Shown here: one piece after another, positions 1-64,000 of the stretch
How positions within the stretch are numbered: position 1 is the first letter of the stretch
Layout of the letters: each line of letters opens with the position of its first letter
Assembly: GCF_000384375.1 (NCBI RefSeq)
Contig: NZ_ARVX01000001.1
Coordinates: 2,294,001-2,358,000, forward strand
DNA: 64,000 nt
Reading direction: 5' to 3'
DNA from: Methylotenera versatilis 79
GTDB lineage: Bacteria > Pseudomonadota > Gammaproteobacteria > Burkholderiales > Methylophilaceae
Program-made: the position numbers and the translations under genes
Notes under the pieces: model-generated
Told to the model about the DNA's origin: nothing
The model's database searches: none
The model's input: only the letters and a program-made list of their open reading frames with translations

Positions 1-684
1 TAATTGAACCGCATGTTTTCTGGCGCTATGTGATGCAGACGGCATAACAACAATAGCGTGCTTTGCCCCTAAAGAATCGGCATAATGTGCTAATCGATTC
101 AGTCCGCCCAGCACTTTTACACCTTGCAATTGGCGGCCATGCATCGCGCTATTATCATCCAACAATCCAACTACGCGCCATTCTGTACTTCTGGCTAAAT
201 CTTTTACCAACGCAATTGCCGCTTCGCCTGCACCTAGCAGCAATACTGGCTCACCTCGCATATGCGTGTGCCCATACAACGCATAATCTTTCCAAGCTCT
301 GTATACAAAGCGACTACCGCCAACCATTAAAATCAATAGAATTGGGTCAAGAATCAGAACGGATCTCGGTACGAAATTACTCGGTTTAAACATAAACAGC
401 AATGTCACCACCAGCAATGCAGCAGCTAAAACCGCTTTTAGAACACGTTGTAAATCCGGCAAACTGGCAAAGCGCCATACGCCTTTGTAAAGGCCAAACT
501 GTACAAAGAAAACCACTTGTAGCGGCACGGCCCACAACATCACCTGCGTAAGCGAAAGTATAAACTCTGGTGGAATATTGAAGTTAAACCGAAGCAGATA
601 AGCCAGTATCCACGCAAAGCTGACCGCAAGTAAATCGTGGATAAATGCTGACGCTATTCGCCAATTAAATAATCTTTTAACCAT
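1..684 (-). CDS. WbpM/CapD-like nucleotide-sugar 4,6-dehydratase, N-terminal part (partial)
   Basis: This reading frame has no stop from the ATG at 684 to the left edge, so only the first 228 residues are present. About four hydrophobic segments lie within residues 12-123, followed by a nucleotide-binding stretch with GAGEAA at 151-156. The GLYKGVWRFAS signature at 65-75 is typical of membrane-anchored WbpM/CapD/PglF proteins, which are UDP-GlcNAc-type 4,6-dehydratases of about 600-660 residues. The catalytic dehydratase domain would lie outside the window. It is the last gene of the leftward polysaccharide locus and follows WbpL-like and WbpV-like genes, an order known from O-antigen loci. 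The family is clear; the exact substrate is inferred. Confidence 0.9.
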   Translation of the reverse strand, partial: MVKRLFNWRIASAFIHDLLAVSFAWILAYLLRFNFNIPPEFILSLTQVMLWAVPLQVVFFVQFGLYKGVWRFASLPDLQRVLKAVLAAALLVVTLLFMFKPSNFVPRSVLILDPILLILMVGGSRFVYRAWKDYALYGHTHMRGEPVLLLGAGEAAIALVKDLARSTEWRVVGLLDDNSAMHGRQLQGVKVLGGLNRLAHYADSLGAKHAIVVMPSASHSARKHAVQL

Positions 685-765
685 GTTTTAATTTATTCGT
701 ATTTTAGTTTGGTAAAAATAGCTTAGTAATAAGTACATTTTACCTAATTATTCACTTTTTTAGGC

Positions 766-1755
766 TTAAGCGCTTTTTTGAGTTTGCACCCAACATTTAT
801 CAATCCATCGCATGATGATTAAATAAGCAATTACCCAAAAAAACAGTGCTAATAAGATGTAAATAATAGACTGCTTCAGCAATAGAATAGCCGTAACGGC
901 AATACTTAACATTAAAAAATACTCAACTATTGCCGTTTTCTTGTGCCCCAAACCCATTTGCACCAAGCGCTGATAATAATGGCTACGATGCGCCTGCCAA
1001 ATCTTCTCACCAGCCATCTGCCGTTTAATCAGCGTTACCGTCGCATCCATTATAAATGGAGAAAATACCAATATTGGAAACCATACAGGCCACAAAGCAT
1101 TAAAATAACCATACACGCCAATGGATCCAGCAAGGAATCCTAACGGTATGGAGCCAGAGTCGCCCATAAATATCTTTGCAGGATGAAAATTAAAAAGCAG
1201 AAACGCAAAACAGGCGGCAACAATGACACCGTTCATTAAAGCCAGATGCATATCGCCCATCAAATATGCAGCAATCGCATAAGTGGCAAAGCCAAATAAA
1301 CCCATTCCACCAGCTAAGCCATCAGAGCCATCCATAAAATTAAATAAATTGGTCATCCATGTGATGAGCAATGTCAGCAATATGATTAACCACAATGCCT
1401 GATGTGGCAAAATCACCAACAAAAACACAGCACTTGCTGTGAGCTGAATCAGTAATCGCCATTTAACCGATAGTTGATAAATATCATCCGTTAATGAAGT
1501 TAACATCAAAATGAAAGGAAATAATACCCAATACCAATTAGTCGCGCTTACTGACCAGGCACTCGCTAACCACGAAATCAATATACCGGCCATAATCGCC
1601 AGCCCACCAATACGTGGCGTTAACTTGGTATGTAACGAACGTTGATTGGGTTCATCTAATGCAATATTGGCGATGCGTGTTTTTAATATTAAAATCACCG
1701 CAAAAAAAGTGATTAAAAATGATAGAAACAAATATTGCATATTAAGAACGTTCAT
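766..1755 (-). CDS. WbpL/WecA-family undecaprenyl-phosphate sugar-1-phosphate transferase
   Basis: This polytopic protein of 329 residues belongs to the MraY/WecA family (glycosyltransferase family 4). Members transfer a HexNAc-1-phosphate from a UDP-sugar to undecaprenyl phosphate at the cytoplasmic membrane, which starts repeat-unit synthesis. Visible family motifs are the Asp pair at 90-91 (TDDIYQLS), NFMDGSDG at 139-146, a GDSGS motif and a late HRSHYYQRL loop. About ten membrane segments are evident. Its start overlaps the end of the upstream epimerase gene by 14 bases, so the two are probably co-translated; an ATG at 1740 is an alternative start. The WbpV-like and WbpM-like neighbours suggest a FucNAc or QuiNAc type primer sugar (inference). 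Confidence 0.9.
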   Translation of the reverse strand: MNVLNMQYLFLSFLITFFAVILILKTRIANIALDEPNQRSLHTKLTPRIGGLAIMAGILISWLASAWSVSATNWYWVLFPFILMLTSLTDDIYQLSVKWRLLIQLTASAVFLLVILPHQALWLIILLTLLITWMTNLFNFMDGSDGLAGGMGLFGFATYAIAAYLMGDMHLALMNGVIVAACFAFLLFNFHPAKIFMGDSGSIPLGFLAGSIGVYGYFNALWPVWFPILVFSPFIMDATVTLIKRQMAGEKIWQAHRSHYYQRLVQMGLGHKKTAIVEYFLMLSIAVTAILLLKQSIIYILLALFFWVIAYLIIMRWIDKCWVQTQKSA

Positions 1756-2701
1756 TTTTTAGTGATTGACGATACCAATTAGCCGTCACTTTCAAACCTT
1801 CTGCCATTGTAAAAGGTGGCTTCCAGCCAAGCTCTTGACGAATTTTTGAACTATCAATGGCCAAAGACTGCGTTAGTCTATCAACGCTGGCAGCTTTACC
1901 AACCAACTTTGCAAAAAAACGCATGATGGATATTGGGAAACGGAAAAGATAACTTGGTTTATTTAATGCAACAGCTATTTTCTTGATTAATTGCGGCATT
2001 GAGACATCCTCCCCATCACTCACCAAATATGTCTGCCCTGCGGCTTTTGAATGAGTAGCGCAAGTAATAATCGCATCTACAAAATTACTCACATAAATAA
2101 AGCTGCGTTTATTATTAATATTCGCCAATGGTAAAGGTAGCTTTCTATTGAGCAACTTCAACAACGCTGCGAAATTCGCTTTAACCCCTGTCCCATAAAT
2201 TAATGGTGGCCGCAAAATTACTACTTGCATCCCCGTTTTTTTTTCTATTTGTCTCAATGCTTTTTCAGCTTCATATTTTGAAACGGCATATGGATCTTGC
2301 GGGTTTGGCAAATCATTTTCAGTAAATGGCTGCATTTCAGTAAGCTCGCCATTCACCTTAATAGAGCTTACAAATACAAATCTTTTAACACCAGCCTTTA
2401 CAGCCGCTTTAGCCAAATTAACAGTGCCATGCAAATTAACGGCTAAGAAAGCTTCTAAAGGATTGATTGCGTTATCCTGCATCACATGCACGCGAGCAGC
2501 TAAATGGATTACAACATCACAACCTGACAATGCACTCTGCCAAGCATCTTTTGCAGCAAAATCAGGAATAAAAAAGCTGTTCATATTTGAATCAGTTTGT
2601 TGACGTGTTACTTGCAACACTTGAATATTCTGATCTTTTAAAGTTGGAATGAGTGATTGTCCAATAAATCCCGATGCACCAGTTACTAAAATTTTCATCA
2701 T
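1742..2701 (-). CDS. WbpV-like NAD-dependent epimerase/reductase (extended SDR)
   Basis: This is an extended short-chain dehydrogenase with an N-terminal NAD-binding GASGFIG motif right after the start and a catalytic Tyr-x3-Lys (YAVSK, near residues 137-141), preceded by a Ser pair in SSIKVNG. In O-antigen loci such proteins reduce the 4-keto intermediate made by the WbpM dehydratase. The open frame extends upstream to a TTG, but the two adjacent ATG codons at 2701 and 2698 immediately precede the Rossmann strand MKILVTG and are preferred. That start also clears the upstream glycosyltransferase stop. Substrate assignment rests on the WbpL-like and WbpM-like neighbours. Confidence 0.87.
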   Translation of the reverse strand: MMKILVTGASGFIGQSLIPTLKDQNIQVLQVTRQQTDSNMNSFFIPDFAAKDAWQSALSGCDVVIHLAARVHVMQDNAINPLEAFLAVNLHGTVNLAKAAVKAGVKRFVFVSSIKVNGELTEMQPFTENDLPNPQDPYAVSKYEAEKALRQIEKKTGMQVVILRPPLIYGTGVKANFAALLKLLNRKLPLPLANINNKRSFIYVSNFVDAIITCATHSKAAGQTYLVSDGEDVSMPQLIKKIAVALNKPSYLFRFPISIMRFFAKLVGKAASVDRLTQSLAIDSSKIRQELGWKPPFTMAEGLKVTANWYRQSLKNERS

Positions 2702-2708
2702 TAACAAA

Positions 2709-3626
2709 TCAAAATACAAAACTTGCAATTAAAACAAACAAAACAAACCGATCTAAAGCAAATCTTCTTGCTTGCGGCACATATAGGAGTAGTTTAATTT
2801 GGGAAATAAAGCTTTTTTGATTTAACAATTTATTTAGTTTTTTTAAACCTGCGTTGTCTGAAATTAATGCCACCACTGCCGCAACTTTAATCACTTCTGC
2901 ACGATACCAACCTTGCTTGAGTTTTTTCAGTCTGGCAAGTTTTGCCTTTAATCCAATATTAGCACCCACAACATTATTGGAGTGTTGTCGATATAACATT
3001 GAAGGCGTGGAATCAATTATCCACTTATGTCCATGCGCCCTACATATCGCGTAGGTGAGCCAATCGTGTAATATAACCTGCCGTGCAGGGCTTTGCGCGT
3101 CCATCAATTGTTCGCGCACTTTGTTAATTAACCAAGGTGTCATTAAAAACGTACATCCTGGTCCTGCTGACTCAAACAAAAAATCCCATTTTTTTTGAGG
3201 TTGCGATTTAATAATTTCTTTATTTTCACCATTTGACCAAAAAGCCATTACATTTGAAGAAACCCCGTCCGCTTGATTATATTTCGCCAATTGAATATGA
3301 TTTATTAGCTTATCTTGTCCCCAAATATCATCTTGGTCAGCAAAAGCGATGTAATCATAGCCATCAATTTTTGCATCCAAAATCAATCTATAAAAATTTT
3401 TCCCTGCTGACCCCAATATTGTAACTGATGGTAATACTTCAAATCTTTCGTCACTTAATTTACTCAAAACATTGGGGGTGTCATCGCTAGATTGGTCATC
3501 AGAAATAACGATGTGAACAGCAACTTTTTGTTGATTTAAAATACTATCAAGCTGTGCTGGCAAATAATTGGCACCATTAAAAGTTGCCAAAAGTACCAAT
3601 ACTTTAGGGTGCGGGTATTGATCCAT
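2709..3626 (-). CDS. Glycosyltransferase family 2
   Basis: This GT-A fold family 2 glycosyltransferase has about 305 residues. The N-terminal LVLLATFNGANYL nucleotide-binding strand, ISDDQSSDDT and FADQDDIW (the metal-binding Asp cluster) are visible. The longest frame begins at a TTG at 3629, but the next codon is ATG (MDQYPHPKV), so 3626 is used. The C-terminus carries a basic stretch and a short hydrophobic tail near the end. The FADQDDIW form resembles rhamnosyltransferase-type enzymes of O-antigen loci, but donor and acceptor cannot be read from sequence. It sits between another glycosyltransferase and the WbpV-like gene. Confidence 0.88.
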   Translation of the reverse strand: MDQYPHPKVLVLLATFNGANYLPAQLDSILNQQKVAVHIVISDDQSSDDTPNVLSKLSDERFEVLPSVTILGSAGKNFYRLILDAKIDGYDYIAFADQDDIWGQDKLINHIQLAKYNQADGVSSNVMAFWSNGENKEIIKSQPQKKWDFLFESAGPGCTFLMTPWLINKVREQLMDAQSPARQVILHDWLTYAICRAHGHKWIIDSTPSMLYRQHSNNVVGANIGLKAKLARLKKLKQGWYRAEVIKVAAVVALISDNAGLKKLNKLLNQKSFISQIKLLLYVPQARRFALDRFVLFVLIASFVF

Positions 3627-3630
3627 CAAA

Positions 3631-4668
3631 TTAAAATAACTTTGATTTTGCGTTAAGTGTTACCTCACGAAAAGCTACCCAAAGCCTACCGAATTCGCCA
3701 TTACTAACGCGCCCTAGTGCTAATAATGCATATCCCCAAAAACATGCAATCCACTTGGGAAACTTTAATATAGGCATACAACATATCCAAAATAATATTT
3801 CATGCTTATATAACTGGTGCAAAGCAATAAAAGAAGCCTCAGTACCGACTTTTTTTTGCGTTTTTCTTAAATTAATAAGATGGATTGGTAAAAAATACCA
3901 TAATAATTTTCTGTTAATACGATTAATAGTTGCTTTATCAAGCCCTTTAAGCATAAGGTATTGCAATGCATTATTGAATTCAATGGTAAAAATATTGATT
4001 ACGTTGTAATCTCTACTCTCAATGCGTTTAGCAGCTACCAAGTATTCATTCACGTACAAAGTATTAGAGTTTCTACTAATCGCTTCATAAAATAAGTAGG
4101 TCTGTACTAATGCAGTTCCTACAAATTGATTAGCATCAATACCCATCATGCTATTTCGATTGATAACTAATGATGATATAAATGCGGCATTAGTAGCACA
4201 TTTTTCTACAAAAGCATTATTACTTTCAAATGCTAATGGCTTTACAACTGATTGCTTAGGTTTTTCTTTTTTAAAATTATTATTGTACCCATAAGCACTA
4301 ATAAAAACAGCACCGTAATTACCTGCTGAAAGTAAATCCGTTAATTTGCGTAACGCACCTTCCAAAACAACATCATCATCACCTAAAATAAGCACATAAC
4401 GCCCTTTTGCAAAGTTAAAGCATTGAGCAATGTTTCTATCAGATCCTATGTTTTCGGCATTGCGCACATAGTTCAGAGATAAGCCGCTATCAAGATATGT
4501 CTGCACTACCTCGGCGGTATTATCAGGTGATGCATTATCATAAACAGTGACATCAACATTATTGCCGACTGCTATAACTTGAGGCAGTAATTCATCTAGA
4601 CATAACTTAAGCCAATTGGCGCGGTTATAAGTAGGTATAGCAATGGAAAGAATGATTTCATTCATCAT
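3631..4668 (-). CDS. Glycosyltransferase family 2
   Basis: A second family 2 glycosyltransferase, 345 residues. It begins with ILSIAIPTYNRANWL and shows VYDNASPDNT and the metal-binding LILGDDD motif typical of GT-A enzymes. The C-terminal third has hydrophobic segments (for example FWICCMPILKF), suggesting membrane association. Two ATG codons at 4668 and 4665 both suit. It lies 11 bases after the flippase gene and 4 bases before the next glycosyltransferase, so all are likely in one transcript. Its sugar specificity is unknown. Confidence 0.88.
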   Translation of the reverse strand: MMNEIILSIAIPTYNRANWLKLCLDELLPQVIAVGNNVDVTVYDNASPDNTAEVVQTYLDSGLSLNYVRNAENIGSDRNIAQCFNFAKGRYVLILGDDDVVLEGALRKLTDLLSAGNYGAVFISAYGYNNNFKKEKPKQSVVKPLAFESNNAFVEKCATNAAFISSLVINRNSMMGIDANQFVGTALVQTYLFYEAISRNSNTLYVNEYLVAAKRIESRDYNVINIFTIEFNNALQYLMLKGLDKATINRINRKLLWYFLPIHLINLRKTQKKVGTEASFIALHQLYKHEILFWICCMPILKFPKWIACFWGYALLALGRVSNGEFGRLWVAFREVTLNAKSKLF

Positions 4669-4679
4669 TTAGACTTCAA

Positions 4680-6032
4680 TTAATTATGCCAAAGCTTACG
4701 CGAACGGTTCCATAGCCATAATGCGCTTGGCAATCCATACACCAAATTAATCAGCATTAAAGATATCACCATTCCCGTACTTGCATATAAGCGGCCAAAA
4801 AACCACATTGATAAAGCAGTTAACACTGCACCAATTAATGACAAAACCATAAATGGCTCACGTTTATGCATGCGAAGATAATGAGCTAAAGCACCAATAG
4901 CGTGTGATAAAAAAAATGCAACGAATAAATAAATCATATCGACTAGTGGTAATAAGCGATGGATTAGCGGGTGGGCTGAAAATACATATAACAAAACACT
5001 CAATACAATCACTCCTATTAAGCTTACCATAGTTGACTGCCAAAACACTCTGGCATACAGTGCATCTAAAGCAGGCCAATTTTTGTTTGATACTAACTTC
5101 ACCATTGCTGGAGAATTTGCTTGCAGCCAGATGAGTGGAATGATGGTTATAACGTTTGCTACGACCAAACTCATGCCCATTTGCCCAGCAATTGCAGGGC
5201 CATGAAAGTAAAATAAAATAGGTGTAAAAAGCTGAAATATAAAGTAGCCTGATACCCAGCTAACGGCTATACGCCATTGCATTGGCCAAACTTCTTTTCC
5301 CCAAGAAAAAGCAGACTTATTATGACTGCTCTTCTTAAACACAGCTTCGACCAATAAAATACGATAGTTGCGTACCATCCAAGTTAAACTAAATAGCACG
5401 TTAACTAGGAATGTAACTGCCGCTGCATACAGACCTAATCCACCATATATTGCAGCCCACGTCAGTAAACTTGCAAAAAAACCTTGAACAAGTCGTAGTC
5501 GATTAATTTGTGCAACTTGTCCACTGCCTTCAATCGCAGCCAAAATGGGAATAATTGGCAAATACATTGCGGCCGCAAACACCAAGAGTATCCAAGGTAA
5601 ATGCCAAGAAACTTGTAAACTAACAACCTCGTGTTTACCAAAAAAATATAACCCAAATGGCAATACAAACAACAATATTAATATGGCTACGGCAAGATAC
5701 CATCTGACAGCATGTTTTATAATCGCATGCATGCGGTCTTTTGCGTGTTTAGCGCCCAAAATATCACCGGACTTTCCCCAGGAAAGTAGTGTAAATTCAT
5801 GGCTAGCAAATTGATTAATAACGAATGCCAAGCCCAATTCAAATAAAACTTGCAAAGCAAGCACACTGCTAAACGTATAAAAAAAACCCTGCTCTGCCAC
5901 ATTAAAATAACTAGCAACTAATAGCAAAGTAACTGGGCCAGCAACAATTTGCCAACTTCTCGCTAATAAAGAAAATCCTACCGCTTGGTTAATGCCTACC
6001 AAACGAGTAATCTGATTCATTATTTTATACAT
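4680..6032 (-). CDS. Wzx-like polysaccharide repeat-unit flippase (MATE/MVF-type membrane protein)
   Basis: A 450-residue protein with about twelve to fourteen hydrophobic segments spread over its whole length and short basic loops, the shape of the Wzx/RfbX oligosaccharide flippase family. Flippases move the undecaprenyl-diphosphate-linked repeat unit from the cytoplasmic to the periplasmic face. The start MYKIMNQITR is an ATG at 6032, with another ATG at 6020. It is placed between family 2 glycosyltransferases. Wzx proteins diverge strongly, so this call rests on size, topology and locus. It implies Wzx/Wzy-dependent export; no ABC transporter of the Wzm/Wzt type is present in the window. 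Confidence 0.8.
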   Translation of the reverse strand: MYKIMNQITRLVGINQAVGFSLLARSWQIVAGPVTLLLVASYFNVAEQGFFYTFSSVLALQVLFELGLAFVINQFASHEFTLLSWGKSGDILGAKHAKDRMHAIIKHAVRWYLAVAILILLFVLPFGLYFFGKHEVVSLQVSWHLPWILLVFAAAMYLPIIPILAAIEGSGQVAQINRLRLVQGFFASLLTWAAIYGGLGLYAAAVTFLVNVLFSLTWMVRNYRILLVEAVFKKSSHNKSAFSWGKEVWPMQWRIAVSWVSGYFIFQLFTPILFYFHGPAIAGQMGMSLVVANVITIIPLIWLQANSPAMVKLVSNKNWPALDALYARVFWQSTMVSLIGVIVLSVLLYVFSAHPLIHRLLPLVDMIYLFVAFFLSHAIGALAHYLRMHKREPFMVLSLIGAVLTALSMWFFGRLYASTGMVISLMLINLVYGLPSALWLWNRSRKLWHN

Positions 6033-6055
6033 CGATACTACAATTGCTCAATAAA

Positions 6056-7075
6056 CTAAATTCTGGATTTATCAACACGCAAACCTTTATCAGTACGTCC
6101 GGAAACACGAAAAGCGAATTTCCTCGCCCATTTCGCAATGAACGTTGGCATCATTAAATAGCAACTCGTGATAATTAATAATCGACAACGCCACCCTTTT
6201 CCATAAGCCAACATATTAAGTAAATATGGCATTTGATTCACTTCTAAGGCCTTAAAATTAAGAACCACTATTAAAAGCCATAAAAATTCATTTCTTATTT
6301 TTGATCCATCACGCGTTATATAAACAAATATGTCATTTATAAAGCATTCTCGCAGATCTTTATCTTTAATAAATCGGCTTGTCCTAAACCATCCGTTATA
6401 CCATTCCAAATCACCCGCAAAATATCCTGGTACCGTACTAGGTGTATGCAACACGATGTCTTTGCTTAATGAGTAAACCTGAAGTGGCTGGCTGGTCAGC
6501 ACCCGTAAAATTGAAATCAGCTGAGGATAAGAATCTCCAATTGCCATGTAGGCATAAGGCAAGCTTTTTGTAATGATTGACCGCCGAACAATCGTTGCAG
6601 AAATCATACTCACACTTGCAAAAAAAAGCTGATCATTTTTTACTAACTGAATTGCTTCTGTATACTTACCGCGGCTTTTTGGCGACACAAGCCAACCCAA
6701 TCTAATAATATCAGCTTGCGCTTTTTGTAAAACAGCTTTTAATTCATTTATATTTTCTAAAAACCATTCATCATCGTCACCAATTATCCATGAGTATTCT
6801 GAAGATGTTAATTCAACAGCCCTCATAATATTGGCGTTACCGCCAATATTATAATGATTTCGATGGTAGGTTAAATTGGGCCAACTATCCTTGACCATCG
6901 AAACAACTTCTCTAGTATTGTCTGTGGAGGCATTATCAAGAATGTGTAACTTAATATCTGTAAGCCCTGCTTTAATAAAAGCATTAAGGGTGTCTTCCAA
7001 GTTTTCTGAGCGGTTGTATGTGACTAATACAGGCTCAAGCTTTTTATTATCCCAAAAAATTTCTGACTGCATCAT
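6056..7075 (-). CDS. Glycosyltransferase family 2
   Basis: This 339-residue protein has GT-A motifs PVLVTYNRSENL near the N-terminus, ILDNASTDNT and WIIGDDDEW, the last supplying the metal-binding Asp residues. Two consecutive ATG codons (7075, 7072) are possible starts. Hydrophobic residues near 300-320 suggest a membrane-attached C-terminal end. It is 23 bases upstream of the flippase gene and follows the large membrane protein. It resembles the glycosyltransferase at 3631-4668 in its motif pattern, so the two may have arisen by duplication, but that would need an alignment. Donor sugar is unknown. Confidence 0.87.
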   Translation of the reverse strand: MMQSEIFWDNKKLEPVLVTYNRSENLEDTLNAFIKAGLTDIKLHILDNASTDNTREVVSMVKDSWPNLTYHRNHYNIGGNANIMRAVELTSSEYSWIIGDDDEWFLENINELKAVLQKAQADIIRLGWLVSPKSRGKYTEAIQLVKNDQLFFASVSMISATIVRRSIITKSLPYAYMAIGDSYPQLISILRVLTSQPLQVYSLSKDIVLHTPSTVPGYFAGDLEWYNGWFRTSRFIKDKDLRECFINDIFVYITRDGSKIRNEFLWLLIVVLNFKALEVNQMPYLLNMLAYGKGWRCRLLIITSCYLMMPTFIAKWARKFAFRVSGRTDKGLRVDKSRI

Positions 7076-7141
7076 CTACCTTGTTACGTACATAAAAACA
7101 AAATTACCATAAAAAATTGATACACTGATAATTTAAAAATA

Positions 7142-9661
7142 CTAATTTTGTTTACGACAATACACAGAAATCAATCTGCCAGTCTCACAAAGCTCATATT
7201 TCGTTTCCACAAGTGCATAAACCTCTTTCAAGCCTTGCATGACTTTGATACGCGCCTTTGCCTCTCCCAAAAGTGCTGGCAATTGAATTGTAGCTGGATC
7301 TAGCTCTACTGGCAGCTCACCATTTAAATTTTTATCTATATCAGTGTCTACATATACAAAATCAGGATTATTTTTAAATATGTGATTCGATGCAACCATA
7401 GCCTCTTTAGGGGAAACTATGTTTGTGAGCAACTCATTGTATGGCATAGCACTATACTTATTAGCTAAAATTGGTAGGATATGATCGTATTTAGAAATAA
7501 TGAAAATAGCGTTTTGATTGGTACTATATTTTTTTATAAGCTTCACACTTTCTTCAAAAAGCATTGGGTCCATTGTCGATTTAAGTTTCGCAGTATCAAA
7601 ACTCCATTCATACACCTTATGATGATTAAATGCTTTGTAAGATACATAATTTTTCCAGTAGAAATTAATTGAACCCAACGCATAGATTAAAATAATAGGT
7701 GAAATTAAGAGGACACTATACTTCCTACCGTTAGTTTCCTTAGCAGAGTCACACAGACCATGAAAAAGTATTGTTAGCCAAAAAATAAATACGGGTGCAA
7801 CGCCCAATATGTGATGTATTTGTGGATACCATATATAGTAGGTTAGACTTTGTACAAAATAAAAAGCCATTGCTACTGAAAGTACAGTCAGTGAATTATT
7901 TTGCTTGATGACTACATTAGCGTAAAGCAACATACTAACTAGTACTAAAAGTATGAAAATGCTTTTAGTATTTGCCTGCGGCGATCCCACACCTAAAAGC
8001 ATGTAAATTGCCGTAGGATTAGCGCCAGGAAATGGGTAGAGGTAGAAAAACAGTCCGATAATTGCCAACCCTACACCGAATACCAATAATAATGTTTGCA
8101 CTTTTTGATCTTTTATACCTTTAAATATTATAGCTCCCGCTAAAGACAAAGTAATAAACAGCCCAAAATCTTTACTCCACAATATAGAAAATAGCGAAAG
8201 CATTAATGCGCATATAAAATAGAGCCAGCTATTTTTCTTCAAGTATTGGTAGAAAAAATAAAAAATGATTGCATCAAAAAAATGACGGATTGGATTAAAA
8301 CCTGATGCTAGATGTATGAGATCCCGACCCAAAAAAACAAGCGCGGTAACAGTTAACAAGGTTGCAAAAAACAAGGTGTTAAATCGTTTAAATATTGCAA
8401 ATATACTTAATAAAAAAACTGCAAAATAAACTAGATAGTTGGCAAAAAACAATCTGAAATAGCTGTGATAATTTGATGATTCAAATTCTTTAAGCAATTT
8501 TGCTTGGAGTGTAGTACTTAACCAACCGTAAACCATTGTTTGGCTATAGGGAGTAGCACCTAGATTAAGCGCATTCATCACACCGAAATTATATCCATGG
8601 TGATATAAAAAAGAACCCGCTTTAGATTGGTTAACTAACTCAACTGCATTTATTCGTAAGAAATCCCGCTCTTCTGAATTATATAGACGACTTTGTATAC
8701 CCTCACTTAAATTCATGCTATTGATAAATAGCTTATCAATACTTTCTTTGTCCTTTTTGGATAACTCCAATGTAGCCAATAAAGTTTTTTCATTAATAGA
8801 AAAGGATGTTTTTGTTACAAAATTATTATCTTTATCACAAAAAAATTGATGTTCATTTTCATTATTTACTGAAATTAGCGCCTTAAGAACCAATTGGCAA
8901 CTCTCTATTCTCTGTACAGAGTAGACTGTGCTGGTTTCATTTAAGGCATGCGATTTACGCGGATCGCTTATTTGCAATCCTGCAATTTTATGTGCATTAA
9001 TATAATCTAAGTTATCTACTACTTTGCCCGATTTTAAAATGGTTCTTTCTGAAATATTTATATAGTCATTTTTTATCACCATCGGCTTTAAAACGAGTGG
9101 TAAAAAAATAAATGTATATTGAATCAACAAAATGACAAAAAAGACTTTAAAAATCCATCGAGGTATCGCAATTTTAGGAGCTGACATGCCTAAAACATAA
9201 AAAGGAAACCAACAAAACAAAAGTAGCCATAAAACAATGAATACTGAATACCGATTCAAGTTAATGGAAAGAATAACTACATTAATAAAGACTGTTCCAA
9301 TAAAGTAAAAAAGCGTTTTGCTTACTTTATGCTGTTGCAATATCGAATCAGCACTGGGCATTGATTTGCTTATAAGCAGATATGCACCATAATTAGTCAA
9401 CAAAGCAATAATGGACAATACATACTGCAATAGTGAGGTTAGCTTTAGCCCTACTCCTCCCGTTGGTTTTGCCCAAGAATAAAAGCTTGCAGATTCGTAA
9501 ATTGAAGGAGAAAGGATATTTGCTAAAGTTGATGCAATGAAAATTGAGACTGCTATTAGCCCTAGGCTGTTGATAGCAAAATGTGAAATCAGTAAATTTC
9601 GTGTTGAAATTCTCTCGAAAAATTTACCAAAAAAACCATTACGGATTAGGTCACTAATCAT
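7142..9661 (-). CDS. Large polytopic membrane protein of the polysaccharide locus, function unknown
   Basis: I do not recognise this 839-residue protein. It starts at an ATG and shows roughly six hydrophobic segments in the first 200 residues. A hydrophilic region follows at about 205-400 (containing a Cys-bearing stretch near residues 250-270), then eight or more membrane segments at about 405-670 and a hydrophilic C-terminal domain of about 170 residues. A locus with a Wzx-like flippase needs an O-antigen polymerase (Wzy) and a GtrAB-like pair usually serves a polytopic GT-C glycosyltransferase. This is the only obvious polytopic candidate for either role. Strong AT-rich codon use matches the adjacent glycosyltransferase genes. 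No Wzy or GT-C motif could be confirmed by eye. Confidence 0.75.
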   Translation of the reverse strand: MISDLIRNGFFGKFFERISTRNLLISHFAINSLGLIAVSIFIASTLANILSPSIYESASFYSWAKPTGGVGLKLTSLLQYVLSIIALLTNYGAYLLISKSMPSADSILQQHKVSKTLFYFIGTVFINVVILSINLNRYSVFIVLWLLLFCWFPFYVLGMSAPKIAIPRWIFKVFFVILLIQYTFIFLPLVLKPMVIKNDYINISERTILKSGKVVDNLDYINAHKIAGLQISDPRKSHALNETSTVYSVQRIESCQLVLKALISVNNENEHQFFCDKDNNFVTKTSFSINEKTLLATLELSKKDKESIDKLFINSMNLSEGIQSRLYNSEERDFLRINAVELVNQSKAGSFLYHHGYNFGVMNALNLGATPYSQTMVYGWLSTTLQAKLLKEFESSNYHSYFRLFFANYLVYFAVFLLSIFAIFKRFNTLFFATLLTVTALVFLGRDLIHLASGFNPIRHFFDAIIFYFFYQYLKKNSWLYFICALMLSLFSILWSKDFGLFITLSLAGAIIFKGIKDQKVQTLLLVFGVGLAIIGLFFYLYPFPGANPTAIYMLLGVGSPQANTKSIFILLVLVSMLLYANVVIKQNNSLTVLSVAMAFYFVQSLTYYIWYPQIHHILGVAPVFIFWLTILFHGLCDSAKETNGRKYSVLLISPIILIYALGSINFYWKNYVSYKAFNHHKVYEWSFDTAKLKSTMDPMLFEESVKLIKKYSTNQNAIFIISKYDHILPILANKYSAMPYNELLTNIVSPKEAMVASNHIFKNNPDFVYVDTDIDKNLNGELPVELDPATIQLPALLGEAKARIKVMQGLKEVYALVETKYELCETGRLISVYCRKQN

Positions 9662-9850
9662 CAGAAAGCCTTTACTAAATGCTAAGCATCCATAGTTTAT
9701 AAATATCTAGCAATCTATTTTAGATTAAGTCTAAAACTTCAGATTGTATTAGTTACCATTATTTAACTCATTAAACCTATAAAATTACTTACTAAACTTA
9801 CTAGCATGTTATTGAAAAATGCGAATAACCTAATTTATTTTTAGTAAAAT

Positions 9851-10582
9851 TTACTCCCCTCTGAGTTTTTTTGCCATAGTTTCAACAATAAAATATCTTG
9901 GTGGATGTATGTTAATTTTTCTTCTTAAATAATTAATCGTTGGATGTTTTACAAAGAATGAATTAACTTCTTTCGGTTGGAATAATGGAACTATCACTCT
10001 TCTTGTAAAAAATTCTAAAATTGATAATTTTAATGGGGAAAGTACTGTTTTTTCTATTTCAAATCCTGCACTACTAATAACAGTCTCAAACTCTTCTTTT
10101 GATGCGTATTCTCTGAGATGTGTTGGATCCATAGCCCATTTTCCATCAGCAGTTTTGTAATACCACCAACCATAAGACTTCCTCACTAGTGATGCAATAT
10201 AAAGTGTGCCGCCTGGCCTTAGAATTCGTTTTATCTCTTTTAGTAATTTGTCTTGATCAACATGCTCAATTACTTGAGTGCATACAATAAAGTCAAAGCT
10301 ATTATTATCAATTTCTGGAATGGATGTAACGTCTGAGCAAAAAACTTTAAAGTCTGTATATTGTTTTAGTCGTTCACAACGTTCAGGTGACAAATCAACG
10401 GCAACAACATTCTTAGCCTTTACTAAATAACCGCCCAATTTCAATGCAACCAAAAGAGCACCGTCACCCGCACCCAAATCTGCAAGGTCAACTTCTTTAC
10501 CCTTTAAAAAATCTCTTACCATTTCAGGAATTTCCTCTGTATGAAAATGCAGAAATGTCCTTGAGTATTCATTAAAATCCAT
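9851..10582 (-). CDS. Class I SAM-dependent methyltransferase
   Basis: A 243-residue protein with the Rossmann-type methyltransferase core. Motif I is DLGAGDGALL (near residues 36-45), followed by VVAVDLSPERC (acidic ribose-binding strand), FDFIVCTQVIEHV and LRPGGTLYIAS. This is the Methyltransf_11/UbiE-like fold, which often methylates sugars or chain ends in polysaccharide loci. It starts with ATG 18 bases after the SDR gene stop. A 189-base AT-rich gap separates it from the next gene. The substrate is unknown; O-methylation of a glycan residue is the inference from context. Confidence 0.88.
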   Translation of the reverse strand: MDFNEYSRTFLHFHTEEIPEMVRDFLKGKEVDLADLGAGDGALLVALKLGGYLVKAKNVVAVDLSPERCERLKQYTDFKVFCSDVTSIPEIDNNSFDFIVCTQVIEHVDQDKLLKEIKRILRPGGTLYIASLVRKSYGWWYYKTADGKWAMDPTHLREYASKEEFETVISSAGFEIEKTVLSPLKLSILEFFTRRVIVPLFQPKEVNSFFVKHPTINYLRRKINIHPPRYFIVETMAKKLRGE

Positions 10583-10600
10583 TTTTATCTCAGTTTCTAT

Positions 10601-11380
10601 TTAACGTTTAGGGCCATGAGCTTTTGCCCATGTAATCAACTTATCGTATACAACACCAGGCAATATTCGAAATCCATTCCAAATCAAACGTGATTGCCAC
10701 GGAATAATTGGTAATCTTGATTTATTCTTAATTTTTTTCTCAATTAATATTGCGGCCTTCTGAGGGGATAGAATTCCAGGTATCCAAAAAGGTAACCCCT
10801 CCGTCATTGCGGTATCTACAAAACCTAAGCCAATCGTTGTAACACTAATTCCGTGAGATACTAATCTTAACCTGAGGCTTTCTGTCCAAACATTTACTGC
10901 TGCTTTTGATGCAGAATAAGCGCCTGAGTTTGGTGTTCCCCGAAAAGACCCAATACTTGAAATAGCAACTATTTGACCTTTACCAGCAGCTTTCATCTCT
11001 TTGATAAAAGGCGTTATTGTATTAATTAATCCAAAATAGTTCACCCTCATCAATTCTTCAGCTATTTGATTTTCTTGATATTCTTGATCCTCTTCCCCAC
11101 GTATGCCTGCATTAGCAATGACAATATCAATATGACCAACTGTTGCTAAAAAATCGTTCGATAACTTTTTCAATAGCGAATCGTCTGTCACATCTGCAAC
11201 ATATTCATAGACTACTGCACCTTTTGCGCGACACCGCTCTGATACTATATTCAACTCTAACTTACGACGCGCTAATAGGCCCATCGCGACGCCTGGTTTA
11301 GCATAAAGCTCACTTAAAGCCGCACCGACTCCAGAGGATGCGCCAGTGATCCAAATTGAACGTATATTTTCATTCTTCAT
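10601..11380 (-). CDS. SDR family oxidoreductase
   Basis: A classical short-chain dehydrogenase of 259 residues. The NAD(P)-binding motif is TGASSGVGAA close to the N-terminus, the structural NAG motif appears as IANAGIRG, the catalytic Ser lies in ISSIGSF and the catalytic Tyr-x3-Lys is YSASK. An Arg pair (LLARR) after the second beta strand suggests NADP preference. It lies between the GtrA-like gene and the methyltransferase gene. It could reduce a keto group of a sugar intermediate made by the upstream CDP-sugar module, but this is inferred from the locus only. Confidence 0.88.
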   Translation of the reverse strand: MKNENIRSIWITGASSGVGAALSELYAKPGVAMGLLARRKLELNIVSERCRAKGAVVYEYVADVTDDSLLKKLSNDFLATVGHIDIVIANAGIRGEEDQEYQENQIAEELMRVNYFGLINTITPFIKEMKAAGKGQIVAISSIGSFRGTPNSGAYSASKAAVNVWTESLRLRLVSHGISVTTIGLGFVDTAMTEGLPFWIPGILSPQKAAILIEKKIKNKSRLPIIPWQSRLIWNGFRILPGVVYDKLITWAKAHGPKR

Positions 11381-11412
11381 AAATTATATTTTTTCAAAAG
11401 GACACTATTGAT

Positions 11413-11832
11413 TTAATTGGATTTAAAAGAAAAACGACTATGACCAAAATATGCCATTGCAACAACTAAGACTGCAATAAGTGCTTGTGAAACAACTGGA
11501 TTAAGCCCTATAAATTCGACAAAAAAACCGATTAATATAAGGTTAACGATAAATGTAGTGCCATATACAACATAAAATCTTAAGTACTCTCTTAAATAAT
11601 TCCCTTTAGTTTTGAACACTAAAAATTTGTAACAAATATATGCATTAGTTAAACCAACTATTTGACTTAACACTAATACCAGCATGTAATGTAGAGAGTC
11701 GTGTGTTAAATAATATAAACACAGAAAAGCGACATAAGAAAATAGCGTGTTCCATGCACCTACTGCAACGTAGGTTAATTTTTTCTGAGTATTTGGAGAA
11801 GAGTTTTTGGCAAAATCCAGTAGTCGCATCAT
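11413..11832 (-). CDS. GtrA-family membrane protein
   Basis: A 139-residue protein with four predicted membrane segments. It shows the GtrA family pattern: a first segment with YVAVGAWNTLFSYVAF, a second with LSQIVGLTNAYICYKFLVF, and a C-terminal ending of the YFGHSRFSFK type. GtrA-family proteins are proposed to flip undecaprenyl-phosphate-linked monosaccharides. It starts 31 bases after a DPM1/GtrB-like glycosyltransferase, the partner that makes the lipid-linked sugar. Both ATG codons 11832 and 11829 are possible starts. Confidence 0.9.
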   Translation of the reverse strand: MMRLLDFAKNSSPNTQKKLTYVAVGAWNTLFSYVAFLCLYYLTHDSLHYMLVLVLSQIVGLTNAYICYKFLVFKTKGNYLREYLRFYVVYGTTFIVNLILIGFFVEFIGLNPVVSQALIAVLVVAMAYFGHSRFSFKSN

Positions 11833-11863
11833 CCTTGGCTTCTCTCTAGATTCAAAATATTGA

Positions 11864-12802
11864 TCAATTTAAGCCCACTTGATTTTTTACTATAAAATTT
11901 GGCCGTTGTTTTACCTCTTCATAAATAAGGCCAATATATTCACTCATTACGCCTAGTATGGTGAATAAAATACCAAACATTAATAATACGACAGTCATAA
12001 TCGTGCCATAGCCAGCAAAAGGCACACCCCAAACCAATGCTTTAATAATGGTTACAACTAATAGTGCAAATGAAAGCATTGAAACCGAAATCCCCATAAA
12101 GGTAATAAGCTTTAAAGGAATATATGAATGAGCAAAAATGCCCTTTATTGCTAAATCTATAACTTTAAATGTATGCGCGCCTGAAACTCCGGCAAATCGC
12201 TCTGCGCGCTCATGTTTTATACCAACTGATTTGTATCCCACCCACGCAAAAAGCCCGCGTACAAAGCGATTACGCTCATGTATAGAGTTAATGGTTTGAT
12301 ACACTTTTTTGTCAATTAATCTAAAATCACTTACGTTGCTGGGTATTTTTCCATCTGTTAATGCATTTGCAACTCTGTAAAATAACTGTGAATTAAATCG
12401 ACGAATAATGCCTGTGCCGTTACGTTTGGTGACGATGCCATATATGTTTTCGTAACCCTCTTCCCACTTCTGTATAAATTGGGTAATTAATTCTGGCGGG
12501 TCTTGTAGATCAGCTGTCATGATGACTGCAGCATCGCCTGATGCAAAGTTAAGCCCAGCTGTAATGCCACCGTCCATTCTAAAATTTCTGGCTAATTGTA
12601 AAATTTTAAACCGTTTATCTGTTTGATGAGCCAACAGCAATTTTTCGTACGTATTATCTTGCGATCCATTTTCAACAATAATTGCTTCAAAGTCGTAATT
12701 TGAATTTGTTCCAAATACAGCTTGCAAGCGTGATGTTAATTCACTGATATTGTCTTGTTCGTTATAAGCGGGAATGACAATAGATATTAATTTTTTATTC
12801 AT
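11864..12802 (-). CDS. GtrB/DPM1-like polyprenyl-phosphate glycosyltransferase (GT2)
   Basis: The N-terminal domain is a family 2 glycosyltransferase with ISIVIPAYNEQDNI, IIVENGSQDNT and the catalytic TADLQDPPE motif. The C-terminus has two hydrophobic segments, as in GtrB and DPM1-type enzymes that attach a sugar to undecaprenyl phosphate. The frame is open back to 12853, inside the previous gene, but the ATG at 12802 (MNKKLISIV) places the conserved strand at the expected distance from the N-terminus and leaves a 19-base gap, so it is preferred. It pairs with the following GtrA-like gene. The transferred sugar is unknown. Confidence 0.9.
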   Translation of the reverse strand: MNKKLISIVIPAYNEQDNISELTSRLQAVFGTNSNYDFEAIIVENGSQDNTYEKLLLAHQTDKRFKILQLARNFRMDGGITAGLNFASGDAAVIMTADLQDPPELITQFIQKWEEGYENIYGIVTKRNGTGIIRRFNSQLFYRVANALTDGKIPSNVSDFRLIDKKVYQTINSIHERNRFVRGLFAWVGYKSVGIKHERAERFAGVSGAHTFKVIDLAIKGIFAHSYIPLKLITFMGISVSMLSFALLVVTIIKALVWGVPFAGYGTIMTVVLLMFGILFTILGVMSEYIGLIYEEVKQRPNFIVKNQVGLN

Positions 12803-12821
12803 ATTTTTCTTAACTATTGAG

Positions 12822-13778
12822 TTACTGATTAATTTTTTGGATGGTTGCATCAATCGAAGCCGTTAAATCGTATTTTAAAGTTAACCCTAGCACTTTTTTC
12901 GCTTTTTCAGTTGATGGCACATAGCGGTCTATTTTTGACTCGGATATTGATGGCACGTCTGCTTGTGTTTGAGAACGTGAAGCTATTGTAGTGGCTAAAT
13001 CCCCTAAAATAACTGCATGGTCTGAACCAACATTGTAAATGGGACAATCGGATGAAGCAGAATCTGCCATCGTCATTAACCATTCAACCAAATCATCTGC
13101 ATACATATAGCTACGGTAAACTTTATGGGTAGTTTTTACAACAATTGGTCGCTTATTGATCGCATCTTCAATAAAATTCCCAATCGCAAAATGTTGATTT
13201 CTGGGTAACCAACACCCAACAAAAGCAAAACATCGTGCGATACTGACATTTAATCCCTCAGCACCCAATTGCTTTATTGCCAGCTCTGCATCATGCTTAG
13301 CAACCGCATAACTTTGTTTCGCAATATCCATGTGCACCAATCCACTTGGCATTTCATACTCATTTATTTGCGGAATATTCGAAGGCTGGGTACCATATAC
13401 AGCGCCAGAACTTGTATAAACAATTTTACTTTTAAGATGAAATTTTTTAGCCAATTCACAATAGTGATAGGTACCCGCTTGTATATTTTTTTTCTCAGTT
13501 TCTGGTTGAGTAATATAGTTTCTTACATCAGTTGAAGCGGCCGCGTGAATAACATAATCAGCATTAGGCAAAAAATCTGTGGTAGTAATATCTGCGGATA
13601 ATAGCTCAACGTTCGCATTTAGTAATTGCGGTGCTTCTGTTTTAAGGACCTGTGTATTTCTAGACATTACGATGACTTTGGCAATTTGCCAAGGCTCTAG
13701 TAAGCCCCGACTAAAGGCATCTAAAATAGATTTACCAAAAAAACCAGTGCCGCCGATAATTAATAGTGTCTTCATCAT
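12822..13778 (-). CDS. NAD-dependent epimerase/dehydratase (extended SDR)
   Basis: A 318-residue extended SDR with LLIIGGTGFFGKSI at the N-terminus, VIHAAAST, a catalytic Ser-containing YTSSGAVYG and a YAVAKHDAE motif giving the Tyr-x3-Lys. These are features of nucleotide-sugar epimerases, reductases and dehydratases. It begins with two adjacent ATG codons 26 bases downstream of the HpcH/HpaI aldolase gene, so it probably acts on the product of the CDP-sugar block. Whether it epimerises, reduces or acts as a 4-keto reductase cannot be decided from sequence. Confidence 0.87.
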   Translation of the reverse strand: MMKTLLIIGGTGFFGKSILDAFSRGLLEPWQIAKVIVMSRNTQVLKTEAPQLLNANVELLSADITTTDFLPNADYVIHAAASTDVRNYITQPETEKKNIQAGTYHYCELAKKFHLKSKIVYTSSGAVYGTQPSNIPQINEYEMPSGLVHMDIAKQSYAVAKHDAELAIKQLGAEGLNVSIARCFAFVGCWLPRNQHFAIGNFIEDAINKRPIVVKTTHKVYRSYMYADDLVEWLMTMADSASSDCPIYNVGSDHAVILGDLATTIASRSQTQADVPSISESKIDRYVPSTEKAKKVLGLTLKYDLTASIDATIQKINQ

Positions 13779-13804
13779 ATATTGATATTAAATTTGACGG
13801 CTAT

Positions 13805-14602
13805 TTAAGATAAAACTTTCCACCGACTTTCTAGCAATTCAATTCTTTTATCATCTTCTTGCATAATCATTGAGTAATAGTCACGTTTATTTAACAACCA
13901 AAGCAATTCAAATTTAACCGCCAAAAGCAAGCCCGTTTCAATATCGCAATCATTTATTGCTGTTGTCGCATCAAAAATAACCTTTCTAGTTTCAAACCGG
14001 GTTAAGTTTGTTGCGTGAATTTTCTTTAGCATTGATAACGCGTCGATTGATACTGCACCACCTACAACCATATCGATTTTATTGTCTAAGCAAACTTTAC
14101 TGGCTTTAACACAATAGTCTGTAACAGCATCGGTATTGATTACTTCTCTTGACCAACCCATTGAGCCAGAAAAATCGACCCTGCCAAAAACCATGCCATC
14201 TAATGCATTATCTGTAGATGCGATTTTTGCCATCTCTTCTATATGATTAAATGCAGTGATGGTTTCAACATTGAATAAAAAGTCTGTGTCAGCTTGCTCT
14301 TCAATGCTATATATTTTATTTTTGGCATCAATAAATTTCGAAAGCGCATAAGGTGTCTCAACCATTGGCGCAATAATATATTCCACGCCAAGCTGCTTGC
14401 TTTCCATTAAATCTCTTATTGCTTCGCAACCACCAATTTTTAAACCAATCTTTAAATCAGCTTTACGTGCAATTTCAATTAACCTTAATAACTCATCTAC
14501 CCTAGTTCCTTCAGCTTCAAATTCCGCCTTAACTGAAACTGCTCCATGTTCTTGTTTCAGCTTTTTTAAACATTCAAGCATTTGATATTCGCGATTATTC
14601 AT
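13805..14602 (-). CDS. HpcH/HpaI aldolase/citrate lyase family protein
   Basis: A 265-residue protein with a TIM-barrel aldolase pattern of the HpcH/HpaI/CitE superfamily. Motifs include [36 protein letters not shown] and [13 protein letters not shown]; the Glu in the VET stretches and the Asp in GRVDFSG are in the positions expected for the divalent-metal and pyruvate/enolate site. Such enzymes make or break carbon-carbon bonds using pyruvate, acetyl-CoA or related enolates. It starts with ATG 12 bases after the TPP enzyme gene. Finding it inside a CDP-deoxysugar gene block is unusual and suggests carbon-chain extension of a sugar. Confidence 0.85.
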
Positions 14603-14614
14603 AATTTTTTCTTT

Positions 14615-16393
14615 TTAATTAATTAGATATTTAGCTAAAGCCGAAAATTGATCTTCTGGCAAGTTCGGCGTCATTAAATGTAACGAATTAGACTCCATTG
14701 CACCATTAGTAGTAATTTTACTGGTTATTTTAGGAAAGTAAGTTTGTTCAGGATCAATGGAAACAATAAATGCACAAGTTTCTTTACTATCAAACATTTT
14801 TTTGAATTGCTCATCCGATTCATAACCCACATTTACTCTTATCGATGGCACCCCCCATGCCATAAAAAGTTTTTCCCAATTAGGCAAGCCTAATCCAGTA
14901 GTTCGATCGCAACCCACATATCTACCACCAAAGTAATTCCTTTGCGTAGCACGTATAGAGGCATAGCCAGAGTCATCAAAAATAAAGATTTTCAAATTTA
15001 ATTTATTAATGGAAGCAGTACCGATTTCTTGAATATTTTGAGAAAATCCGCCATCACCTTCAACCAGGATAACTCGTTTATCAGGATGCGCGAATGCAGC
15101 CCCGATTGCGCCTGATAAGCCATACCCCATAGATGCCAAACCTTTATTGGTCACTATAGTTTGCTGTGATTTTTGCTCAAAAGCCTGCATCATGATTGTA
15201 AATGCTCCACCACTGCTACAAGGCACAATTACATCATTTTCTGCACTCAATTGTGATAGCTTTTCTGCAAAAATGTAAGGCGAGAGATATTCACTTCGAG
15301 TTTGATTGATAGGCTCAACTAAAGGTATAGATGCCCTAATTAATCCTGTGTAAGCAAGCCAATCTAAATGTGTGGCATTTTCATTAGCAGAGAAATTGTT
15401 ATTTACAAGCTTGCTTAAAAACGCATTCGCATCTGCCAATATTGGAAATGCTACTTTAGGGTGCGCTTTATCCAATTCAGCTTGATCAATATCAATTTGA
15501 ATCACTTCTCCCTTAGGAACAAACGATTGCCAATTGAAACCTGTTTGTTGCATGCCTAATCTAGTACCAACTGCAATGACTAAATCACTTTGTTGCAGAA
15601 TTAAGTTAGCGCTGCGCTGCCCCCATGTATTAGGTCGCCCAACATAATTTGGCTGATTCGACGGTATACGATCAGCGGCATTCCAAGTGGTTGCAATTGG
15701 AATTTGTAAGCTTGCTAGTACTTGTTTTAACTTTCTGGTTGTTGCTCTATTGACTCCGCCGCCAATTAACAACAAAGGGCGTTTTGCGGCGTTTATTTTT
15801 TCTATTACTTTACTAATTTGATTGTCATCAGCTTGCGGATAGTCTAGGGCCACATTGTTATGATGTATTTGTGATGAAAACTGCACATCACGCGCTTGTA
15901 CATCAATAGGCATTTCAATAAATACTGGGCCTTTCCTAAAAACACCTACGTGGTTAACTAAGTCAAAAAAATCACTGAAATCAACTGCTTCTTCTAACAA
16001 CACAGATCTCACGGCGATTGGTTTAACGATGGATACACCATCGATTTCTTGTATGCCACGCTGACGTAATTTACCTTTTGCAAGGTCAGCCGTTTTGACC
16101 TGCCCGCCTATCACTAACAATTCTCGGCTCTCCAGGAAAGCGCCAGCAACGGCTGTCACAATATTAGTTAACCCAGGTCCTGCAGTGACTAATGCCACTG
16201 CTTTTTTGCCATTACTGCTTTCATTAAAATATTCAGCGGCAATACCGGCTGCAACTTCATGTATTACAGGAATACAAACTAATTTATGACTAAAACTTTC
16301 AATTAAATGCATGATATTTCCGCCGCCCACATAAAAACAATGGGTGTAATTCATTTGCACTAACCAATCAGTTATCTGATCGCTATACTTCAT
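14615..16393 (-). CDS. Thiamine diphosphate-dependent enzyme, acetolactate synthase-like (YerE-type candidate)
   Basis: A 592-residue three-domain ThDP enzyme. The PYR domain carries VIHEVAAGIAAEY with the catalytic Glu at residue 46, and TAGPGLTN near 70-77. A central domain follows at about 190-330. The PP domain has GDGGF at 446-450. The second part of the cofactor motif, normally NN, reads DD at 473-474. Its general plan matches acetolactate synthase-like enzymes including YerE, which adds an acetyl unit from pyruvate to CDP-4-keto-3,6-dideoxyhexose in yersiniose synthesis. The rfbFGH genes nearby would supply exactly that class of substrate. It overlaps the cyclase gene by 11 bases. The role is inferred; the family is clear. 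Confidence 0.88.
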   Translation of the reverse strand: MKYSDQITDWLVQMNYTHCFYVGGGNIMHLIESFSHKLVCIPVIHEVAAGIAAEYFNESSNGKKAVALVTAGPGLTNIVTAVAGAFLESRELLVIGGQVKTADLAKGKLRQRGIQEIDGVSIVKPIAVRSVLLEEAVDFSDFFDLVNHVGVFRKGPVFIEMPIDVQARDVQFSSQIHHNNVALDYPQADDNQISKVIEKINAAKRPLLLIGGGVNRATTRKLKQVLASLQIPIATTWNAADRIPSNQPNYVGRPNTWGQRSANLILQQSDLVIAVGTRLGMQQTGFNWQSFVPKGEVIQIDIDQAELDKAHPKVAFPILADANAFLSKLVNNNFSANENATHLDWLAYTGLIRASIPLVEPINQTRSEYLSPYIFAEKLSQLSAENDVIVPCSSGGAFTIMMQAFEQKSQQTIVTNKGLASMGYGLSGAIGAAFAHPDKRVILVEGDGGFSQNIQEIGTASINKLNLKIFIFDDSGYASIRATQRNYFGGRYVGCDRTTGLGLPNWEKLFMAWGVPSIRVNVGYESDEQFKKMFDSKETCAFIVSIDPEQTYFPKITSKITTNGAMESNSLHLMTPNLPEDQFSALAKYLIN

Positions 16394-17468
16394 AAAACGC
16401 CTTTATATAATCGAATGATGCTTTCAAATCATGTGCTGATTGATCGTTAATGGGAATAAATTGACGATACAAATAACCGTTCTCATTTGGAATGATGATA
16501 ACAAATTCATCTTTACGATGTTTTTTATCAGATTTGAATTTTTCAAAAGCATTTGCTGACGACATTTGCTTTAAATTTTGACTCAATGTAGAAATATTAC
16601 TCAGTATGAGCTTAACGTACTTAAATAAAGCTTGCACTCTTGTATTGTTGCTTAATGAAGGATTCAATTTTGTGGAAAAATCCACTGCTATTAACATACC
16701 CAATCCAACTGCAACACCATGTGTTATTGCAAAATGACTAGCTGACTCTATTGCGTGTCCAAAAGTATGCCCAAAATTCAACAGCAGTCGAATGTCTTGA
16801 TCAAATTCATCTTCCTCAATAAATTTCTTTTTTGTTTTTAACGTTAAGGAAATTGCTTGTGATAAATGAGTTTGATGAACATTACCGTCTGTTTGCACGA
16901 TGTGTAAAAACCGTTCAAAGGCATCATCATTACTGGCAAAACAAATTTTGACTGCCTCACACAAACCAGCAATCACCTCATCTTTTAATAATGTGGCACA
17001 AAATTCTGTATGAATAAAAATTTCATCTGGTGGATAAAAGTTACCTGCAATATTTTTATACTGCCCTACGTTAATAGAAGATTTACCACCTAAGCAAGAA
17101 TCAACCATACCAAGTAAAGTGGTTGGATAATACGTCCAGCTAATCCCACGCATGTAAATTGATGCCACAAAAGTCGCAACATCCTGTATCACTCCGCCCC
17201 CTATAGCATCCAGATGGCTTTTTCTGCTTGCTCCTAATGCTCTTAATTGTTCAATAACAGAACCAACTACTTCTAATGTCTTGGACTCTTCAGTGGCGGG
17301 AATAGCGATACATCGCTCATTTGATAGAAAAGGATAAAGCTCGAGTACATAGGCATCAATCAGAACATAACTTTGTTCTTTGTTAGCATTTGTTACTTTA
17401 GGTAAATTATCGACTATCTGAACTTGATAGTTTTTTACGCTTGATGCAATTTCAAATGATACGGACAT
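16383..17468 (-). CDS. 3-Dehydroquinate synthase-like sugar phosphate cyclase
   Basis: A protein of about 361 residues in the AroB superfamily. It shows GGGVIQD (about 90-96), YMRGISWTYYPTTLLGMVDS, GGKSSINVGQYKN, and metal-site residues in AGLCEAVK (Glu) and LNFGHTFGHAIE (His). The next block reads HGVAVGLGM, whereas housekeeping AroB has His-Gly-Glu-Ala. Placement in a CDP-sugar block points to a specialised sugar phosphate cyclase rather than the shikimate enzyme. The longest frame starts at a TTG (17480); the ATG at 17468 is preferred and overlaps the preceding SDR gene by 17 bases, suggesting translational coupling. Its substrate is unknown. Confidence 0.85.
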   Translation of the reverse strand: MSVSFEIASSVKNYQVQIVDNLPKVTNANKEQSYVLIDAYVLELYPFLSNERCIAIPATEESKTLEVVGSVIEQLRALGASRKSHLDAIGGGVIQDVATFVASIYMRGISWTYYPTTLLGMVDSCLGGKSSINVGQYKNIAGNFYPPDEIFIHTEFCATLLKDEVIAGLCEAVKICFASNDDAFERFLHIVQTDGNVHQTHLSQAISLTLKTKKKFIEEDEFDQDIRLLLNFGHTFGHAIESASHFAITHGVAVGLGMLIAVDFSTKLNPSLSNNTRVQALFKYVKLILSNISTLSQNLKQMSSANAFEKFKSDKKHRKDEFVIIIPNENGYLYRQFIPINDQSAHDLKASFDYIKAFYEV

Positions 17469-18153
17469 CGGAGAATCCAAGATCTACCTTAACAAACTGC
17501 CCAGTTACTCCTGAGTTATCTGCGGAACATAAAAAATAAACAGAATTAGCGACATCCGCTAATTCTGCTAAACGTGAAAATTGTGTGGCGTATTTAATGC
17601 TGTTAACTTGATTGACTGACAAATTTTGATGCGTCATCGGTGTATTGAGCGCACCAGGAAGTACCGCATTAACTAAATAACCATCTGCGCCAAGGTCATT
17701 AGCTAAAGAAAGTACCAAGCCTTTAAGTGCCGACTTTGTAACGCCGTATGACAATTTATTTTGACGTGAAATATTCTGCCAAATTGAACTAATAATACAG
17801 AGCTTTGCCGACTTCTTTAATAGTCTTTCTTTTAAAAGAAGATTTAATGACTGGATAATATATACAACATTAATGTCATAAATTTCACGATGCTTATCGG
17901 CATTAAACGCATAAATGCTGTCATTACAATTTGCACCCTGAGACCAACATACCGCATCAAATTGACCAAAAGAGTGAAGCTTGCTGATTACTTCAGCGTT
18001 AGTTTCAACCAGCGGATTCCAGCAAATTGTATTATCAAGCGTGGCAAGTTGACGTGAAACACATACAACTTCCCAATCTTGATTGTTGAATCGCTGATGT
18101 ATTGCTGTGCCTATAGCGCCGCTTGCACCAAAAACAAGTACTTTTTGTTTCAT
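17452..18153 (-). CDS. SDR family oxidoreductase in CDP-sugar block
   Basis: A 233-residue classical short-chain dehydrogenase. The coenzyme motif is VFGASGAIGTAI, the catalytic Ser lies in IISSIWQN and the catalytic Tyr-x3-Lys is YGVTK. A PGALNTPMT segment after the active site is typical of the family. It starts with ATG only 7 bases after rfbH and overlaps the sugar phosphate cyclase gene downstream, so it is part of the same enzymatic block. A ketoreductase role on a branched or cyclised sugar, analogous to YerF, is plausible but not shown. Confidence 0.87.
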   Translation of the reverse strand: MKQKVLVFGASGAIGTAIHQRFNNQDWEVVCVSRQLATLDNTICWNPLVETNAEVISKLHSFGQFDAVCWSQGANCNDSIYAFNADKHREIYDINVVYIIQSLNLLLKERLLKKSAKLCIISSIWQNISRQNKLSYGVTKSALKGLVLSLANDLGADGYLVNAVLPGALNTPMTHQNLSVNQVNSIKYATQFSRLAELADVANSVYFLCSADNSGVTGQFVKVDLGFSDVRII

Positions 18154-18160
18154 CTGCTTG

Positions 18161-19480
18161 CTAATCGAAATTTAAGCCAAGATATGTTTCGATTTTAGTG
18201 GCAGAAAAATCCAGCATTTCTTCTGTTAATCCAGGATAAACGCCAATCCAGAAGCTATCATTCATAACTTTATCCGTGTTTGTTAACTCGCCACTGATTC
18301 GATAATTGCGCCCTATCATATAAGGCTGCCTAGTTAAGTTGCCCGCAAATAATAACCGAGTGCCAATCTTGTTTTGATCAAGATAATTCAGTAAATCAAC
18401 ACGGTTAATATTGGCTTCTGGACGAATCGTCATTAAAAAACCAAACCAGGAAGGGTCGCTATTAGGTGTAGCTTCTGGAAGAATTAAAAATTCTTCACAA
18501 GAAGAAAGTCTATTTCTTAAATAAGCATAATTATCTTTACGTGCTTGTACAAAGCTATCAAGTTTATCCATTTGAGCTAAAGCACAAGCTGCCTGCATAT
18601 CTGTAATTTTTAGGTTATAACCTAAATGTGCATAGGTATATTTATGATCGTAACCTTCAGGCAAGGTACCTAATTTCCAACAAAAACGCTTGCCACATGT
18701 GTTGTCTTTTCCTGGTGCGCAATAGCAATCACGACCCCAATCACGGAAAGATTCTGCGATTAATTTCAACTCAGGATTGTTGGTAAACACTGCACCACCT
18801 TCACCCATTGTAATATGGTGAGCGGGATAGAAACTGAGCGTGCCAATATCACCAAATGTACCCGTGAGCTGTCCTTCGTATCGTGAACCCAAAGCATCAC
18901 AATTATCTTCAACCAACCATAGATTATATTTCTGACAAATCTCTTTAACCACTTTAATGTTAAATGGATTACCTAACGAGTGTGCGAGCATAATTGCTTT
19001 AGTCTTAGGACTAATTGCAGCTTCAATTTTGCTGGCGTCGATATTATGTGTAGTCAGCTCAATATCAACAAATACAGGAACAGCGCCAAACTGAAGTATA
19101 GGATTTACGGTAGTAGGGAAACCTGCTGCCACGCCAATTACCTCATCACCAGGCTTAATAGCACGCGCGCCTAATCTTGGTGATGTGAGTGCGGTAAAGG
19201 CAAGTAAGTTAGCAGATGAGCCAGAATTAGTAGTAATTAGAAACTTTACGCCCAAATAGTCAGCCAAGCGTTTTTCAAAGGCTTCATTGAACCGACCTGT
19301 TGTTAACCAACCATCAAGTGAAGCTTCAACCATATTTTTAAGCTCAGCAGCATCAAGCACTTTTCCAGAAGGTGGAATAATAGTTTTACCTGCTTCAAAA
19401 GCTTTAGGCTCATATTTAATTGCTGCATACTCGTCAACCAGTTTAGCAATTTGCTGGCGGATTTCTAAAGGTCTATCCAA
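18161..19480 (-). CDS. rfbH: RfbH: CDP-4-dehydro-6-deoxyglucose 3-dehydratase (E1)
   Basis: A 439-residue fold-type I PMP/iron-sulfur enzyme. It dehydrates CDP-4-keto-6-deoxy-D-glucose at C3 on the way to 3,6-dideoxyhexoses. The usual PLP-binding Lys is replaced by His in SFYPAHHITMGEGG, the hallmark of E1/RfbH. The cysteine cluster in RDCYCAPGKDNTCGKRFC matches its [2Fe-2S] site. The start is a TTG at 19480 with an AAGGA ribosome site eight bases upstream and no ATG that keeps the N-terminal helix. It lies between rfbG and an SDR gene. The partner reductase (RfbI/AscD, E3) is not in the window. Confidence 0.95.
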   Translation of the reverse strand: MDRPLEIRQQIAKLVDEYAAIKYEPKAFEAGKTIIPPSGKVLDAAELKNMVEASLDGWLTTGRFNEAFEKRLADYLGVKFLITTNSGSSANLLAFTALTSPRLGARAIKPGDEVIGVAAGFPTTVNPILQFGAVPVFVDIELTTHNIDASKIEAAISPKTKAIMLAHSLGNPFNIKVVKEICQKYNLWLVEDNCDALGSRYEGQLTGTFGDIGTLSFYPAHHITMGEGGAVFTNNPELKLIAESFRDWGRDCYCAPGKDNTCGKRFCWKLGTLPEGYDHKYTYAHLGYNLKITDMQAACALAQMDKLDSFVQARKDNYAYLRNRLSSCEEFLILPEATPNSDPSWFGFLMTIRPEANINRVDLLNYLDQNKIGTRLLFAGNLTRQPYMIGRNYRISGELTNTDKVMNDSFWIGVYPGLTEEMLDFSATKIETYLGLNFD

Positions 19481-19543
19481 AACGTTTTCCTTATAATTTT
19501 TATGGTTTAATTGTTGATTATTTAAAATAAATAGCTATGTTTA

Positions 19544-20623
19544 TTACAATATTGCTGATTCGTATTGTTTTATTTGCTCTAAGCATAAAGTTTGCATATC
19601 AGCATTTGCTTGATGCGCTTTGTGCCAAACACAAATTTTATCTATCGCTTCAGCTAACTTCCATCTTGGTTGCCAATTCAAAAGCATCTTTGCTTTAGAG
19701 CAATCAAGTTTCAAATAATGCGCTTCATGAGGATGATTGCCGCTATCTAATGACCAACTCGCACCTTCACCCCAATCTTTTGCAAACCTTTCCACAATCC
19801 ATTGCACAGGCTTAGCATCATCGTCATTGGGGCCGAAATTCCATCCCTCAGCATACGCTGATCCATGTTGATATAAATTTTCAGCCAATAATAAATAGCC
19901 TGACAATGGCTCTAACACGTGTTGCCACGGGCGTACAGCTAAAGGATTTCGAATGTTGACTGGATTGTTTAATGTGATGGCTCGCACAATATCAGGAATA
20001 AGTCGATCATATGCCCAGTCACCGCCGCCAATCACGTTACCCGCACGGGCAGAAGCCAAAGCAACTCCATGGATTTCATATTTACCTGAGTGAAAATATG
20101 AGCTTCGATATGCAGCAGTTATAAGCTCTGAACAGCCTTTACTATTACTATATGGATCATAACCACCCATCGCTTCGTTTTCACGATATCCCCACACCCA
20201 TTCGCGATTTTCATAACACTTGTCACTTGTAACGTTTACTACAGCCTTGACACTTGGGGCATTTCGCACGGCCTCAAGCAAATTTACGGTGCCCATTACG
20301 TTTGTAGAATAAGTTTCAACTGGATCAATATAGGATTGACGTACTAAAGCTTGTGCTGCCATGTGAAAAACAATCTCAGGCTTGTGTTCAGCAAAGACTG
20401 CAGACAAGCCTGCTAAATCACGAATATCGCCAACAATATTAGTCATACCTTTACTAACATTTGCAACATCAAATAAGCTTGGTTTAGCGGATGGAGCTAA
20501 AGCATAACCCACAACATTAGCACCCATCGATTGCAACCACAAAGATAACCAACTGCCTTTAAAACCAGTATGTCCTGTTAAAAGAACGCGCTTATTTTTC
20601 CAAAACTCGTGATTCACGACCAT
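19544..20623 (-). CDS. rfbG: RfbG: CDP-glucose 4,6-dehydratase
   Basis: This extended SDR of about 360 residues converts CDP-D-glucose to CDP-4-keto-6-deoxy-D-glucose. Motifs are [15 protein letters not shown] (NAD site), [30 protein letters not shown], and YDPYSNSKG with the catalytic Tyr-x3-Lys. [17 protein letters not shown] and [10 protein letters not shown] follow, all characteristic of RfbG/AscB. The ATG at 20623 is chosen; GTG codons at 20632 and 20617 are alternatives. The start overlaps rfbF by 10 bases, consistent with coupled translation. It supplies the substrate of RfbH. Confidence 0.96.
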
Positions 20624-21387
20624 ACCTTCCACGGCGCTTTACCTGACTGCCATAGTTCTTCAAGATGTATCTTGTCACGCAAGGTGTCCATTGGCTGCCA
20701 AAATCCATGATGTTGAAATGCGGCTAACTGGCCTTCTTCTGCCAATCGCTCTAATGGATCGCGTTCCCAAGTAGTTTTATCATCCACAAGATATTCAAGA
20801 ATTTGTGGTGACAATACAAAAAAACCACCGTTTATCATTGCACCGTCACCTTTGGGCTTCTCATGGAAACTATTCACTTTTACGCCGTTTAAATCTAAAG
20901 CACCAAAACGTCCTGGAGGAATTGTCCCTGTTAGAGTAGCTTTAAGTCCCTGTGCTTTATGGAATTTAATCAGTTTAGTAATATTGACATCGCTGACTCC
21001 ATCTCCATAAGTAAAACAAAAAGCCTCTTCATCTTTTATATAATCTGCTACACGCTTTAAACGACCACCTGTCATCGTTTCTTCGCCAGTATCGACCAAA
21101 GTTACTTTCCACGGTTCGGCATAACGCTGATGCACTTCCATTTTGTTATTTTGCATATCAAAAGTAACATCTGAAGTGTGTAAAAAATAGTTAGCAAAGT
21201 ATTCTTTAATGACATAGCCTTTGTAGCCACAGCAAATCACAAAGTCATGAATACCATGAGCAGAATACATTTTCATGATATGCCACAAAACAGGCTTGCC
21301 GCCAATTTCAACCATAGGCTTTGGTCGAACTGATGTCTCTTCACTGATACGGGTGCCTAAACCACCCGCCAAAATTACTGCTTTCAT
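20614..21387 (-). CDS. rfbF: RfbF: glucose-1-phosphate cytidylyltransferase
   Basis: A 257-residue nucleotidyltransferase that makes CDP-glucose from CTP and alpha-D-glucose 1-phosphate, the first committed step to CDP-deoxysugars. The N-terminus [23 protein letters not shown] holds the nucleotide-binding Gly-rich loop, and [10 protein letters not shown] contains the catalytic metal-binding Asp. [13 protein letters not shown] and a WERDPLE motif are family-specific. The start ATG overlaps the stop of manC in a TAATG junction. It is the first gene of the CDP-sugar module. Assignment to this family is firm. Confidence 0.96.
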
Positions 21388-22802
21388 TAATTAACTACTC
21401 TTCCATAACTATCATCAAACCGAATAATATCATCTTCGCCTACATAATCACCACACTGTACTTCAATAATACTTAACGGTTCACTACCTTTATTTTCTAA
21501 GCGATGGCGATGCGTTTTTGAGATATAGGTGGATTGGTTTTCGTTTAAGGTGAATTCGATTTCGTTATTGGTAATGGTGGCAATACCAGAAACGACTACC
21601 CAATGTTCAGCGCGATGTTTGTGCATTTGCATGGATAATTTTGCACCTGGATTCACTACAATGCGCTTGATTTTAAAGTTGATACTTTCTTCTAGGACAG
21701 TGTAACTGCCCCATGGGCGATAAACCGTCTGATGGATTTCAGTTAAAACGGGATTGTGAATTTTCACTTGTGCAACTAGCGCTTTAATGTCTTCACTACG
21801 GTTTTTATCGCAAATCAAAGTAGCATCTGCAGTTTGAATAACCGCGATGTTATCTACGCCCAAAATTGCCAGCAAACCTGTTTCTGTCCACAGCAAACTA
21901 TTGGTTGTTTCTTGTGATAACACTTGGCCGTGCGTCACATTGTTTTGCGCGTCTTTTTCATGCCGTTGGTAAATAGAATCCCAGCTACCTAAGTCGCTCC
22001 ATGCCATATCCACTGGCACTACCGCCACTTTTTCTGCCAGTTCTGCCAAGCCATAATCCATCGATACATTATCAAAGTTCGCATAAGTATCTGAAAAGTT
22101 TTCCTCATTCAGACTAACCACTTGCTGCGCCATTTCTGGTTGATATTGTTTCAGCATATTCATAAATGCTTGTGATTTAAACACGAACATACCGCTATTC
22201 CACAAATAGCCATCGCTGACAAATTGTTTGGCTTTTTCCACATCAGGCTTTTCGACGAACTTATCGACCTTAAACAACGGCAGCGCGCCATTGTATGTCA
22301 GTTGCTGTCCAGTCTTAATATAACCATAACCAGTTGCAGGCTCATGCGGCTTAATGCCGAGCAATACTAAATAGCCATCATTCGCGGCTAATTCAGCGGT
22401 TTGCCAAGCTTGTAAAAACGCATCGGTTTTATCGATGGCATGATCAGAGGCAAACACACCGATCAACGCGTTTGGATCTTGCTGATTGATTTGATTCACT
22501 GCCCAAGCAATCGCAGGTAAAGTATTTCTGGCGCAAGGCTCTGCCAACACATTACTCACAGATTCAGGCGCGATTTCTGCCAATTGACCTTTTACTTCGA
22601 ATTTATGATCTTCGTGCGTAACCGTAAACAAATTGGCGGCAGAAACATGCGCTAACAAACGCTGTGTGGTTTGCTGCAACAAAGTTAAATCGCCATTTAA
22701 TGCCAATAATTGCTTAGGACGTAATGTACGTGATAGTGGCCACAAGCGCGTGCCAGAGCCGCCACATAAAATAATCGCATAACGGTTTAATTGCGCGCTC
22801 AT
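21387..22802 (-). CDS. manC: Bifunctional mannose-1-phosphate guanylyltransferase/mannose-6-phosphate isomerase
   Basis: A 471-residue ManC/CpsB/AlgA-type type II enzyme. The N-terminal guanylyltransferase domain has [20 protein letters not shown] and FVEKPDV motifs. The C-terminal cupin domain of the isomerase has [10 protein letters not shown], a [13 protein letters not shown] metal site and a late HRLENKG motif. It makes GDP-mannose, precursor of mannose, fucose, rhamnose or perosamine units of the polysaccharide. It starts with ATG 4 bases into the end of the regulator gene. Downstream GDP-mannose-converting enzymes are not obvious in the window. Confidence 0.95.
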
Positions 22803-23161
22803 GATTGATTGATCTCCATTTGATGGAATTTGATATTAATCGTTTGGTTAGCGTCTTTACGCAGCTCTTCTATTTCAGCTTGTAAATTAGCATGTTCTTG
22901 CAATTTCATCTTCAAAAATCGCGCAGTAATCACGGATTTTTCTTCTAAACCTTTAGGCGTTAAAAGATACATATAGCCGAGTTTGTTTTTATTATGATGA
23001 AAGTTTGTAGCTTTTAATAAGCCCACTTCTATCAATGCCTTAAGACAAAAATTCACGCGACCTAAACTGATGCTCAATTCGCGCGCTAAATCGCGTTGGC
23101 TAATCTCTGGATTAGCTTCTAATATTTTTAAAATTTTATAGCGGTATTCGTCAGTTAACAC
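22799..23161 (-). CDS. MarR-family EPS-associated transcriptional regulator
   Basis: A 120-residue winged-helix protein. The HTH is in the region ILEANPEISQRDLARELSIS, followed by a recognition helix with LGRVNFCLKALIEVGLL and a wing. The C-terminal part is a helix rich in Leu and Glu (MKLQEHANLQAEIEELRKD) that would form a coiled coil for dimerisation. This composition matches the small MarR-like EPS-associated regulators at the head of exopolysaccharide loci in betaproteobacteria. The start codon is GTG at 23161, as no ATG precedes the HTH. Its 3' end overlaps manC, so it is co-transcribed with the whole polysaccharide locus. Targets are unknown. Confidence 0.88.
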   Translation of the reverse strand: MLTDEYRYKILKILEANPEISQRDLARELSISLGRVNFCLKALIEVGLLKATNFHHNKNKLGYMYLLTPKGLEEKSVITARFLKMKLQEHANLQAEIEELRKDANQTINIKFHQMEINQS

Positions 23162-23174
23162 GAGTCAAATCAAC

Positions 23175-23191
23175 CGTTCATCAATTGAACG
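23175..23191. promoter_or_regulatory. Small palindrome just upstream of the EPS regulator
   Basis: The arms cgttca (23175-23180) and tgaacg (23186-23191) flank a five-base spacer, 14 bases upstream of the regulator's GTG start. The position suits an autoregulatory operator for the winged-helix regulator. No second copy was searched for systematically. The rest of the 142-base spacer before hslR shows no further recognisable feature. Confidence 0.4.
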
Positions 23192-23303
23192 CCAGTGTAA
23201 CAACCTTCAGTCCATCCATGCAAGTAGTACTTTTAATTTTGTACCTAAGCCATTGATTTAGTTGCAATGACTTAACACTATTTTTAGCTCAATTAATTTT
23301 AAT

Positions 23304-23717
23304 TTAGCCTATTCCAGTAAACTTCTTAATATCGCGTTGTTGGCGTTTAGTAGGTCGCCCTGCGCCTCTTTCCCTAATGCCATGATCTGCCTCACGCGTG
23401 ATTATGGCGTTTTCACGCTTGGTTTTACTTTGCTCAGTTTCAACATATAAAAGTGCCGCTTCTGGCGCACCACGGCGAATGTTAGACAATCCCGTTACAC
23501 TCACTTCTATTTCAAACTCTTTACTGCGCATATTAATCAACATGCCTATTTTGACTTCTTTGGCAGGCTTGGCGCGGTCGCCATCTACACGCACTTTTCC
23601 GCTATCAACGGCATCTACTGCAATGCTACGAGTTTTAAAAAAGCGTGCCGCCCACAGCCACTTATCTAAACGGCATTTTTCGTCAGCGCTTTCCGATTTT
23701 TCAGTTTTTTCTTTCAA
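23304..23717 (-). CDS. hslR: HslR-like S4-domain RNA-binding protein (heat shock protein 15 family)
   Basis: A 137-residue protein with an N-terminal S4 RNA-binding domain (CRLDKWLWAARFFKTRSIAV and GKVRVDGDRAKPA). The basic C-terminal tail (GAGRPTKRQQRDIKKF) matches Hsp15. Hsp15 binds stalled 50S subunits carrying nascent chains and helps recycle them after heat stress. The start is a TTG at 23717; no closer ATG leaves the S4 domain intact. It ends 142 bases before the EPS regulator start and follows the Lon-like protease, a plausible protein-quality neighbour. Confidence 0.9.
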   Translation of the reverse strand: MKEKTEKSESADEKCRLDKWLWAARFFKTRSIAVDAVDSGKVRVDGDRAKPAKEVKIGMLINMRSKEFEIEVSVTGLSNIRRGAPEAALLYVETEQSKTKRENAIITREADHGIRERGAGRPTKRQQRDIKKFTGIG

Positions 23718-23759
23718 GCAAACCTACTTCAATATTAATGAAAATATTCCAAATTAAAA

Positions 23760-25970
23760 CTAAATCAAATTAAGCTGCTTTTGTTGCTGATACGGCTGGT
23801 TACTTTCCAGCGTTTTACGGTAATTTGCCAATTCTTCTTGCACGTGTCCCATGACAGTATTTGGGGCGTAAATGCCCGCCATATCTTGCTGCCCTGCTGC
23901 CAGCCCAGTTAAATACTCAATACCTTCTAGCACGTGGTCAATGGTAATAATATGAAACTGGCCTTGTTTAACCGCCTCTACTACGGCTGTATCCAGCAGC
24001 AAATGGCGTTGATTGCGTTTAGGAATAATCACGCCTTGTTTGCCGTTAAGTCCAAGCGCTTGGCATACGCGGAAATAACCTTCAATCTTCTCATTCACGC
24101 CGCCAATCGGCATCACTTCGCCAAATTGATTCAGCGCACCAGTTACGGCAATGCCTTGGCTAATCGGTAAGCCAGCCAAGGCGGAAAGCAAGGCAAACAA
24201 TTCCGCGCACGAAGCAGAATCACCTTCTACGCCATTATATTCCTGCTCAAAAACCAATGACGCATTCAAACTTAATGGTGCCAAATGGCTAAAGCTGGCA
24301 CTTAACCAATTTTGCAGGATAAAAATGCCTTTATCATGATTCGGGCCACTCATATTCACTTCGCGGTCAATATTAATCAGGCCTTTTCCGCCTGGATAAC
24401 AGCGCGCGGTAATGCGAATCGGCGAGCCGAAACTAGCATCGCCTAGCTCAATATGCGTCAAGCCATTCACTTGCCCTACTACATCGCCATGTACCTGAAT
24501 AAGCAACTCGTTATCAATGATTGAATCACGAATTTGTGACTCGAAATATTGATTACGCGTCGATTTAGCTTGAATCGCTGCCTGCACATGTTGTGCGGCA
24601 ACTAAGCTCTCACCATGTGCAAAAGCGGCACTTTCCAACATCAAGCGCTCTAAAAACGCAAAGTTTGTGCTGATGCGCGTTTGGTCTTCCTCCAAACGCT
24701 GCAACGCGCCAATCAAGGCGGCAACCGCGTCTTTTGTAAAATGAGCCGTGCCATGTTGCACTGATTTCTGCGCGATAAATCCTGCAATCGCGGCATAATT
24801 TTCAGGCGTTGCCGAAATGCGCTCTGCAAACTCCACTTTAATCGGAAAATAATTGAAGAAATCTGGCTGCTCATCCAAACAATCGTAAAAATCTTCACGC
24901 GTGGCAATCAACACCAGTTTCACTTGCAACGGCAAAAGCGTGTTATTCGCCACATAACTCGTGCTTTGCGCGTTGCTACTTGCATCCTCAATTTGCAAAG
25001 TGCCATTGCGCAGAAACCGATGCAGTTTTTCAATGATTTGTGTGCCATTTTGTTCATCATTTAACAAATCACGCAAATGCAATAACAACATACCACCATC
25101 AGCCTTGTGCAGATTACCTGCACGCAACCTAGAAAAATCTGGTGAAACCGAACTATCCGAAGCACTTTCAACGCCTCCAAATAGTGATTGTATGCTGGGA
25201 TCGTTATCGTAAATGACAGGCTGGCTCAGCGATTGCGCTTGTGTTGCGCGATTATCCACCAACACGTTGACGCGAAAGCGTGCAAAAAACGGTTCGCTGA
25301 TTAACCCTTCTAAATTGCTTTCCGCATCTGCACTCACTGCTGGTTGCCACGCTTTTAAATAGGACAATGTTTCTTGATTAACCATCTTAAAATATGCTTT
25401 TAAAGTTGGCTCATCAAAAGCTTGTTCCAGTTGCAAAATCGCTGCACTTAGCCATTGTTCTGCGGCTGTTAAAATCGTCTCTTGATTATCTGCCGCCACA
25501 AAATTAGGTAGCTCTGTCATTAATGCACGTGCAAAACCGTCCATTTCAACGCGCAGTTTATTCGCCATTCCTACTGGTAATTTAATTAAACTTGGCAGGT
25601 TAATCTGCTCGAAATTGTAAATCGAGACCAAATCCCTTAAACCTAATAAATCTAAATCTTTTGAATTAACTGTTTTTGCCTGCCTGGCAATGTCTAACAT
25701 CGCGCTATGCATCAGCGAAGTACGGCCACTGCCGTGCGCACCAAGCACTAATACATTAAAACCTGTTTGCTGCATATTCAAACCAAACAACGCAGATTTT
25801 TTTGCTTCACTTTGCGCGACCCAGCCGTGCGCATTTGGTTGCAACGTATTGGTCTGCAATATATTTAGTGGAGATTCAGCGCCATTTTCTAGCAATTCTT
25901 GTGTGTTATTAAACGTTAACTCGTTTAACGGAATGCTGGCATTTAAATCGTTTGCGGTTAATTTTTGCAT
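23760..25970 (-). CDS. Lon-family AAA+ protease (AAA_32 plus Lon C-terminal protease domain)
   Basis: A 736-residue protein. A Walker A-like GAHGSGRTSL lies near residue 75-85. A Walker B-like region is GGMLLLHLRDLL. The C-terminal S16 protease domain has GDSASCAELFALLSALAGLPI with the catalytic Ser, and IGGVNEKIEGYF with the catalytic Lys of the Ser-Lys dyad. This plan resembles the YcbZ/LonH-type and LonB-like proteins rather than LonA, as no N-terminal LAN domain is seen. The frame opens at a TTG, but the next codon is ATG at 25970 and is chosen. Substrates are unknown. Confidence 0.88.
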   Translation of the reverse strand: MQKLTANDLNASIPLNELTFNNTQELLENGAESPLNILQTNTLQPNAHGWVAQSEAKKSALFGLNMQQTGFNVLVLGAHGSGRTSLMHSAMLDIARQAKTVNSKDLDLLGLRDLVSIYNFEQINLPSLIKLPVGMANKLRVEMDGFARALMTELPNFVAADNQETILTAAEQWLSAAILQLEQAFDEPTLKAYFKMVNQETLSYLKAWQPAVSADAESNLEGLISEPFFARFRVNVLVDNRATQAQSLSQPVIYDNDPSIQSLFGGVESASDSSVSPDFSRLRAGNLHKADGGMLLLHLRDLLNDEQNGTQIIEKLHRFLRNGTLQIEDASSNAQSTSYVANNTLLPLQVKLVLIATREDFYDCLDEQPDFFNYFPIKVEFAERISATPENYAAIAGFIAQKSVQHGTAHFTKDAVAALIGALQRLEEDQTRISTNFAFLERLMLESAAFAHGESLVAAQHVQAAIQAKSTRNQYFESQIRDSIIDNELLIQVHGDVVGQVNGLTHIELGDASFGSPIRITARCYPGGKGLINIDREVNMSGPNHDKGIFILQNWLSASFSHLAPLSLNASLVFEQEYNGVEGDSASCAELFALLSALAGLPISQGIAVTGALNQFGEVMPIGGVNEKIEGYFRVCQALGLNGKQGVIIPKRNQRHLLLDTAVVEAVKQGQFHIITIDHVLEGIEYLTGLAAGQQDMAGIYAPNTVMGHVQEELANYRKTLESNQPYQQQKQLNLI

Positions 25971-26088
25971 CAATTTGCGGATTTTCTATTTTATAAATGA
26001 CTTAAAGATGATTGGTTATTTAACAGATTTACACAGAGAATATTTAATGTAATTTATTATAAAAATACTTTAACTATATGTTTATTAA

Positions 26089-26541
26089 TTACTTACTCCA
26101 TTTTTCAAGCGATTCATCATCACTCAATTTAGCATCCACCCAGCGCTCACCAGTTGGCGTGATTTCTTTCTTCCAAAAAGGCGCTTGGGTTTTTAAATAA
26201 TCCATGATGAACTCACAAGCCTTAAATGCCTCACCGCGATGCGCGCTTAACACCGCCACCAGTACAATCTGGTCAAGCGGCTTAAGTGTTCCAACTCGGT
26301 GAATGACCAAAGTATCAATCAGATTCCAACGCGCATGCGCCTGAGTTTCAATCGCCGCCAGCGCAGTTTCTGTCATGCCCGGATAATGCTCCAAAGTCAG
26401 CGTATTGACAGAATCGCCATCATTCATATCGCGCACTTGGCCGACAAAACTCACCAGCGCACCAGCGCTTGGGTTAGCAAGACGTAACTGGTTCAATAAT
26501 AAACCAACATCAAAGTCTTCAGTTTGTACTTGAATACTCAT
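26089..26541 (-). CDS. moaE: Molybdopterin synthase catalytic subunit MoaE
   Basis: A 150-residue MoaE. It transfers sulfur from the thiocarboxylated MoaD to cyclic pyranopterin monophosphate to make molybdopterin. Visible features are GALVSFVGQVRD, LTLEHYPGMTE, IHRVGTLKPLDQIVLVAV, SAHRGEAFKACEFIMDYLKTQAPFWKKE with the catalytic Lys and the family's conserved KKE. It starts with ATG 35 bases downstream of moaD. The moaD-moaE order is a standard operon. Confidence 0.95.
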   Translation of the reverse strand: MSIQVQTEDFDVGLLLNQLRLANPSAGALVSFVGQVRDMNDGDSVNTLTLEHYPGMTETALAAIETQAHARWNLIDTLVIHRVGTLKPLDQIVLVAVLSAHRGEAFKACEFIMDYLKTQAPFWKKEITPTGERWVDAKLSDDESLEKWSK

Positions 26542-26576
26542 TCAGTCGCCCATTCAATTTCTAAGCTATTCAATTA

Positions 26577-26834
26577 CTAGCCACCCGTCACAGGTGGGAA
26601 AAACGCTACTTCATCATTAGCTTGAATCTTAGCTAAATCATCTACCAAATTATGGTTAATCGCAGCACGTACAACCTGCTTACCATCGAACAAATTAGCC
26701 CACACATCTCCGCGTAAAGCCAACCAGTTTTTAAGCGCAGTGATGGTTGAAATGTCACTTGGCAAATCCAACTCTTCTGTCGAGTAATTCACTGCTTCTT
26801 TGATTCTGGCAAAATATAAAACTTTTATTTTCAT
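26577..26834 (-). CDS. moaD: Molybdopterin synthase sulfur carrier subunit MoaD
   Basis: An 85-residue ubiquitin-like sulfur carrier. The first strand KIKVLYFARIKEAV, a helical middle and the C-terminal FFPPVTGG are diagnostic; the terminal Gly-Gly is adenylated and thiocarboxylated before sulfur transfer to MoaE's substrate. It starts with ATG and sits immediately upstream of moaE. No molybdoenzyme is in the window, so the cofactor would be used elsewhere. Confidence 0.95.
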   Translation of the reverse strand: MKIKVLYFARIKEAVNYSTEELDLPSDISTITALKNWLALRGDVWANLFDGKQVVRAAINHNLVDDLAKIQANDEVAFFPPVTGG

Positions 26835-26891
26835 TTTAATTCAATTATTTAGGATTATTAATTAATGTAAATTATTGGTTAACTTAATGGA

Positions 26892-28217
26892 CTAACTATC
26901 GGTTTCGTCAATAACATCCAGTAAATCTATTGGCTCATTGCTTAACTCAACTCGCTCAATTTGTTTAAAGCGATTCGTGATTTTTTGGCTACTAATATGT
27001 ACTTCTTGCGCGTTATCGTGTGCTTGACGAATGTTATCCGCTAATTTTTTCATGCGAACATCAAAGCGCTCAAAATCTTTGCTTAACTTACCAAGTTCAT
27101 CTTTAATAATATGCACCTGTTTGCGCATTTCCACATCTTTTAACACAGCGCGCGCGGTATTTAACACCGCCATCAATGTAGTTGGTGAAACCAGCCAAAC
27201 GCGTTTATTCATGGCGTAATTGATAATCTCTGGATGATAAGCATGAATCTCAGCAAATACCGCTTCCGCTGGAATAAACATCACTGCGCCATCGCTGGTC
27301 ACATGCGGAATAATATATTTGCTCGCAATATCATCTACATGCTTTTTAATATCCGCTTTAAACTGCTTTTTAGCTAAACTTTTCTCAATCTCATTCAAGC
27401 TGCTATCAAACATTCTGTGATAGTTTTCCAGTGGGAATTTGCTATCCACGGCAACAGTACCCGTTGGTTGCGGCAGGAAAAGTGCGCAATCCACACGCAC
27501 GCCGTTTTCAAAGGTATGCTGCATTTTAAAGCTATCGTTTGGTAATACATTACGCACCAAACCTTCTAACTGCACCTCGCCATAAGCACCACGACTGCGT
27601 TTATCGCCCAACAATTCTTGCAGGCTAACCATATTCACCGTTAAGCCATCAATTTTCTTTTGCGCTTCATCAATCGTGGCTAAGCGTTCCATCACGCTAA
27701 TAAACGTTTCGTTGGTCTTTTTAAAACCTTCGTCTAATCGTTCCGACACTTTGCCGCCTATTTGCTCTAAACGGCTGTCGACTATTTTGCCCAAACTTTC
27801 GACACTTTGCGTCAACGTTGTAGTAGCTTTTAGCATCGTATTGTTGATTAGTGATTGCTGTTCTCTGCCCTGCTCACTTAAGGTTTTGTGCAGCGTTTCC
27901 AAAACGGTTTCGCGCGTTTGTGCCAAGCTGGTATTTTGCGCCAATTGTAATTCTTGCATGGCGTTGCGTGTACTTTGCAGTTCTAGCGAAACCTGCGCTT
28001 TCAATCTGTCACTATTATCTTGCGACACAACATTCAAGCGATCTGCCAACTTATTTAAGCCGTCATTTAAATCCAATAACATCAAGCGATGTTTATCTTC
28101 TAACTGATTGAGCAATGCGCTATTTTTGCTGCTGGAAAACTCGCGCCACGCCAGCCAAGCCAGCAAAATAAGCGTTAAAACTAAAAGTAAGACTATAATT
28201 TCGTTCATACAGAACAT
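26892..28217 (-). CDS. rmuC: DNA recombination protein RmuC
   Basis: A 441-residue RmuC homologue. An N-terminal membrane segment (IIVLLLVLTLILLAWLAW) is followed by a long coiled-coil region at about 30-200. The PD-(D/E)xK-like RmuC domain follows, with RGAYGEVQLEGLVRNVLP, CALFLPQPTGTVAVDSKFPLENY and MFIPAEAVFAE. RmuC limits inversions at short inverted repeats. Two ATG starts are possible (28217 and 28208). The gene diverges from the CHASE2 gene across a 40-base gap. Confidence 0.93.
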   Translation of the reverse strand: MFCMNEIIVLLLVLTLILLAWLAWREFSSSKNSALLNQLEDKHRLMLLDLNDGLNKLADRLNVVSQDNSDRLKAQVSLELQSTRNAMQELQLAQNTSLAQTRETVLETLHKTLSEQGREQQSLINNTMLKATTTLTQSVESLGKIVDSRLEQIGGKVSERLDEGFKKTNETFISVMERLATIDEAQKKIDGLTVNMVSLQELLGDKRSRGAYGEVQLEGLVRNVLPNDSFKMQHTFENGVRVDCALFLPQPTGTVAVDSKFPLENYHRMFDSSLNEIEKSLAKKQFKADIKKHVDDIASKYIIPHVTSDGAVMFIPAEAVFAEIHAYHPEIINYAMNKRVWLVSPTTLMAVLNTARAVLKDVEMRKQVHIIKDELGKLSKDFERFDVRMKKLADNIRQAHDNAQEVHISSQKITNRFKQIERVELSNEPIDLLDVIDETDS

Positions 28218-28257
28218 TATAAACCAGTGTGGCTTTCACCTTTATAAATAAAATCAT

Positions 28258-29997
28258 ATGAATAAACTCAAACTGCTTTTAGGCCAATGGCTTGCCAACT
28301 TGACGCGCAAGCTTAAAAACAACTTTTACATTTACCTCGCCACCATGTTCACTTTGCTGGTGTTGCTGGATGCTGGTGTGTTTAATGTTGGGCTGAATAT
28401 GCGCGATAAGGCATTCGATTTTATGGTGAAGAATCGTGTATTTCAGCCAAGTGCAGACAAAGATATCGTGATTGTGGATATTAACGAAGCGAGCTTAGCG
28501 GCGTTTGCCAAAGAGTATGGCCGCTGGCCTTGGCCGCGACAAGTTTTAGGTGAATTTGTAGAGAATATTCAAGCACAAAATCCTAAGGCTATTGTGTTTG
28601 ATATTGTGTTCAGTGATGCGGATATCTATAACGCGGACAGTGACGCTTATTTTAATGAGGTGATTGCCGCATCCGACAATACTTTTTTCCCTATTTTGCG
28701 TTTAGATGCCAGCCAAGACACATCCAGCCAATTAAAATATGCACAGATTCCGGGGTTAACTCAAAATGCTGAGGCCAAAAAAAATGTGGATAGTCAACAT
28801 GCAACTGTAGCCGCCATATTGCCGTATTTTGAAGCCGCGCTTAAACCTAATCGTTTAGGTACGCACAATGTGTATCCGGATAACGATGGCATTGTGCGCC
28901 AATATCGCATGTATCATGACAACGCTGGCTGGCGTTTACCTTCTCTACCTTTAGTGGTTGCGCAGTTTGCTAATAATCAGCCTATTGAAAACCTGCCACA
29001 AGATATGCTGATTAACTGGCGCGGCAAACCATTTACTTACACTTACACCACGTTTAGCGATGTGTTTACTGATTTAGCCAGCGAACATAAAAAACGCCCA
29101 GCCAATGAATTTACCAACAAAATCGTCATTATTGGTTCTACCGCGCCCGGTTTGTTTGATATCAAAGCAACGGCAATGGACAAACAATTTCCAGGCGTAG
29201 AAATTCTGGCGACCGCGATTGATAACGCAAAACATGGCGACTATTTAAAAGTGTGGCGCGGTAAAATACCTTATATATTGCTCAGTTTATTGTTGATTTG
29301 GGCGACCACGCTGGCGTTTTACTTTAAGGTAGACCGAGACCGATTCAACTCAATTTTCACTGGCGGGCAAATTGGTTTGCTGGTGTTATCGTATGTGGCG
29401 ATCAATCTGACCAACACTTATCTCGATTTGACTGCACCCATTTTGTGGGCAGTCGCATTGTTCGGTATCGCTAAAATCTATGCTTTAGCCACAGACCGTG
29501 CGCTACAACGCTGGCTGGCATTCGGTTTGAAAGCTGATGCAGCTGAATCTAGCGTATTAATCATGCCGATTTTAGTGGAAAGCAATGAAGCTTTAAGCCC
29601 TGCGATGCTAAAAAAACTAAAACGTGAGATCGAGTTAAATAGCAAATCGCCGAATAGTATTGAGGCTATTCATGGCACGCAAAGCGGCATTTGGGGCTTA
29701 TTTGGCGACATGATTGTAGTGAGCTGGATGTTTGCAAACAATAAGCCCGAATATGCTGAAACAGCGCGTAAAGACGCATCTCAGCTTGCCGAAAAGCTAC
29801 CGGACTTAATCAACCATTGCGGTCTACCCAGCACAACGGTGACGCGTTACACGCTGCATACGGGCAAACTGGCACAATTGCAAACAACAGATTCTGCGAT
29901 TTCTTTAGCATCGCAATGGCGTATATTGTTCGCACAAGCCGTTATTCAATTAGAGGCTGGCAATTTAGAAACTAATCATTCAAAAACCAGCACTTAA
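28258..29997 (+). CDS. CHASE2-domain membrane sensor protein without a recognisable output domain
   Basis: A 579-residue protein with one membrane segment at about 22-43 and an extracytoplasmic CHASE2 domain at about 45-330 (DKDIVIVDINEASL, RWPWPRQVLGEFV, PKAIVFDIVFSD). Three more membrane segments follow at about 335-415. The cytoplasmic tail of about 165 residues does not show the cyclase, histidine kinase or GGDEF motifs usually following CHASE2. It starts at an ATG 40 bases from divergent rmuC. SH3 and M48 protease genes follow on the same strand. What it senses and how it signals are unknown. Confidence 0.85.
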   Translation: MNKLKLLLGQWLANLTRKLKNNFYIYLATMFTLLVLLDAGVFNVGLNMRDKAFDFMVKNRVFQPSADKDIVIVDINEASLAAFAKEYGRWPWPRQVLGEFVENIQAQNPKAIVFDIVFSDADIYNADSDAYFNEVIAASDNTFFPILRLDASQDTSSQLKYAQIPGLTQNAEAKKNVDSQHATVAAILPYFEAALKPNRLGTHNVYPDNDGIVRQYRMYHDNAGWRLPSLPLVVAQFANNQPIENLPQDMLINWRGKPFTYTYTTFSDVFTDLASEHKKRPANEFTNKIVIIGSTAPGLFDIKATAMDKQFPGVEILATAIDNAKHGDYLKVWRGKIPYILLSLLLIWATTLAFYFKVDRDRFNSIFTGGQIGLLVLSYVAINLTNTYLDLTAPILWAVALFGIAKIYALATDRALQRWLAFGLKADAAESSVLIMPILVESNEALSPAMLKKLKREIELNSKSPNSIEAIHGTQSGIWGLFGDMIVVSWMFANNKPEYAETARKDASQLAEKLPDLINHCGLPSTTVTRYTLHTGKLAQLQTTDSAISLASQWRILFAQAVIQLEAGNLETNHSKTST

Positions 29998-30046
29998 AAA
30001 CTAGAACTTTAAAAACAGACACACCAGAATTAATAAAGGACTTGCT

Positions 30047-30589
30047 ATGAAACCTGACTTAACCCTCAAAAATCATCAAAAAACATCAGACTTAAGAATA
30101 TTTGCCCTAAAAGCATTATTCGTAATCGGCCTAGCAAGCCCTATTTTAGCGATTAGCGGCGAAGCTGGCACTGCATTGAAGGCAGACACTTTACGCGCCA
30201 CACCTTTTGCGGATGCCAAATCAGTGGGGACGTTGAGCAAGAATGATGCGGTGGATATTTTGGCGAAAAAAGGCGCTTGGTTACAAGTAAAAACCACAAA
30301 AAGCACCGGCTGGGTACGTTTGTTATCGGTTAAACGTGGCGGCGTTTCCAGTAGCAATCAAGTTAAAGGTCTTGCAGATGTGGCTAGCGGACGCGCTGGT
30401 ACGGGAAAAGTGGTTTCTACCACAGGCATTCGCGGCTTAAGTGCAGAAGAACTGAAAACCGCCCAATTTAATGAAACTGAAATGAAAAAATTAGAGAGTT
30501 ACACATTAACAGCTAGCGATGGTCAAAAATTTGCCACGGCTGGCGGGTTAACTGCTTCAAAACTCCCTTACTTCACAGGAGCTAAATAA
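30047..30589 (+). CDS. Exported bacterial SH3-domain protein
   Basis: A 180-residue protein with an N-terminal hydrophobic stretch at about 23-40 ending near ILAISGEAG, consistent with a signal peptide. A bacterial SH3 (SH3b) domain lies at about 45-95 (TLRATPFADAKSVGTLSKNDAVDILAKKGAWLQV, then GWVRLLSVK). SH3b domains often bind peptidoglycan or protein partners in the periplasm. The C-terminal 85 residues have no motif I recognise. The stop overlaps the ATG of the M48 protease gene (TAATG), so the two are translationally coupled. Confidence 0.85.
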   Translation: MKPDLTLKNHQKTSDLRIFALKALFVIGLASPILAISGEAGTALKADTLRATPFADAKSVGTLSKNDAVDILAKKGAWLQVKTTKSTGWVRLLSVKRGGVSSSNQVKGLADVASGRAGTGKVVSTTGIRGLSAEELKTAQFNETEMKKLESYTLTASDGQKFATAGGLTASKLPYFTGAK

Positions 30590-31563
30590 TGCATCAGTTT
30601 AAACTCAAAATCAAGCATAACTTGTTGATTGGATTGATACTTTCAACAGGACTCTTTTCAATGCAAGCTTTGGCCTTAGATTTTGGCAAAGCGTTAGAAG
30701 ATGCTGCAAAAAAGAAAGTAGAAGAGCTAAAAAATGGCAACTCTATGACGAATGGTGAATCTGTCAACACAGACAAATCGAAAACATCAGCCGAATCAGA
30801 CGCAACAAAAAATGCCACTGAATCTGCTTCAGCAAATGACGAAAAAGCCTTTAACTGGAAGAACCCGAGTAAGGCCGAAGAAATTGCATTGGGACGTGAA
30901 ATCAGCGGCAGCATTTTAGGTGCGGCGGCTTTGGTTAAAGATGACAAATTGCAGCAATACGTGAACAAAGTCGGCCGCTGGGTCGCTAGCCAATCGGAAC
31001 GTGCTGATTTACCTTGGAAATTTGGCGTAATTGAAAGCAGCGATTTAAACGCTTTTGCGGCACCTGGCGGTTATGTGTTAATCACTAAAGGCTTGTACCA
31101 GCAATTGACTAATGAAGCCCAATTGGCAGGCGTTTTAGGTCACGAGATTGCGCATATCGTGCAAAAACATCAGCTTAAAGTATTACAAAAACAGCAGCTG
31201 GTGAATATTGGTGCTGGTTTGATTACCGATAAATTTGGCAAGGATAATAAAATCGCACAAAAAGCGATTGGCAGTGGCGCTGAAATCAGTGCGCGCAGTT
31301 TGGATAAAGACGCAGAATATGAGGCGGACAGAATGGGCGTAGTGCTAGCCGCACGCGCGGGTTATGACGCGTTTGGCTTGCCAGAAGTATTGCAGAAAAT
31401 CGGCCAAACCAACAAAACGGACAACAGCGTCGCGCTATTATTTAAAACGCATCCGCATCCAGACGAACGTTTGACTAAACTGGGTGATAGCGCCGGTAGT
31501 AAACTGGATAATATTAAAGCGGGTAAAACGCTTGAAGATAGGTTTTATAAATTAGCAAATTAA
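30589..31563 (+). CDS. M48-family zinc metallopeptidase, exported
   Basis: A 324-residue protein with a signal peptide (LLIGLILSTGLFSMQALA). A Ser/Lys/Glu-rich linker at about 40-85 precedes the peptidase domain. The zinc motif is HEIAH at about 185-189, and the third ligand is the Glu in AEYEADRMG. The domain ends with a KTHPHPDERL motif typical of LoiP/BepA-like M48B peptidases that act in outer-membrane quality control. It is coupled to the SH3 gene and is followed by a perfect 20-base-pair hairpin at 31584-31630. Confidence 0.92.
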   Translation: MHQFKLKIKHNLLIGLILSTGLFSMQALALDFGKALEDAAKKKVEELKNGNSMTNGESVNTDKSKTSAESDATKNATESASANDEKAFNWKNPSKAEEIALGREISGSILGAAALVKDDKLQQYVNKVGRWVASQSERADLPWKFGVIESSDLNAFAAPGGYVLITKGLYQQLTNEAQLAGVLGHEIAHIVQKHQLKVLQKQQLVNIGAGLITDKFGKDNKIAQKAIGSGAEISARSLDKDAEYEADRMGVVLAARAGYDAFGLPEVLQKIGQTNKTDNSVALLFKTHPHPDERLTKLGDSAGSKLDNIKAGKTLEDRFYKLAN

Positions 31564-31583
31564 TAACGTTAATATATTGATTT

Positions 31584-31630
31584 AAATGAGTTAACACATA
31601 ATTGATGGCAAATTATGTGTTAACTCATTT
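31584..31630. terminator. Perfect 20-bp inverted repeat, probable bidirectional terminator
   Basis: Two arms, 31584-31603 and 31611-31630, are exact reverse complements around a 7-base loop (gatggca). The hairpin lies between the convergent M48 peptidase gene and the AI-2E-type permease gene. It is AT-rich. The 3' side continues with tgtgctttta, which is only a weak U tract. It most likely ends transcription from both sides. Confidence 0.7.
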
Positions 31631-31670
31631 GTGCTTTTATTAATGTTTTTATTTAACGATATTATTTTAG

Positions 31671-32693
31671 CTAGACTAAATTGCGCGCTCTAAGCTCGCT
31701 TTTAATATAGGCATAATAAATTGGCGCGGCGACAATTCCAGCAAGCCCGAAAATCGACTCCATCAACAGCATCGTAATCAGCAATTCCCACGCATTGGCG
31801 CGAATCTGCCCGCCGACGATGCGCGCGTTTAAAAAATATTCCAGTTTATGAATCACTACTAAATACAAAAGTGAACCGATTGCGACGCCCAATGATTGAC
31901 TTAGACTGACAACCACAATCACCGTGTTTGAAATCAGATTGCCGACCACAGGAATCAAACCGACCACAAAAGTAATGGCGATCATGGTTTTAACCAAAGG
32001 CAATTCAACGCCCAGAGTTGGCATGATGATGGCTAAATAAACGCCAGTAAAAAGTGCGTTAATCGAGGCGATACGCACTTGTGCGAACACTACGCGTTTA
32101 AATGCATCGCCAAACAGCCAAGCACGTTGTGCCAAAGCACGAGCAAATGGTTTGTAGTGATCATCTTTTGCGGCATCACGCAACGCAATCATGCCGCCGA
32201 TAATCATGCCGATAATCACATGCGCAGTGATACGCCCCGCTTCTTTGCCCACTACTTGCAATTGATTCGCATGGGAGCGCAGCCAGATGGTGGCTTCTTC
32301 TTTAAAGGCTATCGCATCAGACGGCAAACGCTCTAATATCCACGATGGCAAAATCTTGCGTGAGTCTTCAAGAATCTGTGCCATTTTGGCCAGCAATACA
32401 GTGATGCTGCCAGACTCTGAGCGGAAAAATGCGACTAAGCCAGCGCCGGCAAGGCTTAACAAGCTGACGATGACGATACTTAACAGGGCAATTGCAATCA
32501 ACTTTGCGCGTGTACGGGGGAATTTACGTTCGATATGCGGCGTCAAGAGTCGAATTAATTCGTACACTAGCAAGCCAGCTAATAATGCAGGCAGTAAGCG
32601 AAAGGTTAAAACTAATATCATCGCCACGCCAATCAATATCCATGAGGCAATATCAAATTTCATGGATAACACTTCGTTAGGATTATTTTGCAT
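31671..32693 (-). CDS. AI-2E family transporter (PerM/YdiK-like permease)
   Basis: A 340-residue membrane protein with about eight hydrophobic segments. Family features include an N-terminal pair of segments, a soluble stretch in the middle (LEDSRKILPSWILERLPSD), and the conserved PVVGNLISN and C-terminal FGLAGIVAAPIYYAYIK. Members move small molecules or ions, and only some are true autoinducer exporters. It starts at ATG 32693. No functional partner is seen nearby. Confidence 0.88.
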   Translation of the reverse strand: MQNNPNEVLSMKFDIASWILIGVAMILVLTFRLLPALLAGLLVYELIRLLTPHIERKFPRTRAKLIAIALLSIVIVSLLSLAGAGLVAFFRSESGSITVLLAKMAQILEDSRKILPSWILERLPSDAIAFKEEATIWLRSHANQLQVVGKEAGRITAHVIIGMIIGGMIALRDAAKDDHYKPFARALAQRAWLFGDAFKRVVFAQVRIASINALFTGVYLAIIMPTLGVELPLVKTMIAITFVVGLIPVVGNLISNTVIVVVSLSQSLGVAIGSLLYLVVIHKLEYFLNARIVGGQIRANAWELLITMLLMESIFGLAGIVAAPIYYAYIKSELRARNLV

Positions 32694-32833
32694 AACTTTT
32701 AATTGAATCGTCCTGAATGAATACGATGAATCTTGCGCAATTAACGGCTTTTTATACTTGAAGCTTAATTTAAAACGATTAAATTTAAATGATTAAATAC
32801 CAACTTGTGAAGATTTAATTGGCAAAGCATCCA

Positions 32834-33394
32834 TCAGCTAAATCTGCCAACAAATGTGCTCACTTCTGTCGCTGGCAAACTGATTTTAACATGGACTGCT
32901 TGATCAAAATGTTTATCTAACACTTTGCCTTTTAATTGCGAAACCACTCTTGTTAACTCATCTACACGGTTATATTGCACGCTTAAACTGAACTCTTTCA
33001 TTTCAACAAAAGGGATAACCAGTGCGGCATCCAGCGCCATTTTTGCTGTGCCGCCGTAAGCACGCGCTAATCCGCCAGTGCCCAAGTTGATACCACCATA
33101 ATATCGAATCACGCCAACCGCGACATTAATCAAATCGCGGCCTTCTAGCATTTGTAATACCGGTTTTCCTGCTGTGCCACTCGGTTCGCCCGCATCTGAG
33201 AATCGCGGAATAATGCCATCCATTGTTTTGATTCTGAATGCGTAAGCCAAATGATGGGCGTTTTGATGTTGTGCAGCTGCTTGTCTTAAGAAAAGTCCGA
33301 CTTCGCGCTCTGTTTGGCAATGTCCTGCAAACGCATAAAATCGCGATTTTTGAATCGTTTGTTCGGCTGAGCCTGTTTTTTCAATGGTTACCAT
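32834..33394 (-). CDS. YigZ/IMPACT family protein
   Basis: A 186-residue protein of the YigZ (UPF0029/IMPACT) family. Family motifs are KKSRF-like QKSRFYAFAGHC at the N-terminus, HHLAYAFRI, FSDAGEPSGTAGKPVL and VIRYYGGINLGTGGLARAY. A DUF1949-like C-terminal domain follows. The bacterial protein's biochemical role is unsettled; a link to translation regulation is inferred from eukaryotic IMPACT. It begins with ATG. It is followed 47 bases further along the strand by fhs in the upstream direction, and may share its promoter region. Confidence 0.92.
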   Translation of the reverse strand: MVTIEKTGSAEQTIQKSRFYAFAGHCQTEREVGLFLRQAAAQHQNAHHLAYAFRIKTMDGIIPRFSDAGEPSGTAGKPVLQMLEGRDLINVAVGVIRYYGGINLGTGGLARAYGGTAKMALDAALVIPFVEMKEFSLSVQYNRVDELTRVVSQLKGKVLDKHFDQAVHVKISLPATEVSTFVGRFS

Positions 33395-33441
33395 CGCTGA
33401 AAGTTAACGCTAAAAATAGTCCAAAAAATATAGACCAAAAC

Positions 33442-35193
33442 TTACGATAAACCAACAATATTGCCAGATGCATTCACATCGATATATTGGCTGGTTGGCT
33501 GCTTTGGCAGGCCAGGCATGGTCATAATCTTTCCACAGATTGCCACAACAAAGCCTGCACCACGCGATAGATGTAAATCTTCCACCTGTAAATGGTGCTC
33601 AGTAGGCGCACCTCTGATAGAAGCATCTGATGAAAATGAATATTGTGTTTTTGCAATGCAAATTGGCAAATATGCGTATTCTTGCTCTAGTACAGTCAGT
33701 TTTTTAGCTGCTTTTTCACTTAACTTAACACCTGCTGCGCCATAAATCTTAGTGGCGATTGTGTTTAACTTATCGATTAAAGGCAGCGAATCTGGATACA
33801 ACAACTTAAAGTTAGACTGTGTATTGGCGATAGAATCCACAACCGAACGTGCCAAACCAACTGCGCCAGCACCGCCGTCTGCCCAGTGTTTGCAGACGAT
33901 AGCTTTAAAACCCAACTCTGCCAGCGCGGATTTTAAGGTGTCGATTTCTAATTGTGTGTCATGCGTAAAGTGGTTAATCGCTACCAGCACTTGCATGCCA
34001 AAATGCTGATGCAGATTGGTCAGATGCTTGATCAAATTCGCCATACCCAAATTTAAAAAAGCGATATTTTCTTTATTGAGTTCATTCAGCGTCGCACCGC
34101 CATGATATTTAAGTGCGCGAATCGTGGCGACAATCACTACCAAATCTGGCTGCAAACTGGCTTTGCGGCATTTAATATCAAAAAACTTTTCTGCACCTAA
34201 ATCTGCACCAAAACCTGCTTCAGTCACCACATAATCAGCTAGCTTTAAAGCAGTTTTTGTCGCCACGACTGAATTACAGCCATGTGCAATATTGGCAAAT
34301 GGGCCGCCATGAATCAGTGCGGGCGTATGTTCTAATGTTTGTACTAAGTTCGGCTGAAACGCATCTTTCAGCAACACAGTCATTGCGCCCTGTGCTTGTA
34401 AATCGCTGGCCAATATTGGCTTGCCAGCCATATTAGTCGCCACTTGAATATTACCTAAGCGCGTTTTTAAATCGTCTAAATCTTCAGCCAAACAAAAAAT
34501 AGCCATCACTTCGCTGGCCACGGTAATGTTAAAACTCGTTGCGATATCGTGTTCGGTATGCGCAGCATCATGCGTTGTGATGTGCCGCAAAGCACGATCA
34601 TTCATATCCATGCAACGACGCCAAGTCACTTCTTTAATATTTAACAAATTACCATGGTGAATGTGGTTATCGATTAAAGCGGCCAGTAAATTATTAGCAG
34701 AAGTGATGGCATGAAAATCGCCAGTAAAATGCAGATTGATATTTTCCATCGGCACCACTTGCGCGTAACCACCGCCTGTCGCGCCACCTTTTATACCAAA
34801 TACTGGCCCTAACGACGGCTCGCGAATGCAAACCATTGCGTGTTTATCGGTATTTTCTTGCCTAAATAAATGGTTAAGTGCGTCTGCCAAACCTATAGTC
34901 GTCGTCGTTTTACCCTCACCAGCAGGCGTTGGACTAATAGCCGTAACTAAAATAAGTTTACCGTTTGGCTTAACCTTTACTTTTGAGTGAGCTAGTTTAG
35001 TTTTTGATTTGGTTTGGTCAGTTTTTAATTCAAGTTGGTCCGAGGGATGTAATTCTTTTAAGAAGTTTGCGCTTAATTTGGCAATAGAATGGCCGTACGG
35101 AATCAAATCTTTTGTAGCAATATCGAGTGTTTGAGCAACATCAACAATCGGCTTTAATTTTGCCGCTTGTGCAATATCGATATCAGATAACAT
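33442..35193 (-). CDS. fhs: Formate-tetrahydrofolate ligase
   Basis: A 583-residue Fhs (FtfL). It makes 10-formyltetrahydrofolate from formate, ATP and tetrahydrofolate. Features are [21 protein letters not shown] (P-loop), [34 protein letters not shown] and [15 protein letters not shown] near the C-terminus. It is somewhat longer than the usual about 556 residues because of a Lys-rich N-terminal insert at about 60-80. The ATG at 35193 has GGAG eight bases upstream, so it is preferred over the TTG codons just before. In methylotrophs this enzyme links formate to serine-cycle or biosynthetic C1 units. Confidence 0.96.
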
Positions 35194-35218
35194 CAACAAT
35201 GCTCCAACTGTCAGTCAA

Positions 35219-36697
35219 TTATTTACGACCGCCTAAAATTGAACCAAGAATTCCGCGCACTAAACTACGCCCTAATTGCGAACCCACTGCGCGCACGGTA
35301 GATTTAGCCGCACTTTCTAAAATGCTATCTGAGCGACTGGTTTTTTTTCCGCCTAAAACGCCACCCAACATGCCGCCCCAATCAAACCCTTTATCCTCTT
35401 CTTTTACTACCTCGGCAGATTCAGTTGCGCGCGCTTTTAAAATTTCATACGCCGATTCACGATCAATCTGTTTTTCGTAAAAACCTGCGATGCTAGAGCC
35501 AGCAATCACGGCCGTGCGCTCGGCATCTGTTAGCGCACCGATTCGACTTTCTGGTGGACAAACAAAAGCGCGTTCAACTGGCGTTGGTACGCCCTTTTCA
35601 TCCAAAAATGATACTAATGCCTCACCAACGCCAAGCTCAGTAATAGCAGTCGTCACATCAACTTTTGGATTGCTTCTGAATGTTTCTGCAGCTGATTTAA
35701 CGGCTTTTTGATCGCGTGGCGTAAATGCGCGCAAAGCATGTTGTACGCGGTTACCTAATTGGCCGAGCACGATATCGGGAATATCTAAAGGATTTTGGCT
35801 GACAAAATAAACGCCAACCGCTTTTGAACGGATTAACCTTACAACTTGCTCAATTTTTTGCAACAATGCAGGTGGTGCATCGCTAAACAGTAAATGTGCT
35901 TCATCAAAGAAAAATACCAATTTAGGTTTTTCTAAGTCGCCCACTTCAGGCAGTTTTTCAAATAATTCCGATAATAGCCAAAGCAATAAAGTCGCATATA
36001 CACGTGGCGAGTTGAATAGTTTATCCGCCGCTAAAATATTAATGACACCGCGCCCTTGACTATCGGTTTGCATTAAATCTTCCAGATTCAATGCGGGTTC
36101 ACCAAATAACAAATCACCGCCTTCGGTCTCAAGCTGTAAAAGCGAACGCTGTAATGCGCCAACACTGGCGGCTGAAATATTGCCATAAGTCGTTTGATAT
36201 TCCGCCGCATTTTCTGCCGCGTGTTGCGACATAGCACGCAGATCTTTTAAATCTAACAACAACCAACCTTTATCATCGGCAATCTTAAAAATCGCATTAA
36301 TCACACCAGCTTGCACATCATTTAAATTCAATAAACGCGCTAATAATAATGGCCCCATTTCCGCCACTGTGGTGCGGACTGGATGACCTTTTTCGCCAAA
36401 CACATCCCACAATACAACAGTTGAAGCTTGTGGTTTAAAATCATCCATTCCCAACTGAGCAACACGCGCGTCAATTTTCGCATTGCCGCCGCCAATTTGG
36501 CTGATACCCGCTAGATCGCCTTTCACATCTGCCATAAATACTGGCACGCCGAGTTTAGAAAAACCTTCTGCTAATGTTTGCAACGTGACGGTTTTACCAG
36601 TGCCGGTAGCGCCCGCAATCAAGCCGTGGCGATTGGCCATTTTGGGTAAGATATTTAAAAACTGCTCTGCTTTCGCAACGCGGATAGGATTCGTCAT
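35219..36697 (-). CDS. HerA/VirB4-type ATPase, DUF853 (YjgR-like)
   Basis: A 492-residue protein with a Walker A motif [11 protein letters not shown] near residues 29-39. The Walker B strand is [13 protein letters not shown] glycine-rich segment ([13 protein letters not shown]) lies near the C-terminus. These are the features of the DUF853/YjgR family with a HerA-like helicase core, whose cellular role is undefined. It starts with ATG 36697. It lies 25 bases from the fhs start, on the same strand, so it may be transcribed together with fhs. Confidence 0.9.
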
Positions 36698-36796
36698 AAT
36701 GAGGATTTTCGTTTATTTAAGGCTATTGATAGTGGTTCAAATTGTTTGTCTGTTTTTTGTAATCTGATGACTAATTATTCATTCGATATTGTAGAT

Positions 36797-36824
36797 TATC
36801 ACCTAATCTTTACGGATTAAGTGA
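36797..36824 (-). terminator. Imperfect hairpin after the DUF302 gene
   Basis: On the minus strand an 11-base-pair stem with one G-U pair encloses a short loop (ATCACTTAATC and GATTAGGTGAT). It lies 20 bases beyond the lipoprotein gene stop. There is no long U tract, so termination is only suggested. Confidence 0.4.
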
Positions 36825-36843
36825 TATCAACTAAATGGTCTAA

Positions 36844-37392
36844 TTAAATATCGCCGCGACTGGCTTTTTCCATCAAATTAATTAATACATTCTCTAACTC
36901 TTGCGCCGATTTTTGCGCCCGCGCGGTTGGATTCTTGATGCTTTTTAAATCATAAGTTGGCCTATCTAAAGCCAAAAATAATCGCAGCTTTTTGTTGGCA
37001 TCAGGCTTTTCATAAAGCGCGACTCTGCACGGGGCAAAAACCAAAAATTCGGGATGATCGAGCATGATTTCAGTGCCAAGACTTAAATTACAGAAACTAT
37101 GCACTTCTTTAATGCCTTGCGGATCAATACCACGCAACTTCATATTTTCGGCAATAGGAAAATTAGCCGGATTTACAAAATTCATGCCTTCAGAAAGTGA
37201 TTTTAAGCTATCAAGAACATCTTGATAACTGACACCTTCTTTTACTGGTAATTCATATATAGCGCTGGTTAAATCAATTGGCGGCAAGCCATTTGGCATG
37301 TCTTTGGTGGAGGTGGCTGAGGTGGTTTGGGTGTTAGCACAGGCGCTTAATGCAACGAATATGAATAAATAAAACAAATGCCTAAACCACAT
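36844..37392 (-). CDS. DUF302-family lipoprotein
   Basis: A 182-residue protein with a lipoprotein signal peptide; the lipobox is VALSAC near residues 13-18, so the mature N-terminus would be lipid-modified Cys. The mature part shows DUF302 features (GVSYQDVLDSLKSL, then LGTEIMLDHPEFLVFAPCRVALYE). DUF302 proteins are small alpha/beta proteins of unknown role. The frame opens at a TTG (37404), but the ATG at 37392 begins the signal peptide directly and has a GGGG-type ribosome site a few bases upstream. Confidence 0.85.
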   Translation of the reverse strand: MWFRHLFYLFIFVALSACANTQTTSATSTKDMPNGLPPIDLTSAIYELPVKEGVSYQDVLDSLKSLSEGMNFVNPANFPIAENMKLRGIDPQGIKEVHSFCNLSLGTEIMLDHPEFLVFAPCRVALYEKPDANKKLRLFLALDRPTYDLKSIKNPTARAQKSAQELENVLINLMEKASRGDI

Positions 37393-37497
37393 TATTTGCC
37401 CCAAATTCGGTTAACTAATCTTGCTAATAATATAAATTAACCACTATTAACATGTACGGTCTAGTAATGGAGTTTAGCCAGCGCAACTAACCAAAAA

Positions 37498-38430
37498 CTA
37501 ACTAGCCCGATAAACTTTTAACGCTTCATCCACCGCTTTACGATCAAATTTTGGTATTAGCAATTCGATAAAGCCGTAAATATAGTTGCGTAAAAACGCA
37601 TCTTTACGTACACCCAAATAAGTTGTGCTGGCTGGGAATAAATGGCTGCAATCTAAACGCACTAAATCCTTATCACGTTCTTCATCATACGCCATATTGG
37701 CAATCAAACCAACGCCCAAACCCAATCCAACATAGGTCTTAATCACGTCAGCATCAATTGCGCTCAATACAATATTCGGCATTACGCCGGCATCGTGGAA
37801 TACTTTTGCTACTGTAATGCTGCCCGTATAAGCAAAGTCATAAGTAATCAATGGAAAACTAGCGACTTTAGACAAAGTGAGCGGCAGCGCGTCAATTAAA
37901 CGATGACCTTTTGGTACAACGATGCAACGATTCCACTCATAACAAGGTAAGCAAAGTAAACGGTCATCTAAACTAATTTTTTCTGTCGCAATACCAATAT
38001 CCGCCTCGCCACTGGCTACTTGCGCAGTCACCTGCGATGGATCGCCTTGGTGAATATTCAACTTAACATGCGGATAAGCATGAATAAACTGTTTAACGGC
38101 TGCGGGTAAAGTGTAACGCGCTTGCGTGTGAGTAGTAGCAATTGTCAACGTACCTGTTTCTACTTTACTGAACTCATCGCCCACGCGTTTGATATTCTGC
38201 ATTTCCAGCATCACAGTGGCTGCCAGTTTTACGATATGTTTACCTGGTTCAGTAATACCAGTTAAACGCTTGCCATTGCGCTGAAAAATCTGTAATTTTA
38301 ATTCGTCTTCCAGCATTTGAATTTGTTTGCTGACACCGGGTTGCGATGTGTGGAGCGCTTCAGCTGCGGCTGAAATATTGAGACCTTGTCGTGCCACTTC
38401 GTGTATATACTTCAGTTGGTGTAGCTTCAT
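37498..38430 (-). CDS. cysB: CysB-type LysR-family transcriptional regulator
   Basis: A 310-residue LysR regulator. The N-terminal winged HTH is MKLHQLKYIHEVARQGLNISAAAEALHTSQPGVSKQI, with the CysB/Cbl-specific MKLHQLKYI start. The effector domain includes TATTHTQARYTLP (TTHTQARY is the CysB ligand signature) and QGDPSQVTAQVASGEADIGIATE. CysB activates sulfate assimilation genes with O-/N-acetylserine as inducer. It is transcribed away from the TauE-type permease gene, with the cys genes beyond it, so it is the likely local regulator. Confidence 0.94.
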   Translation of the reverse strand: MKLHQLKYIHEVARQGLNISAAAEALHTSQPGVSKQIQMLEDELKLQIFQRNGKRLTGITEPGKHIVKLAATVMLEMQNIKRVGDEFSKVETGTLTIATTHTQARYTLPAAVKQFIHAYPHVKLNIHQGDPSQVTAQVASGEADIGIATEKISLDDRLLCLPCYEWNRCIVVPKGHRLIDALPLTLSKVASFPLITYDFAYTGSITVAKVFHDAGVMPNIVLSAIDADVIKTYVGLGLGVGLIANMAYDEERDKDLVRLDCSHLFPASTTYLGVRKDAFLRNYIYGFIELLIPKFDRKAVDEALKVYRAS

Positions 38431-38559
38431 TCATGCACCCTTGGCTCAAAATAATCGTTATAAGCAAATCATATACTAAAATAATAATGTGTTATTAAAT
38501 AATTATATCAATTTCTGCTATATTGTGCGGGTTTACTACCATTTAGGTATGCGCCGCGC
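38431..38559. promoter_or_regulatory. Divergent cysB / sulfur permease promoter region
   Basis: This 129-base AT-rich spacer separates cysB and the TauE-type permease gene. A TATATT hexamer at 38519-38524 is a reasonable -10 box for the rightward gene, but no clear -35 box precedes it. That would suit activation by CysB, which binds long AT-rich sites. No specific CysB site can be defined by eye. Confidence 0.5.
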
Positions 38560-39408
38560 GTGGATTTGATTTCTTATATATTTGCAGGATTTGTAGTTGG
38601 TTTATTAGTTGGATTAACAGGCGTTGGCGGGGGCTCATTAATGACACCCATTTTGCTTATCTTTTTCAATGTAAAAGCGGCAGTCGCAGTTGGCACAGAT
38701 TTACTTTATGCTTCAATCACCAAAAGCGTAGGTATCTTTGCACATGGCAAACTCGGCAATATTGACTGGAAAATCGTCCGCTTATTGGCTTTTGGTAGCA
38801 TTCCTGCCTCAATCATCACAGTTTTATATTTAAAAGATTTAAATATTGCCTCTGACGCTGCGGTTAATAATATTAAATTTTGGCTGGGCATCGCATTGTT
38901 GCTCACTTCGTTGTCTGTACTATTCCGTAATCAATTAGCCCAACTATCCAAAACCGGCGAATGGATCAACCCTAAATACACGCCAAGCTTAACAGTTATT
39001 TTAGGGGTAGTTTTAGGCTTTTTAGTCACGTTAACTTCGGTTGGTGCGGGTGCGTTAGGAGTGACTGCACTATTGATTTTATATCCCAAAACCCCCATTA
39101 CTAAAATCATTGGCTCCGATGTCGCACATGCTGTACCGCTCACTTTGGTTGCTGGCTTAGGCCACGCCAGTTTAGGCACTGTGGATTACAGCCTACTTGG
39201 CACACTACTGATAGGCTCTATTCCTGGCATTTGGATTGGTAGCCATTTAAGTTCTAAAGTAGCTGAACATTGGGTGCGCACGCTGCTCGCTTTAATTTTA
39301 GTATATGTCGGCCAAAAATTAGCCTTTCCTGAATTCAATCAGTTGATTGGCATTTCAATCATATTGTTTTTGGTGGCATTAAAACAGTTAAGTTTTAAAG
39401 AGTCTTAA
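38560..39408 (+). CDS. TauE/SafE (TSUP) family sulfur-compound permease
   Basis: A 282-residue membrane protein with about eight hydrophobic segments. The two-fold repeat of TauE/SafE proteins is visible: GLLVGLTGVGGGSLMTPIL near the N-terminus, and LGFLVTLTSVGAGALGVTALL in the second half. Members export or import sulfite, sulfonates or related ions. It starts at a GTG (38560); no in-frame ATG precedes the first membrane segment. Position between cysB and cysI suggests sulfate/sulfite transport for assimilation. Confidence 0.88.
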   Translation: MDLISYIFAGFVVGLLVGLTGVGGGSLMTPILLIFFNVKAAVAVGTDLLYASITKSVGIFAHGKLGNIDWKIVRLLAFGSIPASIITVLYLKDLNIASDAAVNNIKFWLGIALLLTSLSVLFRNQLAQLSKTGEWINPKYTPSLTVILGVVLGFLVTLTSVGAGALGVTALLILYPKTPITKIIGSDVAHAVPLTLVAGLGHASLGTVDYSLLGTLLIGSIPGIWIGSHLSSKVAEHWVRTLLALILVYVGQKLAFPEFNQLIGISIILFLVALKQLSFKES

Positions 39409-39498
39409 AGCAAATATCTTAGCTTTGAGTTTTTAGACTGAATTTATTGTTAAGTTTATTGAATAAAAGCTTTATTTATACAAGCAGTTTTTGGATTA

Positions 39499-39535
39499 AA
39501 CCTGATTTTAGATTAAAATATCAGGTTAGCTTTTT
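39499..39535 (+). terminator. Hairpin with U tract after the permease gene
   Basis: The arms aacctgat (39499-39506) and atcaggtt (39520-39527) enclose a further AT-rich inner stem. A run of five T follows at 39531-39535. It lies 90 bases after the permease stop and 60 bases before cysI. It could end permease transcription or act as a leader element of the cys operon. Confidence 0.5.
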
Positions 39536-39594
39536 AGCCAAACAAATGTTAGCCATAGAAACTATCAGCACGGAAGAAATGCAGCAGAAAAATT

Positions 39595-41268
39595 ATGTAT
39601 AAGTACGATAAATTAGACCAACAAATTGTCGACGAGCGCGTTGCACAATATCGCGACCAAACCCGCCGCTTTTTAGCAGGTGAACTCACTGAAGAAGAGT
39701 TTCGCCCATTACGCTTGCAAAATGGCTTGTATATTCAGCGCCACGCGCCGATGTTTCGCATTGCCGTGCCTTATGGCATGTTGTCTAGCAAACAATTACA
39801 CAAGCTTGGCGACATCGCAAAAAAATACGATAGAGATTATGGTCACTTTAGTACGCGCCAAAATCTGCAACTCAACTGGCCCAAATTAGAAGATGTGCCA
39901 GATATTCTAGCTGAACTCGCCACGGTTGAAATGCACGCAATTCAAACCTCTGGCAATTGCATACGCAACATTACGACCGATCAATTTGCAGGCATCGCGC
40001 CTGATGAAGTAATTGATCCACGTGCAATGGCTGAAATCATGCGCCAATGGAGTACATTCCATCCAGAGTTCGCTTTGTTGCCACGCAAATTTAAAATTGC
40101 GGTTTCGGGCACCAAACAAGACCGAGCGATTGTACAAGCACACGATATTGGCATGGAGTTTTATACCGACGTTGCGGGTAAATTAGCGATTAAGGTTTGG
40201 GTGGGTGGCGGATTAGGCCGCACACCAATATTAGGCTCTGTTATCCGCGAACATTTAGAGTGGCAACATGCGCTCACCTATTGCGAAGCGATTGTTCGTG
40301 TGTATAACTTACACGGTCGTCGCGATAACTCATACAAAGCACGCATTAAGATTTTGGTGAAAGCACTTGGTATTGAAGAATTCAAAAATCAAGTCGAAGC
40401 CGAATGGGTGCACTTAAAAGACGCACCAAATACTATTACGGAAGCTGAATTAGCCCGCGTTGGCAAGCATTTCGAGGCGATGCCTTACGAAAACTTGAAT
40501 GCGCACGATTCAAACTTTGATGCTGCAATCGCAAGCAACCCTGCCTTTGCTGCTTGGGTGAAACGTTGTGTGCATGCGCATAAACAAGCAGGTTACCGCG
40601 CTGTAACGCTATCACTGAAACCGCATGGCAAAGCACCAGGCGATGCTACTAGCGAGCAAATGCATGTGGTCGCGGATTTAGCCGCACAATATAGCTTTGG
40701 TGAACTGCGCGTTTCGCATGAACAAAACTTAATCTTGGCAGATGTTAAGTTAAGTGATTTGTATAGCGTTTGGGAAAAAGCGCGCGCTGCTGGTTTGGCG
40801 ACGCCGAACATTGGCTTGCTCACCGATATTATTTGCTGCCCAGGCGGTGATTTTTGTAGCTTGGCAAACGCTAAAAGCATTCCAATTGCAGAAGCGATTC
40901 AAATGCAATTCGATAATTTAGATTATTTGCATGACATTGGCGATATTGAACTCAACATTTCAGGTTGTATGAATGCTTGCGGTCACCATCACGTTGGTCA
41001 TATCGGCATTCTAGGCGTAGATAAAGACGGTTCGGAATGGTATCAAGTATCCATCGGCGGCAAACAAGGCAATGATGCCAGCCTTGGCACAGTGATTGGC
41101 CCTGCATTCTCTGCAGATGAAATGCCTGGCGTTGTACAAAAACTGATTGATCTTTATATTAAAGAGCGCACTCCAGAAGAGCTATTCATCGACACAACAC
41201 GTCGTCTTGGTATTGCACCGTTTAAAGCGCATGTTTATGCCAAAAATGAAGAGATTGCATCTGTATGA
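39595..41268 (+). CDS. cysI: Sulfite reductase hemoprotein (nitrite/sulfite reductase family)
   Basis: A 557-residue siroheme-[4Fe-4S] reductase that reduces sulfite to sulfide. The N-terminal ferredoxin-like repeats include GHFSTRQNLQLNW, TSGNCIRN and KIAVSGTKQDRA. The cofactor cysteines appear in DIICCPGGDFCSLA and NISGCMNACGHHH at about 413-463. No flavoprotein cysJ is adjacent, so the electron donor may be ferredoxin or another reductase. The ATG start overlaps nothing upstream. Its end overlaps the DUF934 gene by 4 bases (ATGA), a tight operon. Confidence 0.93.
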   Translation: MYKYDKLDQQIVDERVAQYRDQTRRFLAGELTEEEFRPLRLQNGLYIQRHAPMFRIAVPYGMLSSKQLHKLGDIAKKYDRDYGHFSTRQNLQLNWPKLEDVPDILAELATVEMHAIQTSGNCIRNITTDQFAGIAPDEVIDPRAMAEIMRQWSTFHPEFALLPRKFKIAVSGTKQDRAIVQAHDIGMEFYTDVAGKLAIKVWVGGGLGRTPILGSVIREHLEWQHALTYCEAIVRVYNLHGRRDNSYKARIKILVKALGIEEFKNQVEAEWVHLKDAPNTITEAELARVGKHFEAMPYENLNAHDSNFDAAIASNPAFAAWVKRCVHAHKQAGYRAVTLSLKPHGKAPGDATSEQMHVVADLAAQYSFGELRVSHEQNLILADVKLSDLYSVWEKARAAGLATPNIGLLTDIICCPGGDFCSLANAKSIPIAEAIQMQFDNLDYLHDIGDIELNISGCMNACGHHHVGHIGILGVDKDGSEWYQVSIGGKQGNDASLGTVIGPAFSADEMPGVVQKLIDLYIKERTPEELFIDTTRRLGIAPFKAHVYAKNEEIASV

Positions 41269-41885
41269 GTAATTTAATTCAACTTAATAATAATGATGCT
41301 GCTAGCATTGTAGAAAATACTTGGGTTACGGTACAACTTCCGCCCAGCAACGTAGAGGCGCGCAAACAAGCTGGTAAGGTTGTTCTGTTTAAATTAACAG
41401 GTGAAGCTACCGTTACTGAAACACAAATTGCTGATACGGCAATTCCAGCGACAGGCAAAATCATTGTGCCTTTAAGCGTGTTTATTGCGCGTAAAGGCGA
41501 ATTGTTAACGCGCATTTCAAATGGTGAAGTTGGCGTATGGATAGATACGCATGAAGTATTAGCAGATTTAGTTAACGATCAAGTCGACTTAAATGTGCTA
41601 CCTATTATCGCGGTGCATGTAGAGCGTTTTGCTGATGGCCGTATTTTCTCGCTGGGCACCCTATTGCGCACGCGTTATGGCTTTAAAAATGAGTTGCGCG
41701 CTATTGGTGATGTGTTGCGAGATCAATTGTTTTTCTTAAAACGTAGCGGCTTTAATAGTTATTTAATTCGCGCCGATCGCTCAGCCAACGATGCTTTAGC
41801 CAGTTTGAAAGATTTCACAGCACCTTACCAAGGTGCTGTAGATGAGCCACGCCCAGTATTTGCGCGTTATAACAGGACAGCATAA
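41265..41885 (+). CDS. DUF934 protein of the sulfite reductase operon
   Basis: A 206-residue protein of the DUF934 family. The family signature is in the C-terminal half: HVERFADGRIFSLGTLLRTRYGF, RAIGDVLRDQLFFLKRSGFNSYLIR. These genes occur almost always between cysI and cysH in proteobacteria, suggesting a role in sulfite reductase assembly or electron supply, not proven. It overlaps cysI by 4 bases and touches cysH, so all three are probably translated together. Confidence 0.9.
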   Translation: MSNLIQLNNNDAASIVENTWVTVQLPPSNVEARKQAGKVVLFKLTGEATVTETQIADTAIPATGKIIVPLSVFIARKGELLTRISNGEVGVWIDTHEVLADLVNDQVDLNVLPIIAVHVERFADGRIFSLGTLLRTRYGFKNELRAIGDVLRDQLFFLKRSGFNSYLIRADRSANDALASLKDFTAPYQGAVDEPRPVFARYNRTA

Positions 41886-42643
41886 TGTCAGGCGAGGTTT
41901 CATTCTTAAAGCCTACCGCAATTAATCCAGCCACACAGCCGGTGCTAACTGATGCGTTGCAAGCCAGTGTGAACGCAAAAACTGATCAAGTATTAGCTCT
42001 ATTAAAAAATGCTTCAAATGAGCTAGTCAGCATCACTTTTGCTAATAGCTTTGGCGCAGAAGATATGGTGCTGACTGATATTATTGCAAAAAATCAATTA
42101 CCTATCGAGATTTTCTCACTAGATACTGGTCGTTTACCTGTTGAAACGTATGACTTAATTGCAGAAACAGAACGGCATTACAACACCAAGTTAAATGTGT
42201 TTTTTCCACAGGCAGCAACCGTCGAATTTTATGTGAAAACAAATGGCATTAATGCCTTTTATGAATCGATTGAATTACGCAAAAGTTGCTGCCACATGCG
42301 TAAAGTAGAACCTTTACAACGCGCGCTTAAAGATAAAAAAGCTTGGGTGACAGGTATGCGCGCAGCGCAAGCAACCACGCGTTCTAGCTTACCCGTGCGC
42401 GAATTTGATGATGCTAACGGATTAGAGAAATTTAACCCGTTAAGTGATTGGTCTGAACAAGAGATTTGGGCTTATATCCGCATGTATAACGTGCCATATA
42501 ACAAATTGCACGACCAATTTTATCCAAGTATCGGTTGCGCACCTTGTACCCGTGCCATTGCAATGGGTGAAGACGTGCGTGCCGGCCGTTGGTGGTGGGA
42601 AGACCCAACCAGCAAAGAATGCGGTCTGCATGTTAAAAAATAA
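41885..42643 (+). CDS. cysH: Phosphoadenosine/adenosine phosphosulfate reductase
   Basis: A 252-residue reductase making sulfite from APS or PAPS. The PP-loop-like nucleotide-binding region is ANSFGAEDMVLTD, with FSLDTGRLP. Four cysteines occur as CC in KSCCHMRKVEPL and CxxC in YPSIGCAPCTRAI. This CC...CxxC set binds a [4Fe-4S] cluster and is typical of APS-type reductases, so APS is the likelier substrate, which fits the absence of cysC in the window. It directly follows DUF934 and precedes a VOC gene. Confidence 0.94.
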   Translation: MSGEVSFLKPTAINPATQPVLTDALQASVNAKTDQVLALLKNASNELVSITFANSFGAEDMVLTDIIAKNQLPIEIFSLDTGRLPVETYDLIAETERHYNTKLNVFFPQAATVEFYVKTNGINAFYESIELRKSCCHMRKVEPLQRALKDKKAWVTGMRAAQATTRSSLPVREFDDANGLEKFNPLSDWSEQEIWAYIRMYNVPYNKLHDQFYPSIGCAPCTRAIAMGEDVRAGRWWWEDPTSKECGLHVKK

Positions 42644-42651
42644 ATATTTTT

Positions 42652-43005
42652 ATGCATCTACATGAAAAATTAAATTACGTTGAATATCCTGCACAAAATA
42701 TCGCGGCAACTAAGCATTTCTTCGAAACCGCTTTTTCTTGGGAATTCATGGATTACGGCCCCGATTATGTAGCCTTTTCAAATGAAGGCTTAGATGGTGG
42801 ATTCTTTACCTCTAACCATGCTTCTACAACCCAAAATGGCGGTGCTTTATTGGTGTTCTATAGTAGCGATTTAGAGGCAACGCTTAGCAAAGTAAAGCAA
42901 GCTGGCGGTGTTATTAGTAAAGATATTTTTGACTTTCCTGGCGGTCGTCGTTTTCAATTTTTAGAGCCTAGTGGCAATGAATTTGCTGTATGGTCAGATG
43001 CATAA
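42652..43005 (+). CDS. VOC-superfamily (glyoxalase-like) protein
   Basis: A 117-residue protein with the vicinal oxygen chelate fold: LNYVEYPAQNIAATKHFFETAFSW at the start and a C-terminal GGRRFQFLEPSGNEFAVW. The fold forms metal-dependent lyases, dioxygenases or resistance proteins. It lies 8 bases after cysH and 44 bases before cysD, inside the sulfate assimilation operon, where such a gene is not standard. Its substrate cannot be assigned; a role in detoxifying a sulfur- or aldehyde-containing metabolite is only a guess. Confidence 0.85.
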   Translation: MHLHEKLNYVEYPAQNIAATKHFFETAFSWEFMDYGPDYVAFSNEGLDGGFFTSNHASTTQNGGALLVFYSSDLEATLSKVKQAGGVISKDIFDFPGGRRFQFLEPSGNEFAVWSDA

Positions 43006-43049
43006 ATTTTTAAAGTAATACATTAATTATATAAAGTAAATTATTGAAT

Positions 43050-43985
43050 ATGTTAAATAATACCCATAAACCATTATCGCATTTAGATTGGCTAGAAGCT
43101 GAAGCCATTCATATTTTGCGTGAAGTGGCAGGTCAATGCAGCAATCCTGTATTACTATTTTCAGGCGGCAAAGATTCACTTTGTATTTTACGCTTAGCTG
43201 AAAAAGCGTTCCGTCCTGGTCGTTTTCCATTTCCACTTTTGCACATTGATACTGGGCATAACTATCAAGAAGTGATTAACTTTAGAGATCAGCGTGCCAC
43301 TGAATTAGGTGAGCGACTCATTGTGCGCTCTGTTGAAGACTCAATGCAGCGCGGCACTGTGGTATTAAAAAGCGCTGATGAGCCACGCAACAAACATCAG
43401 TCTGTTACGTTGCTTGAAGCGATTGAAGAGTTTGGTTTTGATTGTTGTATTGGTGGTGCGCGCCGGGACGAAGAAAAAGCACGCGCTAAAGAACGTATCA
43501 TGAGTTTCCGTGATGAATTTGGTCAATGGGATCCAAAAAATCAACGTCCAGAATTATGGAATCTGTATAACGCCCGTTCACATAAAGGTGAAAATATCCG
43601 CGCCTTCCCTATTTCAAACTGGACAGAAATGGATGTTTGGCAATATATCGAACGTGAAAACTTAGAATTACCTAGCATTTATTTTGCACATCAACGCGAT
43701 ATATTTATGCGCGGTGGTGATATGTATCCTGCCAACGTAAAATTAGCAAACGGCGAAGTGATTAACCAACCGAAAAACGGTGAAGAAATCATCAATATGC
43801 AAGTACGTTTTAGAACAGTTGGTGATATTACTTGCACGGCACCAGTGATTAGTGATGCTGATAGTGTTAGAAAAATCGTGGTAGAAACCGCAACGACAAC
43901 CATTACAGAACGTGGCGCAACGCGTTTAGACGATCAAACATCAGATGCCAGCATGGAACAGCGTAAAAAAGAAGGTTATTTCTAA
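43050..43985 (+). CDS. cysD: Sulfate adenylyltransferase subunit 2
   Basis: An approximately 311-residue ATP sulfurylase small subunit that forms APS from sulfate and ATP with CysN. It has the PP-loop LLFSGGKDSLCILRLAEKAF, LLHIDTGHNYQEV, CCIGGARRDEEKARAKER and SNWTEMDVWQYIERE. The frame begins at a TTG (43044); the ATG at 43050 (MLNNTHKPLSH) is preferred. Its stop overlaps the cysN start by one base (TAATG), coupling the two subunits. Confidence 0.96.
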   Translation: MLNNTHKPLSHLDWLEAEAIHILREVAGQCSNPVLLFSGGKDSLCILRLAEKAFRPGRFPFPLLHIDTGHNYQEVINFRDQRATELGERLIVRSVEDSMQRGTVVLKSADEPRNKHQSVTLLEAIEEFGFDCCIGGARRDEEKARAKERIMSFRDEFGQWDPKNQRPELWNLYNARSHKGENIRAFPISNWTEMDVWQYIERENLELPSIYFAHQRDIFMRGGDMYPANVKLANGEVINQPKNGEEIINMQVRFRTVGDITCTAPVISDADSVRKIVVETATTTITERGATRLDDQTSDASMEQRKKEGYF

Positions 43986-45283
43986 TGAGCAGTATCAACA
44001 CAACAAATAATATCAACATCCATAACGATAGCCTTTTGCGCTTTATGACATGCGGCAGTGTTGATGACGGCAAAAGCACGCTGATTGGTCGCTTACTATT
44101 TGATACCAAAACGATTTTGGCCGATACGCTCACACAAATCTCAAACACATCAAAAAAACGTGGCATGGAAGCCGTTGATTTATCATTGTTAACCGATGGC
44201 TTGCAAGCAGAACGCGAACAAGGTATTACCATCGACGTTGCCTATCGTTATTTTAGTACCGGTACACGCAAATACATTATTGCCGATGCGCCTGGCCACG
44301 AACAATATACTCGCAACATGGTGACTGCAGCGTCTACTGCCAATTTAGCTATCATTTTGATTGATGCCCGTCGTGGCGTGCTCACACAAACGCGTCGCCA
44401 CAGCTATTTAGCACATTTGGTGGGGATTCAGCACATTGTCGTAGCGGTGAATAAAATGGATTTGGTCAATTATGATCAAGCCGTTTATGACAAGATTTGC
44501 TCGGACTACTTAGCATTTGCGACTGAAATCGGTTTTGCACAATCGAGAGAAATTCGTTTTATTCCATTGTCTGCCTTAAATGGCGATATGTTGGTTGACC
44601 GTTTGGATAATATGCCTTGGTATACCAATGAAACGTTACTAGAAATATTAGAATCCGCACCCGCTGCACATGTTGATGTAGATGAAGAATTCCGTTTTCC
44701 AGTACAGTTTGTTTGTCGCCCACATGCAAGCGCGGATGCTGATCTACACGACTTTAGAGGCTTTATGGGTCGTATTGAAAGTGGTAACATTGCGGTTGGT
44801 GACGCCGTTACCGTATTGCCAAACGGCTATCAATCAACCGTAAAAGCTATTCAATTGGGTGACACGCATCTACAAAGTGCGCAAAGTGAGCAATCAGTCA
44901 CACTATTATTAGCAGATGAAATCGACACCTCACGCGGCGATATGATTGTTAAATCTGGCAGCGCTATTCAACCAGTCAAGCAAATTGAAGCATTTGTTTG
45001 CTGGTTATCTGAAACGCCGTTATCACCTGCCCGCACTTATGTTATTCGTCATACCACGCGCGAATCAAAAGCAAAAGTTGGCAATATTTCATACAAAGTA
45101 GACGTTAACACGTTGGAACAACAACCTACGACTGAACTCAAAATGAACGACATTGCACGTATTAATTTTAAGCTTGCGCAACCGTTAATGGTCGATAGCT
45201 ACAACACAAATCGTGCAACTGGTGCTTTTATTGTGATTGATGAAAGTACAAACAACACTGTCGGCGCTGGCATGATTGTATAA
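43985..45283 (+). CDS. cysN: Sulfate adenylyltransferase subunit 1 (GTPase)
   Basis: A 432-residue EF-Tu-like GTPase that drives APS formation by CysD. The G motifs are GSVDDGKSTLIGRLL (G1), DAPGHEQYTRNM (G3) and NKMDLV (G4). Elongation-factor-like beta-barrel domains follow. It lacks the C-terminal CysC kinase domain found in NodQ-type fusions, consistent with an APS-only pathway. It is coupled to cysD and is followed 61 bases later by fdxA. Confidence 0.96.
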   Translation: MSSINTTNNINIHNDSLLRFMTCGSVDDGKSTLIGRLLFDTKTILADTLTQISNTSKKRGMEAVDLSLLTDGLQAEREQGITIDVAYRYFSTGTRKYIIADAPGHEQYTRNMVTAASTANLAIILIDARRGVLTQTRRHSYLAHLVGIQHIVVAVNKMDLVNYDQAVYDKICSDYLAFATEIGFAQSREIRFIPLSALNGDMLVDRLDNMPWYTNETLLEILESAPAAHVDVDEEFRFPVQFVCRPHASADADLHDFRGFMGRIESGNIAVGDAVTVLPNGYQSTVKAIQLGDTHLQSAQSEQSVTLLLADEIDTSRGDMIVKSGSAIQPVKQIEAFVCWLSETPLSPARTYVIRHTTRESKAKVGNISYKVDVNTLEQQPTTELKMNDIARINFKLAQPLMVDSYNTNRATGAFIVIDESTNNTVGAGMIV

Positions 45284-45344
45284 ATCAAAAAAATGATTAG
45301 AATTGAATAAGATTAATTAGTAAGATTTAGTAGAAGGAAGAAAA

Positions 45345-45674
45345 ATGACTTACGTAGTCACCGAAAACTGTATCCAATGCAAATTTACCGATTGCGTTGA
45401 TGTATGCCCAGTGGATTGTTTTGTAGAAGGCCCTAACTTTTTAGCCATTAACCCGGATGAATGTATTGATTGCACACTGTGTGTCGCCGAATGCCCTGCA
45501 GAAGCTATTTTTGCAGAAGACGATGTGCCAGCAGATCAGCAGGAGTATATTGCATTAAATGCGCGCTTGGCTGAATTGTGGCCAACGATTACCAGCCGAA
45601 AAGAAGCGCTGCCAGATGCAGAAGCTATGAATGGCGCATCAGGTAAACGTGATCTTTTAATTGAGGAAGCTTAA
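45345..45674 (+). CDS. fdxA: Seven-iron ferredoxin FdxA
   Basis: A 109-residue 7Fe ferredoxin. The N-terminal cluster region is [18 protein letters not shown] and the second is [16 protein letters not shown]; the first supplies a [3Fe-4S] and the second a [4Fe-4S] cluster as in Azotobacter-type FdI/FdxA. It has an AGAAGGAAG-type ribosome site before the ATG. As it directly follows the cys operon and no cysJ is near, it could be the electron donor for CysI, an inference. A strong terminator follows. Confidence 0.95.
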
Positions 45675-45718
45675 TTCTTAGCATTTAAATTTATCAACTT
45701 AAAATAATGTAACAATAC

Positions 45719-45747
45719 AAAGGAGGCAATTGCCTCCTTTTGTTTTA
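45719..45747 (+). terminator. Intrinsic terminator after fdxA
   Basis: The palindrome aaaggaggcaattgcctccttt (45719-45740) folds as a nine-base-pair GC-containing stem with a four-base loop and is followed by tgtttta. It lies 45 bases after fdxA and ends the cys-fdxA transcript. Confidence 0.9.
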
Positions 45748-45799
45748 TTACATGAATCTTTTTTAATTAACAATACGAATTGAATAAAAAGCAGTTTTA

Positions 45800-46330
45800 A
45801 TGACACCAGCACTTAAATATTTACAACACTACCCGCTTGCTCTGCAAGATAAAATTAGGCAACTGCAAAAACAGGGCTTGCTTGGTGAGTACATTTCAAT
45901 ACGTTATCCTCAGTTGCATACAATTCAAACCGATAGAGCCCTCTACACTTATGCGAATGAGATTAAGCAGGCGTTTTTACGCACCGCTCCGTTGCTGGAT
46001 AAAGTGCATTACGATAATAGGCTTGGTATAGAACATCATGCGCTTGGATTGAACACAGCAATTTCGCGTGTGCAAGGCGGTAAGCTAAAAGCCAAAAAAG
46101 AAATTAAAATCTCTTCGTTTTTTAAAACTGCACCTAGTGATTTCTTACGAATGATTGTTGTGCATGAACTGGCACATCTTAAAGAACGCAATCACGACAA
46201 AGCTTTTTACCAGCTATGTCAGCACATGGAACCCGCTTACCATCAATTAGAGTTTGATTGCCGGGTTTATTTGCTTTGGAAAAATGAAGTGGCAATTAAA
46301 ATAATGGCGCCTAAACTACTGGCGCCATGA
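45800..46330 (+). CDS. YgjP-type metallopeptidase (DUF45)
   Basis: A 176-residue protein of the YgjP/WLM-like metal-dependent hydrolase family. The zinc motif is VHELAHLKERNHDKAFY, in which HELAH gives two His ligands and the downstream His the third. An upstream SRVQGGKLKAKKEIKIS stretch fits the family. The start ATG follows the fdxA terminator. The final codons lie within a hairpin shared with the converging doxX gene. Confidence 0.85.
   Translation: MTPALKYLQHYPLALQDKIRQLQKQGLLGEYISIRYPQLHTIQTDRALYTYANEIKQAFLRTAPLLDKVHYDNRLGIEHHALGLNTAISRVQGGKLKAKKEIKISSFFKTAPSDFLRMIVVHELAHLKERNHDKAFYQLCQHMEPAYHQLEFDCRVYLLWKNEVAIKIMAPKLLAP
46298..46328 (-). terminator. Terminator for doxX lying in the 3' end of the facing gene
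   Basis: The arms atggcgcc (46304-46311) and ggcgccat (46321-46328) are exact reverse complements around a 9-base loop. Read leftward the stem is followed by TTATTTT, an adequate U tract for doxX transcripts. The hairpin is inside the last codons of the YgjP-type gene. Confidence 0.7.
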
Positions 46331-46352
46331 TGTGATTATTGAGATAAATTGT

Positions 46353-46760
46353 TTAAGCAGATTTTTTACACCAAACGCTATCTAAACTGAATTTTCCAGC
46401 ACCTGCAAAAGCAAAGTATAAGAATACAAAGCTATATAAAGTAGCTAATTCACCGCCATTTAAAATAGGTAAAAAGCCGCCAGGTGCATGTGCCATGAAG
46501 TACGCAACAGCCATTTGGCCAGAAAGTATAAAGGCGACAGGTCGCGTAAATAAACCCAGTAATATTAACGCACCACCCACCAACTCAAGTACACCCGCTA
46601 CTCCCATTAAAGACATCAGCTGCAAGCCATCAAACATGGCAATATGCGGCGCACCTAAAAGCTTTGCCGAGCCATGCTGCAGGAACAGAAAACCAGTGAT
46701 GATACGTAATAAACCTAAAACATGAGGTGTCCATTTTGCACAAGATTGAGTATTTAACAT
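46353..46760 (-). CDS. DoxX family membrane protein
   Basis: A 135-residue protein with four membrane segments. The DoxX signature is present: GLLRIITGFLFLQHGSAKLLG at the N-terminus, and GVLELVGGALILLGLFTRPVAFILSGQMAVAYFMAHAP in the middle. DoxX/DoxD proteins relate to quinone-linked thiosulfate oxidation in some organisms but most members have no assigned role. It starts with ATG 46760. A TTGATTAATCAA palindrome lies 18 bases upstream. Confidence 0.92.
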   Translation of the reverse strand: MLNTQSCAKWTPHVLGLLRIITGFLFLQHGSAKLLGAPHIAMFDGLQLMSLMGVAGVLELVGGALILLGLFTRPVAFILSGQMAVAYFMAHAPGGFLPILNGGELATLYSFVFLYFAFAGAGKFSLDSVWCKKSA

Positions 46761-46893
46761 TTGAGTTTTCCTTTGTGTTGATTAATCAAGTGAACCAGCA
46801 ACATACTAACTGATTCGTTTGTCGTACGTCTAGGATTTAATCCTGTTCAATAAACCAAAAATGCTACCTGATAATTGGCGGAATTAAAATCAA

Positions 46894-48093
46894 TTAAACC
46901 TTTAGGCTTTTCCATAGTTGTGTCTGGCTAATCACCAAAAGCGCAATAATCAAATAAACCATCATAGCAAGCGCCAAACCCATCACACTGCCCCACACCA
47001 AAGGCACAATCAAGCCAGCCGACACGGTTGATAGCAACATTTGAATAAATGCCTGCCCTGATGCAGCAGTACCGCGGATTCTAGGATGACGATCCAGCGC
47101 GGCCAGTGACAATATTGGCATCACTAAGGCCATTCCTACGTTAAATAATGCGATGGGTAAAATGTTATTCACTGGGTTTAATGGCAAGAAAGCACACACA
47201 AGAATATTCGCACTAACAATCGCAAGCATCCACGCAAAAGCCACCTTAAGCACTTTTTGTGCAGTATATTTCCCGGCCACATATTTCGCCAGATAAGAGC
47301 CGATCATCATGCCGCAAACAGTCGGGATGAATAAATAGCCATATTGTTGCGGAGTTAACCCTAAATGTTTGCCCAAAAAAACTGGGCTCGCCAGCACATA
47401 GACAAAAAAGGCAGAAAAGCAGGCGCCAATCGTGATGCTTAATTTAGCGAACTCAGTATCGCCAAATATGCTTTTATAACTGGTTAACACATTTTTTGCC
47501 GATAATTTCAGTCGCTTTTCTGGCGGCATGGTTTCGGGCAGAAAAGTCACTGATGCCCATAAGGTTACGCCTGCATATATCGCCAGAAAAATAAATATCG
47601 CCTGCCAATGGATTCCCAGTAAAAAACCACCAATAATCGGCGCAACTGCAGGCGCGATGCCAAACAACATTTGCACAGTCGCCATCACTCTTTGCGCCGC
47701 TGCGCCTTCAAACAAATCGCGCACCATAGCGCGTGCAACCGTATTACCTGCCCCGCCGCTTGCACCTTGTAGCGCTCTAAAAAACCATAAGGTTTCAACA
47801 TTCGGCGCAAAAGCACAACCGATTGAAGCCAGTACAAAAATGCTCAAGCCCCATTTGATGGTGGTAATACGCCCTATCGCATCCGAAATAGCGCCATGCC
47901 ACAGCGTCATCAAAGCATATGGCAGCAAATAAACCGTTAAGCTTTGCTGAATATGTAAGTCAGACGTTTGTAAATCTGCACCCATTGCATGAAACGCTGG
48001 CAAATAGGTGTCAATAGCGAAAGGCGCAAGCGCAGCCAAACTAGCTAATACATAGACTAAAAATACTGAGTGTGTTTTCACATTTATGACCAT
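46894..48093 (-). CDS. Bcr/CflA family multidrug efflux MFS transporter
   Basis: A major facilitator with 12 predicted membrane segments, about 399 residues. The N-terminus reads LAALAPFAIDTYLPAFHAMG, the conserved Bcr/CflA start, followed by the A-like motif LWHGAISDAIGRI between segments 2 and 3, and RALQGASGGAGNTVARAMVRD. Family members export drugs or sulfonamide-like compounds. The ATG at 48093 is preferred over a TTG just upstream. It lies downstream of the PQQ operon but beyond that operon's terminator. Confidence 0.9.
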   Translation of the reverse strand: MVINVKTHSVFLVYVLASLAALAPFAIDTYLPAFHAMGADLQTSDLHIQQSLTVYLLPYALMTLWHGAISDAIGRITTIKWGLSIFVLASIGCAFAPNVETLWFFRALQGASGGAGNTVARAMVRDLFEGAAAQRVMATVQMLFGIAPAVAPIIGGFLLGIHWQAIFIFLAIYAGVTLWASVTFLPETMPPEKRLKLSAKNVLTSYKSIFGDTEFAKLSITIGACFSAFFVYVLASPVFLGKHLGLTPQQYGYLFIPTVCGMMIGSYLAKYVAGKYTAQKVLKVAFAWMLAIVSANILVCAFLPLNPVNNILPIALFNVGMALVMPILSLAALDRHPRIRGTAASGQAFIQMLLSTVSAGLIVPLVWGSVMGLALAMMVYLIIALLVISQTQLWKSLKV

Positions 48094-48097
48094 CAAT

Positions 48098-48123
48098 AAA
48101 AAAGGCGCAACTCAATGCGCCTT
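48098..48123 (-). terminator. Intrinsic terminator of the pqq operon
   Basis: The arms aaggcgca (48102-48109) and tgcgcctt (48116-48123) are exact reverse complements around a 6-base loop. In the leftward transcript this gives a GC-rich stem followed by six U (48098-48103). It lies 20 bases after the pqqE stop and just ahead of the MFS gene start. Confidence 0.92.
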
Positions 48124-48142
48124 GTATTATATCTTGCAAGCC

Positions 48143-49372
48143 TTACGGCAAGGCGTGAAATTCTTCTACACGCTCTTTATCGCCAGCGACATATTTTTTA
48201 GAGTTTTTATCCGTTCTAAAGATAATCGGTTGTGATGCCAATACAGGATTTTTAGAATCCTCAATCGCTTTTTCAATTAAATGATGATTAGGCGACAATG
48301 AGCAAACTGGGTCGGCACTTTCCGCATCGCCAGTGAGTAAAAATGCTTGGCAGCGACAACCACCTAAATCATTCATTTTCTCGGGACAAGTAACGCACGG
48401 CCCTTTCATCCAAGCCGTACCGCGGTATTTATTAAATGCTGGGCTTTCTTTCCATGCATATTCCAAACCGTTTTCACGCACATTTGGGAACTGCATATTG
48501 GGCAACACGCGCGCAGAATGACAGGGCAACACATCGCCATTAGCTGTCACAATCATAAACACTTCGCCCCAGCCGTTCATGCATTTTTTTGGACGATTAC
48601 CAAAGTAATCTGGCACCACAAAAAATATTTTCATTTTGTTGCCGACTTTTTCACGGAATTCGTTGGTGATTCTTTCCGCTTCGTCAATTTGCTCTTTAAG
48701 CGGCATTAACTGGCTACGATTCACCAAAGACCAGCCATAATATTGCGTATTTGCCAGCTCAACATAATCTGCACCTAGCGCTTCGGCCATTTCCAAAATT
48801 TCTTTGATATGCCCAATGTTGTAGCGGTGAATCACCACGTTTAACACCATCGGATAGCCATGATTTTTAATCATGGCGGCAACTTTTTTCTTCAGCTCAA
48901 ACGTACGCGTATTGGTGATGAAATTATTAATCTCTTCGGTAATATCGTGCATAGAAAGTTGGATATGATCTAAGCCGCCATCTTTAAATGCCTGAATACG
49001 TTTCTCAGTTAAACCAACACCTGAAGTAATGAGATTGCTGTAATAACCCAGCTTTTTGGCTTCAATGACAATATCTTCAATATCGTCACGCAATAACGGC
49101 TCACCACCTGATATCCCCAGCTGAATCGCGCCCATTTTGCGCGCATCACGTAACGCTTGAATCCACTGTTCAGTCGTCAGCTCATTTTGCGTGTGTTTAT
49201 CGTAATCCGTCGGGTTATAGCAAAATGCACAATGTAAAGGACAGCGATAGGTCACTTCTGCCAGCAACCAAAGCGGCTGCGTATGCGTGATGTTCGCCGC
49301 AACGCCATTATTCTTAGCTTGGCTGTGTATTTCCTTCTGTACAACTGACTCACCTAACGATGTCTGTGTCAT
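48143..49372 (-). CDS. pqqE: PqqE, radical SAM peptide cyclase of PQQ synthesis
   Basis: A 409-residue radical SAM/SPASM enzyme that cross-links Glu and Tyr in PqqA. The radical SAM cysteines are in RCPLHCAFCYNP (CxxxCxxC). The SPASM auxiliary cluster cysteines include CMNGWGEV, LPCHSARVLP, GPCVTCPEKMNDLGGCRCQ and DPVCSLSP. The start ATG 49372 is used; its first 25 residues are variable, as is normal. It is the last gene of pqqABCDE and is followed by a strong terminator. PQQ serves methanol dehydrogenases in methylotrophs. Confidence 0.97.
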   Translation of the reverse strand: MTQTSLGESVVQKEIHSQAKNNGVAANITHTQPLWLLAEVTYRCPLHCAFCYNPTDYDKHTQNELTTEQWIQALRDARKMGAIQLGISGGEPLLRDDIEDIVIEAKKLGYYSNLITSGVGLTEKRIQAFKDGGLDHIQLSMHDITEEINNFITNTRTFELKKKVAAMIKNHGYPMVLNVVIHRYNIGHIKEILEMAEALGADYVELANTQYYGWSLVNRSQLMPLKEQIDEAERITNEFREKVGNKMKIFFVVPDYFGNRPKKCMNGWGEVFMIVTANGDVLPCHSARVLPNMQFPNVRENGLEYAWKESPAFNKYRGTAWMKGPCVTCPEKMNDLGGCRCQAFLLTGDAESADPVCSLSPNHHLIEKAIEDSKNPVLASQPIIFRTDKNSKKYVAGDKERVEEFHALP

Positions 49373-49444
49373 TTGCTACTCCTTGATAGTGCTACTTAAC
49401 CAATTTTTTACATCAACTTTTAAGTACACTTAACCATTTCTAAT

Positions 49445-49729
49445 TTATATTTTTCTAATCCATGCCTTACCATACGACATTTCAAACATACCAATAATAT
49501 CTTTTTCGATATTCTCAGCGTCTGGAAAAGCGAGTTTCAAATCTGCCACAATCTCACCTACTGTTGCTTTACCATCTAAACGCTTAATCACTTCGCCTGC
49601 GCCACCATGCAGTTTGACCATACCTTCAGGAAAAAGTATCACGTAACTTTGCTGTGCTTCTTCCCACTGAAAACGATGGTGTAACGCAATCGCAAAAACG
49701 TCTGAATCTAGAATGGTGTTATCTGTCAT
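49445..49729 (-). CDS. pqqD: PqqD, PqqA peptide chaperone
   Basis: A 94-residue RiPP recognition protein that binds PqqA and delivers it to PqqE. Features are HHRFQWEEAQQSYVILFPEGMVKLHGGAGEVIKRLDGK and a C-terminal helical part, the winged-helix form of the family. It lies 24 bases after pqqC and 72 bases before pqqE. The separate pqqD and pqqE genes contrast with organisms that fuse pqqC and pqqD. Confidence 0.96.
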   Translation of the reverse strand: MTDNTILDSDVFAIALHHRFQWEEAQQSYVILFPEGMVKLHGGAGEVIKRLDGKATVGEIVADLKLAFPDAENIEKDIIGMFEMSYGKAWIRKI

Positions 49730-49753
49730 TTTTTGCTCTTATTCAAAATTAGT

Positions 49754-50527
49754 CTATTCAAAGTTAATCACTGGCTGATGAAAATAATCTTTACCTGCCA
49801 CTTTCACATCAACCGTCGAAGCTAACATGATCGAATCGGCAATCACCCACAGCACATTGAGTTTAAATTGCAGAATATCTAGCGCCTTAAGTTGCATTTC
49901 ACGCGAGGTACTAAAATAATCCAGCGTGACGCCAAGCCCTTGCTCAACATCACGGCGCGCTTCTGTCAGGCGTTTTTTAAAATAGCTTAAACCTTCTTCT
50001 TTAATCCACGGATACATGGTTGGCCACGAACTGATGCGTTGCTGATGAATATGCGGCGCAAATAACTCGGTTAAACTGGAACAGACAGACTCTTGCCAAC
50101 TGCGCTGTTTGGCGAAGTTAACATACGCATCTACCGCAAACTTCACACCGGGGCTCACCATTTTAAGTGAAGTGATTTGCTCGCGTGTTAAGCCAACTGC
50201 TTCGCCTAGCTGAATCCATGCCTCAATCCCACCAACGGCTTTTTTTCCGTCTATATCAACACCATCGTGGTCAGTAATCCTCACTATCCACTGTTTTCTT
50301 ACCTCTACATCATCACAATTCGATAAAATCGCTGCGTCTTTCATCGGAATCGAAATTTGATAGTAAAAACGATTCGCTACCCAACATTGCAGCTGATCTT
50401 TGGTTAACTTACCTTCATACATCATCACATGAAACGGATGGTAGATATGATAGCCATGCCCTTTTTCACGTAGCTTTTCTTCAAATTCTTCACGTGTCCA
50501 AGGTAGATTATTAGTGAGTGCGTTCAT
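49754..50527 (-). CDS. pqqC: PqqC, pyrroloquinoline-quinone synthase
   Basis: A 257-residue cofactorless oxidase that performs the final cyclisation and eight-electron oxidation giving PQQ. Family segments include [64 protein letters not shown] and a C-terminal [14 protein letters not shown]. The all-helical TenA-like fold is implied. It starts with ATG 9 bases after pqqB. The context is the intact pqqABCDE operon. Confidence 0.97.
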
Positions 50528-50536
50528 CCTATTTCC

Positions 50537-51463
50537 TTACAATATTATGTCCATGCCGTCATACGCCACTTCAATCTTATATTGATTCAGTATCGCGCGT
50601 TCAGCCGAATCTTCACGTAAGATAGGATTGGTATTATTAATATGAATCAATATCTTACGTATTTCTTTGTCTTGACCAAACTCACTCAATTTCTCAATCA
50701 TGCCACCCTCACCTGATTGTGGATTATGGCCAATGCTACGTGCCGTTTTAGTCATCAATCCCATATCAATCATCTCAGTATTGGTCCAGAACGTGCCATC
50801 CACCATGATGCAATCGGCTTGGCTCATTAGCTCTGGCAAATGCGGTTCAATTTCGCCTAAACCAGGGGAATACCAGCATTTTTTACCAGTGCTGATTTCT
50901 TCAATCAATACGCCAATCGTATCGCCAGGATGCGGGTCGTTACGATGTGGTGAATATGGTGGCGCGGCGCTTTTTAATGCAACAGCAGTAAATTTTAAGT
51001 TCGGAACATTGGGAATAGTAAAGCTTTGTTTACCGTCGATAGGCACATCATGACGATTAATACCACAATAGTGACCGAGAATATTCAGCACTTGATTACC
51101 ACTGGTTAAATCTTCATACACCATATCAGTACAGTAAATTTCACGTTTTACCTGACCTTCACGCAACATGAATAAACCTGTCGTATGATCGATTTGTGCG
51201 TCAATCAAGATGATTGCTTGAATACCTGAATCCCTGATATTGCGCCCCGGTTGTAAGGGCGCGAAATCCTGAATCTGTTGTAATACATCAGGTGATGCAT
51301 TAAATAAAACCCAGTTAACGCCATCGCCACTGACGCAGATGGAAGACTGCGTACGCTTAGTTGCTTTGATTGTTTTTTTTCTTAAGCCGTCACAGTTGAA
51401 ACAATTACAGTTCCATTGTGGGAAACCACCGCCAGCTGCGGCACCTAAAACGTGAATATGCAT
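50537..51463 (-). CDS. pqqB: PqqB, PQQ biosynthesis hydroxylase
   Basis: A 308-residue metallo-beta-lactamase-fold protein. Diagnostic parts are the start IHVLGAAAGGGFPQWNCNCFNC, the CxC/CxxC Zn site, SPDVLQQI, DAQIDHTTGLFMLREG and DGTFWTNTEMIDMG. PqqB is thought to hydroxylate a tyrosine-derived intermediate. It starts with ATG 51463, 158 bases after pqqA, and that gap holds the operon's internal terminator. Its ribosome site is weak. Confidence 0.96.
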   Translation of the reverse strand: MHIHVLGAAAGGGFPQWNCNCFNCDGLRKKTIKATKRTQSSICVSGDGVNWVLFNASPDVLQQIQDFAPLQPGRNIRDSGIQAIILIDAQIDHTTGLFMLREGQVKREIYCTDMVYEDLTSGNQVLNILGHYCGINRHDVPIDGKQSFTIPNVPNLKFTAVALKSAAPPYSPHRNDPHPGDTIGVLIEEISTGKKCWYSPGLGEIEPHLPELMSQADCIMVDGTFWTNTEMIDMGLMTKTARSIGHNPQSGEGGMIEKLSEFGQDKEIRKILIHINNTNPILREDSAERAILNQYKIEVAYDGMDIIL

Positions 51464-51514
51464 GAGATTCTTTACCGAATGAATAAGCTATAAATTTTAC
51501 TATTGTTACAATTA

Positions 51515-51574
51515 CTTTTTTTATAGAAAAGCTTTAGCTTTATTTCACTAAAGAGAGCTTTTCTATAAAAAAAG
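51515..51574 (-). promoter_or_regulatory. Long perfect hairpin in the pqqA-pqqB spacer, alternative to the terminator
   Basis: The arms 51515-51533 and 51556-51574 are exact 19-base reverse complements around a 22-base loop. In the leftward transcript this hairpin lies just after the pqqA terminator and uses the terminator's U tract (51568-51574) as its first arm. The two structures cannot form at once, so this hairpin may act as an antiterminator or processing signal. Confidence 0.6.
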
Positions 51575-51597
51575 GCTGTCTTGCGGCAGCCTTTTTT
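51568..51597 (-). terminator. Intrinsic terminator between pqqA and pqqB
   Basis: The arms 51568-51578 and 51587-51597 are exact 11-base reverse complements (core ggctg/cagcc) around an 8-base loop. U runs flank both sides, so it can work in either direction. It lies 25 bases after the pqqA stop and would let short pqqA transcripts outnumber pqqBCDE messages, as reported for pqq operons elsewhere. Confidence 0.88.
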
Positions 51598-51621
51598 CAC
51601 TAATTAGCAAAAAAACACTAA

Positions 51622-51693
51622 TTATTTATTCATTACGTACATTGTTACTTCAAAGCCAAAACGCATTTCTGTAGCTGCTGGTGTTGTCCACAT
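51622..51693 (-). CDS. pqqA: PqqA, 23-residue PQQ precursor peptide
   Basis: A 23-residue peptide gene starting at the ATG at 51693, with an AAAGGA ribosome site nine bases upstream and a TAA stop. The N-terminus MWTTPAATEMRFGFE and the conserved Glu-Val-Thr-Met-Tyr core identify PqqA; the Glu and Tyr of this core are joined to form PQQ. It is the first gene of pqqABCDE and is too short for normal gene calling. The remaining C-terminal residues after the Tyr are Val-Met-Asn-Lys. Confidence 0.96.
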   Translation of the reverse strand: MWTTPAATEMRFGFEVTMYVMNK

Positions 51694-51720
51694 GATAATT
51701 TTCCTTTAAGTAAATATTAA

Positions 51721-51758
51721 GTTTCGTTGTCAATTAACTATTGCTACAACGTGAAACG
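51721..51758. repeat. Imperfect inverted repeat upstream of pqqA
   Basis: The segments gtttcgttgt (51721-51730) and acaacgtgaaac (51747-51758) are inverted copies apart from a two-base gap. They lie 28-65 bases upstream of the pqqA start, where a promoter or operator is expected. A TTGACA hexamer is present on the minus strand in the loop side, but no well-spaced -10 box was found. Confidence 0.45.
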
Positions 51759-51862
51759 AATTTTGCGCGCTAATTAGTTTTATCAACACCGCAAAGATAC
51801 CGAATAAACACTAAGTAAATTCATGATGCCTATATGACCACTATCACTCCAACAATAGAGCG

Positions 51863-52978
51863 TTAAACTTCTTCACTTAATCTTTGATGGCGACGTTTGC
51901 GCACGGCAGTTGCTAACTCTTCCAAAACATTAATTGTATCTTGCCAGCTAATGCAACCATCCGTTATCGATTGCCCATAAACCAAATCGCAACCTGGTGC
52001 GTGATCTTGGCGACCTTCTACCAAATGTGATTCAATCATCAAACCGATAATCCGCGCATCCCCAGTACTGACTTGATTCGCCACGTCCTGCGCTACTTCT
52101 TTTTGTTTGCTATATAGCTTACTGCTATTAGCATGGCTGCAATCAATCATCAGCCTTGGCACAAGTCCGGCTTCTGTAAGTTGGTCACATGCCTCGTCAA
52201 CGCTGTCAGCATCATAGTTCGGCACTTTCCCACCGCGCAAAATCACATGGCAATCTTCATTGCCTGTCGTCGAAATAATAGCGGACTGGCCTTCTTTGGT
52301 TACCGATAAAAAATGGTGTGGGCTGGCTGCCGTTTTAATGGCATCGGTCGCCACGCGCACACTGCCATCTGTACCGTTTTTAAATCCAATCGGACAAGAC
52401 AAGCCTGATGCTAATTCGCGATGCACTTGCGATTCTGTCGTACGTGCGCCAATTGCGCCCCAACTAACCAAGTCAGCCGTATATTGCGGTGTAATCGTAT
52501 CTAAAAATTCAGCGCCAGCGGGCATGCCGATTTCATTTACATCCAGCAAAAATTTACGCGCGATTTCCAAACCTTCATTAATCTGATAACTGCCATCTAA
52601 GTGCGGGTCGTTAATCAAACCTTTCCAGCCCACTGTAGTGCGTGGCTTTTCAAAATACACGCGCATCACAATCAATAAATCGGCGGCTAAAGTCTTACGC
52701 ACTTCCAGTAAACGGCGCGCATATTCCATCCCTGCCTTCACATCATGAATCGAACACGGCCCTACAATGACCAATAACCGATCATCTGTTTGGTGCAATA
52801 TGCGGTGAATCGCTGTGCGCGTTTGCAGAATATTATGGGTCGATTCTGCACTTTCTTTAAAGCGTGCCAATAACGCTGATGGCGTAATCAACGTTTTAAT
52901 CTCTTTGATACGAACGTCATCTGTCGCCAGTTTTTCGTATGCTGCTTTTCCGACTATTAAATTATCTTGCTCAGTCAT
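51863..52978 (-). CDS. aroG: 3-Deoxy-7-phosphoheptulonate synthase (DAHP synthase, type I)
   Basis: A 371-residue AroFGH-type DAHP synthase, first enzyme of the shikimate pathway. It shows LLVIVGPCSIHDVKAGMEYARRL, MRVYFEKPRTTVGWKGLINDP, GARTTESQVHRELASGLSCPIGFKNGT and MIDCSHANSSK. The C-terminal ESHLVEGRQD and CISW parts match. The ATG at 52978 is preferred over a TTG at 52987 and overlaps the hisC stop by 8 bases. Feedback type (Phe, Tyr or Trp) cannot be told from the sequence. Confidence 0.94.
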   Translation of the reverse strand: MTEQDNLIVGKAAYEKLATDDVRIKEIKTLITPSALLARFKESAESTHNILQTRTAIHRILHQTDDRLLVIVGPCSIHDVKAGMEYARRLLEVRKTLAADLLIVMRVYFEKPRTTVGWKGLINDPHLDGSYQINEGLEIARKFLLDVNEIGMPAGAEFLDTITPQYTADLVSWGAIGARTTESQVHRELASGLSCPIGFKNGTDGSVRVATDAIKTAASPHHFLSVTKEGQSAIISTTGNEDCHVILRGGKVPNYDADSVDEACDQLTEAGLVPRLMIDCSHANSSKLYSKQKEVAQDVANQVSTGDARIIGLMIESHLVEGRQDHAPGCDLVYGQSITDGCISWQDTINVLEELATAVRKRRHQRLSEEV

Positions 52979-54089
52979 TTTTGACAATCTGTTCTAATAC
53001 TTCTAAAAATCTTGCATTCTCGCTAAATAATCCAATGCTCACACGTAAATAATCGGGCATGTCGTAATTGGCAACTGGCCGCACGATGACACCATTTTTA
53101 AGCAACTGTTGGTTAACTGCTGCAGCATTGGCAATTTTAAAACTGATAAAATTGGCATACGATGGAATGTACTCTAAACCCAGCTGATGAAAGCCTTGTG
53201 TCAATTGCACCATACCCGCCTGATTTAATGCATAACTGCGCGCGACAAAATCTTCATCATTGAGCGAAGCAATTGCCGCCGCTTGCGCAATACTATTCAC
53301 ATTAAATGGCTGGCGCACCCGGTTCAGCATATCGGCAACACTGGCATGCATCAAACCAAAACCGATACGCAAACCAGCCAAGCCATAAGCTTTTGAAAAA
53401 GTGCGTGAAATAATCAGGTTATTAAATTCACTTAACCATTCAATTGCTTCAGATTTATTATCAGCAGACAAATACTCATCATACGCTTCGTCCAACACCA
53501 CCAATACGTGATTAGGCACTTGTTTTAAAAACGTTTTTAGCTCGTTCTTAGCAATTAAGGTACCTGTTGGATTATTGGGGTTTGCTATAAATATTAAACG
53601 TGTTTGGGGCGTAATAGCCTTAACAAACGCATCTAAATCATGTGCATAGTTTTTAGCGGGAATCACCACACCAGTCGCGCCAACTGCTAGCGTCACCAAT
53701 GGATACACCGCAAAAGCATGTTGCGAATAAATGGCTTCATCGCCTGCACGCAAAAATGCACGTGCCGATAATTCTAAAATATCGTTCGATCCGTTACCAA
53801 ATACGATCTGATTATGCGCGACATTGAATTTTTTACTCACCACATCGCGCAAGGCAAAACTATTGCCATCTGGATAACGCGCGATATCGCCAATCGCATC
53901 TTCAATCGCCATTTGCGCTTTGGGGCTGATGCCTAAAGGATTTTCATTTGAAGCGAGTTTGACAATATCCGCCTCATTTAAACCCATTTCGCGCGCAAGT
54001 TCGCTAATCGGCTTTCCACCTTGATACGGCGCAATGGCACGTACGTATTCAGGCGCTAATTCAGCTAAATTGACTTCGGATGATTGCAT
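52971..54089 (-). CDS. hisC: Histidinol-phosphate aminotransferase
   Basis: A 372-residue fold-type I aminotransferase. Motifs are LASNENPLGISPKA at the N-terminus, NGSNDILELSARAFL, ANPNNPTGTLI, DEAYDEYL and SRTFSKAYGLAGLRIGF with the PLP-binding Lys. In betaproteobacteria this copy lies in the gyrA-serC-pheA-hisC cluster and may also act on aromatic keto acids such as prephenate or phenylpyruvate. It starts with ATG 60 bases after pheA. Confidence 0.92.
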   Translation of the reverse strand: MQSSEVNLAELAPEYVRAIAPYQGGKPISELAREMGLNEADIVKLASNENPLGISPKAQMAIEDAIGDIARYPDGNSFALRDVVSKKFNVAHNQIVFGNGSNDILELSARAFLRAGDEAIYSQHAFAVYPLVTLAVGATGVVIPAKNYAHDLDAFVKAITPQTRLIFIANPNNPTGTLIAKNELKTFLKQVPNHVLVVLDEAYDEYLSADNKSEAIEWLSEFNNLIISRTFSKAYGLAGLRIGFGLMHASVADMLNRVRQPFNVNSIAQAAAIASLNDEDFVARSYALNQAGMVQLTQGFHQLGLEYIPSYANFISFKIANAAAVNQQLLKNGVIVRPVANYDMPDYLRVSIGLFSENARFLEVLEQIVKND

Positions 54090-54149
54090 ACAGAAAACCC
54101 TAGAATAGCTAAAACGTTGACTTAAACGACACTTACTTTAACAACTGGC

Positions 54150-55232
54150 TTAAACAACGGCAACTGGATAAGAACCCAGCACCTTAAGGAAAGAGGCGCG
54201 CATTTTGCAATCCTGCAAAGCGGCTTTCACTTTTTCGTCTGTTTGATGGCCTTCGATATCCACGAAAAAAACATAATCCCATAAACCCTGTTTAGAAGGA
54301 CGTGATTCAAATTTAGTCATGCTGACGCCATACCGAGACAATGGTTCCAACAATGCTAGCATTGCGCCTGGTTTATTTTGTGTAGTCATCACAACTGAGG
54401 TTTTATCATGTCCGGAAGGCGCAACTTCGTGTCTACTTAACACTAAAAAACGCGTAGTATTTTTAGGATCATCCTCAATATTTTCAGCCAACACATATAA
54501 ATTAAATAGCTCAGCAGCACGTTTGCTGGCAATAGCGGCGGCAAACGTATTATCAGTTGAAACCAAGTTATGAATCATTTGTGCGGCAAATGCATTGCTG
54601 GTGACTGGCTCACGTTGCGCACGTGGCAATGTTTTGTTCAACCACTCATGACATTGTGATAACGACTGGCTATGCGAAAATACATGCGAAATCTGGCTGA
54701 TGTCAGTTTGCTTTGACAGCAGACAATGATGGATTGGCAAAGTGACTTCGCCGCAGATTTTTAGCGGACTCGCTAACAACAAATCCAGCGTCAAGCCAAT
54801 TGCGCCCTCGGTCGAATTTTCAACAGGCACTACGCCGTAATCCGCTTGTTCAGCTTCTAAAGTACGGAATACTTCATCAATACTGGCGCAAACGACAGCA
54901 CCACGTCCTAATCCAAATTGTTTAAGCGCAGCTTCTTCGCTATATGTACCAAGTGGCCCTAAAAAAGCGATGGAAAGCTCTTTTTCCAAGGCACGACAAT
55001 TAGACATGACGCCGCGAAAGATATGACTAACTGCCTCGCTCGACAAAGGACCTTTGTTATTCGCTTGTAAACGGCGTAAAACCTGTGCTTCACGCTCTGG
55101 CCGATAAATGACACCGTCACCTTTCAAGCCACCAATCGCGTGCGCGAGTGATGCGCGCTCATTAACAAGCTTTAAAATCTGCTCATCAATGGCGTCAATC
55201 TGGTCTCTGTGTTGTTTTAACTGTTCACTCAT
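54150..55232 (-). CDS. pheA: Bifunctional chorismate mutase/prephenate dehydratase (P-protein)
   Basis: A 360-residue protein of three parts. The N-terminal chorismate mutase helices (RDQIDAIDEQILKLVNERASLA) span about 1-90. The prephenate dehydratase domain follows at about 95-270, with IAFLGPLGTYSEEAA, VVPVENSTEGAIG and the catalytic TRFLVL. A C-terminal ACT domain at about 280-355 has the KPGALL-like NKPGAMLALLEPL and the ESRPSK motif that binds phenylalanine. Phenylalanine feedback is expected. It lies 12 bases after serC. Confidence 0.96.
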   Translation of the reverse strand: MSEQLKQHRDQIDAIDEQILKLVNERASLAHAIGGLKGDGVIYRPEREAQVLRRLQANNKGPLSSEAVSHIFRGVMSNCRALEKELSIAFLGPLGTYSEEAALKQFGLGRGAVVCASIDEVFRTLEAEQADYGVVPVENSTEGAIGLTLDLLLASPLKICGEVTLPIHHCLLSKQTDISQISHVFSHSQSLSQCHEWLNKTLPRAQREPVTSNAFAAQMIHNLVSTDNTFAAAIASKRAAELFNLYVLAENIEDDPKNTTRFLVLSRHEVAPSGHDKTSVVMTTQNKPGAMLALLEPLSRYGVSMTKFESRPSKQGLWDYVFFVDIEGHQTDEKVKAALQDCKMRASFLKVLGSYPVAVV

Positions 55233-55244
55233 ATCTTAACTATT

Positions 55245-56318
55245 TTATGCACGTTCAAACTGTTTCATATAGTCGATCAGTGCTTGTACGCCCTCGATTG
55301 GCATGGCGTTATACATGCTGGCGCGCATGCCACCAACAATCCGATGACCTTTTAATTGCAGCAAACCTTGTGCTTCCGCTCCTTTTAAAAAGGCATCGTT
55401 GCGCTTTTCATCTTGCAGCTTGAATGGAATATTCATGCGTGAGCGATTATTCAATGCAATATTGTTGCTATAAAAATCGCTGTTATCCACATAATCATAA
55501 AAAAGTTTGGCTTTGGCAATATTTTTCTGTTCAATCGCTGCTACACCGCCCTGCGCTAACAACCACTCAAACACCAACCCTGCAATATAAATACTATAAG
55601 TAGGCGGCGTGTTGATCATGCTATGATTTTCTGCCTGCGTTTTCCAGTTGAATACAGCAGGCGTCAGTTTGCTTGCCCTATCCAATAAATCTTCACGCAC
55701 AATCACAATACATAAACCAGCTGGCCCAATATTCTTTTGGGCGCCGCCATAAATCACGCCATATTGGCTCACATCAATTGGTCGTGACAAAATGTGTGAA
55801 GACATATCCGCTACAATCGGCACATCTCCTGCGTTTGGAATGCCATCAAACTCAACGCCATGAATGGTTTCATTGGTACAAATATGCACATACGCCGCAT
55901 CCTTATTCAATTGCCAGCTTGAAAAGTCGGGCACACGCGTAAAACCATCTGCTTCGCTGGTCGCCGCAATATTAATGGTACCGAATGCACGCGCATCTTC
56001 AACACTGCGTTTACTCCAGGCACCAGTAACAACATAATCAGCACTTTTATTGGACAGCAAATTTAGCGGAATAATGGCATTTTCTGCAATTGCGCCACCT
56101 TGCAAAAATAGCACTTTGTAGTTATTTGGAATACTTAACAAAGTACGCAAATCTGCTTCTGTTTTTTCTAAAATGCTGGTGAACTCTTTACCACGGTGTG
56201 ACATTTCCATCACGCTCATGCCACTACCATGCCAATCCAGCATTTCAGCTTGCGCGCGTTCTAATACAGGTTTTGGCAGTACTGCAGGGCCTGCAGAAAA
56301 ATTATAAATTTGCTTCAT
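55245..56318 (-). CDS. serC: Phosphoserine aminotransferase
   Basis: A 357-residue PLP enzyme of serine (and pyridoxine) synthesis that converts 3-phosphohydroxypyruvate to phosphoserine. It begins [20 protein letters not shown] and has [30 protein letters not shown] and the PLP Lys in [12 protein letters not shown]. It starts with ATG 20 bases downstream of gyrA. In serine-linked C1 metabolism of methylotrophs the pathway also supplies serine, but nothing here shows a dedicated role. Confidence 0.97.
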
Positions 56319-56338
56319 ATTACTCTTAAATAAAATCG

Positions 56339-58897
56339 TTATTCTTCAGCAGGTAACTCTTCATCTGTTTCAACAATTTTCTCAAGCCCAGATAGTTTCT
56401 CACCTTCGCCCAAGTTAATCAGCGTCACACCTTGCGTTGCGCGGCCTAGCTCGCGAATTTCTTTCACACGCGTACGAATCAGCACGCCGCCTGTAGTAAT
56501 CAGCATGATTTCATCATCTTCATTCACCAGTTTGGCTGCGACAACTAAACCGTTACGCTCACTCACAGCAATTGCCTTAACGCCTTGTGTACCACGACCA
56601 GAGTGACGGAAATCAGCCAGCACTGTACGTTTGCCATAGCCATTTTCAGTCGCAACCAACACTGTTTGTTGATCATTATCCGCAATTAACAATGACAACA
56701 CTTGTTGTTTAGCCGCCAACTTCATACCGCGAACACCACGTGTTGCGCGACCCATTGGACGTACGTCATCCTCAGTAAACCACACGGCTTTACCACCATT
56801 GGAAACCAACACAATATCGTTTTTACCGTTGGTCACTTCTGCACCGATTAAGTAATCATCATCATCCAAGTTAATGGCGATGATGCCTGATTTACGTGGG
56901 TTCGCAAATTCACTCAATGCAGTTTTCTTAACGGTACCGCGTGCAGTTGTCATGAAAATAAAGTGATTTTCGTCAAACTCTTTCACCGCTAAAATCGCGT
57001 TGATTTTTTCACCTTCTTCAAGCGGGAATAGATTAACAATCGGTTTGCCACGGCCAATACGACTACCTTGCGGTACTTCGTAAACTTTCAACCAATACAC
57101 ACGACCACGGCTTGAGAAGCACAGAATGTAATCATGTGTATTCGCCACAAACATTTTGTCGATAAAATCATCTTCTTTAGTCGGAGCAGCTTGTTTACCA
57201 CGACCACCGCGACGCTGAGCGCGATACTCATCCAACGGTTGTGATTTCACATAACCGGTATGCGATAGCGTGACCACCACATCTTGCGGCGTAATCAAAT
57301 CTTCCAGTGATAAATCTTGCGCATTTGCGACAATTTCACTGCGACGTTTATCGCCAAATTGCTTACGAATTTCAGTTAACTCATCAGTAATCATCGTTGT
57401 CACGCGTGAAGCATTGGCTAAAATATCCAACAAATCAGCAATAATATCCATCACCTCTTTGTATTCAGACACAATCTTATCTTGCTCAAGCCCAGTTAAG
57501 CGTTGTAGACGCATTTGCAAGATCTCTTGCGCTTGTACATCGCTTAATCGGTAGCCATTGGGTGTTAAGCCAAAATCGACACTTAAGCCTTCTGGACGTG
57601 ACGCTTCCATCGCAGCACGTTTCAGCATCTCTTCCACCACTGGAGATTGCCATGTTTTAGCCATCAAAGAAATTTTTGCTTCTGGCGGCGTTGGTGCAGC
57701 TTTAATTAACGCAATCATCTCATCTACATTTGCCAGTGCAACTGCCAGACCTTCCAATACGTGACCACGTGCGCGGGCTTTTTTCAGCTCAAATACGGTA
57801 CGACGTGTAATCACTTCACGGCGATGACGTAAAAACGCTTCTAACATTTGTTTTAGGTTAAGTAAACGTGGCTGACCATCTAACAAAGCCACCATATTCA
57901 TACCAAACGTATCTTGCAATTGCGTTTGCTTATATAGATTATTCAGCACCACTTCTGCAATCTCACCGCGTTTCAGCTCAATCACCACGCGCATGCCCGA
58001 TTTATCGGATTCATCGCGTAAATCAGAAATACCTTCGATTTTTTTCTCGTTAACTAATTCAGCGATTTTCTCAACGAAAGTTTTCTTATTCACTTGGTAT
58101 GGTAATTCGTCGACGATCAACATCTGACGACCACCACTTTTATCCATGTCTTCTACATGGGTACGACCACGCATCACCACACGACCACGGCCGGTGCGAT
58201 AGCCTTCTTTCACGCCAACCGTGCCGTAAATAATGCCAGCAGTTGGGAAATCTGGCGCAGGTACTAATTCAATTAGCTCTTCAATCCCCGTTTCAGGGTC
58301 TTTAAGTAGCGCAAAACAGGCATCTAATACTTCGTTAATATTATGTGGCGGGATGTTCGTCGCCATGCCCACAGCAATGCCAGAACTACCATTGATTAGT
58401 AGATTTGGGATACGTGCCGGCATGATAAGCGGCTCATTCTCACTACCATCATAGTTAGGGCCAAAATCGACGGTTTCTTTATCAATATCCGCTAATAACT
58501 CATGCGCAATCTTCGACATACGGATTTCCGTATAACGCATCGCTGCTGCATTATCGCCATCGACAGAGCCAAAGTTACCCTGACCATCGACCAGCATATA
58601 ACGCAAACTGAAATTTTGCGCCATACGAACAATCGTGTCATACACCGCAGTATCGCCATGCGGATGATACTTACCGATCACATCACCAACGATACGCGCA
58701 GATTTTTTATACGGCTTGTTGTAGTCATTGCTCAGCTCATGCATCGCAAATAAAACGCGGCGATGCACAGGTTTTAAACCGTCACGCACATCAGGAAGCG
58801 CACGCCCTACGATCACGCTCATGGCGTAATCAAGGTATGAACGGCGCATTTCATCTTCTAGGCTGATTGGTAGGGTTTCTTTAGCGAATTGATCCAT
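56339..58897 (-). CDS. gyrA: DNA gyrase subunit A
   Basis: An 852-residue type IIA topoisomerase subunit. The N-terminal breakage-reunion domain has the catalytic Tyr at 122 ([10 protein letters not shown]). The quinolone-resistance region reads [10 protein letters not shown]; residue 83 is Thr where E. coli has Ser, and residue 87 is Asp as in E. coli. Six C-terminal beta-pinwheel repeats follow, with the GyrA-box QRRGGRGK near residue 560. An acidic tail ends the protein. It heads the gyrA-serC-pheA-hisC cluster. Confidence 0.97.
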
Positions 58898-58982
58898 TAG
58901 ATTTTCCGTGAATTAAGCTTTTTATGATGGCCTGTAGATGGCTGCTTTTAATTTTTAATGCGTCGATTTTAACACGTTTAAC

Positions 58983-59003
58983 CAGTGTTATTACAGTGTT
59001 ATT
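58983..59003. repeat. Tandem 10-bp direct repeat upstream of gyrA
   Basis: The decamer cagtgttatt occurs at 58983-58992 and again at 58994-59003, an 11-base period, one turn of DNA. It lies about 90 bases upstream of the gyrA start. Such phased repeats can be operator half-sites, but no known site matches. The rest of the 266-base spacer shows only a weak extended -10 (TGTTAAAAT, leftward). Confidence 0.6.
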
Positions 59004-59130
59004 CTCCATAGAAAACGCTTGTAAGACATTAAAACAGTGATGAATGAAGTGGTGATTAGATTGTAAAACCAAGCTTAAGATTATTTAAACGCATCACTGG
59101 CAACATCATCGCATTTTGCCTGATTTAACT

Positions 59131-59152
59131 GGTTAACTTTCAAAAGTTAACC
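59131..59152. terminator. Hairpin downstream of metZ
   Basis: The arms ggttaactt (59131-59139) and aagttaacc (59144-59152) are exact reverse complements around a four-base loop. The hairpin begins 12 bases after the metZ stop in the leftward direction. No U tract follows, so it may stabilise the 3' end rather than act as a classical terminator. Confidence 0.5.
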
Positions 59153-59163
59153 CTCAAAAACAC

Positions 59164-60345
59164 TTAAAAATGCAAATCCGCTTTCAAGTCTTCTACATGT
59201 TCTAAACCCACCGCTATTCGCACTAAGTTATCCTTGATTCCGGCTTCTAGCCTTGCTTCTGGTGAGATACGACTGTGAGTGGTTGTGGCTGGGTGTGTAA
59301 TCGTGCTTTTAGCATCGCCTAAATTGGCAGTAATAGAAATTAGCTCCGTCGCATCAATCAGCGCCCAAGCGGCCTCTGTCAAAGTCTGGCCAGCTTTAGG
59401 CTTGACTTCAAAAGTGACAATGGCCGCACCACTTAGCTGCTGTTTTTTCGCTAACGCATACTGTGGATGCGAGGCTAATCCAGGATAATAAACACGTGCA
59501 ACTTGCGGTTGTGTTTCAAGCCACGTTGCTAATTCCAAAGCTTTACGCGCATGCGCTTCCATACGGATATGCAGCGTTTCCAATCCTTTTAAGAACACCC
59601 ACGCATTAAAAGCACTCATGGTCACACCTGCTGTACGCAAGAATGCATATACAAGTTCCATTAAAGTTTTGCTGCCCAGCACAGCTCCGCCCAAGCATCT
59701 GCCCTGCCCGTCAATATATTTAGTAGCGGAATGGATAATGATATCTGCACCTAAATCTAATGGCTTTTGAATAGCCGGCGTGCAAAAGCAATTATCAACC
59801 ACCAAATAGGCATTTGCTTGATGCGCAATATCTGCCAACACTTTGATATCGCATATTTCAGTGAGCGGATTGGAGGGCGTTTCAACAAAAAACAATTTAG
59901 TTTTAGGCTGAATTGCGGCTTGCCATTCAGATGGGTCTGTCAGCGACACAAAAGTGACTTCCAAGCCCCAACGTTTAAGAATATTGCCGAATAGTTGAAC
60001 ACTTGTACCAAAAACACTACGCGACGCTACAACGTGGTCGCCAGCACTGCATAAACCCATCACACAAGCCAAAATTGCTGACATACCACTGGATGTTGCT
60101 ACGCATTGCTCTGCGCCTTCCAATGCGGCCAATTTGTTTTGAAACATGGTGACAGTTGGATTAGTAAAGCGCGAGTAGATATTACCTGGCTCTGTACCAC
60201 CAAAACGTGCCGCTGCCTGGGCGGAATTTTTAAATTTAAAACTTGAATTTAAAAATAAAGCTTCCGAGTTCTCTCCAAACTCAGTCGTCTCTGTACCAGC
60301 ACGTAAACTTAAAGTCTCAGGATGATAGGTTTTCTGTGTCGTCAT
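59164..60345 (-). CDS. metZ: O-succinylhomoserine sulfhydrylase
   Basis: A 393-residue cystathionine gamma-synthase-family PLP enzyme. It uses sulfide and O-succinylhomoserine to make homocysteine. Features are YSRFTNPTV, ATSSGMSAI, VETPSNPLTEICDI, DNCFCTPAIQ and HSATKYIDGQGR with the PLP Lys. It starts with ATG 60345 and its leader holds a SAM-II riboswitch with terminator, so it is repressed when SAM is abundant. It completes the route from sulfate (cys operon at 38560-45283) to methionine. Confidence 0.95.
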   Translation of the reverse strand: MTTQKTYHPETLSLRAGTETTEFGENSEALFLNSSFKFKNSAQAAARFGGTEPGNIYSRFTNPTVTMFQNKLAALEGAEQCVATSSGMSAILACVMGLCSAGDHVVASRSVFGTSVQLFGNILKRWGLEVTFVSLTDPSEWQAAIQPKTKLFFVETPSNPLTEICDIKVLADIAHQANAYLVVDNCFCTPAIQKPLDLGADIIIHSATKYIDGQGRCLGGAVLGSKTLMELVYAFLRTAGVTMSAFNAWVFLKGLETLHIRMEAHARKALELATWLETQPQVARVYYPGLASHPQYALAKKQQLSGAAIVTFEVKPKAGQTLTEAAWALIDATELISITANLGDAKSTITHPATTTHSRISPEARLEAGIKDNLVRIAVGLEHVEDLKADLHF

Positions 60346-60403
60346 AATGTCAAATCACTTAAATAGTTAAGCTTAATATACTTAGGTTAAATATTTGGGC
60401 GTT

Positions 60404-60445
60404 AAAAAACCCGAGTTAGCTAAAGAATAAGCTAAAACGGGTTTT
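60404..60445 (-). terminator. Intrinsic terminator of the metZ riboswitch
   Basis: In the leftward transcript AAAACCCG (60445-60438) pairs with CGGGTTTT, an inner TTAGCT/AGCTAA stem adds to it, and a run of six U ends it at 60404. It lies between the SAM-II aptamer and the metZ start. The segment CTTTAGC within it (60425-60419) can instead pair with the aptamer's GCTAAAG (60460-60454), which gives a plausible antiterminator. Confidence 0.88.
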
Positions 60446-60452
60446 GGCTCTC

Positions 60453-60528
60453 GCTTTAGCAGAATTTATTATGCGCCCGCAAGCTGAGTAAGGCTTTGTT
60501 TAAAGTTGGCCACTCAAATCAGCGCAAT
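60453..60528 (-). promoter_or_regulatory. SAM-II riboswitch aptamer upstream of metZ
   Basis: In the leftward transcript the conserved core appears in order: GCGCUGAUUU (starting near 60525), CUUGC, GCGCA closing the P1 stem with UGCGC, AUAAAU, and the 3' pseudoknot strand GCUAAAG (60460-60454). These match the known SAM-II consensus closely. Between UGAUUUGA and CUUGC it carries an extra hairpin (GAGU...ACUC with GGC/GCC and CUUU/AAAG inside, 60486-60515). SAM binding should favour the terminator that follows. Confidence 0.93.
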
Positions 60529-60531
60529 TAC

Positions 60532-60560
60532 ATTTAACGCCCTTAACATGATCATGTCAA
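60532..60560 (-). promoter_or_regulatory. Promoter of the metZ leader
   Basis: On the minus strand a perfect -35 TTGACA (60560-60555) is followed after 17 bases by TTAAAT (60537-60532), a four-of-six -10 box. Transcription would begin near 60525, just at the first base of the riboswitch. An imperfect palindrome with a perfect ACATGATCATGT core (60546-60557) overlaps the -35 box and may be an operator. Confidence 0.75.
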
Positions 60561-60685
60561 GCAGATTGCTGATTAAAAAATCAGATAGTGCTTTGGTACC
60601 CATCACTTTCAACACTACATTTTACAGCTGACTTAGCCCCCTGAAAGCGATGACCCAAATGGGTATCTGCTGACCAAATATAAAC

Positions 60686-62233
60686 TTAAGAAATCTGCTC
60701 TACGGCCTCATCTTCTTCAGCATCAATTAAATTTAAATCCAACTGTGTACTTGAGTTACTGGGCTTTTGTTTTTTATTAAAATCACCACGTGCAGATTCA
60801 ATACGATTCAAATAAGCAGCATCTACATCACCTGTCACGTACTTACCGTCAAAACAACTGCTATCAAATACTTTCATTTTAGGATTTAAATTAGCAATAT
60901 CATGTATCAAAGCATCTAAATCTTGATAAATCAGCGCATCTGCACCAATCTCCTGACAAATTTGCTCGTCTGTACGGCCAGTCGCTAACAACTCATCACG
61001 GCTTGGCATATCAATGCCGTACACATTGGGGAATCTTACTGGTGGTGCTGCGGAAGCGAAGTAAACTTTATTTGCGCCTGCATCACGTGCCATTTGCACA
61101 ATTTGTTGCGATGTTGTACCACGAACGATGGAGTCATCGACCAACAGTACATTTTTTCCTTTAAATTCAATCCCAATAGGATTTAATTTCTGACGCACGG
61201 ACTTTTTACGTAGGGCTTGACCTGGCATGATAAAAGTACGGCCAATGTAACGATTTTTAATAAAGCCTTCACGATAATCTAAGCCCAGCGTAATGCCGAG
61301 TTGTAGCGCACTTGGACGACTAGTATCAGGAATTGGAATCACCACATCAATTTTTAAATGACTCCATTCGCGTTTGATTTTTTCAGCCAAACTTGTGCCC
61401 ATATCTAACCGTGTTTGATAGACCGAAACACCATCAATCACAGAATCTGGGCGCGCTAAATAAACATACTCAAAAATACAAGGTGTTAATGTCGGTGCTT
61501 CTGCGCATTGGCGGCTAAATAGATTGCCATCCATATCAATAAATACCGCTTCGCCTGGCTCAACATCACGCATCAGCTGAAAACCTAAAACATCTAGCGC
61601 CACACTTTCAGATGCAACGATATATTCGGTGCCTTTATCGGTGTCTAGTTTGCCAATCACTAACGGACGAATGCCATTCGGATCGCGAAACGCCAATAGG
61701 CCAAAATTGGCAATCATGGCAACGACTGCGTAAGCACCTTTACAACGCTTGTGTACCCCAGAAACTGCATCAAATGCCATGTCTGTATTTAATACTGCAT
61801 TGCGTGAGGTTTTCTCGATTTCATGTGCAAGCACATTTAATAACACTTCAGAATCTGAACTGGTATTGATATGGCGTAAATCCTGGCGAAACATTTCTGA
61901 TTTTAACTGTTCAGAATTGGTTAAGTTGCCGTTATGGCCCAACACAATACCGAATGGCGAATTGACGTAAAAAGGTTGTGCCTCTGCCGCGCTAGAAGAA
62001 CCTGCAGTTGGATAACGCACATGTGCTATGCCAGCATTACCGACCAAGCTACGCATATGGCGCGTTTGAAATACATCTTTTACCAAGCCATTATTCTTGT
62101 GCATAAAAAACGTATTTCCGTCACAGGTCACAATACCTGCGGCATCTTGACCGCGATGTTGCAATACGAGTAAACCATCATACAAAAGTTGGTTAACTGG
62201 ATTTTTGCCGACAATGCCTAAAATTCCGCACAT
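60686..62233 (-). CDS. purF: Amidophosphoribosyltransferase PurF
   Basis: A 515-residue enzyme of the first committed purine step (glutamine plus PRPP to phosphoribosylamine). The N-terminal glutaminase begins MCGILGI, where Cys2 is the nucleophile after Met removal. [15 protein letters not shown] and LGHNGNLTN follow. The C-terminal phosphoribosyltransferase domain has the PRPP loop [14 protein letters not shown]. It is followed by a Lys- and Glu-rich acidic tail. It sits after cvpA, the usual partner order, and before the metZ leader. Confidence 0.97.
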
Positions 62234-62302
62234 AAATTGAGTGTCCTTAATTAAACGGTTTTAATACTGTGTAACTTAATACTATCTAAATAATGAATTT
62301 AG

Positions 62303-62794
62303 TTAATCGTATTTAACATGCTTAGCGACAGTTTGCGGCATCCACGGTAAGGCTGTTTTCACAAGCGCCTCAAGCGGCGAACTGAACATGGCATTTGTCC
62401 AACGATTGTCCTGAGGAAAGCTCGTTAAGCCCGCTAAAAATACTAAAACACAAACAATGAATAGGCCTTTTGCAAAACCAAATAATGCGCCAAAAAACCG
62501 ATTAAGCCAACTTAAACCAATTTTATTAATGATGCTGGAAAGCGCGATGGATAATAAAGCAACCACCAGCAACACGCCCAAAAATAATATTAAAAAAGCG
62601 GCCAAAACACGTAATTGGTCATTTGGAATATCTTGCGGTAATAAAGGTATTAACTGCGTAGCATACGTTTTAGCGACATAAAAAGCCGCAAACCAACCAA
62701 TGATGGATAACATTTCGCGCACTGCACCACGCATCATACTAATGACAATTGAAATGCCGACAATGATTAATACGGCGTAATCAAAACTTGTCAT
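62303..62794 (-). CDS. cvpA: CvpA family protein
   Basis: A 163-residue inner-membrane protein with four hydrophobic segments. It has the CvpA start MTSFDYAVLIIVGISIVISMMRGAVREMLSIIGWF and LSWLNRFFGALFGFAKGLFIV in the middle. CvpA was named for colicin V production and also contributes to envelope stress tolerance. The gene starts with ATG 28 bases after the SPOR protein gene and precedes purF by 69 bases, the standard arrangement. Confidence 0.95.
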   Translation of the reverse strand: MTSFDYAVLIIVGISIVISMMRGAVREMLSIIGWFAAFYVAKTYATQLIPLLPQDIPNDQLRVLAAFLILFLGVLLVVALLSIALSSIINKIGLSWLNRFFGALFGFAKGLFIVCVLVFLAGLTSFPQDNRWTNAMFSSPLEALVKTALPWMPQTVAKHVKYD

Positions 62795-62822
62795 GTTTTA
62801 AAAAAGCCTATTTGAACCGCCA

Positions 62823-63482
62823 TTATTGACTGACCACCATGCCAGTAAGTCCAGCGTCTTTGATATTCTGCAAGGCGATAGCGGCGTCATTACGCTCACC
62901 CAATAATTGTGTGCGTAGACGAATTTTTTTACCTTTTGCGGTATCTATCTTTTCAGTTTGTGATTTGTAACCTAAATCGGTTAATTTGGCTTGCAGCTTT
63001 TTAACATTCGCCTCATCTGAAAACACACCAATTTGTACATAGAATTTTGCGTTTGACGTACTTTTTTTGCTATCAGTTTTTGGTGTTTCAGTTTGTTTAA
63101 CGGCAGGCAGTTTAACTGCTGCTTTTTGATTGTCGTTACTTTTAGATTCAACTTGTGGTTTAGGCGATGCTTCAGCATCATCTTCTGCAGTTTCTGATTG
63201 ATCAGCAGATTGTTGCGTAATTGAATCTACTGACTCTTCGCTAAATGGCACTGTATTAGACGGTACTATATTAGAATCAAAATCAGACACTTCAGGCAAA
63301 ACGGCAGGCTTGTTATCGTTCAACGTAATCGTCACTTCATCAGCAGGTTGCTTATTAGAACGATCTTTTAATATCATTGGCAACACAATCACCATGAATA
63401 ACACCAGTGCAATCGCGCCCACTAAACGGCGTCTTGCACGTTTTTTCAAGGTTAACTCTTGATCATTTATGTCTTTTTGCAT
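62823..63482 (-). CDS. SPOR-domain protein (DedD-like)
   Basis: A 219-residue protein with a short cytoplasmic N-terminus, one membrane segment (LVGAIALVLFMVIVLPMIL) at about 18-36, a low-complexity Ser/Glu/Lys-rich linker at about 40-135, and a C-terminal SPOR domain at about 143-219 (FYVQIGVFSDEANVKKLQAKL). SPOR domains bind denuded peptidoglycan at the division septum, as in DedD and FtsN. It lies between folC and cvpA as in most betaproteobacteria. Confidence 0.92.
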   Translation of the reverse strand: MQKDINDQELTLKKRARRRLVGAIALVLFMVIVLPMILKDRSNKQPADEVTITLNDNKPAVLPEVSDFDSNIVPSNTVPFSEESVDSITQQSADQSETAEDDAEASPKPQVESKSNDNQKAAVKLPAVKQTETPKTDSKKSTSNAKFYVQIGVFSDEANVKKLQAKLTDLGYKSQTEKIDTAKGKKIRLRTQLLGERNDAAIALQNIKDAGLTGMVVSQ

Positions 63483-63517
63483 GTTTCACTTTCAGGCAAC
63501 TGTTTAGCAATAACTTT

Positions 63518-64000
63518 TTATGGGGTTGATGTACTATTTTGCAATACCGTGTTCATCGCATCTGCAACCGTATAGAAGGAACCAAACACGATTATTCTAT
63601 CATTTTTGGTCGCGGTTTTACAGGCTGAAATAAGCGCAGACGAGACATCCGCAAATGAGTTAACCACTGATTTCGGGTCATTTTTTATTAACTTTTGATT
63701 CAAATCAAAAGCTTTTGCGCCACGCGGACTATGATTATCCGCAATAAACCACTGCTGAATATTAGGCGCTACTGCCTTAATAACACCATCGATGTCTTTG
63801 TCTGCCAACATCGCAAATACCGCGAATGTTTTTCCCACACAAGGTGTCATTTGCAAGTTATGCGCAAGTGAAATGGCTGCGTGCGGATTGTGTGCAACAT
63901 CCACAATAATAGTCGGTTGCGATTGAATTTGATAAAAACGACCGATTAAAGTCACCGATTGAAATGCCGCATGAATATTAGTCGGCAACACAGGCAAAAC
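63518..64000 (-). CDS. folC: Folylpolyglutamate/dihydrofolate synthase, C-terminal part (partial)
   Basis: The open frame runs from the stop at 63518 through the right edge at 64000 with no stop, so only about the last 160 residues are present and the start lies outside. The visible part is the C-terminal Mur ligase-like domain: IIVDVAHNPHAAISLAHNL, the diagnostic FolC DVAHNPHA motif, then TFAVFAMLADKDIDGVI and IVFGSFYTVADAM. FolC adds glutamates to folates and dihydropteroate. The order folC-SPOR-cvpA-purF is typical. Confidence 0.94.
   Translation of the reverse strand, partial: VLPVLPTNIHAAFQSVTLIGRFYQIQSQPTIIVDVAHNPHAAISLAHNLQMTPCVGKTFAVFAMLADKDIDGVIKAVAPNIQQWFIADNHSPRGAKAFDLNQKLIKNDPKSVVNSFADVSSALISACKTATKNDRIIVFGSFYTVADAMNTVLQNSTSTP

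What the first reader, a model, noticed from the sequence alone, without database searches (positions are those of the whole stretch)
13805..22802. Possible undescribed pathway to a branched, carbon-extended or carbocyclic CDP-sugar
rfbF, rfbG and rfbH would make a CDP-4-keto-3,6-dideoxyhexose-type intermediate. Directly after them lie an SDR, a 3-dehydroquinate-synthase-like sugar phosphate cyclase, an acetolactate-synthase-like ThDP enzyme and an HpcH/HpaI-type aldolase, followed by an epimerase. The genes overlap or lie a few bases apart, so they form one functional block. Known precedent: YerE adds a two-carbon unit from pyruvate to this type of CDP-sugar in yersiniose synthesis. Beyond yersiniose, the cyclase plus aldolase could add further carbons or close a ring. 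Caryophyllose and caryose of plant-associated Burkholderia are natural sugars of that kind, though their genes are not assigned here. The enzyme families are seen; the pathway is inference.
Basis: partly seen in the sequence, partly recalled or inferred. Interest (0 to 1): 0.85.

Follow-up and report, generated by a model that had tools for sequence, protein, structure and literature searches.

The report
Caryophyllose-type branched sugar gene block
This stretch of DNA very probably encodes a pathway that builds a rare branched 12-carbon surface sugar (caryophyllose or a close relative), and it suggests how the side chain of that sugar is made, which I could not find described.

Summary
The block is real: on the minus strand, manC-rfbF-rfbG-rfbH-SDR-DHQS-like-ThDP-HpcH-epimerase-GT2-GtrA, nearly touching. 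A genome scan with an HpcH alignment alone gave 80 loci (best of 431); 53 carry the DHQS-like gene, always with the SDR, and 49 of the 50 loci of at least 18 kb hold an rfbF/G/H gene. A genome that is Mycobacterium marinum (known caryophyllose producer) or a close sister has the same block; by gene order its HpcH is MMAR_2331, and mutants in MMAR_2331, 2332 or 2333 accumulate a precursor lacking caryophyllose. Loci without the DHQS-like gene often have a phosphatase beside HpcH: 16 of 27, against 0 of 53. I infer: HpcH joins pyruvate to erythrose-4-phosphate (C4 epimer of DAHP); the DHQS-like enzyme eliminates phosphate without net ring closure, giving a methyl end; the SDR reduces the ketone; the ThDP enzyme transfers this acid's chain to CDP-4-keto-3,6-dideoxyhexose. 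The printed caryophyllose structure fits. No enzyme step was assayed.

The parts
21387..22802 (-). manC-type GDP-mannose pyrophosphorylase / phosphomannose isomerase; first gene of the run, probably another sugar's pathway
   Evidence: TIGR01479 524 bits against cut-off 373
20614..21387 (-). rfbF, glucose-1-phosphate cytidylyltransferase
   Evidence: TIGR02623 476 bits, above cut-off
19544..20632 (-). rfbG, CDP-glucose 4,6-dehydratase
   Evidence: TIGR02622 524 bits, above cut-off
18161..19480 (-). rfbH, CDP-4-keto-6-deoxyglucose 3-dehydrase; with rfbF and rfbG gives CDP-4-keto-3,6-dideoxyglucose, the ThDP acceptor
   Evidence: NF011936 760 bits, above cut-off; PDB 3bcx E 4e-211
17452..18153 (-). 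short-chain dehydrogenase; proposed reductase of the C6 ketone left by the DHQS-like enzyme
   Evidence: PF13561; present in all 53 of 80 HpcH loci that have the DHQS-like gene; the two loci with SDR only are contigs of 3.7 and 5.7 kb
16383..17480 (-). DHQS-like (AroB-related) enzyme; proposed non-cyclising phosphate lyase acting on a 3-deoxy-heptulosonate 7-phosphate
   Evidence: TIGR04425/aroB similarity; DHQS catalytic positions (recalled) invariant in 60 of 60 sequences, with family signature Q99, C129, D42
14615..16393 (-). YerE-like ThDP carboligase; proposed decarboxylative transfer of the C6 chain to C4 of the CDP-keto sugar
   Evidence: TPP domains, best PDB match 8rph, E46 and GDGG 446-449 conserved, 49-50% identical to the ThDP protein of G726 that is MMAR_2332 by gene order
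13805..14602 (-). HpcH/HpaI-fold class II aldolase; proposed pyruvate + erythrose 4-phosphate aldolase
   Evidence: PF03328; AlphaFold model pLDDT 95.9, top Foldseek match an HpcH/HpaI aldolase, TM about 0.6; E113 and D143, aligned with the metal-site motifs of SwHKA, invariant in 37 of 37
12822..13778 (-). extended SDR (epimerase family); candidate reductase of the new branch ketone (YerF-like role, recalled)
   Evidence: PF01370; same-strand homologue within 1.5 kb of the ThDP gene in 20 of 69 loci with a ThDP gene
11864..12853 (-). GT2 glycosyltransferase; candidate transferase of the branched sugar
   Evidence: PF00535; 58% identical to the GT2 of G726 that is MMAR_2333 by gene order
11413..11832 (-). 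GtrA-type membrane protein (possible flippase partner of the GT2)
   Evidence: PF04138

Best explanation
The block makes a caryophyllose-type sugar: a CDP-3,6-dideoxyhexose with a six-carbon branch on C4. (1) RfbF, RfbG and RfbH make CDP-4-keto-3,6-dideoxyglucose. (2) The HpcH-type aldolase joins pyruvate to D-erythrose 4-phosphate, giving 3-deoxy-D-ribo-heptulosonate 7-phosphate, the C4 epimer of DAHP. (3) The DHQS-like enzyme oxidises C5, eliminates the C7 phosphate and re-reduces C5 as DHQS does, but the enol is protonated instead of closing the ring, leaving a C6 ketone and a C7 methyl group. (4) The SDR reduces C6, giving 3,7-dideoxy-D-ribo-heptulosonate. (5) The YerE-like ThDP enzyme decarboxylates this keto acid and adds the acyl unit to C4 of the CDP-keto sugar. 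(6) An extended SDR (12822-13778) reduces the branch ketone, and the GT2/GtrA pair passes the sugar on. In the alternative form of the pathway a HAD phosphatase replaces steps 3-4 and the branch keeps a CH2OH end. Shown by computation: gene content, conserved linkage, the DHQS/HAD alternation, conserved active sites, and the same gene set at the M. marinum-type caryophyllose locus. Inferred: every individual reaction, the substrates, and the order of the steps.
For: Acceptor arm: RfbF, G and H equivalog matches. Known precedent: YerE and ErwE add keto-acid units to CDP-4-keto-3,6-dideoxyglucose; ErwE does not use pyruvate and prefers 4-hydroxy-2-oxo acids; MMAR_2332, assigned to caryophyllose, has a similar donor preference (PMC12247030 section 6). 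Locus identity: genome G726 contains 4 of the 6 published M. marinum mmpL12 primer sequences tested, all four within 4.7 kb, and carries rfbF-GT2-ThDP-HpcH-SDR-DHQS-like in a row; MMAR_2332 being the ThDP gene, HpcH, SDR and DHQS-like are MMAR_2331, 2330 and 2329 by order. Mutants in MMAR_2331, 2332 and 2333 each accumulate LOS-II*, which lacks caryophyllose (PMC5706390 passages). Structure logic: caryophyllose is 3,6-dideoxy-4-C-[D-altro-1,3,4,5-tetrahydroxyhexyl]-D-xylo-hexose; its branch CHOH-CH2-CHOH-CHOH-CHOH-CH3 equals a decarboxylated 3,7-dideoxy-heptulosonate, and D-altro means a D-ribo, not D-arabino, donor, so DAHP itself will not do and a separate aldolase is needed (worked out by hand). 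Distribution: DHQS-like never without the SDR (53 of 53); HAD phosphatase within 3 kb of HpcH in 0 of 53 DHQS-positive and 16 of 27 DHQS-negative loci, Fisher p 5e-10; on the HpcH tree the two states need 11 changes, and over 10 supported independent pairs HAD went the opposite way in 5-7 and the same way in 0, sign test median p 0.03. Active site: DHQS catalytic positions invariant in 60 of 60, so a DAHP-like phosphate substrate is plausible.
Against: No reaction was tested. PMC5706390 leaves open whether MMAR_2331 serves synthesis or transfer of caryophyllose. Conserved DHQS residues do not say whether the enzyme closes the ring, and DHQ formation from the enol is chemically easy (recalled). 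The HAD family was picked because an enrichment screen of neighbour families showed it, so the Fisher p is uncorrected for that screen and for shared ancestry; the tree test is marginal (p range 0.016-0.063). 11 of 27 DHQS-negative loci have no HAD within 3 kb; some are short contigs, others not, and L090 has its DHQS-like gene about 18 kb away. One unnamed mycobacterium (G812) has HpcH and ThDP but no DHQS-like gene and no HAD in the 14 kb read. The HpcH protein is a distant member of its family (no PDB match by phmmer; 9-17% identity in the Foldseek list, where pyruvate kinases also rank high), so pyruvate and erythrose 4-phosphate are inferred. G726 is unnamed. The mycobacterial SDR is only 25-27% identical to the window's. 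No branch-ketone reductase was identified in the mycobacterial loci.
Confidence: 0.68

Rival explanations
1. Yersiniose-type pathway: the ThDP enzyme uses pyruvate and adds only a two-carbon branch; HpcH, DHQS-like and SDR belong to some other product.
For: CDP-4-keto-3,6-dideoxyglucose plus a YerE-like ThDP enzyme is the yersiniose arrangement.
Against: HpcH, DHQS-like and SDR recur with the ThDP gene and rfbF/G/H. The window's ThDP enzyme is 49-50% identical to the M. marinum-type one, and MMAR_2332 is reported to share ErwE's preference for longer hydroxylated keto acids. By gene order HpcH is MMAR_2331, whose mutant lacks caryophyllose-bearing LOS.
Confidence: 0.07
2. Carbocyclic branch or ring-fused sugar: the DHQS-like enzyme cyclises as AroB does, and the ring ends up in the product (bradyrhizose- or caryose-like).
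For: DHQS catalytic positions are invariant in all 60 sequences compared; TIGR04425 is named 'cyclizing'; a bicyclic bacterial sugar, bradyrhizose, exists.
Against: M. marinum caryophyllose, made by an organism whose locus has the same genes, has an acyclic methyl-ended branch. Ring closure onto C2 would consume the keto acid that the ThDP enzyme needs. In other loci a phosphatase stands where the DHQS-like gene is missing, which fits phosphate removal rather than ring formation.
Confidence: 0.1
3. Same donor logic, but a different branch: HpcH and ThDP make a C4-branched 3,6-dideoxy sugar whose chain length or configuration differs from caryophyllose (another aldose phosphate acceptor, or opposite C4 or C6 configuration).
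For: The window's HpcH is 56% identical to the M. marinum-type one, and its nearest relative (L029, 79%, on a 4.6-kb contig) carries the HAD variant, so substrates may drift. Other branched sugars are known (erwiniose, gastriose, ropiose, aurantose).
Against: Conserved DHQS catalytic positions favour a seven-carbon 3-deoxy-ulosonate 7-phosphate (roles recalled), which fixes chain length if true.
Confidence: 0.15

Closest known systems
Caryophyllose locus of Mycobacterium marinum (MMAR_2329 to MMAR_2336 by gene order in G726)
   Same: rfbF, rfbG, rfbH, GT2, ThDP, HpcH, SDR and DHQS-like genes all present; mutants in MMAR_2331, 2332 and 2333 reported to lack caryophyllose on their LOS
   Different: Gene order and strands differ; protein identity to the window 27% (SDR), 40% (DHQS-like), 49-50% (ThDP), 56% (HpcH), 58% (GT2); there the sugar goes to lipooligosaccharide, here presumably to O-antigen or capsule
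Yersiniose pathway (YerE, and YerF as recalled) of Yersinia pseudotuberculosis
   Same: CDP-4-keto-3,6-dideoxyglucose acceptor and YerE-like ThDP step
   Different: YerE takes pyruvate, or 2-oxobutyrate; an aldolase, DHQS-like enzyme and linked SDR are extra here
Erwiniose pathway (ErwE) of Pectobacterium atrosepticum
   Same: ThDP enzyme adds a hydroxylated keto acid to CDP-4-keto-3,6-dideoxyglucose
   Different: Its donor pathway was not examined here; presence of a DHQS-like gene unknown
3-dehydroquinate synthase (AroB) and TIGR04425
   Same: Family match, and catalytic positions invariant in 60 of 60
   Different: Below the curated cut-offs of both models; Q99, C129 and D42 in 60 of 60, where the 17 AroB sequences have G (17), S (17) and N (16 of 17); the genome has another aroB-type copy
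HpcH/HpaI class II pyruvate aldolases (HpaI, YfaU, SwHKA)
   Same: Fold and metal-ligand Glu/Asp motifs
   Different: Only 9-17% identity in the Foldseek list; no phmmer match in PDB

Membership tests
YerE-like C4-branched CDP-sugar pathway | RfbF, RfbG and RfbH for CDP-4-keto-3,6-dideoxyglucose | tested here: met
   All three above curated cut-offs
YerE-like C4-branched CDP-sugar pathway | YerE-like ThDP enzyme with catalytic Glu and GDG motif | tested here: met
   Best PDB match 8rph, E 3e-76, named JanthE in PMC12188165 passages; E46 and GDGG conserved
YerE-like C4-branched CDP-sugar pathway | Ketone carboligation to the CDP-sugar in vitro | not testable with these tools
   Needs enzyme assay
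Caryophyllose-type locus | HpcH, SDR, DHQS-like, ThDP and RfbF/G/H all present, as in the M. marinum-type genome | tested here: met
Caryophyllose-type locus | Caryophyllose present in the organism's polysaccharide | not testable with these tools
   Needs sugar analysis of the window's organism
3-dehydroquinate synthase (AroB) proper | Score above the curated equivalog cut-off | tested here: not met
   TIGR01357 257 bits against 305; another aroB-type copy in the genome
TIGR04425 AroB-related phospholyase | Score above curated cut-off 400 | tested here: not met
   319 bits; M. marinum-type protein 311
DHQS superfamily chemistry | Zn ligands and substrate-binding residues | tested here: met
   R111, D127, K133, N143, E175, K178, K217, R231, N235, H238, H242, H254 invariant in 60 of 60; K319 and K320 in 59 of 60, one gap (roles of the positions recalled)
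HpcH/HpaI class II aldolase | Pfam match and metal-binding Glu/Asp | tested here: met
   PF03328 31.6 bits against 25; E113 and D143 invariant in 37 of 37, aligned to the IET and GPTD motifs of SwHKA (weak alignment, E 0.002; metal role recalled)
HpcH/HpaI class II aldolase | Pyruvate aldol activity | not testable with these tools
   Needs assay

The most novel reading that the evidence does not exclude
A widespread modular donor pathway for branched surface sugars: a distinct HpcH-fold aldolase makes a C4 epimer of DAHP, and a dehydroquinate-synthase family that has given up net ring closure works as a phosphate lyase that turns a phosphorylated end into a methyl group. Bacteria choose the branch end (CH3 or CH2OH) by swapping this lyase plus SDR for a HAD phosphatase.
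Probability: 0.6. Interest if true: 0.82.

Novelty: new variant of a known kind. Interest (0 to 1): 0.72.

Why it matters
Caryophyllose is known and its ThDP step has been assigned, but I found no account of where the six-carbon branch comes from. If right, this gives a complete, testable route with defined intermediates, a function for MMAR_2329 to 2331-type genes, to my knowledge a first dehydroquinate-synthase relative working without net ring closure, and a gene-based rule for predicting methyl-ended versus hydroxymethyl-ended branched sugars across several phyla. It would also give biocatalysis a matched set: aldolase, deoxygenating lyase and carboligase.

Tried and rejected
Ring closure (bradyrhizose- or caryose-like product) was weighed and set low, because the M. 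marinum-type locus has the same genes and the known product is acyclic. DAHP from primary metabolism as donor precursor was rejected on configuration (D-arabino, where D-altro in the branch requires D-ribo) and because a separate aldolase gene is part of the block. A plain second aroB or second acetolactate synthase was rejected: other copies exist elsewhere in the genome.

Led nowhere: plasmid collection (3 records, none informative); paper searches whose listings showed nothing on the donor route; promoter and terminator scan (26 promoter-like sites against 42.5 in shuffles). Two papers that I asked for by PMC id (Sarkar 2011) and by a recalled DOI (meant for Alibaud 2014) are not held, so what is said of the MMAR_2331 to 2333 mutants rests on PMC5706390 passages.

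Presence was called by best BLAST match with identity floors that I set by eye. Four more distant HpcH loci (L114-L117, 32-43% identity) show no DHQS-like gene; two of them have weak HAD hits. They are not in the Fisher table.
Full report
WHAT IS THERE. In transcription order: manC 21387-22802, rfbF 20614-21387, rfbG 19544-20632, rfbH 18161-19480, SDR 17452-18153, DHQS-like 16383-17480, ThDP 14615-16393, HpcH 13805-14602, epimerase-type extended SDR 12822-13778, GT2 11864-12853, GtrA 11413-11832. NCBIfam places RfbF, RfbG and RfbH (and ManC) above their curated cut-offs; the other assignments are at family level. Genes overlap or lie 7-31 nt apart, except for 63 nt before rfbH. The genome (2.6 Mb, one contig) has another aroB-type gene and another acetolactate-synthase-type gene elsewhere, so these copies are probably not for primary metabolism.

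IS THE GROUPING REAL. Close relatives of the window's DHQS-like protein (46% identity or more) are in 3 of 100 related genomes, the window's own included, and the HpcH protein is in 8 of 398 genomes of the phylum, own included: a patchy accessory block. In the 50 loci of at least 18 kb, the ThDP gene is in 47 and at least one of rfbF/G/H in 49. Over all 80 loci the DHQS-like gene and the SDR are both present in 53 and both absent in 25; SDR alone occurs in 2, both short contigs; DHQS-like alone in none. The SDR is directly upstream of the DHQS-like gene in 49 of 53 by a distance rule; in the other 4 the two stop-to-stop ORFs overlap on the same strand by more than the rule allows. The SDR therefore most likely works on the DHQS-like product.

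A CONTROL IN THE DISTRIBUTION. A screen for neighbour families that are commoner in loci without the DHQS-like gene turned up, among others, two families that Pfam calls HAD_2 and NCBIfam likens to phosphoglycolate phosphatase (below its cut-offs). With an HMM for them, a HAD lies within 3 kb of HpcH in 0 of 53 DHQS-positive loci and 16 of 27 DHQS-negative loci (Fisher p 5e-10; loci of at least 18 kb: 0 of 33 and 12 of 17, p 5e-8). The p values are not corrected for the screen or for common ancestry. One further negative locus has a HAD at 3.1 kb on the other strand, another a weak hit at 7.7 kb, and one DHQS-positive locus a weak hit at 6.1 kb. On an 81-row HpcH tree (55 DHQS, 17 HAD, 9 neither) the DHQS/HAD state needs 11 changes; in 10 supported independent pairs the HAD goes the opposite way in 5 to 7 and never the same way (sign test median p 0.03, range 0.016-0.063). 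The window's nearest HpcH relative (L029, 79%, a 4.6-kb contig) is itself a HAD locus. I read this as two ways of taking phosphate off the aldolase product: hydrolysis (HAD), or elimination plus ketone reduction (DHQS-like plus SDR). Eleven negative loci have no HAD within 3 kb; L090 is one of them and has its DHQS-like gene about 18 kb away.

THE KNOWN PRODUCT. A review states that YerE makes yersiniose from pyruvate, that ErwE prefers hydroxylated longer keto acids, and that MMAR_2332 of M. marinum is assigned to caryophyllose with a similar donor preference (PMC12247030, section 6 read whole). Another paper prints caryophyllose as 3,6-dideoxy-4-C-[D-altro-1,3,4,5-tetrahydroxyhexyl]-D-xylo-hexopyranose and reports that mutants in MMAR_2331, 2332 and 2333 accumulate LOS-II*, which lacks it; for MMAR_2331 it leaves open synthesis or transfer (PMC5706390, passages). 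Among mycobacterial genomes, 10 of 396 carry the HpcH gene. One, G726 (6.45 Mb), contains 4 of the 6 primer sequences printed for M. marinum mmpL12 (PMC12507525, passages), all four within 4.7 kb and in none of the other ten stretches tested, so it is M. marinum or a close sister. There the order is rfbG, rfbH (plus strand), then on the minus strand rfbF, GT2, ThDP, HpcH, SDR, DHQS-like. With ThDP as MMAR_2332 and mmpL12, MMAR_2342, on the far side, HpcH, SDR and DHQS-like are MMAR_2331, 2330 and 2329. An automatic ORF list of the stretch agrees in number with rfbG, rfbH and rfbF as 2336, 2335 and 2334, and shows ORFs of fitting size and order for papA4, mmpL12, fadD25 and pks5, which I did not check by family search; that list drops GT2 and DHQS-like because longer overlapping ORFs won, so their places rest. 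That MMAR_2333 is the caryophyllose glycosyltransferase is recalled, with a fitting title seen in a reference list. The window's proteins are 56% (HpcH), 49-50% (ThDP), 40% (DHQS-like), 58% (GT2) and 27% (SDR) identical to these. Of the 10 mycobacteria, 8 have the DHQS-like gene (in 7 of them a further aroB-type match was listed) and 2 (M. terramassiliense and the unnamed G812) have only an aroB-type match; M. terramassiliense has a HAD 300 bp from HpcH, G812 has none in the 14 kb read.

MECHANISM. The caryophyllose branch read outward from C4 is CHOH-CH2-CHOH-CHOH-CHOH-CH3. A ThDP enzyme that decarboxylates a 2-keto acid leaves its C2 as the first branch carbon, so the donor must be HOOC-CO-CH2-CHOH-CHOH-CHOH-CH3, a 3,7-dideoxy-hept-2-ulosonate. 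D-altro (left, right, right, right in Fischer projection) gives the donor D-ribo configuration. DAHP is D-arabino at the same carbons and differs at C4, so a separate aldolase is needed; pyruvate plus D-erythrose 4-phosphate with the opposite face gives 3-deoxy-D-ribo-heptulosonate 7-phosphate. The last two centres match D-erythrose if the C6 ketone is reduced back to the D form. DHQS chemistry (transient C5 oxidation, phosphate elimination, C5 reduction; recalled) is what would turn CH2-O-P into a methyl group next to a C6 ketone if the enol is protonated rather than closed onto C2. All these steps are inference; configurations were worked out by hand. The active-site evidence agrees with a DAHP-like substrate: in 60 DHQS-like sequences (window included) against 17 AroB sequences, the positions I recall as Zn, phosphate, carboxylate and hydroxyl ligands (R111, D127, K133, N143, E175, K178, K217, R231, N235, H238, H242, H254, and K319/K320 but for one gap) are unchanged, while Q99 (AroB G), C129 (AroB S) and D42 (AroB mostly N) are invariant family marks. 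The HpcH protein is predicted with pLDDT 95.9; its top Foldseek matches in the PDB are HpcH/HpaI aldolases, with pyruvate kinases and a citrate synthase (SbnG) also high, TM about 0.6, and it keeps the Glu and Asp that align with the aldolase metal-site motifs. The ThDP enzyme keeps the catalytic Glu and the GDGG motif.

WHAT IS NEW. The ThDP branching step and the CDP-4-keto-3,6-dideoxy acceptor are known. I found no text describing the donor arm (HpcH, DHQS-like, SDR) or the DHQS/HAD alternation: listings of eight searches of the CC-licensed PMC library and passages or sections of nine papers. [quoted passage not shown]

VERDICT. Observation confirmed. The branched-sugar reading is supported and made specific; ring closure is unlikely. 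Confidence in a C4-branched sugar built from an aldolase-made keto acid is about 0.85; in the full caryophyllose-type route as written, 0.68.

Noticed in passing
L094 11484-12590; L039 12241-13566; L056 15197-16975: Radical SAM proteins (one SPASM type, one with a B12-binding domain) are more frequent in 19 DHQS-less HpcH loci (6, 6 and 4 of 19) than in the other 61 (1, 1 and 0); no explanation.
   Followed up: no
L149 2149-3879 (unnamed mycobacterium G812): HpcH is 89% identical to that of M. terramassiliense, with no DHQS-like gene in the genome and no HAD in the 14 kb read; the ORFs that follow look methyltransferase-like by eye, so a methylated, gastriose-like sugar is possible.
   Followed up: partly
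L103 (whole locus, HpcH at 10001-10789): A contig titled Prochlorococcus sp. AG-409-B13 carries HpcH, HAD, ThDP and rfbF/G/H, suggesting a branched sugar in a marine cyanobacterium.
   Followed up: no
L114-L117: More distant HpcH relatives (32-43%) without a DHQS-like gene: a ThDP gene in L114 (about 6 kb off) and L115 (adjacent), rfbF/G/H in L116; weak HAD hits in L115 and L116.
   Followed up: partly
window 7000-14000: GC falls to 31-37% against about 40-45% in the right half of the window, as expected for an imported polysaccharide locus.
   Followed up: no
window 7142-9661 and 4680-6032: Large ORFs (839 aa, by eye a membrane protein, and 450 aa) without a Pfam match at 1e-5, inside the polysaccharide locus; a 35% homologue of the first lies near the block in L110.
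   Followed up: no
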